The position numbers and the translations under genes were made by a program. Source: a virus. From it: a stretch of DNA of 34,632 bases. Every line of letters starts with the position of its first letter. Position 1 is the first letter of the stretch. Of this stretch, positions 1-34,632 are shown piece by piece. The notes beneath the pieces were generated by a model, which saw only the letters and a program-made list of their open reading frames with translations, was not told the origin of the DNA and did not search any database. The stretch is from the IMG/VR virus record IMGVR_UViG_3300036770_004529, positions 1-34,632 of that record; one strand, given 5' to 3'.

Positions 1-349
1 CAATATCCGCAATAGTGAGAATGACTTTCTTCTCAGGGAAGAGTTCGTCATAGACTTTATTATCACGGAAGATATGAATAGCAGTAACGATTCTGCGAGA
101 GCCTTTGAAGTAATGGCAGTCCCATAGGATATTGCCAATAGCAAAGTTGTGCGCAGGAAACTTAGCGTTAAGTTCTCTCTCAAGCAGACTCATCTGATTG
201 AAAGTCAACTTAAAGGGCATCTTGATGCGACGACCATTATCCCCTCGGCGGTCATTATAGATGCGCCAAACACCAGCATCGAGGTTGATATTCAGAGACT
301 TACAAATCTTTCTTAGGTCTTTTACAGTTGGGTCAATATACTTTCTCAT
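1..349 (-). CDS. hypothetical protein, C-terminus outside the window
   Basis: An open frame starts with ATG at 349 and runs off the left edge; 116 codons are visible. The protein begins MRKYIDPTVKDLRKICKSLN and is basic at its N-terminus. I do not recognise it. The start is set by the AAGGAAC-N5-TATAAT promoter at 356-373, whose -10 box ends 6 nt before the ATG. No Shine-Dalgarno sequence lies between promoter and ATG. Confidence 0.75.
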   Translation of the reverse strand, partial: MRKYIDPTVKDLRKICKSLNINLDAGVWRIYNDRRGDNGRRIKMPFKLTFNQMSLLERELNAKFPAHNFAIGNILWDCHYFKGSRRIVTAIHIFRDNKVYDELFPEKKVILTIADI

Positions 350-355
350 ACTATT

Positions 356-373
356 ATTATATCAAAGTTCCTT
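356..373 (-). promoter_or_regulatory. AAGGAAC-N5-TATAAT promoter
   Basis: AAGGAAC TTTGA TATAAT, 6 nt before the ATG at 349. The TGA stop of the upstream gene (362-553) lies inside the element. Confidence 0.8.
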
Positions 374-553
374 AAAAATATTGCGCTGCTCTTGAGAGCA
401 AGCATCTACGATTTCAATCCATCTGAAAATTCTGAGAGAGTCTTCGCTGAAGAAAGGCATATAGTATGGGCATTCATCATACACAATCCTATCAAGCCTT
501 TCTCCGAAGTTAGACCCTAACAGTTCAACTTCTATCACTATAGGGGCTTCCAT
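362..553 (-). CDS. small acidic hypothetical protein, 63 aa
   Basis: ATG at 553 (MEAPIVIEVELLGSNFGERL) overlaps the end of the upstream gene by 16 nt; a TTG start further up is possible but less likely. The C-terminus reads FKEL followed by TGA, and those codons are themselves the AAGGAACTTTGA half of the next promoter. Function not recognised. Confidence 0.6.
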   Translation of the reverse strand: MEAPIVIEVELLGSNFGERLDRIVYDECPYYMPFFSEDSLRIFRWIEIVDACSQEQRNIFKEL

Positions 554-897
554 TCTCCGTCCCAAAGATAACGAAACTCTTGGCGCTCTTCATACAGACA
601 TCTATCCAGCGAAGAGTAAGTTCTATATTCAGTCCCCTTCTCGCCTCTATCACGCCCATACGCGACAGTAATGTCTGTATGAGGATTACTGAACGTATGA
701 CTGCCCCCGTCTGGGATATCTACCTCCCTGCGAACGCAAGACACGTCTCCGAGATCAATAAGGCGCTGAACTTTGTCTTCATCTTGATAATGCTCTTGAA
801 GCATTTTGAGAAGATACTCCGGATAACCATCAAAGTGATTATAGATAGCGCGGTAGGTATCTCCTTGCTTAGCAATGATTGTTGCGTGAGTTCCCAT
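538..897 (-). CDS. hypothetical protein of the phage MGTHATI type, 119 aa
   Basis: Starts MGTHATIIAKQGDTYRAIYN and contains HFDGYPEYLL. This resembles an uncharacterised phage family beginning MGTR.T...G.....Y.H.DGYP. A middle RDRGEKGTEY stretch and an aromatic, acidic C-terminus follow. No catalytic motif is visible. It is followed by an overlapping small gene (362-553). Confidence 0.75.
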   Translation of the reverse strand: MGTHATIIAKQGDTYRAIYNHFDGYPEYLLKMLQEHYQDEDKVQRLIDLGDVSCVRREVDIPDGGSHTFSNPHTDITVAYGRDRGEKGTEYRTYSSLDRCLYEERQEFRYLWDGEWKPL

Positions 898-902
898 ATA
901 TA

Positions 903-1208
903 TTAGTAGTTAATGTCTTGACCGTTAACAACGGCCCAAATCTGGTCTTTATGTTTGTGAACAATAACAACAAACTCAGATTTATTGCGATGAAGTTCTT
1001 CGATTACGTGAAACTGAGGTAGAATACAAGTAGAGAAGCCGTTCTTAACTTGCTCTACAAACATTTCAGAAGATTTGAGAGAGTCAAAAAGGTTATACCC
1101 CATTTCATAATCTTCGCATTCATCGAGAATATAGATATCGTAGAAGTTCTCAGCGATATACGTATAGATTTCCTTTACAGTATAGTTTACAGTAGTTGTT
1201 TGTTTCAT
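903..1208 (-). CDS. hypothetical protein, 101 aa
   Basis: ATG at 1208. The protein (MKQTTTVNYTVKEIYTYIAE) is mixed alpha/beta by appearance, with an acidic DECEDYE patch and a hydrophobic FVVIVHKHKDQIWAVVNG segment near the C-terminus. It lies 5 nt from the next gene, so co-transcription is expected. Not recognised. Confidence 0.65.
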   Translation of the reverse strand: MKQTTTVNYTVKEIYTYIAENFYDIYILDECEDYEMGYNLFDSLKSSEMFVEQVKNGFSTCILPQFHVIEELHRNKSEFVVIVHKHKDQIWAVVNGQDINY

Positions 1209-1214
1209 TTTATT

Positions 1215-1445
1215 TTAGTTATGTTGAGGTGGGTTATGGTAGCGGTTAGTAGGTGGGTTCATACGCTTGCGAAACTCTTGAACAGCCTTATCAGCGGCCT
1301 TCTCAGGAGTATTTTCAGGTTCGTCCCACAGATTATCTTCGCACCCTGCTACAGGAGTTTCAGCGCGCATCGCAGTCTGATAGATGCCCATCCAGAAGGA
1401 CATCTCAGTCTCATTTTGAAAAAAGATACAACTTTTACTTTTCAT
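1215..1445 (-). CDS. hypothetical protein, 76 aa
   Basis: ATG at 1445, 6 nt after a TATAAT box. The protein has an EKAADKAVQEFRKRM helix and a proline/asparagine-rich tail. Function not recognised. Confidence 0.65.
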   Translation of the reverse strand: MKSKSCIFFQNETEMSFWMGIYQTAMRAETPVAGCEDNLWDEPENTPEKAADKAVQEFRKRMNPPTNRYHNPPQHN

Positions 1446-1451
1446 ATTATT

Positions 1452-1469
1452 ATTATATCAGAGTTCCTT
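1452..1469 (-). promoter_or_regulatory. AAGGAAC-N5-TATAAT promoter
   Basis: AAGGAAC TCTGA TATAAT, 6 nt before the ATG of 1215-1445. Confidence 0.8.
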
Positions 1470-1476
1470 TTAGTCT

Positions 1477-1632
1477 TTATTTGGGAAGGTCTGTCCCAAA
1501 GGCAATGTAATACCAGTGCTTGAGGAACTTCACTCCCCCCTTTGTAATCATGTGGTCTTTGTGAAGTTCCTCAAGCCATTCTACCAAAGTATCAATATCG
1601 CGAGTGATATTTTTAATATCTTTAATGGACAT
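1477..1632 (-). CDS. small hypothetical protein, 51 aa
   Basis: MSIKDIKNITRDIDTLVEWL then a basic C-terminal half ending TDLPK. The ATG at 1632 has AGAGG 6 nt upstream; an in-frame ATG at 1647 would add MKKRK. The gene sits between tRNA-Val and the promoter at 1452-1469. Not recognised. Confidence 0.55.
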   Translation of the reverse strand: MSIKDIKNITRDIDTLVEWLEELHKDHMITKGGVKFLKHWYYIAFGTDLPK

Positions 1633-1653
1633 TTTCCTCTTCTTCATTTAAAG

Positions 1654-1727
1654 TGGTAGGGAATACAGGTTCCGCCCCTGTTCCTTCCGCGTGTAAAGCG
1701 GACATTCTACTATTGAACTAATCCCCC
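1654..1727 (-). tRNA. tRNA-Val (UAC), atypical T-loop
   Basis: A cloverleaf is readable on the minus strand. The acceptor is GGGGGAT with ATTCCCT, the discriminator is A, and CCA is encoded. The anticodon arm is TCCGC-TTTACAC-GCGGA with anticodon TAC. The T stem ACAGG/CCTGT closes a GGCGGAA loop, which lacks the usual TTC; the sequence looks like a normal T arm with a small deletion. It follows directly after the gene ending at 1734 and is probably co-transcribed with it. Confidence 0.65.
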
Positions 1728-1733
1728 AGTAAG

Positions 1734-1913
1734 TTATTCAGACTCTTCCTCGCCGTTAACGAGTTTAGCGCAAAGGTTCCAGGTCATTCCCATGACCGTC
1801 ATTGCTACAACTCTCTCCGAGCCGTTAAGTTGCTCGCACCATTTCATGAGTTCGTCCATACTCTTAGGTGTATGAAACAATCCTGCAGGTTTAAGTTTGA
1901 CTGTATCGGTCAT
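1734..1913 (-). CDS. small hypothetical protein, 59 aa
   Basis: ATG at 1913 (MTDTVKLKPAGLFHTPKSMD), overlapping the upstream gene by 23 nt. The middle has a methionine/tryptophan-rich helix (VVAMTVMGMTWNLCAKLVNG) and the end is acidic (EEESE). Not recognised. Confidence 0.55.
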   Translation of the reverse strand: MTDTVKLKPAGLFHTPKSMDELMKWCEQLNGSERVVAMTVMGMTWNLCAKLVNGEEESE

Positions 1914-2124
1914 GTAGGTATCTTTCTATTTGGGTTAAAATATTTGCTCTAAGTTTTATGGTTAATGGCTCTCTCAAATGACTATATAGTCTATATTCAA
2001 TATCTATATTCTTTTCTAAGCCTTCATTTATAAGTCGTCTAACTACCCATACCTCATCTAAGGCATTACTAACAATATTATTAAATAAATGATGGCTGCG
2101 TTCCCATTCGCTTTTCATATTCAT
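1891..2124 (-). CDS. small helical protein of the NNI/VW family, 77 aa
   Basis: ATG at 2124, or 2118. It contains LFNNIVSNALDEVWVVRRLI, the spaced hydrophobic pattern shared by several small proteins in this window (2505, 3641, 4171, 10433, 11224, 11877). It overlaps both neighbours. Predicted amphipathic helices; function unknown. Confidence 0.6.
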   Translation of the reverse strand: MNMKSEWERSHHLFNNIVSNALDEVWVVRRLINEGLEKNIDIEYRLYSHLREPLTIKLRANILTQIERYLHDRYSQT

Positions 2125-2314
2125 ACTGCGCTTGATTAGCCATAAAGTCGCCTCTCATAGTAAGCAACTTAAACTCTTGAGCGCTGCGCGACACATCAAG
2201 AAAGTTCTTGAGCATCTCCAGGCCGACTCGTTCGAAGAAACTTCTCGCTTCTCCCCACGTTTCACATTTTTCAATCTCTTCGTTAAACTGTTCAATATTA
2301 GTAATCTCTTTCAT
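2081..2314 (-). CDS. small hypothetical protein, 77 aa
   Basis: MKEITNIEQFNEEIEKCETW, strongly helical, acidic N-terminal half and basic C-terminal half. The ATG at 2314 is 6 nt from the -10 box at 2321-2326. The next gene starts 44 nt inside its end in another frame. Not recognised. Confidence 0.65.
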   Translation of the reverse strand: MKEITNIEQFNEEIEKCETWGEARSFFERVGLEMLKNFLDVSRSAQEFKLLTMRGDFMANQAQYEYEKRMGTQPSFI

Positions 2315-2320
2315 ACATTT

Positions 2321-2338
2321 ATTATATTAAAGTTCCTT
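2321..2338 (-). promoter_or_regulatory. AAGGAAC-N5-TATAAT promoter
   Basis: AAGGAAC TTTAA TATAAT, 6 nt before the ATG at 2314. The upstream gene ends KEL-TAA inside the element. Confidence 0.8.
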
Positions 2339-2524
2339 TTTCGTATAGTATAAAAACAAGTTAGTCTTAGTATCAAAATTGCTGACTTGAGAACAATATT
2401 CCCGCATAGCAGCCATCGCTTTACCCTCCATAGTGCTTGTAGGGCTACAAAGTTGCCGCTCTATGTTCTCTCGCGTAGCATTCAAAACATTAGACGCTAT
2501 ACATTTATACAAATGACTTCTCAT
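2327..2524 (-). CDS. small hypothetical protein, 65 aa
   Basis: ATG at 2524 (MRSHLYKCIASNVLNATREN), overlapping the end of the preceding gene. It ends YYTKKEL, the last three codons forming the next promoter. A short ASNVLNATRENIERQL segment resembles the NNI/VW family. Function unknown. Confidence 0.6.
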   Translation of the reverse strand: MRSHLYKCIASNVLNATRENIERQLCSPTSTMEGKAMAAMREYCSQVSNFDTKTNLFLYYTKKEL

Positions 2525-2732
2525 CAATAAAAAAAATATTGTGGTGCCGATAAATCATTGTAAGCATGTCGACATAGTAGTTAAGAGGTAGTTTTTGACC
2601 CACGTGGGTCCATATATCATTACTGACCCTCTTGTTTATATTATCGACTATAAGCGGCACTATCCATTCTAAATGCTTATCTTTTGAAAGTTCCCAAATT
2701 TGTTCGTAGATTTGGTGATTAGAGTCATTCAT
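2505..2732 (-). CDS. small helical protein of the NNI/VW family, 75 aa
   Basis: Starts at ATG 2732 inside an ATGAATGA stop/start overlap with the upstream gene, preceded by AAGGA 5 nt away. This is a conventional Shine-Dalgarno start for an internal operon gene. It contains IVDNINKRVSNDIWTHVGQKL, matching the shared VxNNI..DIW pattern. Function unknown. Confidence 0.65.
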   Translation of the reverse strand: MNDSNHQIYEQIWELSKDKHLEWIVPLIVDNINKRVSNDIWTHVGQKLPLNYYVDMLTMIYRHHNIFFIDEKSFV

Positions 2733-2934
2733 TATCCTTCTTTCGGTAAGCATTGCTCCCGTGCTCCGCCAGCCAATCATTAGAGCAATCAAGATGAACA
2801 TCTATCATACTTGATACTTCCTCTGAAAAGTTAGTGAGTAGCATACCCTCTAAATAAGATACAACGCAAGTATCATTACCATATCTTCGACGAAGAGTAT
2901 CAATAAGATTTCTTACCTTTTCTGAATGAGTCAT
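2725..2934 (-). CDS. small hypothetical protein, 69 aa
   Basis: MTHSEKVRNLIDTLRRRYGN; starts in an ATGA overlap with the upstream gene (2931). Helical, with a cysteine-containing acidic centre. It ends RKKDNE. Not recognised. Confidence 0.65.
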   Translation of the reverse strand: MTHSEKVRNLIDTLRRRYGNDTCVVSYLEGMLLTNFSEEVSSMIDVHLDCSNDWLAEHGSNAYRKKDNE

Positions 2935-3128
2935 TCTGGATTGGAGTTAGGGTTAGACCATTGATAGACGGATTCGCCATAGCAGTTCAGGTTAAGAACT
3001 TCAAGATATTCTACGTCTTTATCTTCCTTGAGATTGTTAACAGTCGTAAAAACATCATCAATGTCGGAAACCTCTTCAAAGGTCTTACTACTATCTCCTC
3101 GCCATACCAACACAATATATCTATCCAT
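2931..3128 (-). CDS. small hypothetical protein, 65 aa
   Basis: ATG at 3128 (MDRYIVLVWRGDSSKTFEEV), 6 nt from the -10 box at 3135-3140. The longer TTG-initiated reading frame would begin inside the promoter and is rejected. First gene of a short operon with 2725, 2505 and 2327. Not recognised. Confidence 0.65.
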   Translation of the reverse strand: MDRYIVLVWRGDSSKTFEEVSDIDDVFTTVNNLKEDKDVEYLEVLNLNCYGESVYQWSNPNSNPE

Positions 3129-3134
3129 ATTTAT

Positions 3135-3152
3135 ATTATACAAAAGTTCCTT
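3135..3152 (-). promoter_or_regulatory. AAGGAAC-N5-TATAAT promoter
   Basis: AAGGAAC TTTTG TATAAT, 6 nt before the ATG at 3128. Confidence 0.8.
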
Positions 3153-3399
3153 ATACCTCCGAGCGGCCCATCACTCGATGAACCCCAGAGCCCCGCCCGG
3201 TATTACGACCATAAGGGTTATACTTCCTATGGTCAGCGAACTGCTGAGGAGATACAACTTGCATCTCGCCAGCGGTCTTATGCCCGAAGCACATTACGCC
3301 CTTTACCTGCGGCACTCGCTCAGCGCAAACGCGGCAATAGTTATAGCCTGCCTCAACGCGCGCCTCAGACACCTTATTAAAGCAATGAATACACTCCAT
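3151..3399 (-). CDS. small zinc-ribbon protein, 82 aa
   Basis: ATG at 3399 follows the upstream stop (3401) almost immediately. The N-terminal 30 residues hold two CxxC pairs (MECIHC near residues 3-6, CRVC near 25-28), a likely zinc ribbon. The C-terminal part is basic and glycine/arginine-rich (RKYNPYGRNTGRGSGVHR), suggesting nucleic-acid binding by inference. The stop overlaps the next promoter. Confidence 0.65.
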   Translation of the reverse strand: MECIHCFNKVSEARVEAGYNYCRVCAERVPQVKGVMCFGHKTAGEMQVVSPQQFADHRKYNPYGRNTGRGSGVHRVMGRSEV

Positions 3400-3400
3400 A

Positions 3401-3619
3401 TTAGATGATGCTATTATTGATAAGAGCGGCATAGACCGCATACTTAGCCTCGTCATCAGAGATGCCTCTAAAGACATCAATCAGAAACTGCTCACCAAAC
3501 TCAGTTCGCACACTCTCCATAAGAGGAGCAGCACAGCCAGGATAAGTTTCCAGTCCCATCCTTGCAAGGGTTTGGTCGATATTATTATTCCAATTTTCTT
3601 TCAGATTTTTAACTTCCAT
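3401..3619 (-). CDS. small hypothetical protein, 72 aa
   Basis: MEVKNLKENWNNNIDQTLAR, helical, ending AALINNSII. The ATG is 6 nt from its -10 box. It is the first gene of a pair with the zinc-ribbon gene. Not recognised. Confidence 0.65.
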   Translation of the reverse strand: MEVKNLKENWNNNIDQTLARMGLETYPGCAAPLMESVRTEFGEQFLIDVFRGISDDEAKYAVYAALINNSII

Positions 3620-3625
3620 ACGTTT

Positions 3626-3643
3626 ATTATATTATAGTTCCTA
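3626..3643 (-). promoter_or_regulatory. TAGGAAC-N5-TATAAT promoter
   Basis: TAGGAAC TATAA TATAAT, 6 nt before the ATG at 3619. The upstream gene's TAG stop forms the first bases. Confidence 0.75.
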
Positions 3644-3826
3644 ACAAAAAAACTTCACACTCTCAAGATAAATACGGTCTGCCAATCTTTTCATATCCCA
3701 CGTCGGCAACGACTCACAGACTTTATCCCACACTTCATCAGTACATCGCTTACTCAGCGCTTTATAGAGGGGGTCAATAAGATTACTTTCGATAGGGAGT
3801 ATGTTATCTCCGATTGGTATTGTCAT
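3641..3826 (-). CDS. small helical protein of the NNI/VW family, 61 aa
   Basis: MTIPIGDNILPIESNLIDPL, then RCTDEVWDKVCESLP and an aromatic C-terminus ending FFC. The DEVWDKV core matches the small-protein family spread through this window. It lies just after a terminator hairpin. No strong promoter of the main class was found upstream. Confidence 0.6.
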   Translation of the reverse strand: MTIPIGDNILPIESNLIDPLYKALSKRCTDEVWDKVCESLPTWDMKRLADRIYLESVKFFC

Positions 3827-3840
3827 AGGTTAAAATTTAA

Positions 3841-3865
3841 GGCGGGTAGCATAACGCTACCCGCC
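3841..3865 (-). terminator. hairpin terminator
   Basis: Perfect 10-bp stem GGCGGGTAGC/GCTACCCGCC with a 5-nt loop, placed after the stop of the small membrane gene 3881-3979. On the minus strand it is followed by an AT-rich tract. Confidence 0.7.
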
Positions 3866-3880
3866 ACTCACACGCAGGGG

Positions 3881-3979
3881 TCAAACAATAAATCTAAGGG
3901 CGTAGGCAAACGCAAGAGCAATACCCAACCCGATACATCCCCCGAGGATGTAATAAGCAAACTCTTCCAAGTTATTCAT
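3881..3979 (-). CDS. very small membrane protein, 32 aa
   Basis: MNNLEEFAYYILGGCIGLGI continues into a second hydrophobic stretch, giving one membrane segment over most of its length. It starts in an ATGA overlap with 3976-4161 and is followed by the hairpin at 3841-3865. Too short for a family assignment. Confidence 0.55.
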   Translation of the reverse strand: MNNLEEFAYYILGGCIGLGIALAFAYALRFIV

Positions 3980-4161
3980 CGCACATCAAAATACTTAGAC
4001 ATAGTATTGAGAAGATTATCATAGTCGCCTGACATAGACTCCTGGAGCATCTTCTCGACTTCTTCTTTCGACCATCCAGCCTTTTTAGCAGCACGCCGCG
4101 CTTCACCAAGAATAGAAAAAGCATTTCCATCCTTACCAATGATTTTAAGTTTAGGTTTCAT
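3976..4161 (-). CDS. conserved small phage protein, 61 aa
   Basis: MKPKLKIIGKDGNAFSILGE, then ARRAAKKAGWSKEEVEKMLQ. This is a widespread phage/prophage small protein type (DGNAFxI.G...A.KKAGW..EE) of unknown function. Helical C-terminal half. The promoter lies just upstream at 4170-4187. Confidence 0.75.
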   Translation of the reverse strand: MKPKLKIIGKDGNAFSILGEARRAAKKAGWSKEEVEKMLQESMSGDYDNLLNTMSKYFDVR

Positions 4162-4169
4162 ATACTATT

Positions 4170-4187
4170 ATTATAAAGAAGTTCCTT
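4170..4187 (-). promoter_or_regulatory. AAGGAAC-N5-TATAAT promoter
   Basis: AAGGAAC TTCTT TATAAT, 8 nt before the ATG at 4161. The upstream stop TAA lies inside the -10 box. Confidence 0.75.
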
Positions 4188-4407
4188 TTCCAAAATATTC
4201 CTTGATTTGATGTTTTACATTTACAGCATCAATAGTTTCCAACCAGACCTTTTCATCAAAAATCTGTCGCCGCAAGCCAGCAAAAACTTTATACCGTGGG
4301 GTATATCCCGCCTGATAGTTTATCTGCGTATCAAGAGCGGATGCGATATTAGACTGAACTTGAGACCATACACAAGTATGAGACTCATAAAAAATATCAC
4401 TCTTCAT
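4171..4407 (-). CDS. small hypothetical protein of the NNI/VW family, 78 aa
   Basis: MKSDIFYESHTCVWSQVQSN followed by IASALDTQI, then a tyrosine/arginine-rich centre and a helical end. Overlaps the upstream gene by 11 nt. The VWSQVQSNI segment fits the window's small-protein family. Function unknown. Confidence 0.6.
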   Translation of the reverse strand: MKSDIFYESHTCVWSQVQSNIASALDTQINYQAGYTPRYKVFAGLRRQIFDEKVWLETIDAVNVKHQIKEYFGKGTSL

Positions 4408-4627
4408 TCAAAATTTCTTCAATACTCAGTTCTTCTTCTCCAAAAGGAATACAATGCATACTCCATCCAGTTGATTCATCGAAGTTCTCTCTTGTAACAA
4501 TGGCCGTATCTCCCTTTCTCCATGCCGAGCCATCGCTCTCATAGCGAGCGATATCTACAGCCTCTTCTTCAGACTCAGCCATTACATATACAATGTCTTC
4601 GATTCTTACTTTATATAGTTTTTTCAT
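4397..4627 (-). CDS. small acidic hypothetical protein, 76 aa
   Basis: ATG at 4627 (MKKLYKVRIEDIVYVMAESE). It follows directly after the stop of 4629-4799; the longer frame upstream overlaps that gene and is rejected. The MAESEEEAVDIA region resembles short phage proteins with a beta-strand pair followed by a helix. C-terminus is very acidic. Function unknown. Confidence 0.65.
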   Translation of the reverse strand: MKKLYKVRIEDIVYVMAESEEEAVDIARYESDGSAWRKGDTAIVTRENFDESTGWSMHCIPFGEEELSIEEILNEE

Positions 4628-4628
4628 A

Positions 4629-4799
4629 TTATTCTTCTTCGTCGTAAAAAGGATCTTCTCGCGTTCTGAGAAGATAATCAATCCTCTCAAGCTGTTTAAT
4701 AATCATATCATGATTAAGAGTAATATTACGCGCTATATAGATTTGAGCGCATATATCATAGCACACCTCCTTTGGGTCTCTTTTTAGATCATCATTCAT
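4629..4799 (-). CDS. small hypothetical protein, 56 aa
   Basis: ATG at 4799 in an ATGA overlap with the phosphoesterase gene. The protein (MNDDLKRDPKEVCYDICAQI) is helical and ends with an acidic DEE tail. Not recognised. Confidence 0.6.
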   Translation of the reverse strand: MNDDLKRDPKEVCYDICAQIYIARNITLNHDMIIKQLERIDYLLRTREDPFYDEEE

Positions 4800-5467
4800 A
4801 CAGTTATTAGTTCATCAATATCCAAGCACTGAAAGTTTACACCATCATACTCCATTTTAGAAGAGGTATGAAAATGTCCAAAATACCATGCTTTAATATT
4901 ATTCGTTTCTTTAATAAGATTATATGTAAGTTCCATATCCTTTCCTTCTTTCAGCAAATCTTCTGAAAGGGTTGGGTCTACTTCACATAACCTTTCGACA
5001 AAAATATTGTTAATACAGCTCAACGGCTTAGCGAATATAGGGCATGTATGAGATACTACATAGTCGCATCCCTCAACACCTTTAAGAAAGTTCTCGTTGT
5101 AGGAGTATCTTTCCCCGCTCCACCAATCTCTATTTTGCTCTCTATATTGCCTATCAATAGAGACGGCGCCGCCAAGGAAGAGAAACTTTTTGCCTTCAAT
5201 CATACGAGTAGTATCGCAAAGAAACTCTACACTTCCAACCTTCGTATCAAACAATGAGGGATTATCGTGATTGCCTCTAATGACTAAAAGTTTACAGTTC
5301 TTTTCCTCAAACCTATAAGCAAGATGTTTAATCTTTTCTGAGTGAATAAATCCAGCGCCAAAGTCTCCTACTTGAATAAGAGTATCTCCTGGTTCAGCGA
5401 ACTTATCGAGCCAGTCGATAAGCAATTTTGTATGACCGTGAATATCGCCTAGAATAAAAACACTCAT
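4796..5467 (-). CDS. calcineurin-like metallophosphoesterase, 223 aa
   Basis: The classic metal-binding motifs appear in order: GDIHGH near residue 7, GDFG near 34, GNHD near 65, SHTC near 139 and GHFH near 198. Together these build the di-metal site of the superfamily. Phage members include protein phosphatases and nucleotide or RNA phosphodiesterases; the substrate here cannot be told. No membrane segment. The start overlaps the YopX stop by one base (TAATG). Confidence 0.88.
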   Translation of the reverse strand: MSVFILGDIHGHTKLLIDWLDKFAEPGDTLIQVGDFGAGFIHSEKIKHLAYRFEEKNCKLLVIRGNHDNPSLFDTKVGSVEFLCDTTRMIEGKKFLFLGGAVSIDRQYREQNRDWWSGERYSYNENFLKGVEGCDYVVSHTCPIFAKPLSCINNIFVERLCEVDPTLSEDLLKEGKDMELTYNLIKETNNIKAWYFGHFHTSSKMEYDGVNFQCLDIDELITV

Positions 5468-5856
5468 TAAAGCTCCTCTTCTAAAATAGTTCCAACTACT
5501 TCATAGGTGCCGTAATTTCTTAGCAAGAGAATATAGTCGCCATATTTTTCGTCTCCTATGGCATGTCGTCCAGACGAATCTAAAACAAATCCATACCCAA
5601 AAGGAGAGAATACAACAGGAGCGATTCCGCCATCATATTTTACAATATCTCCTTCATAGATTTCGACTCCATTCTTGTCTTTGAGGCCAATATATTGTTG
5701 AGGAGCATAATCTAGACTACCGTCAAACTCTCCCAAATAGCGTCGCACGCACCTCAATTGCTGTTTAGGTTTAGCTGCAACCTCAAAATCGTATACTTCT
5801 TCATCGTCGGTAAGATATCTATTACCATTCCAAATTCTAAATTTAATCTCTCTCAT
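5467..5856 (-). CDS. YopX-family protein 1, 129 aa
   Basis: MREIKFRIWNGNRYLTDDEE at the N-terminus and QQYIGLKDKNGVEIYEGDIV in the centre define the YopX fold known from phages and prophages of many bacteria. Function is not established. First-to-last order in this operon is three YopX genes then the phosphoesterase, with zero to four bases between them. Confidence 0.88.
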   Translation of the reverse strand: MREIKFRIWNGNRYLTDDEEVYDFEVAAKPKQQLRCVRRYLGEFDGSLDYAPQQYIGLKDKNGVEIYEGDIVKYDGGIAPVVFSPFGYGFVLDSSGRHAIGDEKYGDYILLLRNYGTYEVVGTILEEEL

Positions 5857-6228
5857 TTACAATAATTCTGGATTTTCAAAGATGTTGCCGATAACTTCCA
5901 AATATGCGCAAGCCTCTACATAAAATGATAGAGAATTGGCAGCGGATAGTTTAAAGAGGCAAAATCTATCGTCATATAACACTTCCGCTTTAATGTTATG
6001 ATAAGTCACATGAAGAATATCTCCTTCATAGATTTCTTTACCATTTTTGTCTTTGAGACCAGTATATTGTTGAAGAACCAAATTTTTAGTATATGATGCG
6101 AAATTCCCCCATTTAGACCAAATACCGCCTTCTATTTTAAGATAAATCCACTCTCTATCGAATTTCCCGCCTGAGTGATGGAGATACTTTTCTCCGTCCC
6201 ATGCTCTAAATTTAATTTCTCTACTCAT
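5857..6228 (-). CDS. YopX-family protein 2, 123 aa
   Basis: MSREIKFRAWDGEKYLHHSG and LQQYTGLKDKNGKEIYEGDI. It ends VIGNIFENPELL, as in the next copy, so the two are close paralogues. The stop codon abuts the start of YopX 1. Confidence 0.88.
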   Translation of the reverse strand: MSREIKFRAWDGEKYLHHSGGKFDREWIYLKIEGGIWSKWGNFASYTKNLVLQQYTGLKDKNGKEIYEGDILHVTYHNIKAEVLYDDRFCLFKLSAANSLSFYVEACAYLEVIGNIFENPELL

Positions 6229-6632
6229 TTCAATAATTCTGGATTTTCAAAGATGTTGCCGATAACTTTAAAACTCTTATCTTCCATAATAAAGAGCTTA
6301 TATTTTCCAACGGCCCAATAAGAATGATTCCAATGTATAATTCCAGCGTATGATTTCTTTTGGGACTGCGTTTGGGCGTTTTCCATATTGCATGTTACAA
6401 TATCTCCTTCATAAATTTCTTTACCATTTTTGTCTTTGAGGCCAATATATTGTTGGAGAGTGAAGTTGTCTTCAAAACAATCTTCACATTCGCTATAATC
6501 CCCTTCTTCACATTCGCTCAGAAAAATCGGACGACCGCTTGAATCCCAATATCCATCAGATAAAAATTCAATATTTTCAAAGAAGCATTTAAGATGCTTA
6601 TCCCAAATTCTAAATTTAATTTCTCTGTTCAT
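6225..6632 (-). CDS. YopX-family protein 3, 135 aa
   Basis: MNREIKFRIWDKHLKCFFEN, then LQQYIGLKDKNGKEIYEGDI and the shared C-terminus VIGNIFENPELLK. Insert with four cysteines/acidic residues (CEEGDYSECEDC) differs from the other copies. ATGA overlap with YopX 2. Confidence 0.88.
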   Translation of the reverse strand: MNREIKFRIWDKHLKCFFENIEFLSDGYWDSSGRPIFLSECEEGDYSECEDCFEDNFTLQQYIGLKDKNGKEIYEGDIVTCNMENAQTQSQKKSYAGIIHWNHSYWAVGKYKLFIMEDKSFKVIGNIFENPELLK

Positions 6633-6637
6633 TCGGT

Positions 6638-6880
6638 TTAAAGCTTAACTGTAGGGGAAGTATTAACCATGGGCTTACCGCAATGCGGGCAAGGCACCCA
6701 TCCTCCATAAGTTTGATTTACTGTTTGAGCTGCTTGAACTTTAGATACTTCGGCTAAGAGAGCCTGCGCATATTCTACAGCTTCCCTAGCATGTACTTCG
6801 GGAGAAGTTGTCCTACCAGAAGCTAAGAATCCTTGTAGAGCCATTGCTGCTACTTGCTCAAGTTTAGTTAAAGTATTCAT
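6638..6880 (-). CDS. small zinc-knuckle-like protein, 80 aa
   Basis: MNTLTKLEQVAAMALQGFLA; an alanine-rich helical N-terminal two thirds, then a C-terminal VPCPHCGKP knuckle with one CxxC pair. The ATG at 6880 lies 8 nt after the -10 box. First gene of the YopX operon. Function unknown. Confidence 0.65.
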   Translation of the reverse strand: MNTLTKLEQVAAMALQGFLASGRTTSPEVHAREAVEYAQALLAEVSKVQAAQTVNQTYGGWVPCPHCGKPMVNTSPTVKL

Positions 6881-6888
6881 TTATTTAT

Positions 6889-6906
6889 ATTATATGAGAG
6901 TTCCTT
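6889..6906 (-). promoter_or_regulatory. AAGGAAC-N5-TATAAT promoter
   Basis: AAGGAAC TCTCA TATAAT, 8 nt before ATG 6880. The stop of the upstream peptide overlaps its 5' end. Confidence 0.8.
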
Positions 6907-6988
6907 AGCGTCGATTGTTCTCAATAATCAGAGAGATAATACCCAAAGCAAAAAGCGCCAGAGCATAAGTTCCATAATCAGTTTGCAT
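6905..6988 (-). CDS. 27-aa membrane peptide
   Basis: MQTDYGTYALALFALGIISL followed by IIENNRR: one membrane helix with a positive tail. The ATG is only 3 nt from the -10 box, so its message start is unclear. Bracketed by two copies of the promoter element. Confidence 0.5.
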   Translation of the reverse strand: MQTDYGTYALALFALGIISLIIENNRR

Positions 6989-6991
6989 TTT

Positions 6992-7009
6992 ATTATATTA
7001 AGGTTCCTT
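6992..7009 (-). promoter_or_regulatory. AAGGAAC-N5-TATAAT promoter
   Basis: AAGGAAC CTTAA TATAAT. The upstream gene ends KEP-TAA within the element; the downstream ATG (6988) is 3 nt away. Confidence 0.75.
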
Positions 7010-7177
7010 CTCGTCAGTTACTTTTTTTGTTTTTTCGAGTTCATAGAGTAGGTCATCAGCAAGACCAACTGAATCTTCTGCGAGTCTGAGAAAGGAACAT
7101 TTAGCAAACTTTGGATGCGCTAATAGCCCCTGCATTGCCGCGACCGCAGCGATAAATCGTTGTTGTTCTTTGTTCAT
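6998..7177 (-). CDS. small helical hypothetical protein, 59 aa
   Basis: MNKEQQRFIAAVAAMQGLLA, then a helical, charged C-terminal half ending TDEKEP. Starts in an ATGA overlap with 7174-7797. The AQ/LL-rich N-terminus looks amphipathic. Not recognised. Confidence 0.6.
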   Translation of the reverse strand: MNKEQQRFIAAVAAMQGLLAHPKFAKCSFLRLAEDSVGLADDLLYELEKTKKVTDEKEP

Positions 7178-7797
7178 TTATTACCCCTTTCAATCTCCGG
7201 GTTGCGGGATTCCTTGAATTTGGCAAGAGCAGAAACGGCAAGCTTGTTTCCAGTCGCCCAAAATCCATTGTCGTCATCTGCGTAAGTATCGTCATTATCC
7301 ACATACCATTGGAGTCTTTTACTCAACTCTTCATTGATTGCGTAGGACTCGTTCAGTTTGCGCTCAAGCTGGCGGGCCTTCGATGAATGAACGACATAGC
7401 CGCCATCAAAATTTGGAATGGTGACCATGTATTTTTGGCGCTTGGCGTGCCATGTCACCCGCCACTCAGCCTCATCAACATTTGGCGTATCGCTCATCAC
7501 TGCCTCCTTCCATTTTCCGATTGTGCGCAGAAAAGCTTCTGCTCGTTGTCGGGCGGTTGCGTGTTGCGGATATTTTGTAATTCCGTTAAGCTTACCTCGG
7601 TAGGATTGAATCCTAGAAGCCCCCCCAAACCCTTTCCTCAAAAAATCTTCTGCTTCGTGCATCGCGTTCAGATCGCGGCAGTAGCTGGGTGGGGTAATTA
7701 TTTCCTCGCCACTCGGTCCCCAGCAAATACCTGCATCCGCTGTTGGCTTCCACCTGCAAGCCTCCGCAATCGCAATATTAATTTCTTCGTCTGTCAT
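7174..7797 (-). CDS. phage hypothetical protein (ABA-sandwich-like N-terminus), 207 aa
   Basis: ATG at 7797 in an ATGA overlap, with a GGGGAAG Shine-Dalgarno. MTDEEINIAIAEACRW and SYCRDLNAMHEAEDFL match the widespread phage ABA-sandwich type, where IAE.CGW and DYCNDLNAMHEAE recur. The C-terminal half (NVDEAEWRVTWHAKRQKYMV) differs and is probably a second domain. Base composition is visibly more GC-rich than neighbouring genes, suggesting recent acquisition. Function unknown. Confidence 0.75.
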   Translation of the reverse strand: MTDEEINIAIAEACRWKPTADAGICWGPSGEEIITPPSYCRDLNAMHEAEDFLRKGFGGASRIQSYRGKLNGITKYPQHATARQRAEAFLRTIGKWKEAVMSDTPNVDEAEWRVTWHAKRQKYMVTIPNFDGGYVVHSSKARQLERKLNESYAINEELSKRLQWYVDNDDTYADDDNGFWATGNKLAVSALAKFKESRNPEIERGNK

Positions 7798-8222
7798 TTC
7801 TTCCCCTTCCATGCGAGTCCCACGCGCCTCATTTCAGCGTTGTGCAGTTCGCAAATTCGCGAAAGATTGTATGAGCGGACGCGCTCAGCACCGGTTTCAA
7901 TTTCACCCCGACCCTCAAATGCCACCCATTGATTCCACGATGGGGGATCTGTTACTTCGCGGACGTAGACACCTTTTCTTGTTGAGCTGGCGAGTGCATT
8001 TTTAATGGCATACTCCTTAGCGGTGTATATACCAGAGAGAATGGTTCCATCATAAGCTACATTTACCCATCCCTCAACCAGCTTTGGAGCAGGTCGATAT
8101 TTTTCAATAGTATCTACAACTTTTGACGCATCAAACGAAGACCAGTAATCGTCTGCGTTTTTTACTAAATCTGCAAGTTTAAGTGCAGCCTCAAAAAATT
8201 CTTGTTTTTCTTGTTCAGTCAT
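7794..8222 (-). CDS. hypothetical protein, 142 aa
   Basis: MTEQEKQEFFEAALKLADLV, helical N-terminus, then a beta-rich WVNVAYDGTILSGIYTAKEY section and a basic end. The 3' half shares the higher GC of the next gene, while the 5' end is AT-rich. Not recognised. Confidence 0.7.
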   Translation of the reverse strand: MTEQEKQEFFEAALKLADLVKNADDYWSSFDASKVVDTIEKYRPAPKLVEGWVNVAYDGTILSGIYTAKEYAIKNALASSTRKGVYVREVTDPPSWNQWVAFEGRGEIETGAERVRSYNLSRICELHNAEMRRVGLAWKGKK

Positions 8223-8236
8223 GATTATTTTGTTTA

Positions 8237-8326
8237 TTATCTAAAAATGAAATACATGAATGCCACAACCATAATTACAGCTCCAATACTTTCAATTGCT
8301 TCGTTCCAGTTAATTTCCGCTAACAT
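8237..8326 (-). CDS. 29-aa membrane peptide
   Basis: MLAEINWNEAIESIGAVIMV then VAFMYFIFR: an amphipathic start and one membrane helix. ATG at 8326, 8 nt from the -10 box. Confidence 0.5.
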   Translation of the reverse strand: MLAEINWNEAIESIGAVIMVVAFMYFIFR

Positions 8327-8334
8327 ATATTTGT

Positions 8335-8352
8335 ATTATATTGGGGGTCCTT
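8335..8352 (-). promoter_or_regulatory. AAGGACC-N5-TATAAT promoter variant
   Basis: AAGGACC CCCAA TATAAT, 8 nt before ATG 8326. One mismatch in the upstream box; the preceding stop TAA overlaps it. Confidence 0.7.
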
Positions 8353-8686
8353 ATTTTTTAAAGCTTTTAATAGTTTCACGAGCTTCCATCATTCGCGGAG
8401 ATTGCATAGGACTATCCCATTTAATTCTTTCAAGAGCAGATTGATAAAAATCTCCCGTTACTGCCTGATAAATGAACTCTTGATGCTCTCTACTAGCGCT
8501 ATCAAAGTAGTCCATAAGCATCAAAAAGGTCATTTCGAAAGCGGAGGATAGAATCTTGTCGTTATCGTGCTTGATCTTATGCTCCTCTTCTTGTAGCAGC
8601 TCTCCTAGCGAGCTCAGTACATCGGTGAGACCTCTCTTCTTAAGCTGCAATTTAAGAACGTGTTTTGTTTCGGGGGACTTGTTCAT
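8351..8686 (-). CDS. hypothetical helical protein, 111 aa
   Basis: MNKSPETKHVLKLQLKKRGL; basic N-terminus, leucine/glutamate-rich helices, MTFLMLMDYF in the middle, lysine tail. No conserved motif seen. The ATG at 8686 lies 7 nt after a TAAAAT box. Confidence 0.65.
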   Translation of the reverse strand: MNKSPETKHVLKLQLKKRGLTDVLSSLGELLQEEEHKIKHDNDKILSSAFEMTFLMLMDYFDSASREHQEFIYQAVTGDFYQSALERIKWDSPMQSPRMMEARETIKSFKK

Positions 8687-8693
8687 TTATATT

Positions 8694-8711
8694 ATTTTAT
8701 TGGGGTTCCTT
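8694..8711 (-). promoter_or_regulatory. AAGGAAC-N5-TAAAAT promoter variant
   Basis: AAGGAAC CCCAA TAAAAT, 7 nt before ATG 8686. The endonuclease gene ends inside it (KEPQ-TAA). Confidence 0.7.
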
Positions 8712-9530
8712 TAGAAGGGTTGTGATGCTGGTACCTTCTTTAAGAAGATTAATTTCTCGAGCCTTTATTACTAATAGATTTGGAACGACTGACCATTTAG
8801 CGCGATCTCTTTCTCTTTCATATCCCTTTACCTCGAGATAAATATCATAATCTGGCAAATAAAAATCTGGGAAATAGCTACGGTCGCTATTTTTCCATTT
8901 ATATGTGAAAGGCTCTATCTTGTTAGTCCATTTAATATTAGCAGCATCAAGAGCTTGAGCTACCTGCAATTCCCACTTACCTAGAAGTATGTACCCTTTA
9001 TATTCTATTCGTCTAACTCTCCCACATACATTGTTAATTGAATAAGAATCTGGATTGCTCTTAACAACCTCTTTCATTATATCGCTATGTCTCTTTCTTT
9101 TTTCCTCAGACCAGGGACCCTGCTTGAGACCAGACTCTCTTAATTTTTCTCTTGTCTCTTGCGAAACAATATACTCTCTACCATCCTGTCTAGCTTTAAT
9201 AGCTCCGTTTGAAATTGTCCCGCGATTTCTTTTAGCTTTTAATGCCTTTTGTCTAGATTCTTGGGTGATATAGTCTGTTATTTTTGCACGATTAGGATTA
9301 TTTCTGCACAATCTTTCGTGGTTTCTCAAACTATTTAAATTCTTGCAGAATTTATTACAAAATTGACAATTGCCAGGAGTATTTACGTGCGTATTATAAA
9401 ATACTTTGCAAGCTTGTTTTAAATGATAATTAGTATAGCTAGTTTCGTCTCTGCACCATGTACCGCAATGAGGGCACTGATATCCTATTCCATCAAACGA
9501 TCCACCGCTCCATCTATTTATTTTTTCCAT
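8697..9530 (-). CDS. zinc-finger PD-(D/E)XK homing-type endonuclease, 277 aa
   Basis: The N-terminal 70 residues carry CPHCGTWC and CQFCNKFC clusters with following histidines, i.e. two C2H2-like or treble-clef fingers. A basic linker with KARQDGREY-type repeats follows. The C-terminal nuclease shows FPDFYLPDYDIYLEVKG, the D...ExK signature. Such phage proteins are usually mobile endonucleases. It sits beside the intron-bearing tRNA gene but outside the intron. A late promoter (9536-9543) lies 5 nt before its ATG. Confidence 0.8.
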   Translation of the reverse strand: MEKINRWSGGSFDGIGYQCPHCGTWCRDETSYTNYHLKQACKVFYNTHVNTPGNCQFCNKFCKNLNSLRNHERLCRNNPNRAKITDYITQESRQKALKAKRNRGTISNGAIKARQDGREYIVSQETREKLRESGLKQGPWSEEKRKRHSDIMKEVVKSNPDSYSINNVCGRVRRIEYKGYILLGKWELQVAQALDAANIKWTNKIEPFTYKWKNSDRSYFPDFYLPDYDIYLEVKGYERERDRAKWSVVPNLLVIKAREINLLKEGTSITTLLKEPQ

Positions 9531-9535
9531 AAATA

Positions 9536-9543
9536 TATTTATG
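9536..9543 (-). promoter_or_regulatory. T4-type late promoter CATAAATA
   Basis: CATAAATA ends 5 nt before ATG 9530 of the endonuclease gene. Confidence 0.7.
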
Positions 9544-9580
9544 GGAGTCGATCGCTTTTACTGTTCGGTTTACTTAAAAA

Positions 9581-9845
9581 TGGTACGCCAGGTTGGATTC
9601 GAACCAACGACCAAGGGATTCTGGTTTGTGTTAATTACTTAACTCCCTGGACTTTCTCTTCACCATAACTTTCGTCTTAGGTGGGTGCCGTCAAGTCTCT
9701 ACACGTTCCTCTTTCGAGGCTTCGCTCGGGATTGCCCTCCTCTCGGATAGGGTTTCCCCGAATTTGACACCATTCAAATCAAACTTTCGTATTGAAGTGC
9801 ACTAAAAAAATGAGTCCCCTGCTCTAACCACTGAGCTACTGGCGC
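9581..9845 (-). tRNA. tRNA-Ile2 (CAU), interrupted by a group I intron
   Basis: Exons are 9810-9845 (36 nt) and 9581-9620 (40 nt). Joined they give a clean cloverleaf: acceptor GCGCCAG/CTGGCGT, A73 and encoded CCA; D arm GCTC..GAGC; anticodon arm GGGGA-CTCATAA-TCCCT; T arm GTTGG-TTCGAAT-CCAAC. The D arm, anticodon arm and variable loop closely match bacterial tRNA-Ile(CAU), not elongator tRNA-Met. It is not an initiator, because the three G:C pairs next to the loop are absent. If its C34 becomes lysidine it reads AUA; the TilS-like gene at 18741-19421 could do this. Confidence 0.88.
9621..9809 (-). mobile_element. group I intron (IC3 type) in the tRNA-Ile2 anticodon loop
   Basis: The 189-nt insertion lies between U36 and A37. 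Its core matches the Azoarcus tRNA-Ile intron closely, as recalled: GGTGTCAAATTCGG, GGGCAATCCCGAGC, AGACTTGACGGCACCCACCT (about 9679-9698), CTATGGTGAAG-like TTATGGTGAAG, and GTCCAGGGAG, with an ACACAAACCAG 3' end giving the terminal G. The 5' exon CAT can pair with a GTG guide just inside the intron, with the U.G wobble expected at the splice site. No ORF is present. Confidence 0.9.
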
Positions 9846-9955
9846 TTTTTAAATCCTTTCTTGTTAAATTGATTCGTTTTAAAATTCACAATTTAATATA
9901 AGATATACTCTCTCTTATACAACTATTATATCAAAGTTCCTTTAATCTTTTCCTA
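9846..9955 (-). other. leader of the tRNA-Ile2 transcript
   Basis: No ORF. It contains the promoter at 9925-9942 and a 79-nt AT-rich stretch between the -10 box and tRNA G1. Placement of the element before a tRNA shows it acts as a promoter and not as a ribosome-binding site. Confidence 0.6.
9925..9942 (-). promoter_or_regulatory. AAGGAAC-N5-TATAAT promoter for tRNA-Ile2
   Basis: AAGGAAC TTTGA TATAAT, followed by tRNA-Ile2 and no start codon at the usual distance. Confidence 0.8.
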
Positions 9956-10405
9956 TTAAATTTCTACCTCGACCAACTTATCAGAGCTATCAATATCGTA
10001 GTAAGACACCGCTTCATCTCCATACGCATATTCCATATTATTACAAACCCAGCACTCTTCTTCACTATACCACTCAATAGTAGATCCGGTATTAATAACA
10101 ACATGATCACTAGTTCTAAAAATTGTATCGACAGTCTCTTCTAGCGCTTTCATGAGCACGTCCCGGGTAATCCACACGTCAGAGGCGCGCCTATACCAGT
10201 CACTTTCCTCAAACTCATCTTGTAGAATCCTCGCAATATTTTCATCCAAAAAGACTACATCTTTTGGCATAATCTTTGATAGTCGGGTGTCGGATACTTC
10301 TCGCGCTCCAGTTTTATTTTCTTCAGCAAGCTTAATAGCTTTAGCGATCTCGCTAGCTAGCTTCTTCAAATCTTCTACATTTTCAGTATCAACAGTAATT
10401 TTCAT
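9956..10405 (-). CDS. hypothetical acidic protein, 149 aa
   Basis: MKITVDTENVEDLKKLASEI then a helical lysine/glutamate region, a centre with FEESDWYRRASDVWITRDVL, and an acidic tyrosine-rich C-terminus. No known motif. Its promoter is 21 nt upstream (10427-10444). Confidence 0.7.
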   Translation of the reverse strand: MKITVDTENVEDLKKLASEIAKAIKLAEENKTGAREVSDTRLSKIMPKDVVFLDENIARILQDEFEESDWYRRASDVWITRDVLMKALEETVDTIFRTSDHVVINTGSTIEWYSEEECWVCNNMEYAYGDEAVSYYDIDSSDKLVEVEI

Positions 10406-10426
10406 ATTTTTTTCTCTTATATAACT

Positions 10427-10444
10427 ATTATATCAAAGTTCCTT
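10427..10444 (-). promoter_or_regulatory. AAGGAAC-N5-TATAAT promoter
   Basis: AAGGAAC TTTGA TATAAT, with a 21-nt leader to ATG 10405. The upstream gene ends KEL-TGA inside it. Confidence 0.8.
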
Positions 10445-10666
10445 TGCTTTAGCCCTGACACTAGATCTGACATTATTCCAGACATTATTCCAGACATTAT
10501 TCCAGATATTATTATAGACACTACGCCTGACATTAGTCATAACATTATCACTGACAGTCCCGACAATAACACAGATATTATCCCTGACATTATCTCTTAC
10601 ATTAACCAAGGTACTATCCTTGATCCTATCATAGACACTATAGCTAATTTGCTCTTCTAAAGTCAT
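10433..10666 (-). CDS. NNVW-repeat protein, 77 aa
   Basis: MTLEEQISYSVYDRIKDSTL then VRDNVRDNICVIV..VSDNVMTNVRRSVYNNIWNNVWNNVWNNVRSS in a four-residue rhythm. The most repetitive member of the small-protein family here. The period-4 V/I/W with N/D in between suggests an amphipathic helix or small solenoid by inference. The DNA has a 12-bp tandem repeat (10471-10506). It has AAGGAAC 8 nt before ATG without a TATAAT box, so here that motif could act as a Shine-Dalgarno. Confidence 0.65.
   Translation of the reverse strand: MTLEEQISYSVYDRIKDSTLVNVRDNVRDNICVIVGTVSDNVMTNVRRSVYNNIWNNVWNNVWNNVRSSVRAKAKEL
10471..10506. repeat. 12-bp tandem repeat inside the NNVW gene
   Basis: Three perfect copies of CATTATTCCAGA on the plus strand, followed by a diverged copy. 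They encode the VWNN units in frame, so copy number can change without frameshift. Confidence 0.85.
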
Positions 10667-10718
10667 AACGTAAAGTTCCTTTGACTCTATTCTGAATAGA
10701 ATTTACTACAGCGATACA

Positions 10719-10841
10719 TTAAATATCTTTCATAGTATCTCCCATATACAACATACCATCGAAATAATTAGCGCTCCAGAGATAACCCTGGATATAAGAT
10801 TTAGTAGCAATATCGTAGTAAAGTAAATTTTCCATGGTCAT
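10719..10841 (-). CDS. 40-aa hypothetical protein
   Basis: MTMENLLYYDIATKSYIQGY then LWSANYFDGMLYMGDTMKDI; aromatic and soluble. ATG at 10841, a second in-frame ATG two codons later. Weakly supported by codon pattern and by its tight placement after 10848-11030. Confidence 0.45.
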   Translation of the reverse strand: MTMENLLYYDIATKSYIQGYLWSANYFDGMLYMGDTMKDI

Positions 10842-10847
10842 ATTTTT

Positions 10848-11030
10848 TTATAAATTATGGCTGTAATGAATATAATCACTAACGATATACCTTAGGTTAC
10901 TTGCTTCTCGAAGTTTATTGACAATATGCATTTCAACTTGAAATTTAAGATTAATATTTGAGCTGAGACTGTCTCTTACAGGTTCGAGACTACAAAAAAT
11001 ATCACTCCAAATCTGAACTTCTAGATTCAT
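10848..11030 (-). CDS. small helical protein, 60 aa
   Basis: MNLEVQIWSDIFCSLEPVRD, ending ISDYIHYSHNL-like (IVSDYIHYSHNL). Third gene of a coupled run (11224, 11027, 10848) joined by ATGA overlaps, so translational coupling is expected. Related in composition to the NNI/VW family. Function unknown. Confidence 0.6.
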   Translation of the reverse strand: MNLEVQIWSDIFCSLEPVRDSLSSNINLKFQVEMHIVNKLREASNLRYIVSDYIHYSHNL

Positions 11031-11227
11031 AGCGGGTTTTCCCTCATTCGATGATAAATATAAATGTCTAAGCCGTTAGTAACAATATTATCTCTAATAG
11101 TATCAACTGCGCCCATTACATTGGCTGCAGTTTTGCTATAAATTAAAGAATATAAAGATTCGGGAAGAGATACGCGTTGATTACATTTATTTAAAATAAT
11201 AATTCTGCTCGTTGTTGGGTCATTCAT
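11027..11227 (-). CDS. small helical protein, 66 aa
   Basis: MNDPTTSRIIILNKCNQRVS; contains AANVMGAVDTIRDNIVTNGL, the VxxxxDNIVTN pattern of the family. ATGA overlaps on both sides. Function unknown. Confidence 0.6.
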   Translation of the reverse strand: MNDPTTSRIIILNKCNQRVSLPESLYSLIYSKTAANVMGAVDTIRDNIVTNGLDIYIYHRMRENPL

Positions 11228-11451
11228 TTAACTGTGTGCTTTTTTAAAAGATCTCGTGATGAATGTAAAACCTGGCGGCGGATATTGCGCCATACTATTT
11301 GCTCAATAGGGAATTGAGTGCTATTAAGAGCATTAAACCAAGCAGATGTGCTCATATTATTGCTTCGTATATCTTGCAAGCCATCACTAACATTATCTAT
11401 AACATTTTTCAAAACATCATCAAAAATTGTTTTATATACGCATATATCCAT
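11224..11451 (-). CDS. small helical protein of the NNI/VW family, 75 aa
   Basis: MDICVYKTIFDDVLKNVIDN then VSDGLQDIRSNN and IVWRNIRRQVL. First protein gene downstream of the tRNA-fMet/tRNA-Asn pair, 11 nt after tRNA-Asn, so probably on the same transcript. Function unknown. Confidence 0.6.
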   Translation of the reverse strand: MDICVYKTIFDDVLKNVIDNVSDGLQDIRSNNMSTSAWFNALNSTQFPIEQIVWRNIRRQVLHSSRDLLKKHTVK

Positions 11452-11462
11452 TTTTAAAAGAG

Positions 11463-11548
11463 CTCTCCCTCGTGGACTCGAACCACAATATACCTTATGA
11501 GGGCTTCCAGGTTAACAGCCTAGCACCCTACCATTGAGTTAAAGGAGA
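11463..11548 (-). tRNA. tRNA-Asn (GUU) with an unusually long variable arm
   Basis: Acceptor TCTCCTT/AGGGAGA, G73; D arm ACTC..GGGT; anticodon arm CTAGG-CTGTTAA-CCTGG with anticodon GTT; T arm TGTGG-TTCGAGT-CCACG. Between the anticodon and T arms there are 19 nt including CCT-CATA-AGG, where tRNA-Asn normally has 5. CCA is not encoded. Total 86 nt. Confidence 0.8.
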
Positions 11549-11561
11549 ATTAAAGTATTAG

Positions 11562-11629
11562 TTGCGGGAGAGAGAATCGAACTCTCAGCTATGGGTCATG
11601 AGCCCATAATGTTACCATTACACCCCGCG
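11562..11629 (-). tRNA. initiator tRNA-fMet (CAU), short D arm
   Basis: It shows both initiator hallmarks: a C1:A72 mismatch (CGCGGGG with TCCCGCA) and three G:C pairs beside the loop (ATGGG-CTCATGA-CCCAT). The T arm GAGAG-TTCGATT-CTCTC is normal and the discriminator is A73. The D region is shortened (AAT-GGTAAC-ATT), giving 68 nt without encoded CCA. It is first in a tRNA pair with tRNA-Asn behind the promoter at 11667-11684. Confidence 0.85.
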
Positions 11630-11666
11630 ATTTTTATTTAATGTGTAAATTTTGTTCTACAACGTT

Positions 11667-11684
11667 ATTATAACAAAGTTCCTT
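11667..11684 (-). promoter_or_regulatory. AAGGAAC-N5-TATAAT promoter for the tRNA pair
   Basis: AAGGAAC TTTGT TATAAT, 37 nt before tRNA-fMet. The upstream stop TAA overlaps its first bases. Confidence 0.8.
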
Positions 11685-11880
11685 ACAAAAATTTTTCGAA
11701 TGATCGTTTAATGCTAGGTGAAGGAAGACCCCGACTAATATAAATAGGCAACTCAGAACTTATCTTTATATCGACCATACTATCTGTGTTAAAAATAATA
11801 TCGTCTTCAAGTTTATTTCTAATATTAGCATGTATGAGTTGGGAAATATCGTAGTATACTCTATCTTGAATAGTTTTCAT
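11683..11880 (-). CDS. small hypothetical protein, 65 aa
   Basis: MKTIQDRVYYDISQLIHANI then RNKLEDDIIFNTDS, ending KRSFEKFL. ATGA overlap with the upstream gene. Family-like spacing of I/V/L with N/D. Function unknown. Confidence 0.6.
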   Translation of the reverse strand: MKTIQDRVYYDISQLIHANIRNKLEDDIIFNTDSMVDIKISSELPIYISRGLPSPSIKRSFEKFL

Positions 11881-12068
11881 AATAAATTCTTTAAATCTTT
11901 AAATTGATTTAGATTTAAAAATGTTTTATCCCAAACTTTATACTTAATATTCGTTAAAACTTGCCGATACGGTATATAATGTATGCCATGTTGAACACTA
12001 ACCCAAAGTTTAGTTTCGATATCATGCGGTCGCTCATAAACGGCTTTATATATATCGTCGTTCATCAT
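11877..12068 (-). CDS. small helical protein of the NNI/VW family, 63 aa
   Basis: ATG at 12068 (MMNDDIYKAVYERPHDIETK), 13 nt after the upstream stop. LWVSVQHGI and VLTNIKYKVWDKTF carry the family's VW pattern. A longer frame upstream overlaps the previous gene and is rejected. Confidence 0.6.
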   Translation of the reverse strand: MMNDDIYKAVYERPHDIETKLWVSVQHGIHYIPYRQVLTNIKYKVWDKTFLNLNQFKDLKNLL

Positions 12069-12081
12069 GCGATAGACGTGT

Positions 12082-12243
12082 TCAAATAAGTTCAATAATA
12101 TCTGTAATAATTTCGTCTGAAGTCTTACAACCTTCTTCGCCGTAGACATGATCCATAAAATGGTTTTCATACCAATTAGCGAAATCTTGGCTCATTAGCA
12201 TATCATAAACACTCTGGGCGATTTTTTCTTTTTCGTTTTCCAT
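12082..12243 (-). CDS. small acidic protein, 53 aa
   Basis: MENEKEKIAQSVYDMLMSQD then FANWYENHF and an acidic end. ATG 12243 is 6 nt from its -10 box. It resembles short helical phage proteins; not recognised. Confidence 0.6.
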   Translation of the reverse strand: MENEKEKIAQSVYDMLMSQDFANWYENHFMDHVYGEEGCKTSDEIITDIIELI

Positions 12244-12249
12244 GTTTTT

Positions 12250-12267
12250 ATTATATCAGGGTTCCTA
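12250..12267 (-). promoter_or_regulatory. TAGGAAC-N5-TATAAT promoter
   Basis: TAGGAAC CCTGA TATAAT, 6 nt before ATG 12243. Confidence 0.8.
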
Positions 12268-12295
12268 AGAAGCTTAAATTTTTCTTAAAAAATCG

Positions 12296-12371
12296 CACAC
12301 CAGGCAAGACTCGAACTTGCATTGATCCACTTACGGTACTACCGGTTAGAAGCCGGTTCCGATACTGGTGC
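12296..12371 (-). tRNA. tRNA-Arg (UCU), D arm missing or displaced
   Basis: Acceptor GCACCAG/CTGGTGT, G73; anticodon arm ACCGG-CTTCTAA-CCGGT with anticodon TCT; T arm GCAAG-TTCGAGT-CTTGC. Only 7 nt separate the acceptor from the anticodon stem, so there is no D arm. In contrast 20 nt lie between the anticodon and T arms and include AAGTGGATCAA, which looks D-loop-like. The total of 76 nt is normal. Confidence 0.65.
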
Positions 12372-12535
12372 TTTTAAAAAATATGCTAGGCCAGGTCGCT
12401 CAGATGCTTGATGTTTGTCCTTGGAAAATAATCACAAATTGTGCCAAGTCAGGGTTGCGGATCCCTCCGTGTTCCCTCCCCAAGCTACGTCTTAGTGACG
12501 CTCTGCCCTCACTGCTAACATATATATAATATATA
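12372..12535 (-). other. gene-free stretch holding a structured RNA candidate
   Basis: No ORF of useful length on either strand. It holds the foldable segment 12381-12523 and an AT-rich TATATA tract just before the stop of 12536-12958. No clear promoter was seen, so it may be read through from upstream. Confidence 0.5.
12381..12523 (-). ncRNA. candidate structured RNA of unknown class
   Basis: The ends pair over 9 bp (ATATGTTAG with CTAGCATAT, one G.U). Inside are three hairpins: CGTC-ACTAA-GACG (12488-12500); CGGA-GGGA-TCCG nested in a GGG/CCC stem (12452-12476); and CTTGG/CCAAG with an inner CACA/TGTG (12420-12448). It follows directly upstream of tRNA-Arg. I could not match it to tRNA, tmRNA, RNase P, hammerhead or twister patterns. 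The strand is inferred from its neighbours. Confidence 0.4.
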
Positions 12536-12958
12536 TTAATTCTCAGCGATTTCAACTTGAAGTTCGAGATCTGCCAATTTAATATAATCGGTTAAAGGTT
12601 TAAGCTCTTCTTCGCTAGCTTCAATATCCATCCAAACCCCTTTGCCACGCAGAGGATAATCAACATTAAATACATTATAGCCAGGCGAGCAAGGGCAAGA
12701 GCATCCACAGTATGGGGAATACTTTACATTCTTAATATCGCATTTGAGTTGCTCAGCAATAACAGGGCGATTAACCTTATTAATAAGCCGGCCCATCTTT
12801 TGCCAAGTCTTGCTTTTGAATTTAAGACTCCATACATTATTCTCATTAAACCATTCGTCAGCAATCTTAGTAGCATTACTGTATACAAAGACACGAGCCT
12901 TTTGAGATCGAGATCGAGATTGCGAATAAAGTTGGATTTTTCTAATACTGGCATTCAT
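12536..12958 (-). CDS. hypothetical cysteine-cluster protein, 140 aa
   Basis: ATG at 12958 (MNASIRKIQLYSQSRSRSQK). The centre has a YCGCSCPCSPGYNVF cluster with four cysteines, a likely metal site. The N-terminus is basic and the C-terminus acidic (EASEEELKPLTDYI). The start lies 7 nt after the -10 box at 12966-12971. Not recognised. Confidence 0.7.
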   Translation of the reverse strand: MNASIRKIQLYSQSRSRSQKARVFVYSNATKIADEWFNENNVWSLKFKSKTWQKMGRLINKVNRPVIAEQLKCDIKNVKYSPYCGCSCPCSPGYNVFNVDYPLRGKGVWMDIEASEEELKPLTDYIKLADLELQVEIAEN

Positions 12959-13106
12959 TACAATAATTATAATATAGTTCCTTTTCGGCTTGTTGTTGAT
13001 TTTGATCGAGCCACTCTTGATATTCCTGTTCAAACTTATTATATTCTGCTGGAGTTAATCCATAAACATAACTGATTCGTTCATCACATGAAATGTTCTC
13101 ATTCAT
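12942..13106 (-). CDS. small acidic protein, 54 aa
   Basis: MNENISCDERISYVYGLTPA, then EYNKFEQEYQEWLDQNQQQ and the end EKELYYNYCNECQY. The codons for KELYYNY are also the next promoter (12966-12983), and the frame continues 17 nt into the following gene. ATG 13106 is 6 nt from its own -10 box. Confidence 0.6.
   Translation of the reverse strand: MNENISCDERISYVYGLTPAEYNKFEQEYQEWLDQNQQQAEKELYYNYCNECQY
12966..12983 (-). promoter_or_regulatory. AAGGAAC-N5-TATAAT promoter, inside a coding region
   Basis: AAGGAAC TATAT TATAAT, 7 nt before ATG 12958 and wholly inside 12942-13106. Confidence 0.75.
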
Positions 13107-13112
13107 GTTTAT

Positions 13113-13130
13113 ATTATATCAAAGTTCCCA
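13113..13130 (-). promoter_or_regulatory. TGGGAAC-N5-TATAAT promoter variant
   Basis: TGGGAAC TTTGA TATAAT, 6 nt before ATG 13106, directly after a terminator. Confidence 0.75.
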
Positions 13131-13134
13131 AAAA

Positions 13135-13167
13135 AAAAGAGCGGCTATTTTTAGTAGCCGCTCTTTT
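13135..13167 (-). terminator. Rho-independent terminator
   Basis: A 13-bp perfect stem (AAAAGAGCGGCTA with its complement), 7-nt loop, and an A-run on the plus strand giving a long U-run on the minus transcript. It ends the gene 13191-13706. Confidence 0.9.
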
Positions 13168-13190
13168 AAAAATATTCTTTAATTGCTTAA

Positions 13191-13706
13191 CTACAACATA
13201 GGCTTTGATACATATTCATTTTTAAATTTTGGATCTGTATCAACAATGTGTTGGAGCTGAGCAATAATTTCAAGCTCTTCTTCTCGCTTACTGGGGCTAT
13301 TTGAATTAGCTAGCGCTCTCAATCTAGAGTACAAATCACTCCATTTTTTCTGGTTCGGAGTCTGCTTCCAGGTCATCTTAACATCGGGCGCGCCGGGAAA
13401 TGCATTATAATCCTCAGCATTTTCTTCGTGCCAATATTCAAGTCCCTGGCGAAGCTCGTCTACATCGAGTCTACGAGCATCATCTAATTCCTTTAACAGC
13501 TCGTAAAGTACACCGTCCAGACTCTCTTCCCCTTCTTTAAAGGCATATTTAAAATGCCCCTCAATAAGAGATTGCTTTTCCTCATCGCTAAGACTTTCTA
13601 TAAATGCTTTTACTTCTGGTCCAAAGTCATGAAACCCTGGCTTATAATTAAAATCATAGCCTTCTTTGTATATTCTATAGATATTGTAAACGTCCTGGTT
13701 TTCCAT
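13191..13706 (-). CDS. hypothetical late protein, 171 aa
   Basis: MENQDVYNIYRIYKEGYDFN; acidic, helical, with a long EELLKELDDARRLDVDELRQ-type region and KREEELEIIAQLQHIV near the end. Its late promoter AATAAATA (13712-13719) lies exactly 5 nt before ATG, so it should be expressed with virion genes. No homologue recognised. A strong terminator follows. Confidence 0.7.
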   Translation of the reverse strand: MENQDVYNIYRIYKEGYDFNYKPGFHDFGPEVKAFIESLSDEEKQSLIEGHFKYAFKEGEESLDGVLYELLKELDDARRLDVDELRQGLEYWHEENAEDYNAFPGAPDVKMTWKQTPNQKKWSDLYSRLRALANSNSPSKREEELEIIAQLQHIVDTDPKFKNEYVSKPML

Positions 13707-13710
13707 ATTA

Positions 13711-14631
13711 CTATTTATTCAAAAATGATCTAATATACTGATAATATGAACTATTACCTTTGTCCTTTATATATTCAGCTAGATCTTCTTTCCTTATCCA
13801 TTTTTTATCAAGCGCAATCTTCTCCAAGCATGCTATTTTATACCCGTGTCGCTCCTCAACTATCTTTACGTACTGGGCAGCATCAAGAAGCCCTTCATGT
13901 GTTCCAGTATCCAACCAAGCTACTCCGTCAAGGGTATCATATACATACAAAGTTCTTCGCGAAACGGGCCACTGAGAATCAATCGCATATTCGATCCCCA
14001 TAAACTCCTTACAAAGAGATATAATCTCTAGCTCGCCGCGCGGTGAAGGAGCTATCTTTTTCGCCTTTTCTGGAGCTGTTTCATCGAGAAAATATATACC
14101 CGGTATAGCATATTGGCTCTTGGGGTGAAGAGGCTTTTCTTCAATAGAGCGAATACGACAATTATCTTCCATATCTATATCTACCACTCCATACTGCTGA
14201 GGATTAGCTACCTCTTTAGCAAAAATACAGTTATGAGATGAAGGGTGCGCCGCTGCCTCGAGTATCTTAACAAAGCGAAGATCACCATGAAAGAAGTTAT
14301 CTCCTAATATCATTACGCTTGGATGACCATTAAGAAACTTCTCAGCAATGACATATGCTTCAGCGAGACCCTTGGGTGCTTCTTGCACCCCATATTCTAT
14401 ATTGAGACCAAACTGCTTACCATCTCCGAGCAATCGCTTAAACGCTTCAGTATCTTGCGGGGTTGTGATAATAAATATGTCTCTTATATTAGCCTGCATT
14501 AATGTAGCAAGAGGATAATAGATGGTAGGCTTATCATATATCGGCATCAATTGCTTAGATACAGATATAGTCAATGGATAAAGCCTCGTCCCTGATCCTC
14601 CAGCGAGTATAATACCTTTACGCGGCTTCAT
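13711..14631 (-). CDS. rmlA: glucose-1-phosphate thymidylyltransferase, 306 aa
   Basis: Full-length RmlA. The N-terminal signature GIILAGGSGTRLYPLT and SKQLMPIYDKP forms the nucleotide-binding site. LGDNFFHGD follows near residue 112, and EEKP near 165 with VAWLDTGTHEG near 235 are also family motifs. The enzyme joins dTTP and glucose-1-phosphate to give dTDP-glucose, the first step to dTDP-rhamnose and related sugars. ATGA overlap with the SDR gene upstream suggests a two-gene sugar unit. Bacterial RmlA is about 290 aa. Confidence 0.95.
   Translation of the reverse strand: MKPRKGIILAGGSGTRLYPLTISVSKQLMPIYDKPTIYYPLATLMQANIRDIFIITTPQDTEAFKRLLGDGKQFGLNIEYGVQEAPKGLAEAYVIAEKFLNGHPSVMILGDNFFHGDLRFVKILEAAAHPSSHNCIFAKEVANPQQYGVVDIDMEDNCRIRSIEEKPLHPKSQYAIPGIYFLDETAPEKAKKIAPSPRGELEIISLCKEFMGIEYAIDSQWPVSRRTLYVYDTLDGVAWLDTGTHEGLLDAAQYVKIVEERHGYKIACLEKIALDKKWIRKEDLAEYIKDKGNSSYYQYIRSFLNK
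13712..13719 (-). promoter_or_regulatory. T4-type late promoter AATAAATA
   Basis: Ends 5 nt before ATG 13706; overlaps the stop codon of rmlA. Confidence 0.65.
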
Positions 14632-15524
14632 AAGCTATTACAATATTGAGCAATGGCACTCTCTAATGATTCCATTACCGGGGTTAGTGTAAACGGCGTG
14701 TCAGGTCTTTCACTACACGACCGTAATACACAATTAGATCGAGGCGTTCTTACAGTCTTCAAAAACTCATTATATGAGGAAAAGAATTCTTTATTATCTA
14801 TAATATTATATTTCTTTAACAGCGCAACTACCTCTTCTGTTGTTACATATCCGGGTTGAGTTAAATTATAAATCTTTGCGCCTGGAACAAACTTCGCGGT
14901 AAGCATAAATTCTGAGAGTTTATAACAAGCGTCTACAAATTCATCTAAGTTAGAAAGAGAGTTAGTAGCATTTACAAGCCTAGGGTAGTTTATTAATTTA
15001 TAGAGATAGTTGCGATGATTTGCTTCTCCATTAAAAGGTATTCTCAATCTGCAAATAGAAGTGTTGCTGAAGGGCTTTAATAACTTTTCACCTAAGTCTT
15101 TTGTGCCACTATAAAAAGACCTATATTCCTGATCAAATGTAAAGTTAGGCTTATCGCGATTTGTATACTCTATAGAAGGAGGCATTCCTTGCTCGCAAGC
15201 TTCGTCGAAGAATATACATCCAGACGAAATAAAGATATGAGGTATAAAGAATGAAGAAGCGGCCTCTGCGACCTGCCTCGGCAATAATCCATTACCAAAT
15301 AAGCATTCGATTGTATTATCTTCACAACTGTCTACATTAGGATTACCAACATATCCAGAGCAGTTTATTATTGACTTAATATTATTATCCTTTAGAAACT
15401 CTTTAAACTCTTTAACGTCAAAAGGGTATCTAATACTCTTAGTAATAAAATCAATCTCCTTATCCGCGAAGTATTTCTTAAACGCGGACCCAACATAGCC
15501 TGATGAACCTAATAGCAATATCAC
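14628..15524 (-). CDS. RmlD-like SDR sugar-nucleotide reductase/epimerase, 298 aa
   Basis: GTG start at 15524. ILLLGSSGYVGSAF is a Rossmann GxxGxxG nucleotide-binding site. IINCSGYVGNPNVDSCE resembles the RmlD/GalE N-A-A-Y region, and YSGTKDLGEKLL gives the YxxxK catalytic pair (S..YSGTK). It probably reduces or epimerises a nucleotide sugar made with RmlA. RmlB and RmlC are not in the window, so the host may supply them. The exact reaction is unknown. Confidence 0.8.
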   Translation of the reverse strand: MILLLGSSGYVGSAFKKYFADKEIDFITKSIRYPFDVKEFKEFLKDNNIKSIINCSGYVGNPNVDSCEDNTIECLFGNGLLPRQVAEAASSFFIPHIFISSGCIFFDEACEQGMPPSIEYTNRDKPNFTFDQEYRSFYSGTKDLGEKLLKPFSNTSICRLRIPFNGEANHRNYLYKLINYPRLVNATNSLSNLDEFVDACYKLSEFMLTAKFVPGAKIYNLTQPGYVTTEEVVALLKKYNIIDNKEFFSSYNEFLKTVRTPRSNCVLRSCSERPDTPFTLTPVMESLESAIAQYCNSL

Positions 15525-15563
15525 ATAGATATATATCTACGCGATTCATTTTTTCAACAGACC

Positions 15564-15586
15564 AAAAAAGCCCCAAGGGGCTTTTT
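15564..15586 (-). terminator. Rho-independent terminator
   Basis: GCCCC-AA-GGGGC stem flanked by A and T runs. It overlaps the stop codon of 15585-15926, which it ends. Confidence 0.85.
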
Positions 15587-15926
15587 AATAATAATCTTCC
15601 TCTCCATCATCTCGAGGTTCGAAATAATCCTGCTCACCTACTTCTCGAGCATACTCGACCCTTTCCAGGTCTTCGTCAATATCTAAATCTATCCCAAGCT
15701 TATCATTTATAAGATTAAGTATATCATATCTATCTAAGCTCATACCAGAAATATTAAGAATTTCTTGCCCTAATTTGAGAAACTCGTCGAGAGATATATA
15801 TCCCACACCGTCTAATTCATCAAATAATTCTCTTACTGCCCAGGTGAGATTAACGGGTTTCGATATCTTCTGTTCATAAATAAGAGCGAGTGTTTCATCA
15901 AAGTTAGTTTGAGGTAATTTTCTCAT
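15585..15926 (-). CDS. hypothetical acidic late protein, 113 aa
   Basis: MRKLPQTNFDETLALIYEQK, helical, with a very acidic C-terminus (GEQDYFEPRDDGEEDYY). It has a perfect T4 late promoter TATAAATA (15933-15940), 6 nt before ATG, and its own terminator, so it is a monocistronic late gene. Function unknown; a virion or assembly role is inferred from timing only. Confidence 0.75.
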   Translation of the reverse strand: MRKLPQTNFDETLALIYEQKISKPVNLTWAVRELFDELDGVGYISLDEFLKLGQEILNISGMSLDRYDILNLINDKLGIDLDIDEDLERVEYAREVGEQDYFEPRDDGEEDYY

Positions 15927-15932
15927 ATATAT

Positions 15933-15940
15933 TATTTATA
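15933..15940 (-). promoter_or_regulatory. T4-type late promoter TATAAATA
   Basis: Exact T4 late consensus, 6 nt before ATG 15926. Confidence 0.8.
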
Positions 15941-15962
15941 CCCTAACTATATTTAAACAAAA

Positions 15963-15995
15963 AAAAGCCCCTCCGGAATAACCAGAGGGGCTTTT
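15963..15995 (-). terminator. Rho-independent terminator
   Basis: 11-bp stem AAAAGCCCCTC with its complement, 11-nt loop, long U-run on the minus transcript. Ends 16019-16225. Confidence 0.88.
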
Positions 15996-16018
15996 CAGTT
16001 GCGATTTACCTACAGGTA

Positions 16019-16225
16019 TTATTCGCAGATACCGAGGCTGTTAATCTCACGAGCAAGGTCGCGAGTATTGACCTTAACCCATTGCTGAGTGCGACGGTCA
16101 AGCATAACACTCTCACCGCCAACGGTATGGAACTGCCCACGACTATCGCGGAACAAGGTCACATTGAAGACCTTAGGGTTCTTAGTTGCGTTGCGGTTCT
16201 TCAGGTAGTTACGATCACGTTTCAT
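16019..16225 (-). CDS. small basic protein, 68 aa
   Basis: MKRDRNYLKNRNATKNPKVF then a beta-rich part (FRDSRGQFHTVGGESVML, QQWVKVNT) and a short helix. Basic, possibly nucleic-acid binding by inference. Codon use is cleaner than that of the tiny neighbouring genes. It has an unusually long 56-nt A-rich leader from the promoter at 16282-16299 and its own terminator, a layout suggesting strong expression. Confidence 0.7.
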   Translation of the reverse strand: MKRDRNYLKNRNATKNPKVFNVTLFRDSRGQFHTVGGESVMLDRRTQQWVKVNTRDLAREINSLGICE

Positions 16226-16281
16226 ATGTTTTGTTTTTTTGTTTTGTTTTCTTGTTAGTATAGAATTTCTTCTATAAAAAT

Positions 16282-16299
16282 ATTATATTAAAGTTCCTT
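16282..16299 (-). promoter_or_regulatory. AAGGAAC-N5-TATAAT promoter with long leader
   Basis: AAGGAAC TTTAA TATAAT, 56 nt before ATG 16225; the leader is rich in AAC/AAA. Confidence 0.8.
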
Positions 16300-16313
16300 T
16301 TGAATTTTTCTTA

Positions 16314-16883
16314 CTAATTGATATTTTTGTAGTTTGAATGAGGAGTTCCGCAAGAACAAAGCCGACTTATTACTCTTCCCGAGCAACCCTTACAGAAGTA
16401 AATGCCATTATGGTAGGTAGAGTTTTCTATTTCTTCAATCAATTCCGGGGTCTCGAAAATGTTACCTATCACCTCCCTGAAGGTAGTAATATAGCAAGTC
16501 CATACATAGGAAAGATCTGGGCAATCTCTCTCTTTGTTTATATACTGAAAATACTTTTTAGCCTCGGTTAGGCCGAACCTACTATTACGCTTATTCCAAA
16601 CTACAACATTTGTTAGATCTAAATAGTTGCCTTCACTATCAACTTCATCTGTGACATAGTTTCCTCTGGAAGCCATAATATCGCCCTCATAGATTTCTTT
16701 GTTATTGCTGTCCTTGAGCCCGGTATATTGCTGCAGCACTACTCTATCGAGAAAGTCGAGTTCGGAATAATTAAACTCTCCGTGACTATCATATCCGATT
16801 TTATCGTATTCAAAATCTATATTTCTTACGTCTATAAATCTCTTTTCAGTAAGATGCCAAGCTCTGAATTTAATTTCTCTCAT
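16314..16883 (-). CDS. YopX-family protein 4 with C-terminal zinc ribbon, 189 aa
   Basis: MREIKFRAWHLTEKRFIDVR and LQQYTGLKDSNNKEIYEGDI mark the YopX domain, ending VIGNIFETPELIE. A C-terminal extension of about 40 residues adds YFCKGCSGRVISRLCSCGTP, a CxxC...CxC zinc ribbon absent from the other three copies. It follows tRNA-Leu by 13 nt and may share its transcript. Confidence 0.88.
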   Translation of the reverse strand: MREIKFRAWHLTEKRFIDVRNIDFEYDKIGYDSHGEFNYSELDFLDRVVLQQYTGLKDSNNKEIYEGDIMASRGNYVTDEVDSEGNYLDLTNVVVWNKRNSRFGLTEAKKYFQYINKERDCPDLSYVWTCYITTFREVIGNIFETPELIEEIENSTYHNGIYFCKGCSGRVISRLCSCGTPHSNYKNIN

Positions 16884-16896
16884 CGTTTTAAATAAA

Positions 16897-16989
16897 TGGT
16901 GCTCCAGGTCGGATTCGAACCGACAGTGTTTACCGCGTGGGTATCAGATTTTAAGTCTAATGCGTTTCAGCCAATTTCGCCACTGGAGC
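16897..16989 (-). tRNA. tRNA-Leu (UAA)
   Basis: Acceptor GCTCCAG/CTGGAGC, A73 and encoded CCA; anticodon arm TTAGA-CTTAAAA-TCTGA with anticodon TAA; normal long class II variable arm; T arm GTCGG-TTCGAAT-CCGAC. 93 nt. Confidence 0.93.
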
Positions 16990-17010
16990 TTATTATTTCT
17001 TTATATTAAT

Positions 17011-17028
17011 ATTATATTAAAGTTCCTT
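17011..17028 (-). promoter_or_regulatory. AAGGAAC-N5-TATAAT promoter for tRNA-Leu
   Basis: AAGGAAC TTTAA TATAAT, 21 nt before tRNA-Leu. The HNH gene ends KEL-TAA inside it. Confidence 0.8.
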
Positions 17029-17694
17029 TTGGTCATTCGTTACGATTTTACCCGCTTCGTCGAATTTGACCGCTTCTGCACCTAGTTTTTCAGCTAGAGC
17101 GCTTAATTTGTAAGCTCGTGTATAATTACCGCCCTTCGCAGCTAGGCCTACTTTTAATAATGCCTGCCTTATATTAGACGTTGTAATAATACTTTCTATT
17201 AGTTCTTCATCGCTCACCTTAGTTTCACCATTGTTGATATTTTTACCACAATACGTTGAGGTTTGCGAGTGACAATTAGGACAAATAAATCTTAGATTAT
17301 CTATCTTACAGTTGCAAGGATTACCATCTATATGATCTAAATGCATCTGAAGAGAATTACCTTCCCACTCACTAATATTACATATCTCACACACACTATC
17401 ATTCCAATTTAGCTCTTTTGTTAGAACCTTACGTAAACGATTATTTGAAATGAATGATTGTCCAGATAATATTCTTTCCACGCATTCTCGTTTTTTAGTT
17501 TCAATCGATTTTATTCGATGCTCATCCATAAAAACAATCTTCTTTTTACCGTCCACATACGATGCCTTAACCCCATGCGAATTTTTCATTCTTAGAGCAG
17601 GGCATTTGTTGATAGATCGCTCACAGCATATTTTTTTATTTTTAAGCTCAAAAGTGCCTTCTCTATTACATCCATAGCTACACGTTTTTTTCAT
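17017..17694 (-). CDS. HNH homing-type endonuclease, 225 aa
   Basis: Start placed at ATG 17694, which lies 5 nt from the late promoter CATAAATA; an in-frame ATG at 17781 would add 29 basic residues. An N-terminal cysteine cluster (CSYGCN, CCERSINKC) precedes CEIC...MHLDHIDGNPCNCKIDNLRF-type HNH residues with N....CPNCHS zinc ligands. The C-terminal SNIRQALLKVGLAAKGGNY is a typical DNA-binding tail of phage HNH enzymes. Likely a selfish endonuclease. Confidence 0.88.
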   Translation of the reverse strand: MKKTCSYGCNREGTFELKNKKICCERSINKCPALRMKNSHGVKASYVDGKKKIVFMDEHRIKSIETKKRECVERILSGQSFISNNRLRKVLTKELNWNDSVCEICNISEWEGNSLQMHLDHIDGNPCNCKIDNLRFICPNCHSQTSTYCGKNINNGETKVSDEELIESIITTSNIRQALLKVGLAAKGGNYTRAYKLSALAEKLGAEAVKFDEAGKIVTNDQKEL

Positions 17695-17699
17695 ATATG

Positions 17700-17707
17700 T
17701 ATTTATG
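17700..17707 (-). promoter_or_regulatory. T4-type late promoter CATAAATA
   Basis: Ends 5 nt before ATG 17694 of the HNH gene, inside the longer possible frame. Confidence 0.7.
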
Positions 17708-17787
17708 GCAAACTCGCTTTTAATACTTAAAATTTCTTTTTTCTTTCTATTTTTTTTGTTTAAGTCTCTTGACCCAGGCATTAAAAT

Positions 17788-17856
17788 TTACTCCTCAACA
17801 CCAGTTATCATATAATAAATGGTCAATATAAATGCTACTAAAATAATTCCAATCAT
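17788..17856 (-). CDS. 22-aa membrane peptide
   Basis: MIGIILVAFILTIYYMITGV then EE: a single membrane helix. ATGA overlap with 17853-18026. Could be a real micro-protein; support is the overlap and composition only. Confidence 0.4.
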   Translation of the reverse strand: MIGIILVAFILTIYYMITGVEE

Positions 17857-18026
17857 TGTTCTTTTTTGGTAAAATTATCAATATAAAGCGTAAGAACGCC
17901 CCACAGCGCTATATCAATTGATAAACAAATCATTGCTGCGAATGTTCCAAAGAACGTTAGTAATAACGCATAGAACAAAATTTCAAAGAAGAAAATTCCC
18001 AATACTATTTTTGTCGACGATTCCAT
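17853..18026 (-). CDS. small membrane protein, 57 aa
   Basis: MESSTKIVLGIFFFEILFYA continues through two hydrophobic segments to a charged NFTKKEQ end. Two membrane helices predicted. It overlaps the Lar-like gene by 22 nt. Function unknown. Confidence 0.55.
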   Translation of the reverse strand: MESSTKIVLGIFFFEILFYALLLTFFGTFAAMICLSIDIALWGVLTLYIDNFTKKEQ

Positions 18027-18193
18027 TTTGTTGCTGCTTGTTGTCTACTATTATTAAATCTAGAGTCTCTTACATCTGCCCCACAGTCATTGTTCTTACA
18101 AAGAACTCCGAACCCCCATGGGTTGTCATAAATCTTACCTTTACCGCCACAAAACGGGCAAGGTAAAAGTTCAATATCTTTTATTTCTTTCAC
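18005..18193 (-). CDS. Lar-like zinc-ribbon protein, 62 aa
   Basis: GTG start at 18193, 6 nt from a TATAAT box. ELLPCPFCGGKGKIYD, CKNNDCGA and the end ATKWNRRQK match the Lar (restriction alleviation) family, in which LLPCPFCGG and W..R are conserved. Some Lar proteins counter type I restriction; whether this one does is not known. Confidence 0.8.
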   Translation of the reverse strand: MKEIKDIELLPCPFCGGKGKIYDNPWGFGVLCKNNDCGADVRDSRFNNSRQQAATKWNRRQK

Positions 18194-18199
18194 AATCTT

Positions 18200-18217
18200 A
18201 TTATATCAAAGTTCCCT
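18200..18217 (-). promoter_or_regulatory. AGGGAAC-N5-TATAAT promoter
   Basis: AGGGAAC TTTGA TATAAT, 6 nt before the GTG start at 18193. The upstream gene ends REL-TGA inside it. Confidence 0.8.
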
Positions 18218-18721
18218 ATGAACAGAGTTGAGAAACTCAATACAATCTTGCTTAAAGGGGTCATCTGGAAAATCAACACCATAGTAATCTTCAATACGGA
18301 GATACCTCTCGAGCTCGATACCGATTACTTTAAGTTTATCTCGATTATCATACACAGGTAGATTATCAATCAATACATTATTTTCATTTCTATACTTCGA
18401 CTCTTGCTGTCTAACAAAATATTTAATCTGCTCGCGAGAAATAATCTGCTCGCGATTGAATCCGAAGTCTGCCTTATTACAAATATCAAAAGCATATTCG
18501 TATGTAGCAGCAGTTAGGATGAGAACATTCTTATGACCAACAAGTTTGCGCGAGTAGTCAATAACATCCTTACTATCCTTTCTCACTTTTACATAGTAAG
18601 TATCCGTAGACGACCATGCCCCGCTATCAAGATGGATGGAGAAATCATGGTCCCCATTTTTTGATTCTGTCATAGAATGAATGAGGGTCTCGTCGAGGTC
18701 CCAAAATACACAGTTAATCAT
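18206..18721 (-). CDS. HAD-family (FCP1/NIF-like) phosphatase, 171 aa
   Basis: FWDLDETLIHS at residues 6-16 is the DxDxT motif of the HAD superfamily, in the FCP1/NLI-type form. VLILTAATYEYAFDI carries the second (T) motif and LIDNLPVYDNRDK the acidic motif. Substrate unknown; phage members act on nucleic-acid ends or proteins. Ends HREL inside the next promoter. Confidence 0.82.
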   Translation of the reverse strand: MINCVFWDLDETLIHSMTESKNGDHDFSIHLDSGAWSSTDTYYVKVRKDSKDVIDYSRKLVGHKNVLILTAATYEYAFDICNKADFGFNREQIISREQIKYFVRQQESKYRNENNVLIDNLPVYDNRDKLKVIGIELERYLRIEDYYGVDFPDDPFKQDCIEFLNSVHREL

Positions 18722-18740
18722 AATACACTATAATCTAAAT

Positions 18741-19421
18741 TTATACAAGTTCAATTCTTTTTCTAACAATAGTTTCAAGCCCATTATAGTTGCTTTGAAT
18801 CTCGGGAATGACTCTATGCCGCAGCCAGTTGCGTCTGCTATAGACAATATCCGAGTTAGAGGGGTCGCTCTCAATCCAATCCCATAGATTGTTATCATTG
18901 AGATATTTTACAATAGACTTCTTCGGGGTAGTGATGAATGGTCTAACAATCTTACAGTTATCTCCTCGCATAGTAGAGAGAGGAATAGGCATATACTCTG
19001 GTACACCATTGAAGCAGTTCATCAAATAGGACTCAACACAATCTCCAAGATGATGACATACTACTACCTCATTTACTTTACCTAAGCCATTTTCATTTAT
19101 AGCCTCTGTAATAAGATTGTATCTAATATCTCTCAGTTCAGACTCAGACATACCTTTAGTATATGAAGTATTACTCTTCACAATACCAGTAATAGGGTAT
19201 TTGGATTTACAAGCAGAGTTAAGCCAAGGAACATAGCGCTCAAAACGTCTTTGCGCTTTAGCAGCATACTCAGTGCCATGATTGATATGAATCAAACAAA
19301 CCTTTCTATACCCTTGCGAGAGATAATGAGACATAGCAACACTATCCTCGCCCATAGATACAGCGCAGAAAAGAGTATCAGTCTTATTAGTCTCAATAAG
19401 TTTCTTATTTAACTTCATCAT
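18741..19421 (-). CDS. TilS-like tRNA(Ile)-lysidine synthetase, 226 aa
   Basis: An N-type ATP pyrophosphatase: PP-loop SMGEDS at residues 22-27, HINHGTE, then CHHLGDCVESYLMNCFNG, RPFITTPKKSIVKYL, and ESDPSNSDIVYSRRNWLRHR near the C-terminus. The order and the SDPSN.D..Y.RN.LRH block are those of TilS, which changes C34 of tRNA-Ile(CAU) to lysidine so it reads AUA. It lacks the C-terminal domains of long TilS forms. ATG at 19421; a TTG-initiated extension is rejected because the promoter lies within it. Confidence 0.8.
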   Translation of the reverse strand: MMKLNKKLIETNKTDTLFCAVSMGEDSVAMSHYLSQGYRKVCLIHINHGTEYAAKAQRRFERYVPWLNSACKSKYPITGIVKSNTSYTKGMSESELRDIRYNLITEAINENGLGKVNEVVVCHHLGDCVESYLMNCFNGVPEYMPIPLSTMRGDNCKIVRPFITTPKKSIVKYLNDNNLWDWIESDPSNSDIVYSRRNWLRHRVIPEIQSNYNGLETIVRKRIELV

Positions 19422-19433
19422 CTTCTTTATTAT

Positions 19434-19451
19434 ATTATAATAAAGTTCCTT
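19434..19451 (-). promoter_or_regulatory. AAGGAAC-N5-TATAAT promoter
   Basis: AAGGAAC TTTAT TATAAT, 12 nt before ATG 19421 (a second overlapping TATAAT lies closer). Confidence 0.8.
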
Positions 19452-19456
19452 TTTAA

Positions 19457-19822
19457 TCAAGATCCCGCTAGAATATATACATCATTATCTTCAATGCAAA
19501 GCCCTTCGAGAAAGACATGATGACCATCTACAACATTATCGAAGAAAGTAATAATATCTCTCCAGGTCGGATTGGATACTTTTTCAATAGCAGTATCCTC
19601 CCACCCTTCATATACCAGATTGACATCTCCTCCTATCACAGGCTCCTCAGATAGGATATCCGGATGAGAGACTAACCAGCCATTCTTCTTAGTAGACTTG
19701 TGCTCTGCGTCCTTGAAGACAGAAAAGATTGTGCGAGGAGACTTGCCAATAAGTTCTTTTACTGCTCGCTGAAGGTCCTCTTCTTCGCTTACCTTATTGT
19801 ATTCGATTTGGATTTTGGTCAT
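19457..19822 (-). CDS. hypothetical protein, 121 aa
   Basis: MTKIQIEYNKVSEEEDLQRA; predicted alpha/beta with acidic C-terminus (FLEGLCIEDNDVYILAGS). The ATG is 6 nt from its -10 box. Not recognised. Confidence 0.65.
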   Translation of the reverse strand: MTKIQIEYNKVSEEEDLQRAVKELIGKSPRTIFSVFKDAEHKSTKKNGWLVSHPDILSEEPVIGGDVNLVYEGWEDTAIEKVSNPTWRDIITFFDNVVDGHHVFLEGLCIEDNDVYILAGS

Positions 19823-19828
19823 AATAAT

Positions 19829-19846
19829 ATTATATTAAAGTTCCTT
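19829..19846 (-). promoter_or_regulatory. AAGGAAC-N5-TATAAT promoter
   Basis: AAGGAAC TTTAA TATAAT, 6 nt before ATG 19822; directly follows the tRNA-Gly-like sequence. Confidence 0.8.
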
Positions 19847-19915
19847 TGCCGTTAGGAGCTTGAGCCTCGCTATCCTGGTTGGAAGCCAGGCACATCACCA
19901 TATATGCTTACAGGC
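19847..19915 (-). tRNA. tRNA-Gly (UCC)-like sequence, possibly degenerate
   Basis: A perfect anticodon arm CCTGG-CTTCCAA-CCAGG (anticodon TCC) and a D arm GCAT..ATGT are present. The acceptor pairs only 5 of 7 (GCCTGTA with TAACGGC) and the T arm is poor (GCGAG-GCTCAAG-CTCCT, no TTC). No CCA. The promoter variant at 19952-19969 precedes it. Either a decayed tRNA or one tolerating large changes. Confidence 0.4.
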
Positions 19916-19917
19916 CG

Positions 19918-20124
19918 TTAATAACGAATATAAAAATGATATTCGTAAAATATTTTATCTAAGTTCCTTTTCTCTAAAAGAGCAACAAACCCCTCCCAAT
20001 CATTACAAGCCCTATTCCATCCCTTTAGTGCCATCTTTTTTAGAATAGCGTCGGTAGATGTATTTGCTTTGACCATCTTATTTAGAAAATCCATAACCTC
20101 ATTTGTTATATTGATTTCTCTCAT
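19918..20124 (-). CDS. small hypothetical protein, 68 aa
   Basis: MREINITNEVMDFLNKMVKA then a basic helical region with KGWNRACNDWEGFVALLEKR. Its last codons overlap a promoter variant (19952-19969), and the C-terminus is tyrosine-rich. Not recognised. Confidence 0.55.
   Translation of the reverse strand: MREINITNEVMDFLNKMVKANTSTDAILKKMALKGWNRACNDWEGFVALLEKRNLDKIFYEYHFYIRY
19952..19969 (-). promoter_or_regulatory. AAGGAAC-N5-TAAAAT promoter variant
   Basis: AAGGAAC TTAGA TAAAAT, inside the 3' part of 19918-20124 and before the tRNA-Gly-like sequence. Confidence 0.55.
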
Positions 20125-20155
20125 ACTAATCTCTATTTAGTTTAAGATGTTATAG

Positions 20156-20180
20156 ATAGTTCAAGTATCCCTTGAACTAT
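20156..20180. other. perfect inverted repeat
   Basis: 10-bp stem ATAGTTCAAG/CTTGAACTAT with loop TATCC, between two minus-strand genes. No clear U-run on the minus transcript, so a terminator or a protein/RNA processing site are both possible. Confidence 0.5.
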
Positions 20181-20197
20181 TCAGATTATTTTAAACC

Positions 20198-20389
20198 TTA
20201 TCTGAGGGTATCTGTTTGCTCGGTCAATGCTCTTTTCTCTTCCTGCTTCATCTTTACTTGTCTATTCACCCAACCGTTGAATAAAATAAAGAATAAAAGC
20301 AAAGCGCTGAGAAGGCATACACTAATGAGGCCAGACCGACCTTCATCTCTTTTCCTAACTACTTTCACGCTGCTAATAAATGGTGTCAT
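20198..20389 (-). CDS. single-pass membrane protein, 63 aa
   Basis: A basic N-terminus (KVVRKRDEGR), a membrane helix (residues about 20-40, LISVCLLSALLLFFILFNGW), then a charged helical tail. Architecture resembles a short inner-membrane spanin but is too small for certainty. ATGA overlap with 20386-20970. Confidence 0.6.
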   Translation of the reverse strand: MTPFISSVKVVRKRDEGRSGLISVCLLSALLLFFILFNGWVNRQVKMKQEEKRALTEQTDTLR

Positions 20390-20970
20390 TTTATATATGT
20401 TTTAATTGTTTCGATTGTTCCAAAGTCATTAAAGCAATAGTCGAAGAGTCTATCTTCGGCATCCGTTTTTTCAAGATTATGTCTCTTGAGAAAACTATTG
20501 AAGTAATGGTCTTGAGCGGTAGCAAGAGCCTGGACCAAGTCTCGAGTCTTGCTAAGGTCTTCGAAGAGAGGAAGGCTATTCATATCCCCCTCTTTACAAT
20601 CCTTAAAATCTTCAATAGACAATACAACCCCGCTCACAATATGCGCTCTGTATTCAAGCCATAAATCTTCTCCTTCATCATTTTTAACAGAGGTATAGAA
20701 TACAATATAACCAGTCGCTGGAGCAAACTCCCATTCAGAAGACTCTCGCTCTAGGGTAGGGAATCTACTAAGCCAGTCGCCACCTTTTTTCGTAGAGCGT
20801 TGTTCTACTGTCTTATATTTGACTCTTTCGATATAGAGTTTATTATCTTCTCTAACCTCGTAGTTGAACATCAAGCACTCAAGGTCTTTAGTCTGAAAAA
20901 CAGGCTCTGTATCTTTAGGCCATGACTCAGGCATTTCAGCCTTCACAGTGATAGTATCAAACATTCCCAT
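20386..20970 (-). CDS. conserved phage protein of the MGMFDT type, 194 aa
   Basis: Begins MGMFDTITVKAEMPESWPKD with FQTKDLECLMFNYEV, matching an uncharacterised phage/prophage family whose members start MGMFD.V and contain FQTKDL. Strand-rich first two thirds, helical end. Function unknown. Confidence 0.78.
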   Translation of the reverse strand: MGMFDTITVKAEMPESWPKDTEPVFQTKDLECLMFNYEVREDNKLYIERVKYKTVEQRSTKKGGDWLSRFPTLERESSEWEFAPATGYIVFYTSVKNDEGEDLWLEYRAHIVSGVVLSIEDFKDCKEGDMNSLPLFEDLSKTRDLVQALATAQDHYFNSFLKRHNLEKTDAEDRLFDYCFNDFGTIETIKTYIK

Positions 20971-20971
20971 A

Positions 20972-21154
20972 TTATTCTCCTTTTAGTTCTTCAAAAATAA
21001 AGTATTCGCTAATCTCCAGCATAATTGCATCTTCAATCCTATCGAAGATGACAGTTTCATCTGGCTTATCGGTATGCTTATGAGCGCGATTCCATCCAAT
21101 GTGAATGCCTTTTTCAATACACTCTCGAACGAGTTTATAAGTATTCGCTTTCAT
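20972..21154 (-). CDS. small conserved phage protein, 60 aa
   Basis: MKANTYKLVRECIEKGIHIG, then WNRAHKHTDKPDETVIFDRI and an acidic helix. The G...GWNRAHKH..KP pattern recurs in phage small proteins of unknown role. One-base overlap (TAATG) with the upstream gene. Confidence 0.68.
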   Translation of the reverse strand: MKANTYKLVRECIEKGIHIGWNRAHKHTDKPDETVIFDRIEDAIMLEISEYFIFEELKGE

Positions 21155-21477
21155 TAGTATCTATACTTCTTGTCTTGTAGTTTGTCTTCTACTTCATCGA
21201 TAAGGCGAGAAATCTTTGAAGACTCTTCACTATTAACTTCATTTACAAATTTATAATAAATCCTGATACTGCCGAACTTAGTTTTGATTTGCTCAAACTC
21301 AATAGCATCGGGATTGACATTATTGATATTTTCACAGAGAGTATCAATTTCATCATACCACTCTGTTGGGATTTCAAGACCCCAACACATACATGTTTGC
21401 TCCATTGGCAAACTTACTTGCCTAAACAGCTTAGGATACTTCGCAAAAATAATCTTTTCTCTTTCGTCAAAATTCAT
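21154..21477 (-). CDS. hypothetical phage protein, 107 aa
   Basis: MNFDEREKIIFAKYPKLFRQ then QTCMCWGLEIPTEWYDEIDT and KFGSIRIYYKFVN. This resembles a phage family with W.C...GW..L...L and QVKEKFGGLRFY, of unknown function. Start overlaps the upstream 3' end region by ATGA with 21474. Confidence 0.72.
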   Translation of the reverse strand: MNFDEREKIIFAKYPKLFRQVSLPMEQTCMCWGLEIPTEWYDEIDTLCENINNVNPDAIEFEQIKTKFGSIRIYYKFVNEVNSEESSKISRLIDEVEDKLQDKKYRY

Positions 21478-21665
21478 TGAAATATTAGTTCTAAAAAAAA
21501 TTTTACATCCCTATTGGTGACATAGGTGGTATTCATATCAGATACATAAGTCTGAGAACTTACCCGTCGCAGGTCTTCTCGAGTCATTAGTTCTGTCCAG
21601 TTGCTCTTCGTAGAAGCACAACTTGTAAGTAGGCAAGCAGCGCTTAGTAGTATAGTATATTTCAT
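21474..21665 (-). CDS. small lipoprotein, 63 aa
   Basis: MKYTILLSAACLLTSCASTK: a basic start, hydrophobic h-region and an LLTSC lipobox, so processing by signal peptidase II at Cys16 is expected in the host. The mature part is about 48 residues with a VTNRDVKFFLELIFQ end. A role as outer-membrane spanin or superinfection-exclusion lipoprotein is possible but unproven. Confidence 0.7.
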   Translation of the reverse strand: MKYTILLSAACLLTSCASTKSNWTELMTREDLRRVSSQTYVSDMNTTYVTNRDVKFFLELIFQ

Positions 21666-21669
21666 ATTA

Positions 21670-21912
21670 TTAAAGTTTAAAAGGGAGTCTATCCAGGGCG
21701 CGGCCTAAAGCAATCTTTACACCCTTCTTGCGATCATAGTTCTCCTTGTCAGAGCATCTAGCCAACCCATCAGTAACAAAACTCTCATTTTGAAAAATCT
21801 GAACCTCTGTAGACCCTCCTCTCTCGTGCGGTCGGTTCCCCTCAACATATCGACGGGTATGAAATACCCTTACCCTATAACCTTTTTGTCTTAGCGATTT
21901 TACTGTTTCCAT
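21670..21912 (-). CDS. conserved small phage protein, 80 aa
   Basis: METVKSLRQKGYRVRVFHTR then RPHERGGSTEVQIF and DRKKGVKIALGRAL. Basic, beta-rich; resembles phage proteins with GG.T.V.I......G.A.CS..D.F.RK.G..IALGRAL. Function unknown. ATG is 6 nt from its -10 box. Confidence 0.72.
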   Translation of the reverse strand: METVKSLRQKGYRVRVFHTRRYVEGNRPHERGGSTEVQIFQNESFVTDGLARCSDKENYDRKKGVKIALGRALDRLPFKL

Positions 21913-21918
21913 ATTTAT

Positions 21919-21936
21919 ATTATATCAAAGTTCCTA
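21919..21936 (-). promoter_or_regulatory. TAGGAAC-N5-TATAAT promoter
   Basis: TAGGAAC TTTGA TATAAT, 6 nt before ATG 21912; the upstream TAG stop is its first codon. Confidence 0.8.
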
Positions 21937-22104
21937 TGAAAGTTTTTGTACGCACATTCCAATCTCATTACATGCCTCAATATTACAGCACATGCTGCGA
22001 GAACATTGATATTGAATTTTGGCTTTGCGAAAAATCTTATCGTAGTTCGTCGCATATTTCTTACGGTCGACTGGCCTTGGTTTATCTCCTTTACCCGCGC
22101 TCAT
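21934..22104 (-). CDS. conserved small phage protein (MSAGKGDKPR type), 56 aa
   Basis: ATG at 22104. MSAGKGDKPRPVDRKKYATN is a recognisable start of a widespread phage family (GKGD..R.V....Y..N...I). The C-terminus is cysteine-rich (CSRSMCC, ACNEIGMC), perhaps metal binding. Function unknown. Confidence 0.7.
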   Translation of the reverse strand: MSAGKGDKPRPVDRKKYATNYDKIFRKAKIQYQCSRSMCCNIEACNEIGMCVQKLS

Positions 22105-22106
22105 AT

Positions 22107-22355
22107 TTACCATTGAATGTTTTTACTAAATTCCGGGTCTCCAAGACCCTCCAGATTATTAGATTTTTCGTGAAGTTCTTTCAAGGTAGGGCTCCATGAA
22201 AACACTCTAAGAGCGTGATCTACTTCAAGCCATGACACTCCCAGCGCATTACCTAAAGAATGAACAATAAAGACCCACAAAAAGTTACCAACTATCCACG
22301 CAGTAGCTAAAACAGTGCCGAACGCACTCCACACGGTTTCAAATATTTCTCTCAT
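22107..22355 (-). CDS. small membrane protein, 82 aa
   Basis: MREIFETVWSAFGTVLATAW then IVGNFLWVFIVHSLGNALGV: one or two membrane segments in the first half and a soluble acidic second half. Not recognised. Confidence 0.62.
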   Translation of the reverse strand: MREIFETVWSAFGTVLATAWIVGNFLWVFIVHSLGNALGVSWLEVDHALRVFSWSPTLKELHEKSNNLEGLGDPEFSKNIQW

Positions 22356-22358
22356 AAA

Positions 22359-22469
22359 TCAAAAATTAAGACAAGTATAAAAAATCCAAAATGCTAATTT
22401 ATTAACAATCCAAGTATACACTAACAATGCTGGAATAACCAGCAAACATCCCATACATCCATCTTTCAT
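22359..22469 (-). CDS. 36-aa membrane protein
   Basis: MKDGCMGCLLVIPALLVYTW then IVNKLAFWIFYTCLNF. Two hydrophobic segments; ATGA overlap with 22466-22675. Confidence 0.5.
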   Translation of the reverse strand: MKDGCMGCLLVIPALLVYTWIVNKLAFWIFYTCLNF

Positions 22470-22675
22470 TTTTTAATCTCCTTTACGATTCTATCTACCA
22501 TATATGCTGGCATAATTTCATTTTCTTCTTCTGTAAATGTCTGAATAATTATATCTTCGTCATTGATAAGAACGCGCCTCACATAACCTGAATCTACAAG
22601 ATTAGAGATAATGGGGCGAATCATTTCACGGTCGTTCTCGGTGTTACCCTTTGTGAGGCCTATTACTATGCTCAT
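22466..22675 (-). CDS. small hypothetical protein, 69 aa
   Basis: MSIVIGLTKGNTENDREMIR, then a beta pair (VRRVLINDEDIIIQTF) and a helical end. ATGA overlaps at both ends. Not recognised. Confidence 0.6.
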   Translation of the reverse strand: MSIVIGLTKGNTENDREMIRPIISNLVDSGYVRRVLINDEDIIIQTFTEEENEIMPAYMVDRIVKEIKK

Positions 22676-23121
22676 TTGTGTATTGTTTTAATATAATCTA
22701 AAAGTTTATACATTTCAAATATTTTTTCCCCGATTTTTTCCCAAGACTCTGCTTCCAGTTCTGCTTGAACCATATCCCAGCCTTTTTTTCTTTTTGAAAT
22801 CATACTCGTAGCAGGTCTTTTATCAATCCTAAACTGGACCCAATGCCGGAACTCGTGAAATATAGTTTGTATAAACTCTTCAAATGTTTCGTTATTATCT
22901 AAGTTTACATATATAGTTTCTCCGTAATAATACCACCCCGCGAGAGTCTCATCATATTTAATCTTGATAGATATATTATGATTTGTTTTAGAGCGGTTGG
23001 TAAAAATCCATTCGTATGTAGCAGTTAGGCAATGCGAGAGTAGTTTCCAGTCTAAGTTGCACTTATACTTTTCTTCAATCTTTTCTATATCTTTCTTAGA
23101 CGGCTTTAACTGTATTTTCAT
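22672..23121 (-). CDS. zincin-type metallopeptidase-like protein, 149 aa
   Basis: ATG at 23121 (MKIQLKPSKKDIEKIEEKYK), overlapping the radA C-terminal gene by 26 nt. IFHEFRHWVQF contains HExxH, with a following acidic ELEAESWEKIGE helix that could give the third ligand. Similar small zincins occur in phages and mobile elements; substrate unknown. Confidence 0.72.
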   Translation of the reverse strand: MKIQLKPSKKDIEKIEEKYKCNLDWKLLSHCLTATYEWIFTNRSKTNHNISIKIKYDETLAGWYYYGETIYVNLDNNETFEEFIQTIFHEFRHWVQFRIDKRPATSMISKRKKGWDMVQAELEAESWEKIGEKIFEMYKLLDYIKTIHK

Positions 23122-24241
23122 ATGAGTGTTTCCAGATAGCAGAATCTCCTCTACCATACTTTACAAGATGACCCTCGGAAGTCAACGCTCTAAGTAGATA
23201 TCCCGCACGGGTAGCATCCACTTTAAGTTCTTTACATACGCGCTGAATAGTAATACCAGGCGGCTCGTTGAGAGCGCGAATCTTTTCCAGTTCTTCATCT
23301 TTACGCTTCGCTTTAGGCTTAGCGCGCTCTTCCTTAGGAGCGACTTCTTTATCAAAGTCAAACCCGCTAGAGCCAAAATACATTGAGATTTCAGAGAGGC
23401 AGCCGTATCGATTCTTTGTAGTAGCAACAGTTCTAAACGAACTATCATCTTCGTCTACAGTAATATCCATATTGACATCAACAGCATGAGGGATAGTAGT
23501 AGAGCCTTTATACATACCATTCTTCGTAATATGTAGAATAATACACATAGCAGTCTCGAACTCCTTACAAGCCCCTACAAGTTTAGCAATAGCACTCTCT
23601 TGAGCAGTTCTGTTAAGGCGAGAACCATTCTCAGACAAGCAAGGGAATGAATCAAACACTACAAAGTCCATCTCCTCCATGAACGAAATAATCTTATCGA
23701 TATCAGTCTCGTTCGCAACATAGACATTTTTGATTTTAAGTCGCCGCGAAGTATACGCAATCATCTCAATAGACTCTTCACCGGTAATATAAGCAGTCTT
23801 GTATCCGTTATTAGATAGAGACTCACAAAGTTGTAGCAGCAGGGTAGTATTGTGATGAATTACGCCGTTAGGGGTGATATAAACATGCGGCGCATCAAGG
23901 GAAATATCATATACATCAGAAATATCATTATCAATGATATTCCTTCTAATAATTTTATCCCCGCCATCAATTGTATCCACGCTATTGCACGCTTCAATCT
24001 TTTTACACACTCCGTTTTCAAAGACTAGATGCTCATTTGATACCTTTAACCTCTTTCCTGATTTTAAAAATACCTCATGCAGTGTATGGTTTGTTTTTCT
24101 GATATACCCTCTAATAGGAATTAGATTCTTTTGCGGATCAAGAGTATAAAGCTGCTCATTGCTGAATTCGATTTCGTTAGGAGCAATACCGACCTTTAGA
24201 AAGTCAAATAGATCTTTAAAGGTTACATTAATTTGTTTCAT
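23096..24241 (-). CDS. C-terminal half of a fractured RadA-like ATPase, with C-intein, 381 aa
   Basis: Residues 1-131 are the C-terminal part of an intein, with VFLKSGKRLKVSNEHLV (block B with H) and VYITPNGVIHHN (block G). Residues 132-381 are RadA/Sms-like: TTLLLQL completes Walker A, GEES at 154-157, Walker B FVVFDSF near 193-199, HITKNG near 236 and the RadA-specific KNRYG at 275-279. A winged-helix-like tail follows. Joined to the product of 25171-25434 by trans-splicing it would give a 308-aa ATPase with APGSGK|TT restored. It lacks the zinc finger and Lon-like domain of bacterial RadA. Confidence 0.88.
   Translation of the reverse strand: MKQINVTFKDLFDFLKVGIAPNEIEFSNEQLYTLDPQKNLIPIRGYIRKTNHTLHEVFLKSGKRLKVSNEHLVFENGVCKKIEACNSVDTIDGGDKIIRRNIIDNDISDVYDISLDAPHVYITPNGVIHHNTTLLLQLCESLSNNGYKTAYITGEESIEMIAYTSRRLKIKNVYVANETDIDKIISFMEEMDFVVFDSFPCLSENGSRLNRTAQESAIAKLVGACKEFETAMCIILHITKNGMYKGSTTIPHAVDVNMDITVDEDDSSFRTVATTKNRYGCLSEISMYFGSSGFDFDKEVAPKEERAKPKAKRKDEELEKIRALNEPPGITIQRVCKELKVDATRAGYLLRALTSEGHLVKYGRGDSAIWKHSYENTVKAV
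23849..24241 (-). mobile_element. C-terminal half of the split intein
   Basis: 131 residues from Met1 to HHN, followed by Thr as the +1 residue. It contains intein blocks B, F and G but not the first catalytic Cys, which is on the partner ORF. Confidence 0.85.
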
Positions 24242-25142
24242 TATTTTCGATTATATTATTAATTTTTGTTTTAATTATAGTAGGGTTCCATTTTGTAAAA
24301 TCATCCTCCCATATTACTACTACTCTATAGCCTTTTTCTTCTGCGAATATTTTCTTGCGATTATCTTTTTTCCAAATTTCTTCTGCTGATAAATTAATTA
24401 CAGGGTGTATATAGTCCTTAGTAAATTTCTTAGGATTACAATGCCAGAAATCGCCGTTGAATTCTATTAAGATCTTTTTTTTATGATTAATAAAATCATA
24501 AATAAACATTTTATTTTCGTCTGTCAGAACATATTGAGGGGTGTATTCCTCGCCGAGAATTTCGCCTAATTTTTTCTCCATCGCTGACGGGCCTCTATAT
24601 ATAACCCTCCTATGTATTATAGTTGGATCTATTTCTATTGCTTTCGATAAAGAATTAGCCCATTTTATGTTTCTTTCTTTTATTTTATTTTCAACTTCTT
24701 CTTCGCTAAAGCCTTTTTGTCTATAGAAATCCCGACCTCTTGATTGATTCTTATGGTGACCGTTTTTATACCACGTCTCGACTCTTTGCTTAATTAATTC
24801 AGGTATTCTAGATTTTTTACTCAACTCGGTCTGTAATTTTTTTATTTTTTTAACACTCTCATCATAGCTATACCCTCTTACAATCCAGTAAAATACCCTC
24901 CTATAGTTATACTTCTCTCCATACTTTTGTTTGAAAAAACTACTGAATTCTCTATTAAAATTATAAAGAGATATTTGATCTCGCTTTAAAATATTTTCTG
25001 CAAATTCTTTAATTTCATCAGTGTTTATAAAGTGATGAATATTATTTTTGTAATTTTTAGTTCGTTTTGCAATAATATTAGATATATCATCGATAGTATC
25101 GACGATAGCATATATAGTATTTCTCTTAGTTATCCAGGTCAT
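24228..25142 (-). CDS. free-standing Vsr-like (EDxHD) homing endonuclease, 304 aa
   Basis: The C-terminal third shows YTPQYVLTDENKMFIYDFIN then ILIEFNGDFWHCNP and VVVIWEDDF, the Vsr-fold nuclease pattern of the endonucleases found between split-intein halves. The N-terminal 200 residues are basic and helical with FSEEEVENKIKER-type segments, probably for DNA recognition. It lies exactly between the two radA halves, overlapping the second by 14 nt and separated from the first by 28 nt. It has its own late promoter 5 nt before ATG. Confidence 0.85.
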   Translation of the reverse strand: MTWITKRNTIYAIVDTIDDISNIIAKRTKNYKNNIHHFINTDEIKEFAENILKRDQISLYNFNREFSSFFKQKYGEKYNYRRVFYWIVRGYSYDESVKKIKKLQTELSKKSRIPELIKQRVETWYKNGHHKNQSRGRDFYRQKGFSEEEVENKIKERNIKWANSLSKAIEIDPTIIHRRVIYRGPSAMEKKLGEILGEEYTPQYVLTDENKMFIYDFINHKKKILIEFNGDFWHCNPKKFTKDYIHPVINLSAEEIWKKDNRKKIFAEEKGYRVVVIWEDDFTKWNPTIIKTKINNIIENNETN

Positions 25143-25147
25143 ATATA

Positions 25148-25155
25148 TATTTATG
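25148..25155 (-). promoter_or_regulatory. T4-type late promoter CATAAATA
   Basis: Ends 5 nt before ATG 25142 of the endonuclease and could also transcribe the radA C-half. Confidence 0.7.
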
Positions 25156-25170
25156 ACCCGGGCATGGAAT

Positions 25171-25434
25171 TTACCCCACCCGGGATAAAATAAAATTATT
25201 TAATCTGTTGATTAAATCGTCTGATCCAAAAATCGTAATTTCCTGATCACCAGCATGACACTTGCCTGAGCCTGGCGCGGCAGCAATCGTAGACACCGAG
25301 CCAGGCAAAATACCTTCGCCGCCATAGATTGTATCTAACTGCTTAACTCCCGTTTTCATTCTATTAAAGAATGAGTTAGGAACAATAACATCACTGATTT
25401 TAGTTAGTTTAGTTTTAGTATGATTAATAATCAT
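25171..25434 (-). CDS. N-terminal half of a fractured RadA-like ATPase, with N-intein, 87 aa
   Basis: Residues 1-58 are the start of a RecA-fold ATPase (TGVKQLDTIYGGEGILPGSV, then AAAPGSGK of Walker A). Residue 59 is Cys and opens an intein sequence, CHAGDQEITIF, that stops after 29 residues (ILSRVG). The stop splits the intein far earlier than the usual position of about residue 100. The remaining intein and ATPase are in 23096-24241. It has a 27-nt leader from its promoter. Confidence 0.88.
   Translation of the reverse strand: MIINHTKTKLTKISDVIVPNSFFNRMKTGVKQLDTIYGGEGILPGSVSTIAAAPGSGKCHAGDQEITIFGSDDLINRLNNFILSRVG
25174..25260 (-). mobile_element. N-terminal half of the split intein (29 aa)
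   Basis: Starts with the nucleophile Cys59 directly after GSGK; GDQE resembles the GDT motif of block A. Its short length resembles atypically split inteins such as AceL-TerL. Confidence 0.85.
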
Positions 25435-25461
25435 TTTTTTGTTTGTTTATTTTGTTCTCTT

Positions 25462-25479
25462 ATTATAACAGAGTTCCTT
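25462..25479 (-). promoter_or_regulatory. AAGGAAC-N5-TATAAT promoter
   Basis: AAGGAAC TCTGT TATAAT, with a 27-nt A-rich leader to ATG 25434. Confidence 0.8.
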
Positions 25480-25498
25480 TTATCTTTTTCTATTAAAA

Positions 25499-25798
25499 TC
25501 AGACCCCACACAAAACAACTTCGACTGGGCTACCACAATCAGGGCACTTGCCATCTTTGACGTCTCCATCGCAGTGCTGCTCATGCCATCCGCAACGCTC
25601 ACTCTTGACTTCTAAGATATGTTTACAATATCCAGGCCGGTGCTCAAACGCAGGGCAACTACATTCGTAGTCGTATTCATAGTCCCCGTCATATTGCTTC
25701 TGAAATGATACAGTATAGGTGTTATCTTTGCTGCCTTTGACTTCTTTTTTCCAGAAGACATTGGAGCAGCATTGCCGCATAGGAATGATATCTAACAT
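25499..25798 (-). CDS. SWIM zinc-finger protein, 99 aa
   Basis: YECSCPAFEHRPGYCKHILE is a SWIM motif (CxC...CxH), a fold that binds nucleic acids or proteins. A C-terminal knuckle CDGDVKDGKCPDCGSP adds further zinc ligands. The ATG at 25798 is 11 nt from the -10 box. Lies just before the radA operon; a link to recombination is plausible because some SWIM proteins act with RecA-family enzymes, but this is inference. Confidence 0.82.
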   Translation of the reverse strand: MLDIIPMRQCCSNVFWKKEVKGSKDNTYTVSFQKQYDGDYEYDYECSCPAFEHRPGYCKHILEVKSERCGWHEQHCDGDVKDGKCPDCGSPVEVVLCGV

Positions 25799-25809
25799 TT
25801 TTTTCTTAT

Positions 25810-25827
25810 ATTATAAGAAAGTTCCTT
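25810..25827 (-). promoter_or_regulatory. AAGGAAC-N5-TATAAT promoter
   Basis: AAGGAAC TTTCT TATAAT, 11 nt before ATG 25798. Confidence 0.8.
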
Positions 25828-25828
25828 A

Positions 25829-26596
25829 TTAAAAAGTTGCTAACGCTTCTTTCAACTCGGAAACTGGGGCAACAGTTTGTTGCTTACCCAAGTCATAATA
25901 CGCTCGCTCGAGCCAGTGGTTGTTATACAAATAAAGTTTTCCTTCCCTCTTAAGAGGCTTAGCAGCGGTTTTATAATCTATTTTACGCTCTTTCATCATA
26001 TAATCAACTACAGAAACAAACTCATCTTTTACATCAACAATAGGAACGGGCGGAGGAGATACAACTCCAGTACTCGCTTTCACTAAGTTAATAAACCAAT
26101 CTTTGCCAATCTTAGTGCCCGGGCATGTCTTCGAAGTCTTTGGGTCATCTCTATGAAAGAGAATAGTTTTGCTATTTGCCTCAACACCAATCCACTCCAG
26201 CAAATCAGCAGTAGCCTTAGCGGTAGTATTCCAGCACTCTTTGCCGCGGCCGTTGAGCGGGTCTTCTACATCATAGTTGCCCAATACCTCTATGCCAATG
26301 GTATAGGAGTTAAAAGACGCTGCGTGAATGCCCGCGGTAGTGAGAGGGGTCATGCCATATATCTCATTCTCATCAGTAAAGAGATGCGGCCCTCTATTCC
26401 ATCCTAATGTATTCTTATAGAAGCCGCTTATGTTATGGATATGTTCTATCAAGAGACCCTTAGGTCTCTGAGCGAGAGAAGGTGCCGCGGTATGATGAAT
26501 AACCACAGCCCTAACCCAAGATGGTTTCTTTACAGTTTTAAGATACTCCTTGAAAGAAGCATTCGACCAGACCTTTCCAACATTCGCGTATGACAT
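25829..26596 (-). CDS. endolysin, N-acetylmuramoyl-L-alanine amidase, 255 aa
   Basis: An amidase_2/PGRP-type domain: VIHHTAAPS, GPHLFTDENEIYGMTPL, FNSYTIGIEVLGNYD and LFHRDDPKTSKTCPG supply the zinc ligands and catalytic residues (H, H, C or D). The C-terminal 60 residues (from PPPVPIVDVKDEF) are probably a wall-binding segment. It cleaves the peptide from the sugar in peptidoglycan at lysis. ATG 26596 (MSYANVGKVW) follows a late promoter; the longer frame is rejected because it starts inside the inverted repeat. No signal peptide. Confidence 0.9.
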   Translation of the reverse strand: MSYANVGKVWSNASFKEYLKTVKKPSWVRAVVIHHTAAPSLAQRPKGLLIEHIHNISGFYKNTLGWNRGPHLFTDENEIYGMTPLTTAGIHAASFNSYTIGIEVLGNYDVEDPLNGRGKECWNTTAKATADLLEWIGVEANSKTILFHRDDPKTSKTCPGTKIGKDWFINLVKASTGVVSPPPVPIVDVKDEFVSVVDYMMKERKIDYKTAAKPLKREGKLYLYNNHWLERAYYDLGKQQTVAPVSELKEALATF

Positions 26597-26599
26597 ATA

Positions 26600-26644
26600 A
26601 AAATATTTAGGCAGATAGCCAAAGACCATCCACCTAAATATTTT
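26600..26644. other. 12-bp inverted repeat: terminator combined with late promoter
   Basis: AAAATATTTAGG and its exact complement, 21 nt apart. On the minus strand it can fold after the DUF932 stop and ends in a T-run. Its second arm contains CCTAAATA (26604-26611), the late promoter of the endolysin gene, 7 nt before ATG. Confidence 0.65.
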
Positions 26645-26647
26645 CTT

Positions 26648-27481
26648 TTATGCTGCTTTCAAATAATCAAGAGCCTTAACAGACATGGTAGGCATAGTAA
26701 GAGTGCGAATAAACTTGGTCGCGGAAGTCTTTTGGTAAGATTCGAACTCAGTTACTGCGTTAAAGGCATCCCATCTGGTCTGACCTTCATTCGCCAACCC
26801 ATGGCCGAACTTCATCAAGATTTTCTCACGCTTCTTTTCAGTGCGGTCGCTCTCGCCCTTTTGCTTAGGGATAAGATTCTCAATAAGTTTAACCATCTCA
26901 TCGCGACTGAACTTCTTAGATTGAAGACTCTCAGCAAGAGAGGTAAAACTCCTAGCAGCATTGATACTATTAGTAATATTATCTTTGAATACTTCAACGC
27001 GATCATCAAACCTCATGTTATGTCGAAGAGACGGAAGGTCAGAGTTGCGATTTTGATCCTTTACCAGGTGAAAACTATTCATACAACTAATTCGAATAGT
27101 AGAAGGCACAATGCGATTAGAAGACTTTCCTCGGTGGTCAATAATCGTATAGAAATAACCATCAATCGGGTCTTTGTCTAGTCCAAGGTCACCAATTTCG
27201 CTTCGAATAACAAGTTGTGACCCGGTAGCGTTCTCGGTAAAGCCTGTATGCCTGATATCCCCATTGACTCGCTTACAGGCCTCGCTGATAGTATCAATCA
27301 TCTCATCGAGTTGGATGGGACGATACTTGTCAGTACAGATACCGATATGCTGCTCCGAATCATCTCTTGTTAGAGACCAAAGATTCGGAAGTTGAAGACC
27401 TGCTTTAGTAAACAAGGGTTGCTTGCTAACATTAAAGTGTGGGATTTCGTTCAGTGTATTGATGTTTTTGAATATTTTCAT
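26648..27481 (-). CDS. DUF932 / phage-plasmid-like protein, 277 aa
   Basis: MKIFKNINTLNEIPHFNVSK with CTDKYRPIQ near residue 49, VIRSEIGD, IRISCMNSFHLVK and the C-terminal GQTRWDAFNAVTEF block match the DUF932 (TIGR03299-like) family common in phages and plasmids. Function unresolved. It is followed by the inverted repeat at 26600-26644. Confidence 0.88.
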   Translation of the reverse strand: MKIFKNINTLNEIPHFNVSKQPLFTKAGLQLPNLWSLTRDDSEQHIGICTDKYRPIQLDEMIDTISEACKRVNGDIRHTGFTENATGSQLVIRSEIGDLGLDKDPIDGYFYTIIDHRGKSSNRIVPSTIRISCMNSFHLVKDQNRNSDLPSLRHNMRFDDRVEVFKDNITNSINAARSFTSLAESLQSKKFSRDEMVKLIENLIPKQKGESDRTEKKREKILMKFGHGLANEGQTRWDAFNAVTEFESYQKTSATKFIRTLTMPTMSVKALDYLKAA

Positions 27482-27493
27482 TTTGTTTCCTAT

Positions 27494-27511
27494 ATTTTAT
27501 TTGAGTTCCTT
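27494..27511 (-). promoter_or_regulatory. AAGGAAC-N5-TAAAAT promoter variant
   Basis: AAGGAAC TCAAA TAAAAT, 12 nt before ATG 27481. The upstream gene ends KELK-TAA in it. Confidence 0.7.
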
Positions 27512-27682
27512 TTGTTTATTTTTACACCGTTCAGATATAATAGCCATAGCATTAGATTCTGTCAAACCTAAATTCATTAGTTCTTTTAATATATGCTTTA
27601 TTAGCAAATACTCAACCCCTTTAAGTTTGAATTTTCTACCACTTACTGAGTCTATTACCCTTAACGACACGAAGTCAATCAT
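27497..27682 (-). CDS. small basic helical protein, 61 aa
   Basis: MIDFVSLRVIDSVSGRKFKL, then helices (YLLIKHILKELMNLGLTESN) and a lysine-rich end. ATG 27682 overlaps the upstream HhH gene by 8 nt. Not recognised. Confidence 0.6.
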   Translation of the reverse strand: MIDFVSLRVIDSVSGRKFKLKGVEYLLIKHILKELMNLGLTESNAMAIISERCKNKQKELK

Positions 27683-28238
27683 ATTCAGGCATATTTAGTT
27701 TTGAATAGTTGACTTCACCGCTTGATGTTTTATAATGATAGTAGTTGTTAATATTATTGTATAGTTCCCTTTGAACTGATTTAGTGGGCGAACTATTGCG
27801 CTTGTTGCGGTCGCTAACGAAGTTCCTTAGGTGGCACTTACAAATAAGAACATAGGGGCAAGTATTACACCCCGTAGATGCTCTTACTAAATCTGGCCGA
27901 TGACAAGTATCTTTTACCAAATCTTCATAAAAGGCGATTTTCGAATTATGAGGCAACTCACTGAATGGAGTCTTCTGCGTTAAAGAAAATCCTGATACAT
28001 ATTCAATAAGTTCTTGCAACTTCTCATTGCGAGATACTTTACGCTTTTTTTCTGGCGGCTCAATACCAAGTTTAATAAGAGTATTGCGACCAATGCCTTT
28101 TATCTTGAGCAGGTCTTTAGCGCTGTTAAACTGATATTTATCTCTATAAAGAACAATGCGATTCGCTGTTCCTTTTCCAATACCTGGCAGTTTAATAAGC
28201 GACTTGAAATCTAAACTATTAAAGTCTTTAATATTCAT
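27675..28238 (-). CDS. helix-hairpin-helix DNA-binding protein with cysteine cluster, 187 aa
   Basis: Residues 12-58 hold two HhH motifs (LIKLPGIGKGTANRIV and LLKIKGIGRNTLIKLG), as in ComEA-type DNA-binding domains. A second part has CNTCPYVLICKCHL, a likely metal site. The end is basic and tyrosine-rich. Non-specific DNA binding is expected; possible role in repair or recombination with the nearby RecB-like nuclease (28887-29600). Confidence 0.8.
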   Translation of the reverse strand: MNIKDFNSLDFKSLIKLPGIGKGTANRIVLYRDKYQFNSAKDLLKIKGIGRNTLIKLGIEPPEKKRKVSRNEKLQELIEYVSGFSLTQKTPFSELPHNSKIAFYEDLVKDTCHRPDLVRASTGCNTCPYVLICKCHLRNFVSDRNKRNSSPTKSVQRELYNNINNYYHYKTSSGEVNYSKLNMPEYD

Positions 28239-28443
28239 TCTTGAATTGAATTACGTTTATAGGTGTTCGTTTGATTGATTCATCAATACAGAGTAAAACT
28301 GCTATGATTTCTCTCAATTCTACATCATCTCTTTCAATAACACTATAGATAGTTTGCTTCTCTTTTAAGGTAAGAGAGTAATTATCCTTTGTGTAGTCAA
28401 ATATAGATTGTGAAAGATTGAAAATAAATTCATCGGATTTCAT
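28228..28443 (-). CDS. small hypothetical protein, 71 aa
   Basis: ATG at 28443 (MKSDEFIFNLSQSIFDYTKD) in a TAATG junction with the upstream gene; helical and acidic. Not recognised. Confidence 0.62.
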   Translation of the reverse strand: MKSDEFIFNLSQSIFDYTKDNYSLTLKEKQTIYSVIERDDVELREIIAVLLCIDESIKRTPINVIQFKNEY

Positions 28444-28835
28444 TATGACCAATAATCGTCATCATCAGGAATCATCAGGAGAAAGATATCATCAAGGTCA
28501 GTAAAACTTTGAGCATCAATTTTATTAGCAGCAGCAGGAGCGTCTTTAGTTAGCATTACAATGCTCTCATACGCATACTGGCCAATAATATTAGAACAAT
28601 AAGCCTTTGATTCAAATACTTTGTTAAAATTAAAATTAGTTGACAATTCCTCTGCGTAAACTTCGCAGATATAATTTAGTATATGCTTATATTTTGTAGC
28701 CTGGGTCGGTGAAAGGTCCTTCAAGAGACGCTTCTTACAATTAGCCCCAGGAGACCATTTGATAGATTCGATAAACTGCCAAAACTGGAGCCTCTCATTC
28801 GGGTCGAGCATTTCAATACGTTCGATCAATTTCAT
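28443..28835 (-). CDS. hypothetical protein, 130 aa
   Basis: MKLIERIEMLDPNERLQFWQ; basic helical first half (LSPTQATKYKHILNYI) and acidic C-terminal end (MIPDDDDYWS). The promoter with a 35-nt A-rich leader is at 28871-28888. Not recognised. Confidence 0.66.
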   Translation of the reverse strand: MKLIERIEMLDPNERLQFWQFIESIKWSPGANCKKRLLKDLSPTQATKYKHILNYICEVYAEELSTNFNFNKVFESKAYCSNIIGQYAYESIVMLTKDAPAAANKIDAQSFTDLDDIFLLMIPDDDDYWS

Positions 28836-28870
28836 TTATTTGTTTTTTCGTTTTTCATTTTTGTTTTTTT

Positions 28871-28888
28871 ATTATACAAAAGTTCCTT
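28871..28888 (-). promoter_or_regulatory. AAGGAAC-N5-TATAAT promoter
   Basis: AAGGAAC TTTTG TATAAT, 35 nt before ATG 28835. Confidence 0.8.
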
Positions 28889-29600
28889 ATTCAAAATAAT
28901 TATTTATTTTTTGTTGTTCTAATATTTCTAAAATATCTCTTTTAAGATACGGCAAATAATATTCTTTTACTTCGGCAGAAGCACTCGGGTCGCTATTGAA
29001 ATATATTATTTTAAGTTCTACGCATTTCTTGCCAGTAAGTTGCTCCTTCATATAAGCATACATGCTCAACTGTAAGCAATAGTTGCTATATTCACAGTTT
29101 GGTAAATGGTCTACAGGAGATAATAAAAACGTATCACTCTTAAAACTATTTGTAAATCTAAACTTTTTATTTGTCTTGAGGTCCCATATCTTAAAATGGT
29201 CTTTATTTTCAAATATAATATCTGCGGTCCCAGCAACCTTATGGATATCATTATACATCCTCTCTTCTGCTATAACATTATAATGAGAATGCTCTTTAAG
29301 TTGACTCTTAAAGTAATCAATGAGTATGCTATAGTCTTTATTGTCTTCTCCGGTCTTTAAGAATGTTTCTAAGATAGCATGGATAGCAGTCCCTCTTGTT
29401 GTAGATATTCTATTTAAATCCTCCCAGTGCTTTTTAACATCTTCAACGAGAAGACCTTCCTTAGCGGCAAAACGAGCGGCTTGCTCGTCAACATTAAACT
29501 TAGGCTTATATTTGCCAAGAAGGGTTGTTACTGATATATAATCCTCGCCTGTTTGAGTATTAGTATATCTATGATTTTTCTCATCAAAAACTATAGCCAT
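28887..29600 (-). CDS. RecB/Cas4-like PD-(D/E)XK exonuclease, 237 aa
   Basis: Motifs in order: RGTAIHAILE near residue 68, VAGTADIIFE near 120, FKIWDLKTNKK (D-x-K catalytic centre) near 136 and CLQLSMYAYM (QhxxY) near 180. This is the layout of phage RecB-type nucleases that act on DNA ends. An iron-sulfur cysteine set is not seen. Last non-virion gene before the late module. Confidence 0.85.
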   Translation of the reverse strand: MAIVFDEKNHRYTNTQTGEDYISVTTLLGKYKPKFNVDEQAARFAAKEGLLVEDVKKHWEDLNRISTTRGTAIHAILETFLKTGEDNKDYSILIDYFKSQLKEHSHYNVIAEERMYNDIHKVAGTADIIFENKDHFKIWDLKTNKKFRFTNSFKSDTFLLSPVDHLPNCEYSNYCLQLSMYAYMKEQLTGKKCVELKIIYFNSDPSASAEVKEYYLPYLKRDILEILEQQKINNYFE

Positions 29601-29636
29601 ATATAACTATATTCTACTTTAAAACAAAATCAACTA

Positions 29637-30425
29637 CTAATCGTATCCGCCGTAGGGAGAAGTATCATTTACATCCATATCGAATATTTCAGTTTTACTG
29701 TAAGTATCAATATCAAATGTGTATGATTTATTTTCTGTCTTAGGAGTATCCCCTCCCGAAAGTCTGCCAGAGAAGGCATTATCATAGATAAGATTATTAG
29801 CACCCTCAGCCGATAGGCCAGGCTGATAAGAGAACTCAAATCGTCTCGCTCTTATTCTCCAAACGTAATGACCGCCTAATGGGTTTATCTTGCCCATATC
29901 AGACTCCATACGCTCTGTTATAATGAACTGTTTGCCTGAGCGCCCATTAGGTCTTGTATTGCCATACTCTTCAAGTTCGAATACATCATCTGCTTTAGGT
30001 TCAATATATTGACCCTTTGTGCTGTGTATAGAATCGCCAGCAAAGGCTTCAGCAAAAGAAGATATGTGAACATAAGCAGTTACGTTATCATCTGCTCTCA
30101 AGCCAAACTTAGAAAACTGTATAGCGTCTTCTTCAAGTTCGATATACATCAATATAGTCTTAGGGGTATGGTAAACTGCTTGAGGCTGCTCGCCGTATAT
30201 AGCATCCGCTCCTGACAGTGTTGTGGTGTTTACATAATAAAGCACCGGTATGCCATATAGATTGATTGCGTCTTTTATTATTTCAGAGATAGTTCCTGAG
30301 TCAGGATTACAAGCCTTATTTGAAAACCTTGTAGTACAATCATCATTGCCGTTCTGTGCCCCTGTAAAGAAGCAGCTATCGCTGGTTTGAGACAGTTGAT
30401 AATAGTTGCCGCAAGAATCACTCAT
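29637..30425 (-). CDS. neck protein, T4 gp14-like, 262 aa
   Basis: LYGIPVLYYVNTTTLSGADAIYGEQPQ, then ILMYIELEEDAIQFSKFGLR and VYVHISSFAEAF-like (NVTAYVHISSFAEAF). The order of a strand of the Y(G)I.V.Y sort, a .FGE.P motif and FSKFGL is that of gp14-type head-tail neck proteins of T4-like phages. A short cysteine-rich N-terminus is unusual. Overlaps the upstream gene by 8 nt. Confidence 0.6.
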   Translation of the reverse strand: MSDSCGNYYQLSQTSDSCFFTGAQNGNDDCTTRFSNKACNPDSGTISEIIKDAINLYGIPVLYYVNTTTLSGADAIYGEQPQAVYHTPKTILMYIELEEDAIQFSKFGLRADDNVTAYVHISSFAEAFAGDSIHSTKGQYIEPKADDVFELEEYGNTRPNGRSGKQFIITERMESDMGKINPLGGHYVWRIRARRFEFSYQPGLSAEGANNLIYDNAFSGRLSGGDTPKTENKSYTFDIDTYSKTEIFDMDVNDTSPYGGYD

Positions 30426-30774
30426 TTTTTATTAAAATAAAACATTGACGCTGGGGTTCAAACCTAATAGTTATAGGCATATTGGACAGTTTCTTAGGAT
30501 GCTCTCTATCTAAATCTGTTATGCCGTACATCGAGCATATTTGTTTTACGTCAGCGTCAGAGAGCATCTCCATAGTCTTAACGCCGGTTCTTAAATGCTC
30601 TACCTTTGGATGACAACTCGCGTCGTGTTGCCGACTCTTTGCTATACCTTTTATATCTGATATACCTTCACCTGCGCGAAGGTCGCCCGCGGTATTAAAC
30701 GGGCTATGTAATGGAGACATTTCTCTCTGCGCTGTGGAGAGTTTAGAGCCAAAGTATTCTAAGAAAGTCATCAC
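30418..30774 (-). CDS. hypothetical late protein, 118 aa
   Basis: GTG start at 30774 lies exactly 5 nt after CCTAAATA; an ATG follows at 30771. The middle part has HDASCHPKVEHLRTGVKTME and LSDADVKQICSMYGITDLD. Unknown virion or assembly protein by position. Confidence 0.6.
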   Translation of the reverse strand: MMTFLEYFGSKLSTAQREMSPLHSPFNTAGDLRAGEGISDIKGIAKSRQHDASCHPKVEHLRTGVKTMEMLSDADVKQICSMYGITDLDREHPKKLSNMPITIRFEPQRQCFILIKNE

Positions 30775-30779
30775 ACTAT

Positions 30780-30787
30780 TATTTAGG
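30780..30787 (-). promoter_or_regulatory. late promoter variant CCTAAATA
   Basis: 5 nt before GTG 30774, directly after the terminator at 30800-30830. Confidence 0.6.
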
Positions 30788-30799
30788 AGGGAATATAAA

Positions 30800-30830
30800 A
30801 AAAGGCCGGGTCTATTAAACCCGACCTTTT
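30800..30830 (-). terminator. Rho-independent terminator
   Basis: AAAAGGTCGGGT stem with its complement (one G.T) and a U-run on the minus transcript. Ends 30851-31648. Confidence 0.88.
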
Positions 30831-30850
30831 ATTAGGTTTTTGTGTTTATA

Positions 30851-31648
30851 TTAGTTACCAAATGCGTGAGAGCCAGGAGTTCCGGGGCGTCTTGCTTTGA
30901 CTTTCATGTTACCATGGTCGGATTTACCGCCATGACCTTTCTTAGGATTAACGAGAGCGTGTCCGTAATCCCCGTCTTCGCCAACTTCATCGGTGTAGCT
31001 ACCATCACCGCCGCCAGAACTAGTCGGAAGATTGCCAACTTTTTGGCTACCTCTACTGGTAAGTTTGGAGACACCATCGGGGGCTTTTTGGAACTCAACC
31101 CCTTCAGGGAAAGGCGATTTCATGCCTTCATCTTCTCCCATATCTTCTCCCATATCTTCTCCCATATCTTCTCCCATATCTTCTCCACTGCCGAGCATTC
31201 CCTCGAGCGCGTCGTAGAGTTGTTGGGCAATATCGCGAGGCAAAGTGAGGGTAACTTCATCGCCTTCGTCGCCCGTATCAGCGCCTTCAGCATCAAAGTC
31301 TTCGCCAGTCTCAAGACCGAGAGCGGCGTTGTCATCTTCCATTACTTCTTCATAGAGCCTATCAAATAAGTTATTTCTCATACTGGTATTTATGCTTTCT
31401 TTTGCTATTTTCTTGATTTTTTTATCATTTTTTCGCTGAGGCTCCTCTGTAGGCTTCTCAACGCCTTTCACCATATGAGGGCCTTTTTCTTTCTTGCCTA
31501 AGCCGGTAAAACTTCCTTTTGCGTTCTTTTTATGTTTGCCGCCTTTTGCGCCTGGAAGATTCTGGTCTCCAGGGCCTTTCTTTTTGGCTTCAGTTAAAAA
31601 AGTGGTTTGAAATGCCTCGTAAATGCCAGCGATATCGTTGTGGTTCAT
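30851..31648 (-). CDS. acidic low-complexity late protein with two possible starts, 265 aa
   Basis: ATG 31648 (MNHNDIAGIYEAFQTTFLTE) gives the long form: a basic lysine/glycine-rich first third (GPGDQNLPGAKGGKHKKN), then an acidic part with GEDM repeats and a basic glycine-rich end. A second ATG at 31381 (MRNNLFDRLYEEVMEDDNAA) begins a 176-aa short form. Each ATG has CATAAATA exactly 5 nt upstream, so two nested late products are likely. A scaffold or core role is only a guess. Confidence 0.65.
   Translation of the reverse strand: MNHNDIAGIYEAFQTTFLTEAKKKGPGDQNLPGAKGGKHKKNAKGSFTGLGKKEKGPHMVKGVEKPTEEPQRKNDKKIKKIAKESINTSMRNNLFDRLYEEVMEDDNAALGLETGEDFDAEGADTGDEGDEVTLTLPRDIAQQLYDALEGMLGSGEDMGEDMGEDMGEDMGEDEGMKSPFPEGVEFQKAPDGVSKLTSRGSQKVGNLPTSSGGGDGSYTDEVGEDGDYGHALVNPKKGHGGKSDHGNMKVKARRPGTPGSHAFGN
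31131..31187. repeat. 12-bp tandem repeat coding for GEDM
   Basis: Four perfect copies of TCTTCTCCCATA on the plus strand plus a partial fifth, encoding GEDMGEDM on the minus strand. Divisible by three, so copy number can vary without frameshift. Confidence 0.88.
31387..31394 (-). promoter_or_regulatory. internal T4-type late promoter CATAAATA
   Basis: Ends 5 nt before the internal ATG at 31381. Confidence 0.65.
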
Positions 31649-31653
31649 ATTTT

Positions 31654-31661
31654 TATTTATG
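31654..31661 (-). promoter_or_regulatory. T4-type late promoter CATAAATA
   Basis: Ends 5 nt before ATG 31648. Confidence 0.7.
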
Positions 31662-31699
31662 ATAGTTAAGCGATTTTCCAATAAAAAATAAAAAAACAC

Positions 31700-31707
31700 C
31701 ATAAATA
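31700..31707 (+). promoter_or_regulatory. T4-type late promoter CATAAATA
   Basis: Ends 5 nt before ATG 31713; diverges from the promoter at 31654-31661. Confidence 0.7.
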
Positions 31708-31712
31708 ATAGC

Positions 31713-32087
31713 ATGGCAACATTTACAAACAACTCTCTTAACGTTACTCTTCCCGAACCGGATTTACTTTTAACTGAACTTTCAACTCACGTGGATTTTG
31801 TCAGCGCTGGGACTGTTGAAGGTAAAAACGTCCTCGGGGTAGCTTTCAATAAACTAGATACTCTCGTCGGAACAATGGTAGCTCTAAGTGCTTCGACTGG
31901 TGTAAAGTTCCGCGTTGACCGGGCCTATAATAACCAACAAATGGGCGTTATACTTCAAGATAGAAGTGTATGCTTATTTACTGCTCTTACTGCCTTTGGT
32001 GAAACAACTCGTCAAAACCTCACTGCGAGTTCTTTCGACCACAGTTATGAAGAACTTCGCCGACTTAAAACGCTTGGCTACATTTGA
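31713..32087 (+). CDS. hypothetical late protein, 124 aa
   Basis: MATFTNNSLNVTLPEPDLLL; beta-rich and not very charged, with VILQDRSVCLFTALTAFGET and a helical end. First plus-strand gene of the window. It converges with terminase, the two 3' ends overlapping by 10 nt with no terminator visible. Probably a virion component by timing. Confidence 0.68.
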   Translation: MATFTNNSLNVTLPEPDLLLTELSTHVDFVSAGTVEGKNVLGVAFNKLDTLVGTMVALSASTGVKFRVDRAYNNQQMGVILQDRSVCLFTALTAFGETTRQNLTASSFDHSYEELRRLKTLGYI

Positions 32088-34195
32088 GTCTGAAAAAGCG
32101 ACCAACCCATAGATTCGAGGTCTCCCATATCGGTATCCTCGATACTATTATTGAAGACAACGGGCATTCCAATATGCTCGTTGTTTTTGTCTGATAAGGT
32201 ATATATCGAGTTAGGGTTGGAGAAATACTTTAGGCCATATTCCAATGGCTTTATAACTCTCGGCTTGCCATTCAAATCACTCTCTACTACTTCAAAGTAT
32301 TTGAGAACTATATCATTATGGAGCACCATGAGGGCCCATGACATAGACATAACTCTATCATCATGATGACCTGACTCAGCAGCCCAACTCTTATTAGGCT
32401 TCCTGACAAAATGCTTAAACTCATTTAAGCAATCCTTACTATATATTCTCAATGAATCTAAATCATTCATCCAATATCTCATATTGGTAATAGCCTGATA
32501 CTTTGTATTGGTATGCGAAATCATTCCGAGTTGCTCTCTCGCTCTATTTGCTTTGCCTGCGCCATATGATACTATATTTTCATAGTGCTCCTCATTAACC
32601 AGTTTGTCTATAATCTGCGCTCCCGGGCCATTTCTCTCTATGAGTGCTAAGGGATTACCATAATGCGCAAGTACTTCTTTTACTTTGGTTATAAAGTTAT
32701 AGGGAGATATATCATTAGCGGCATATTCGGCTACTTGCTCGATACATTGTAGGTCAGTAATATCAAGAACTTGAATGACAGAAAAGTCCTGACCTATACC
32801 TTCAGCGATATCAATACCTGCTACATAGACGCGCTCAGGGTCTGGAGACTTATAAACCTTATATACCCCGTCATCAAGAACTAAATCTGGATCGCATAAA
32901 CGCATCTTAAACTGCTCAAACTGCTCATAGTTAATAGCGGATTGACCGGCAGAATGGAATTCAAGTTCAAATTCTTGAGCCCATAAGTCTTCACTCTCAA
33001 GAGACGCTTTTGTGATTCTCGCCCACTCAGCATCTCTACCAGGTATTTCTGACCAATGTATTCTCAATGGCGCCCATCCATTCTCTCCTTTTTCCGCCCC
33101 AGACCATAACTGATAGAATAAGTTATCAGTACCGTTAGGGGTTGATGCTATAAGAATCTTAGACTTCTTGGACGCAGAAATAATAGGATAAACCGCGGCC
33201 CAGAACTCTTTCATGAGGTGGGTATTATGGTTTGAAATATTATTGCCATAAAATGTCTGACAATCCTCTACGTCTACAACATCAAATAGCGGGCAGTCCG
33301 GTATTTCGGCAATACTCTCAGCAATAACAAACTTGTGCTCGTTGGTTTCGAAATCGTAGGATTTTATTTTTTTGCCTATACTGTCTTTTGCATATGTAAA
33401 CTCTCCTGAACTCTCCTCGAATTCATGCTCAGGAGATACTATTATTGAATCTCCACTTGTAAAGGTCACTGCGATGGCCCTTCTCGGGGAATATTTTTTA
33501 ATTCCCTTAAATTTCTTCCAGCCAGCGCTAGTAAGTATTTCCCAGTTGTCTACATATTCTGTTAGGAACATTTGAGCAGCAACTTCAATAGACATTTTTT
33601 TAACTTCCCCGGTTACATTATTCCGTAAAATAATCTCTGTATCTCCCCCAACACATTCAATGTGCGCTAACTCATCAAGTATTAGCAGGTCGCAAGAACT
33701 ACCCCGACCAGCAGAACTTGTAGTAGTTGTAATACCTATCCGAGAACCGTTCTCAAACTCAGCAGATGTTTTGCCATACTCCTTTACAGCAGGCTTTAGC
33801 CAGTTAGGAAGTTCTTCATATGCTAATCGAATACGTCTAAAGATTTCTATGGCAGTAGCCTCTTTGTTAGCGACAAGTAGTATTCTTTGGTCTTGCTTAA
33901 AGCAAGCAATCCAGAGAGCAAAAATGGTCATTAGAGTAGATTTACCTACCTGTCTGGAAGCGCATGTTATTGTAAATCTATTTGCTTCAAAGAGCCTTAG
34001 TGCCTTTTTTTGACACTCATGTAGTTTTATCTTGCGTCTACCCTCCCCAGGCTCAATAATAAAGAAGAAGTTCTCAGCAAAGTATACTATATTCTTACTG
34101 GCCTTTTTTAGAGCAGCGATTTGCTCTGGGGTATACTCGAACTTTGCCCCGCGCCTCGGAAGGTTGGGGTTGTTCATGTAGAACTGATCTTCCAT
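32078..34195 (-). CDS. terL: terminase large subunit with in-frame intein, 705 aa (561 after splicing)
   Basis: T4 gp17-like DNA-packaging motor. ATPase part: Walker A SRQVGKST near residues 80-87 and Walker B LLILDELAHIE at 170-180. Nuclease part: DIAEGIGQDFS, IERNGPGAQI and HHDDRVMSMSWAL provide acidic metal ligands. Residues 181-324 are an intein that must leave for the ATPase to form, because it follows directly on the Walker B strand. Its TGTAAATA late promoter is 6 nt before ATG. No small terminase is seen next to it. Confidence 0.93.
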   Translation of the reverse strand: MEDQFYMNNPNLPRRGAKFEYTPEQIAALKKASKNIVYFAENFFFIIEPGEGRRKIKLHECQKKALRLFEANRFTITCASRQVGKSTLMTIFALWIACFKQDQRILLVANKEATAIEIFRRIRLAYEELPNWLKPAVKEYGKTSAEFENGSRIGITTTTSSAGRGSSCDLLILDELAHIECVGGDTEIILRNNVTGEVKKMSIEVAAQMFLTEYVDNWEILTSAGWKKFKGIKKYSPRRAIAVTFTSGDSIIVSPEHEFEESSGEFTYAKDSIGKKIKSYDFETNEHKFVIAESIAEIPDCPLFDVVDVEDCQTFYGNNISNHNTHLMKEFWAAVYPIISASKKSKILIASTPNGTDNLFYQLWSGAEKGENGWAPLRIHWSEIPGRDAEWARITKASLESEDLWAQEFELEFHSAGQSAINYEQFEQFKMRLCDPDLVLDDGVYKVYKSPDPERVYVAGIDIAEGIGQDFSVIQVLDITDLQCIEQVAEYAANDISPYNFITKVKEVLAHYGNPLALIERNGPGAQIIDKLVNEEHYENIVSYGAGKANRAREQLGMISHTNTKYQAITNMRYWMNDLDSLRIYSKDCLNEFKHFVRKPNKSWAAESGHHDDRVMSMSWALMVLHNDIVLKYFEVVESDLNGKPRVIKPLEYGLKYFSNPNSIYTLSDKNNEHIGMPVVFNNSIEDTDMGDLESMGWSLFQTQM
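33224..33655 (-). mobile_element. mini-intein in TerL (144 aa)
   Basis: Starts at Cys181 (CVGGDTEIIL, block A), has GDSIIVSPEHEF (block B with His), DVVDVEDCQTFYGNNI (block F)and ends ISNHN, followed by Thr. There is no endonuclease domain. Removal restores LDELAHIE-THLMKEFW, matching gp17-type terminases. Confidence 0.92.
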
Positions 34196-34201
34196 ATTTT
34201 T

Positions 34202-34209
34202 TATTTACA
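34202..34209 (-). promoter_or_regulatory. late promoter TGTAAATA
   Basis: 6 nt before ATG 34195 of terL. Confidence 0.65.
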
Positions 34210-34260
34210 CTCTATCCTGCAAGAATTTATATGTTTCATAGAACGTCTCCATATTTTACA

Positions 34261-34268
34261 AATAAATA
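34261..34268 (+). promoter_or_regulatory. T4-type late promoter AATAAATA
   Basis: Ends 5 nt before ATG 34274. Confidence 0.7.
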
Positions 34269-34273
34269 TATTT

Positions 34274-34632
34274 ATGGCAATCAATCCAAATAACCAAGAT
34301 TATATATCTTCACCTCTCAATAAATCTCTCGCAGATAAGTTTTTAATGGTATTAAAATTGCCAGAAGCACTAAAGCCTATCAATGAAAAGTTTAGACGTG
34401 ATAATAAAAGTTTGCAACTCGATACCCTACAATTCTCTATCTGGGGCGCTGTAGTTCCTAAGATAAGTGTACCCGCTGTAGATTTAAAATATATGGGGGC
34501 AAATTTTCCTATTTCATCGCATTTTTATCCTGCTTGGGACCCTATTACTATCAAGTTTGAAGTGGATAATCTATGGTCCAACTACTGGGTAATATATCAA
34601 TGGCTCAATCTGATGCGCAATGATAAAGCAGG
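34274..34632 (+). CDS. tail-tube-like protein, 3' end outside the window
   Basis: 119 codons visible. TLQFSIWGAVVPKISVPAVD then SSHFYPAWDPITIKFEVDNL and WVIYQWLNL match the pattern of gp19-type tail-tube and related proteins of contractile phages (a .F..YG.V.P...VP strand, SSH, V.F..DN....Y..... W). Divergent from terL with late promoters on both sides. Baseplate or tube assignment is tentative. Confidence 0.6.
   Translation, partial: MAINPNNQDYISSPLNKSLADKFLMVLKLPEALKPINEKFRRDNKSLQLDTLQFSIWGAVVPKISVPAVDLKYMGANFPISSHFYPAWDPITIKFEVDNLWSNYWVIYQWLNLMRNDKA

What the first reader, a model, noticed from the sequence alone, without database searches (positions are those of the whole stretch)
23096..25434. 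Fractured radA-like gene with an atypically split intein and a nested endonuclease gene
Gene order is N-extein plus 29-residue N-intein, Vsr-like endonuclease, then 131-residue C-intein plus C-extein. The split is inside Walker A (GSGK|TT). Fractured genes with EDxHD/Vsr-like endonucleases are known from metagenomes, and short N-inteins such as AceL-TerL are rare. Here both occur together in a RadA/Sms-type ATPase. The short N-intein makes it a candidate trans-splicing intein.
Basis: partly seen in the sequence, partly recalled or inferred. Interest (0 to 1): 0.9.

Follow-up and report, generated by a model that had tools for sequence, protein, structure and literature searches.

The report
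Phage RadA-like gene with split intein
A phage ATPase gene is broken into two separate genes by a self-splicing protein element that carries its own DNA-cutting enzyme gene, and the two protein halves very probably stitch themselves together; the arrangement is real, but similar elements turn out to be widespread in the same ATP-binding loop of other phage proteins.

Summary
On the minus strand lie an 87-aa ORF (58 aa RadA-like extein + 29 aa N-intein), a 304-aa Vsr/EDxHD-type endonuclease, and a 381-aa ORF (131 aa C-intein + 250 aa extein). Four related phage contigs carry the same gene uninterrupted, 77-79% identical, with GSGK-TT directly joined (the empty site); three more at 61% are also uninterrupted. 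The expected intein residues are present. The C-intein model matches solved inteins (best: Pho RadA intein) and the endonuclease model matches Vsr and I-Bth0305I. Most likely this is an atypically split intein that trans-splices, with a nested homing endonuclease. The rarity argument fails: a search with the endonuclease gave 22 non-redundant loci with both halves of an atypically split intein at Walker A GK|S/T (DnaB-like helicase, TerL, clamp loader, SbcC-like and this gene), and 7 more with the N-half only. New here are the RadA-like host gene and an earlier split position, shared with the SbcC-like cases. Splicing and homing are inferred, not tested. It is a new variant of a known kind; the wider Walker-A lineage is the more interesting result.

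The parts
25261..25434 (-). N-extein: first 58 aa of the RadA-like ATPase, ending in Walker A ...APGSGK
   Evidence: TIGR00416 positions 58-108; aligns with intact homologues in L002, L004, L006, L007
25174..25260 (-). N-intein, 29 aa (CHAGDQEITIFGSDDLINRLNNFILSRVG), followed by stop TAA at 25171-25173; block-A strand plus an extra helix-like tail
   Evidence: aligned with other P-loop inteins; tail similar to that of L091 (p=0.023)
25134..25161 (.). Inverted repeat spanning the endonuclease start codon; predicted hairpin that would hold the ATG in its stem
   Evidence: (z=-2.16); function inferred only
24228..25142 (-). Nested endonuclease gene, 304 aa, C-terminal Vsr/EDxHD-type nuclease domain (about residues 186-285)
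   Evidence: TIGR00632 vsr E=0.0013; phrog_22677 E=9.5e-20; model matches 1cw0, 1vsr, 3r3p; GC 28.9% against about 40% for exteins
23849..24241 (-). C-intein, 131 aa, from its own ATG (overlaps the endonuclease end by 14 nt) to ...NGVIHHN; block-B His at residue 71, penultimate His130, Asn131
   Evidence: PF14890 E=2.9e-5; TIGR01443; AF2 model matches Hint/intein structures, best 2lqm
23099..23848 (-). C-extein: 250 aa, TTLLLQL... to end, with KNRYG motif (residues 203-207 of the joined protein) and a winged-helix-like C-terminus; stop at 23096-23098
   Evidence: TIGR00416 positions 108-270; aligns with intact homologues, dN/dS 0.12-0.14

Best explanation
This is a fractured gene. A phage RecA-fold ATPase related to the RadA/Sms core has been invaded, exactly between Lys and Thr of its Walker A motif, by an intein whose coding sequence is itself interrupted by a homing endonuclease gene. 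The phage makes two polypeptides, extein-N plus a 29-aa N-intein and a 131-aa C-intein plus extein-C. The intein halves bind, Cys1 attacks the preceding peptide bond, Thr+1 takes over the N-extein, Asn131 cyclises, and a 308-aa ATPase with an intact P-loop is released. Until then neither half has a complete Walker A. The nested Vsr/EDxHD-type endonuclease would cut the uninterrupted allele in co-infecting related phages, so that the whole cassette is copied in. Shown: anatomy, motifs, fold matches, empty sites in relatives, purifying selection on both extein halves. Inferred: trans-splicing, ATPase activity of the product, DNA cleavage and homing.
For: Empty-site homologues L002/L004/L006/L007 (77-79%) and L064-L066 (61%) with an uninterrupted gene. 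Halves join without gap on TIGR00416. PF14890 and TIGR01443 matches. C-intein model: Foldseek best hits are all inteins, 2lqm E=9e-5. Endonuclease model: best hits 1cw0, 1vsr, and the EDxHD homing enzyme I-Bth0305I 3r3p. dN/dS of extein N 0.07-0.12, extein C 0.12-0.14. Endonuclease and intein are AT-richer than the exteins. The same layout occurs at Walker A of other phage NTPases.
Against: No experiment. N-intein residues 13-29 have no counterpart in most inteins and the intein matches no solved one closely (26% identity). Position 6 of block A is Gln where other inteins here mostly have Thr or Ser. No second copy of this fractured RadA-like gene was found. Synonymous sites are near saturation, and much of the divergence may predate the insertion, so dN/dS is only a weak sign of present function.
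Confidence: 0.86

Rival explanations
1. Genes in pieces without splicing: the two polypeptides associate and work as a two-subunit ATPase (as for the NrdA case cited in PMC10448857), the intein being a dead remnant.
For: Such a case is known for a HEG-split ribonucleotide reductase (cited in PMC10448857). The intein is divergent (long branch 3.94).
Against: The break is inside Walker A, between the catalytic Lys and Thr, and would leave 29 and 131 foreign residues in the ATP site. Cys1, block-B His, terminal His-Asn and Thr+1 are all kept.
Confidence: 0.05
2. A dead gene: the RadA-like function is lost in this phage and the pieces are decaying.
For: No direct evidence. The endonuclease has no close relative for a test of selection.
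Against: All three ORFs are open, extein dN/dS is 0.07-0.14 in both halves, no higher than between two intact relatives (0.16-0.22).
Confidence: 0.04
3. Assembly artefact joining an endonuclease contig into the gene.
For: The record is a metagenomic contig of 34.6 kb with no reads to hand.
Against: Both splice junctions are codon-exact, the C-part start codon overlaps the endonuclease stop, and the same layout is found in many other contigs.
Confidence: 0.02
4. RNA-level splicing (a group I or II intron) joins the halves.
For: The interruption is about 1.4 kb and carries an endonuclease gene, as introns do.
Against: No Rfam match in 22600-26000 at E<=0.5 on either strand. The flanks code for the two halves of a Hint domain in frame with the exteins.
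Confidence: 0.02

Closest known systems
Fractured genes with split inteins and nested endonucleases (Dassa et al. 2009, NAR 37:2560; known here only through citations in PMC10448857 and PMC12350094, text not held)
   Same: Two extein halves, split intein, free-standing endonuclease gene of the EDxHD/Vsr family between them
   Different: Here the intein is split near its N-terminus and the host gene is a RadA-like ATPase; typical split inteins have an N-part of about 100 aa (PMC10189870, PMC12707363)
Atypically split inteins: AceL-TerL (from memory), PolB16 OarG (15-aa IntN, PMC10189870)
   Same: Very short N-intein, long C-intein
   Different: 29-aa N-intein with a helix-like tail; class-1 Cys1/Thr+1, while PolB16 uses Ser1/Ser+1; inserted in Walker A
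Pho RadA intein (PDB 2lqm, 4e2t, 4e2u)
   Same: Best sequence and fold match of the intein. Inserted in a RecA-fold recombinase; insertion at the same Lys|Thr point is from memory
   Different: Contiguous, archaeal, no nested endonuclease; only 26% identical over the fold match
Fractured SbcC-like genes L091 and L151 (this work)
   Same: Walker A GK|S insertion, nested EDxHD-type endonuclease, same early split: C-part starts with a similar strand-helix segment (p 0.0006 and 0.0002)
   Different: Host gene SbcC-like (phrog_77), +1 residue Ser, inteins at most 26% identical to this one
Vsr / I-Bth0305I EDxHD endonucleases
   Same: Predicted fold of the C-terminal domain and conserved D..IEFNGDxWHxNP..W core
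   Different: Long N-terminal region with helical modules; no cleavage data

Membership tests
Fractured gene (split intein + nested endonuclease) | Two separate ORFs that together make one extein, and intact homologues exist | tested here: met
   Seven uninterrupted homologues; halves abut on TIGR00416
Fractured gene (split intein + nested endonuclease) | Endonuclease ORF lying between the intein halves | tested here: met
   304-aa ORF, Vsr-like fold
Fractured gene (split intein + nested endonuclease) | Protein trans-splicing gives the joined protein | not testable with these tools
   Needs co-expression
Class 1 intein (Hint fold) | Cys/Ser at 1, block-B His, penultimate His, terminal Asn, Cys/Ser/Thr at +1 | tested here: met
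   C1, H71 of the C-part (S-N-E-H), H130, N131, T+1
Class 1 intein (Hint fold) | Profile match above the curated cut-off | tested here: not met
   PF14890 24.4 bits (28.5 joined) against 35.8; TIGR01443 14.7 against 15.6: divergent, but significant E-value and fold match
Class 1 intein (Hint fold) | Hint fold | tested here: met
   AF2 of the C-intein, mean pLDDT 67.5 (residues 1-29 below 50), Foldseek top hits all inteins
Atypically split intein | Short IntN (about 15-25 aa in PMC12707363) and long IntC | tested here: met
   29 and 131 aa; slightly longer IntN than the quoted range
EDxHD/Vsr homing endonuclease | Vsr-like nuclease fold with conserved acidic/His core | tested here: met
   Foldseek 1cw0 E=1.5e-3, 1vsr, 3r3p; conserved D216, E227, G230, D231, H234, N236, P237, W278
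EDxHD/Vsr homing endonuclease | Cuts the intein-free allele and promotes copying | not testable with these tools
   Needs cleavage and homing assays
RadA/Sms | RecA-like ATPase core with KNRFG motif | tested here: met
   TIGR00416 E=4.4e-32 on the joined protein; KNRYG at 203-207
RadA/Sms | Full-length equivalog score (N-terminal zinc finger and Lon-like C-terminal domain) | tested here: not met
   111 bits against cutoff 403; only profile positions 59-270 of 454 matched

The most novel reading that the evidence does not exclude
The gene is one member of an unrecognised lineage of atypically split inteins with nested EDxHD endonucleases that is specialised on the Walker A Lys|Ser/Thr point, and has spread over at least five unrelated or distantly related phage NTPase families (DnaB-like helicase, TerL, clamp loader, SbcC-like, RadA-like). 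ATPase activity of each would depend on two polypeptides meeting. Within it, RadA-like and SbcC-like members form a second subtype, split before the second strand of the Hint domain.
Probability: 0.5. Interest if true: 0.65.

Novelty: new variant of a known kind. Interest (0 to 1): 0.52.

Why it matters
It gives a natural split intein with a short, chemically makeable N-part and Cys1/Thr+1 chemistry in a new host protein, with empty-site relatives that make splicing and homing directly testable. The wider set shows that splitting at Walker A, with the ATPase dead until trans-splicing, is a repeated solution in phages. It also shows neighbouring stages in one phage group (empty, contiguous intein, fractured intein with endonuclease, split without endonuclease), which bears on how split inteins arise.

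Tried and rejected
Single-protein scans of viral contigs with the C-part and with the endonuclease found nothing. tblastn in phage and plasmid records found only bacterial RadA and helicases for the extein. Rfam scan for an intron: none. Idea that the N-intein tail (residues 13-29) is just read-through sequence of the inserted endonuclease cassette: weakened, because L091 has a similar tail (p=0.023) and L139 has a similar unsplit insertion, not significant (p=0.13). Idea of co-conversion around the insertion: sliding identity shows no clear tract. PDB profile search with the endonuclease alignments gave no sequence match; only the fold comparison did. Placing the intein and endonuclease on trees: long branches (3.94 and 2.57) and weak support, so no claim of exact kinship. 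Dassa 2009 could not be read, so overlap of the Walker-A set with published fractured genes is not fully checked.

Full report
OBSERVATION. The window is a viral metagenome record of 34,632 bp, classed linear. On the minus strand, three ORFs lie in a row: 25171-25434 (87 aa), 24228-25142 (304 aa) and 23096-24241 (381 aa). The first ends ...APGSGK|CHAGDQEITIFGSDDLINRLNNFILSRVG; the third runs MKQINVTFKDLF...NGVIHHN|TTLLLQL.... Joined at these points the exteins give 308 aa. Both halves match TIGR00416 (Sms/RadA) at abutting profile positions, 58-108 and 108-270. Joined, the score is E=4.4e-32, 111 bits, below the curated 403 for true RadA. It is therefore a RadA-core ATPase (with the KNRYG motif), not a RadA.

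EMPTY SITES. The TerL of the window led to close relatives. L002, L004, L006 and L007 hold the same gene unbroken at 77-79% identity, in the same neighbourhood, with GSGKTT directly joined. L064-L066 hold it at 61%, also unbroken. Repeated scans found only these seven in viral contigs, and the window is the only interrupted one (the scan may leave out near copies of the window). dN/dS between the window and the four close relatives is 0.07-0.12 for the N-extein and 0.12-0.14 for the C-extein, with synonymous sites near saturation. Two intact relatives compared with each other give 0.16-0.22.

THE INTEIN. PF14890 matches the C-part at 2.9e-5, and TIGR01443 lies just under its cut-off. Cys1, S-N-E-H (block B), the HHN end and Thr+1 are present. 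An AlphaFold model of the C-intein alone, from nine sequences, has mean pLDDT 67.5, with residues 1-29 unsure. Its eight matches under E=0.001 are all inteins, led by the Pho RadA intein, which is also the best PDB sequence match. The N-intein is short, so the split is of the atypical kind as defined in PMC10189870 and PMC12707363.

SPLIT POSITION. In the other atypically split inteins found here (helicase, TerL, clamp loader), the N-part contains the first strand, the second strand and the start of the helix, e.g. CVIGDSLIEVKNKITGKIETMSIRDFHTML. In the window the second strand and helix open the C-part. The same early split is seen in two SbcC-like genes, L091 and L151. Their C-part starts resemble the window's more than shuffled sequence does (p 0.0006 and 0.0002); the N-tail resembles that of L091 (p=0.023) but not that of L151 (p=0.43). 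An intein tree puts the window next to these, with weak support (75/63) and a very long branch.

THE ENDONUCLEASE. Sequence: TIGR00632 vsr E=0.0013, phrog_22677 E=9.5e-20. Model from 30 sequences, mean pLDDT 76.3 and above 90 in most of the nuclease core. Foldseek: 1cw0 and 1vsr (Vsr), then 3r3p (I-Bth0305I, EDxHD homing endonuclease) at E=0.1. GC is 28.9% against about 40% in the exteins, consistent with an acquired cassette. Its relatives in isolate phages sit in or next to broken genes: Tenacibaculum PTm1 split DNA polymerase, Campylobacter CP21 polymerase pieces, upstream of TerL in Caulobacter Cr30. The C-part ATG overlaps the end of the endonuclease ORF by 14 nt, and an inverted repeat covers the endonuclease start. 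Translational coupling and start-codon masking are inferences.

HOW COMMON IT IS. A pattern scan for PG.GKC..GD in viral contigs found clamp-loader genes broken at GTGK|T with 29-30 aa N-inteins and a nested Vsr-like ORF. A scan with an alignment of the endonuclease found 314 relatives, of which the best 80 were kept. After removal of near copies, 38 loci had a detectable intein half next to the endonuclease: 22 with both halves and a C-intein above 110 aa, all at GK|S/T; 7 more with only an N-half at GK|C; one with a long C-half whose N-half is off the contig; and 8 with a short C-intein (33-64 aa; seven judged polymerase and one reductase-like by eye), none at GK. Host genes were confirmed by PHROGs for ten of them: clamp loader, DnaB-like helicase, TerL, SbcC-like. 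The census is biased towards relatives of the window's endonuclease, because only the best 80 of 314 were kept, and the N-half search looked for GK. But the C-half search did not use the P-loop, and it found no atypical case with an upstream partner at another site. Atypically split inteins at other sites exist with other nucleases (TerL of L002 and L052), so the statement holds for EDxHD-type nested genes only.

MECHANISM. Inferred from the known chemistry of class 1 inteins: N-to-S acyl shift at Cys1, transesterification to Thr+1, Asn131 cyclisation, acyl shift. The result restores Walker A. Homing by the nested endonuclease is inferred from its family and from empty alleles in related phages.

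KNOWN AND NEW. Fractured genes with EDxHD endonucleases, atypically split inteins, and the Lys|Thr P-loop site (PMC5050341) are each known. New within what could be searched: the RadA-like host, the early split shared with SbcC-like genes, and the size of the Walker-A set. The founding paper on fractured genes was not available, so priority for the Walker-A set is open. Filed as a new variant of a known kind.

Noticed in passing
window 33224-33655 (-), inside TerL 32078-34195; L002 8129-11476; L003-L007: Window TerL carries a contiguous 144-aa intein without endonuclease at LDELAHIE|THLMKEFW. L002 has the homologous intein at the same site as an atypically split one (33-aa N-part) around a 403-aa TnsA-like nuclease ORF, and L003-L007 have the empty site: three states of one site in close relatives.
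   Followed up: partly
L052 375-6246: A related TerL is in four pieces, with three atypically split inteins in series and three different nested ORFs (GIY-YIG, TnsA-like, and one of unknown family). If real, making TerL needs three trans-splicing events.
   Followed up: partly
L071, motif at 2309 (-): Clamp-loader gene split at Walker A by an atypically split intein with no nested endonuclease, only a 176-nt spacer.
   Followed up: no
L015, L030, L039, L049: TerL inserts before residue 86, at Walker A; in L030 this is one long contiguous intein with LAGLIDADG-like sequence at GK|ST. The other three were not read.
   Followed up: partly
window 8697-9530 (-) and 17017-17781 (-): Two free-standing endonuclease-like genes in the same phage: DUF7487/phage endonuclease I-like and HNH.
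   Followed up: no
window 5467-6632 (-) and 16314-16883 (-): Several ORFs sharing ...QQYTGLKDKNGKEIYEGDI..., which looks like the YopX domain (from memory), in and near tandem.
   Followed up: no
window 22672-31732 against L004/L006/L007: Strong mosaicism: some genes 94-98% identical to the relatives, the RadA-like gene and its neighbours only 58-77%.
   Followed up: no
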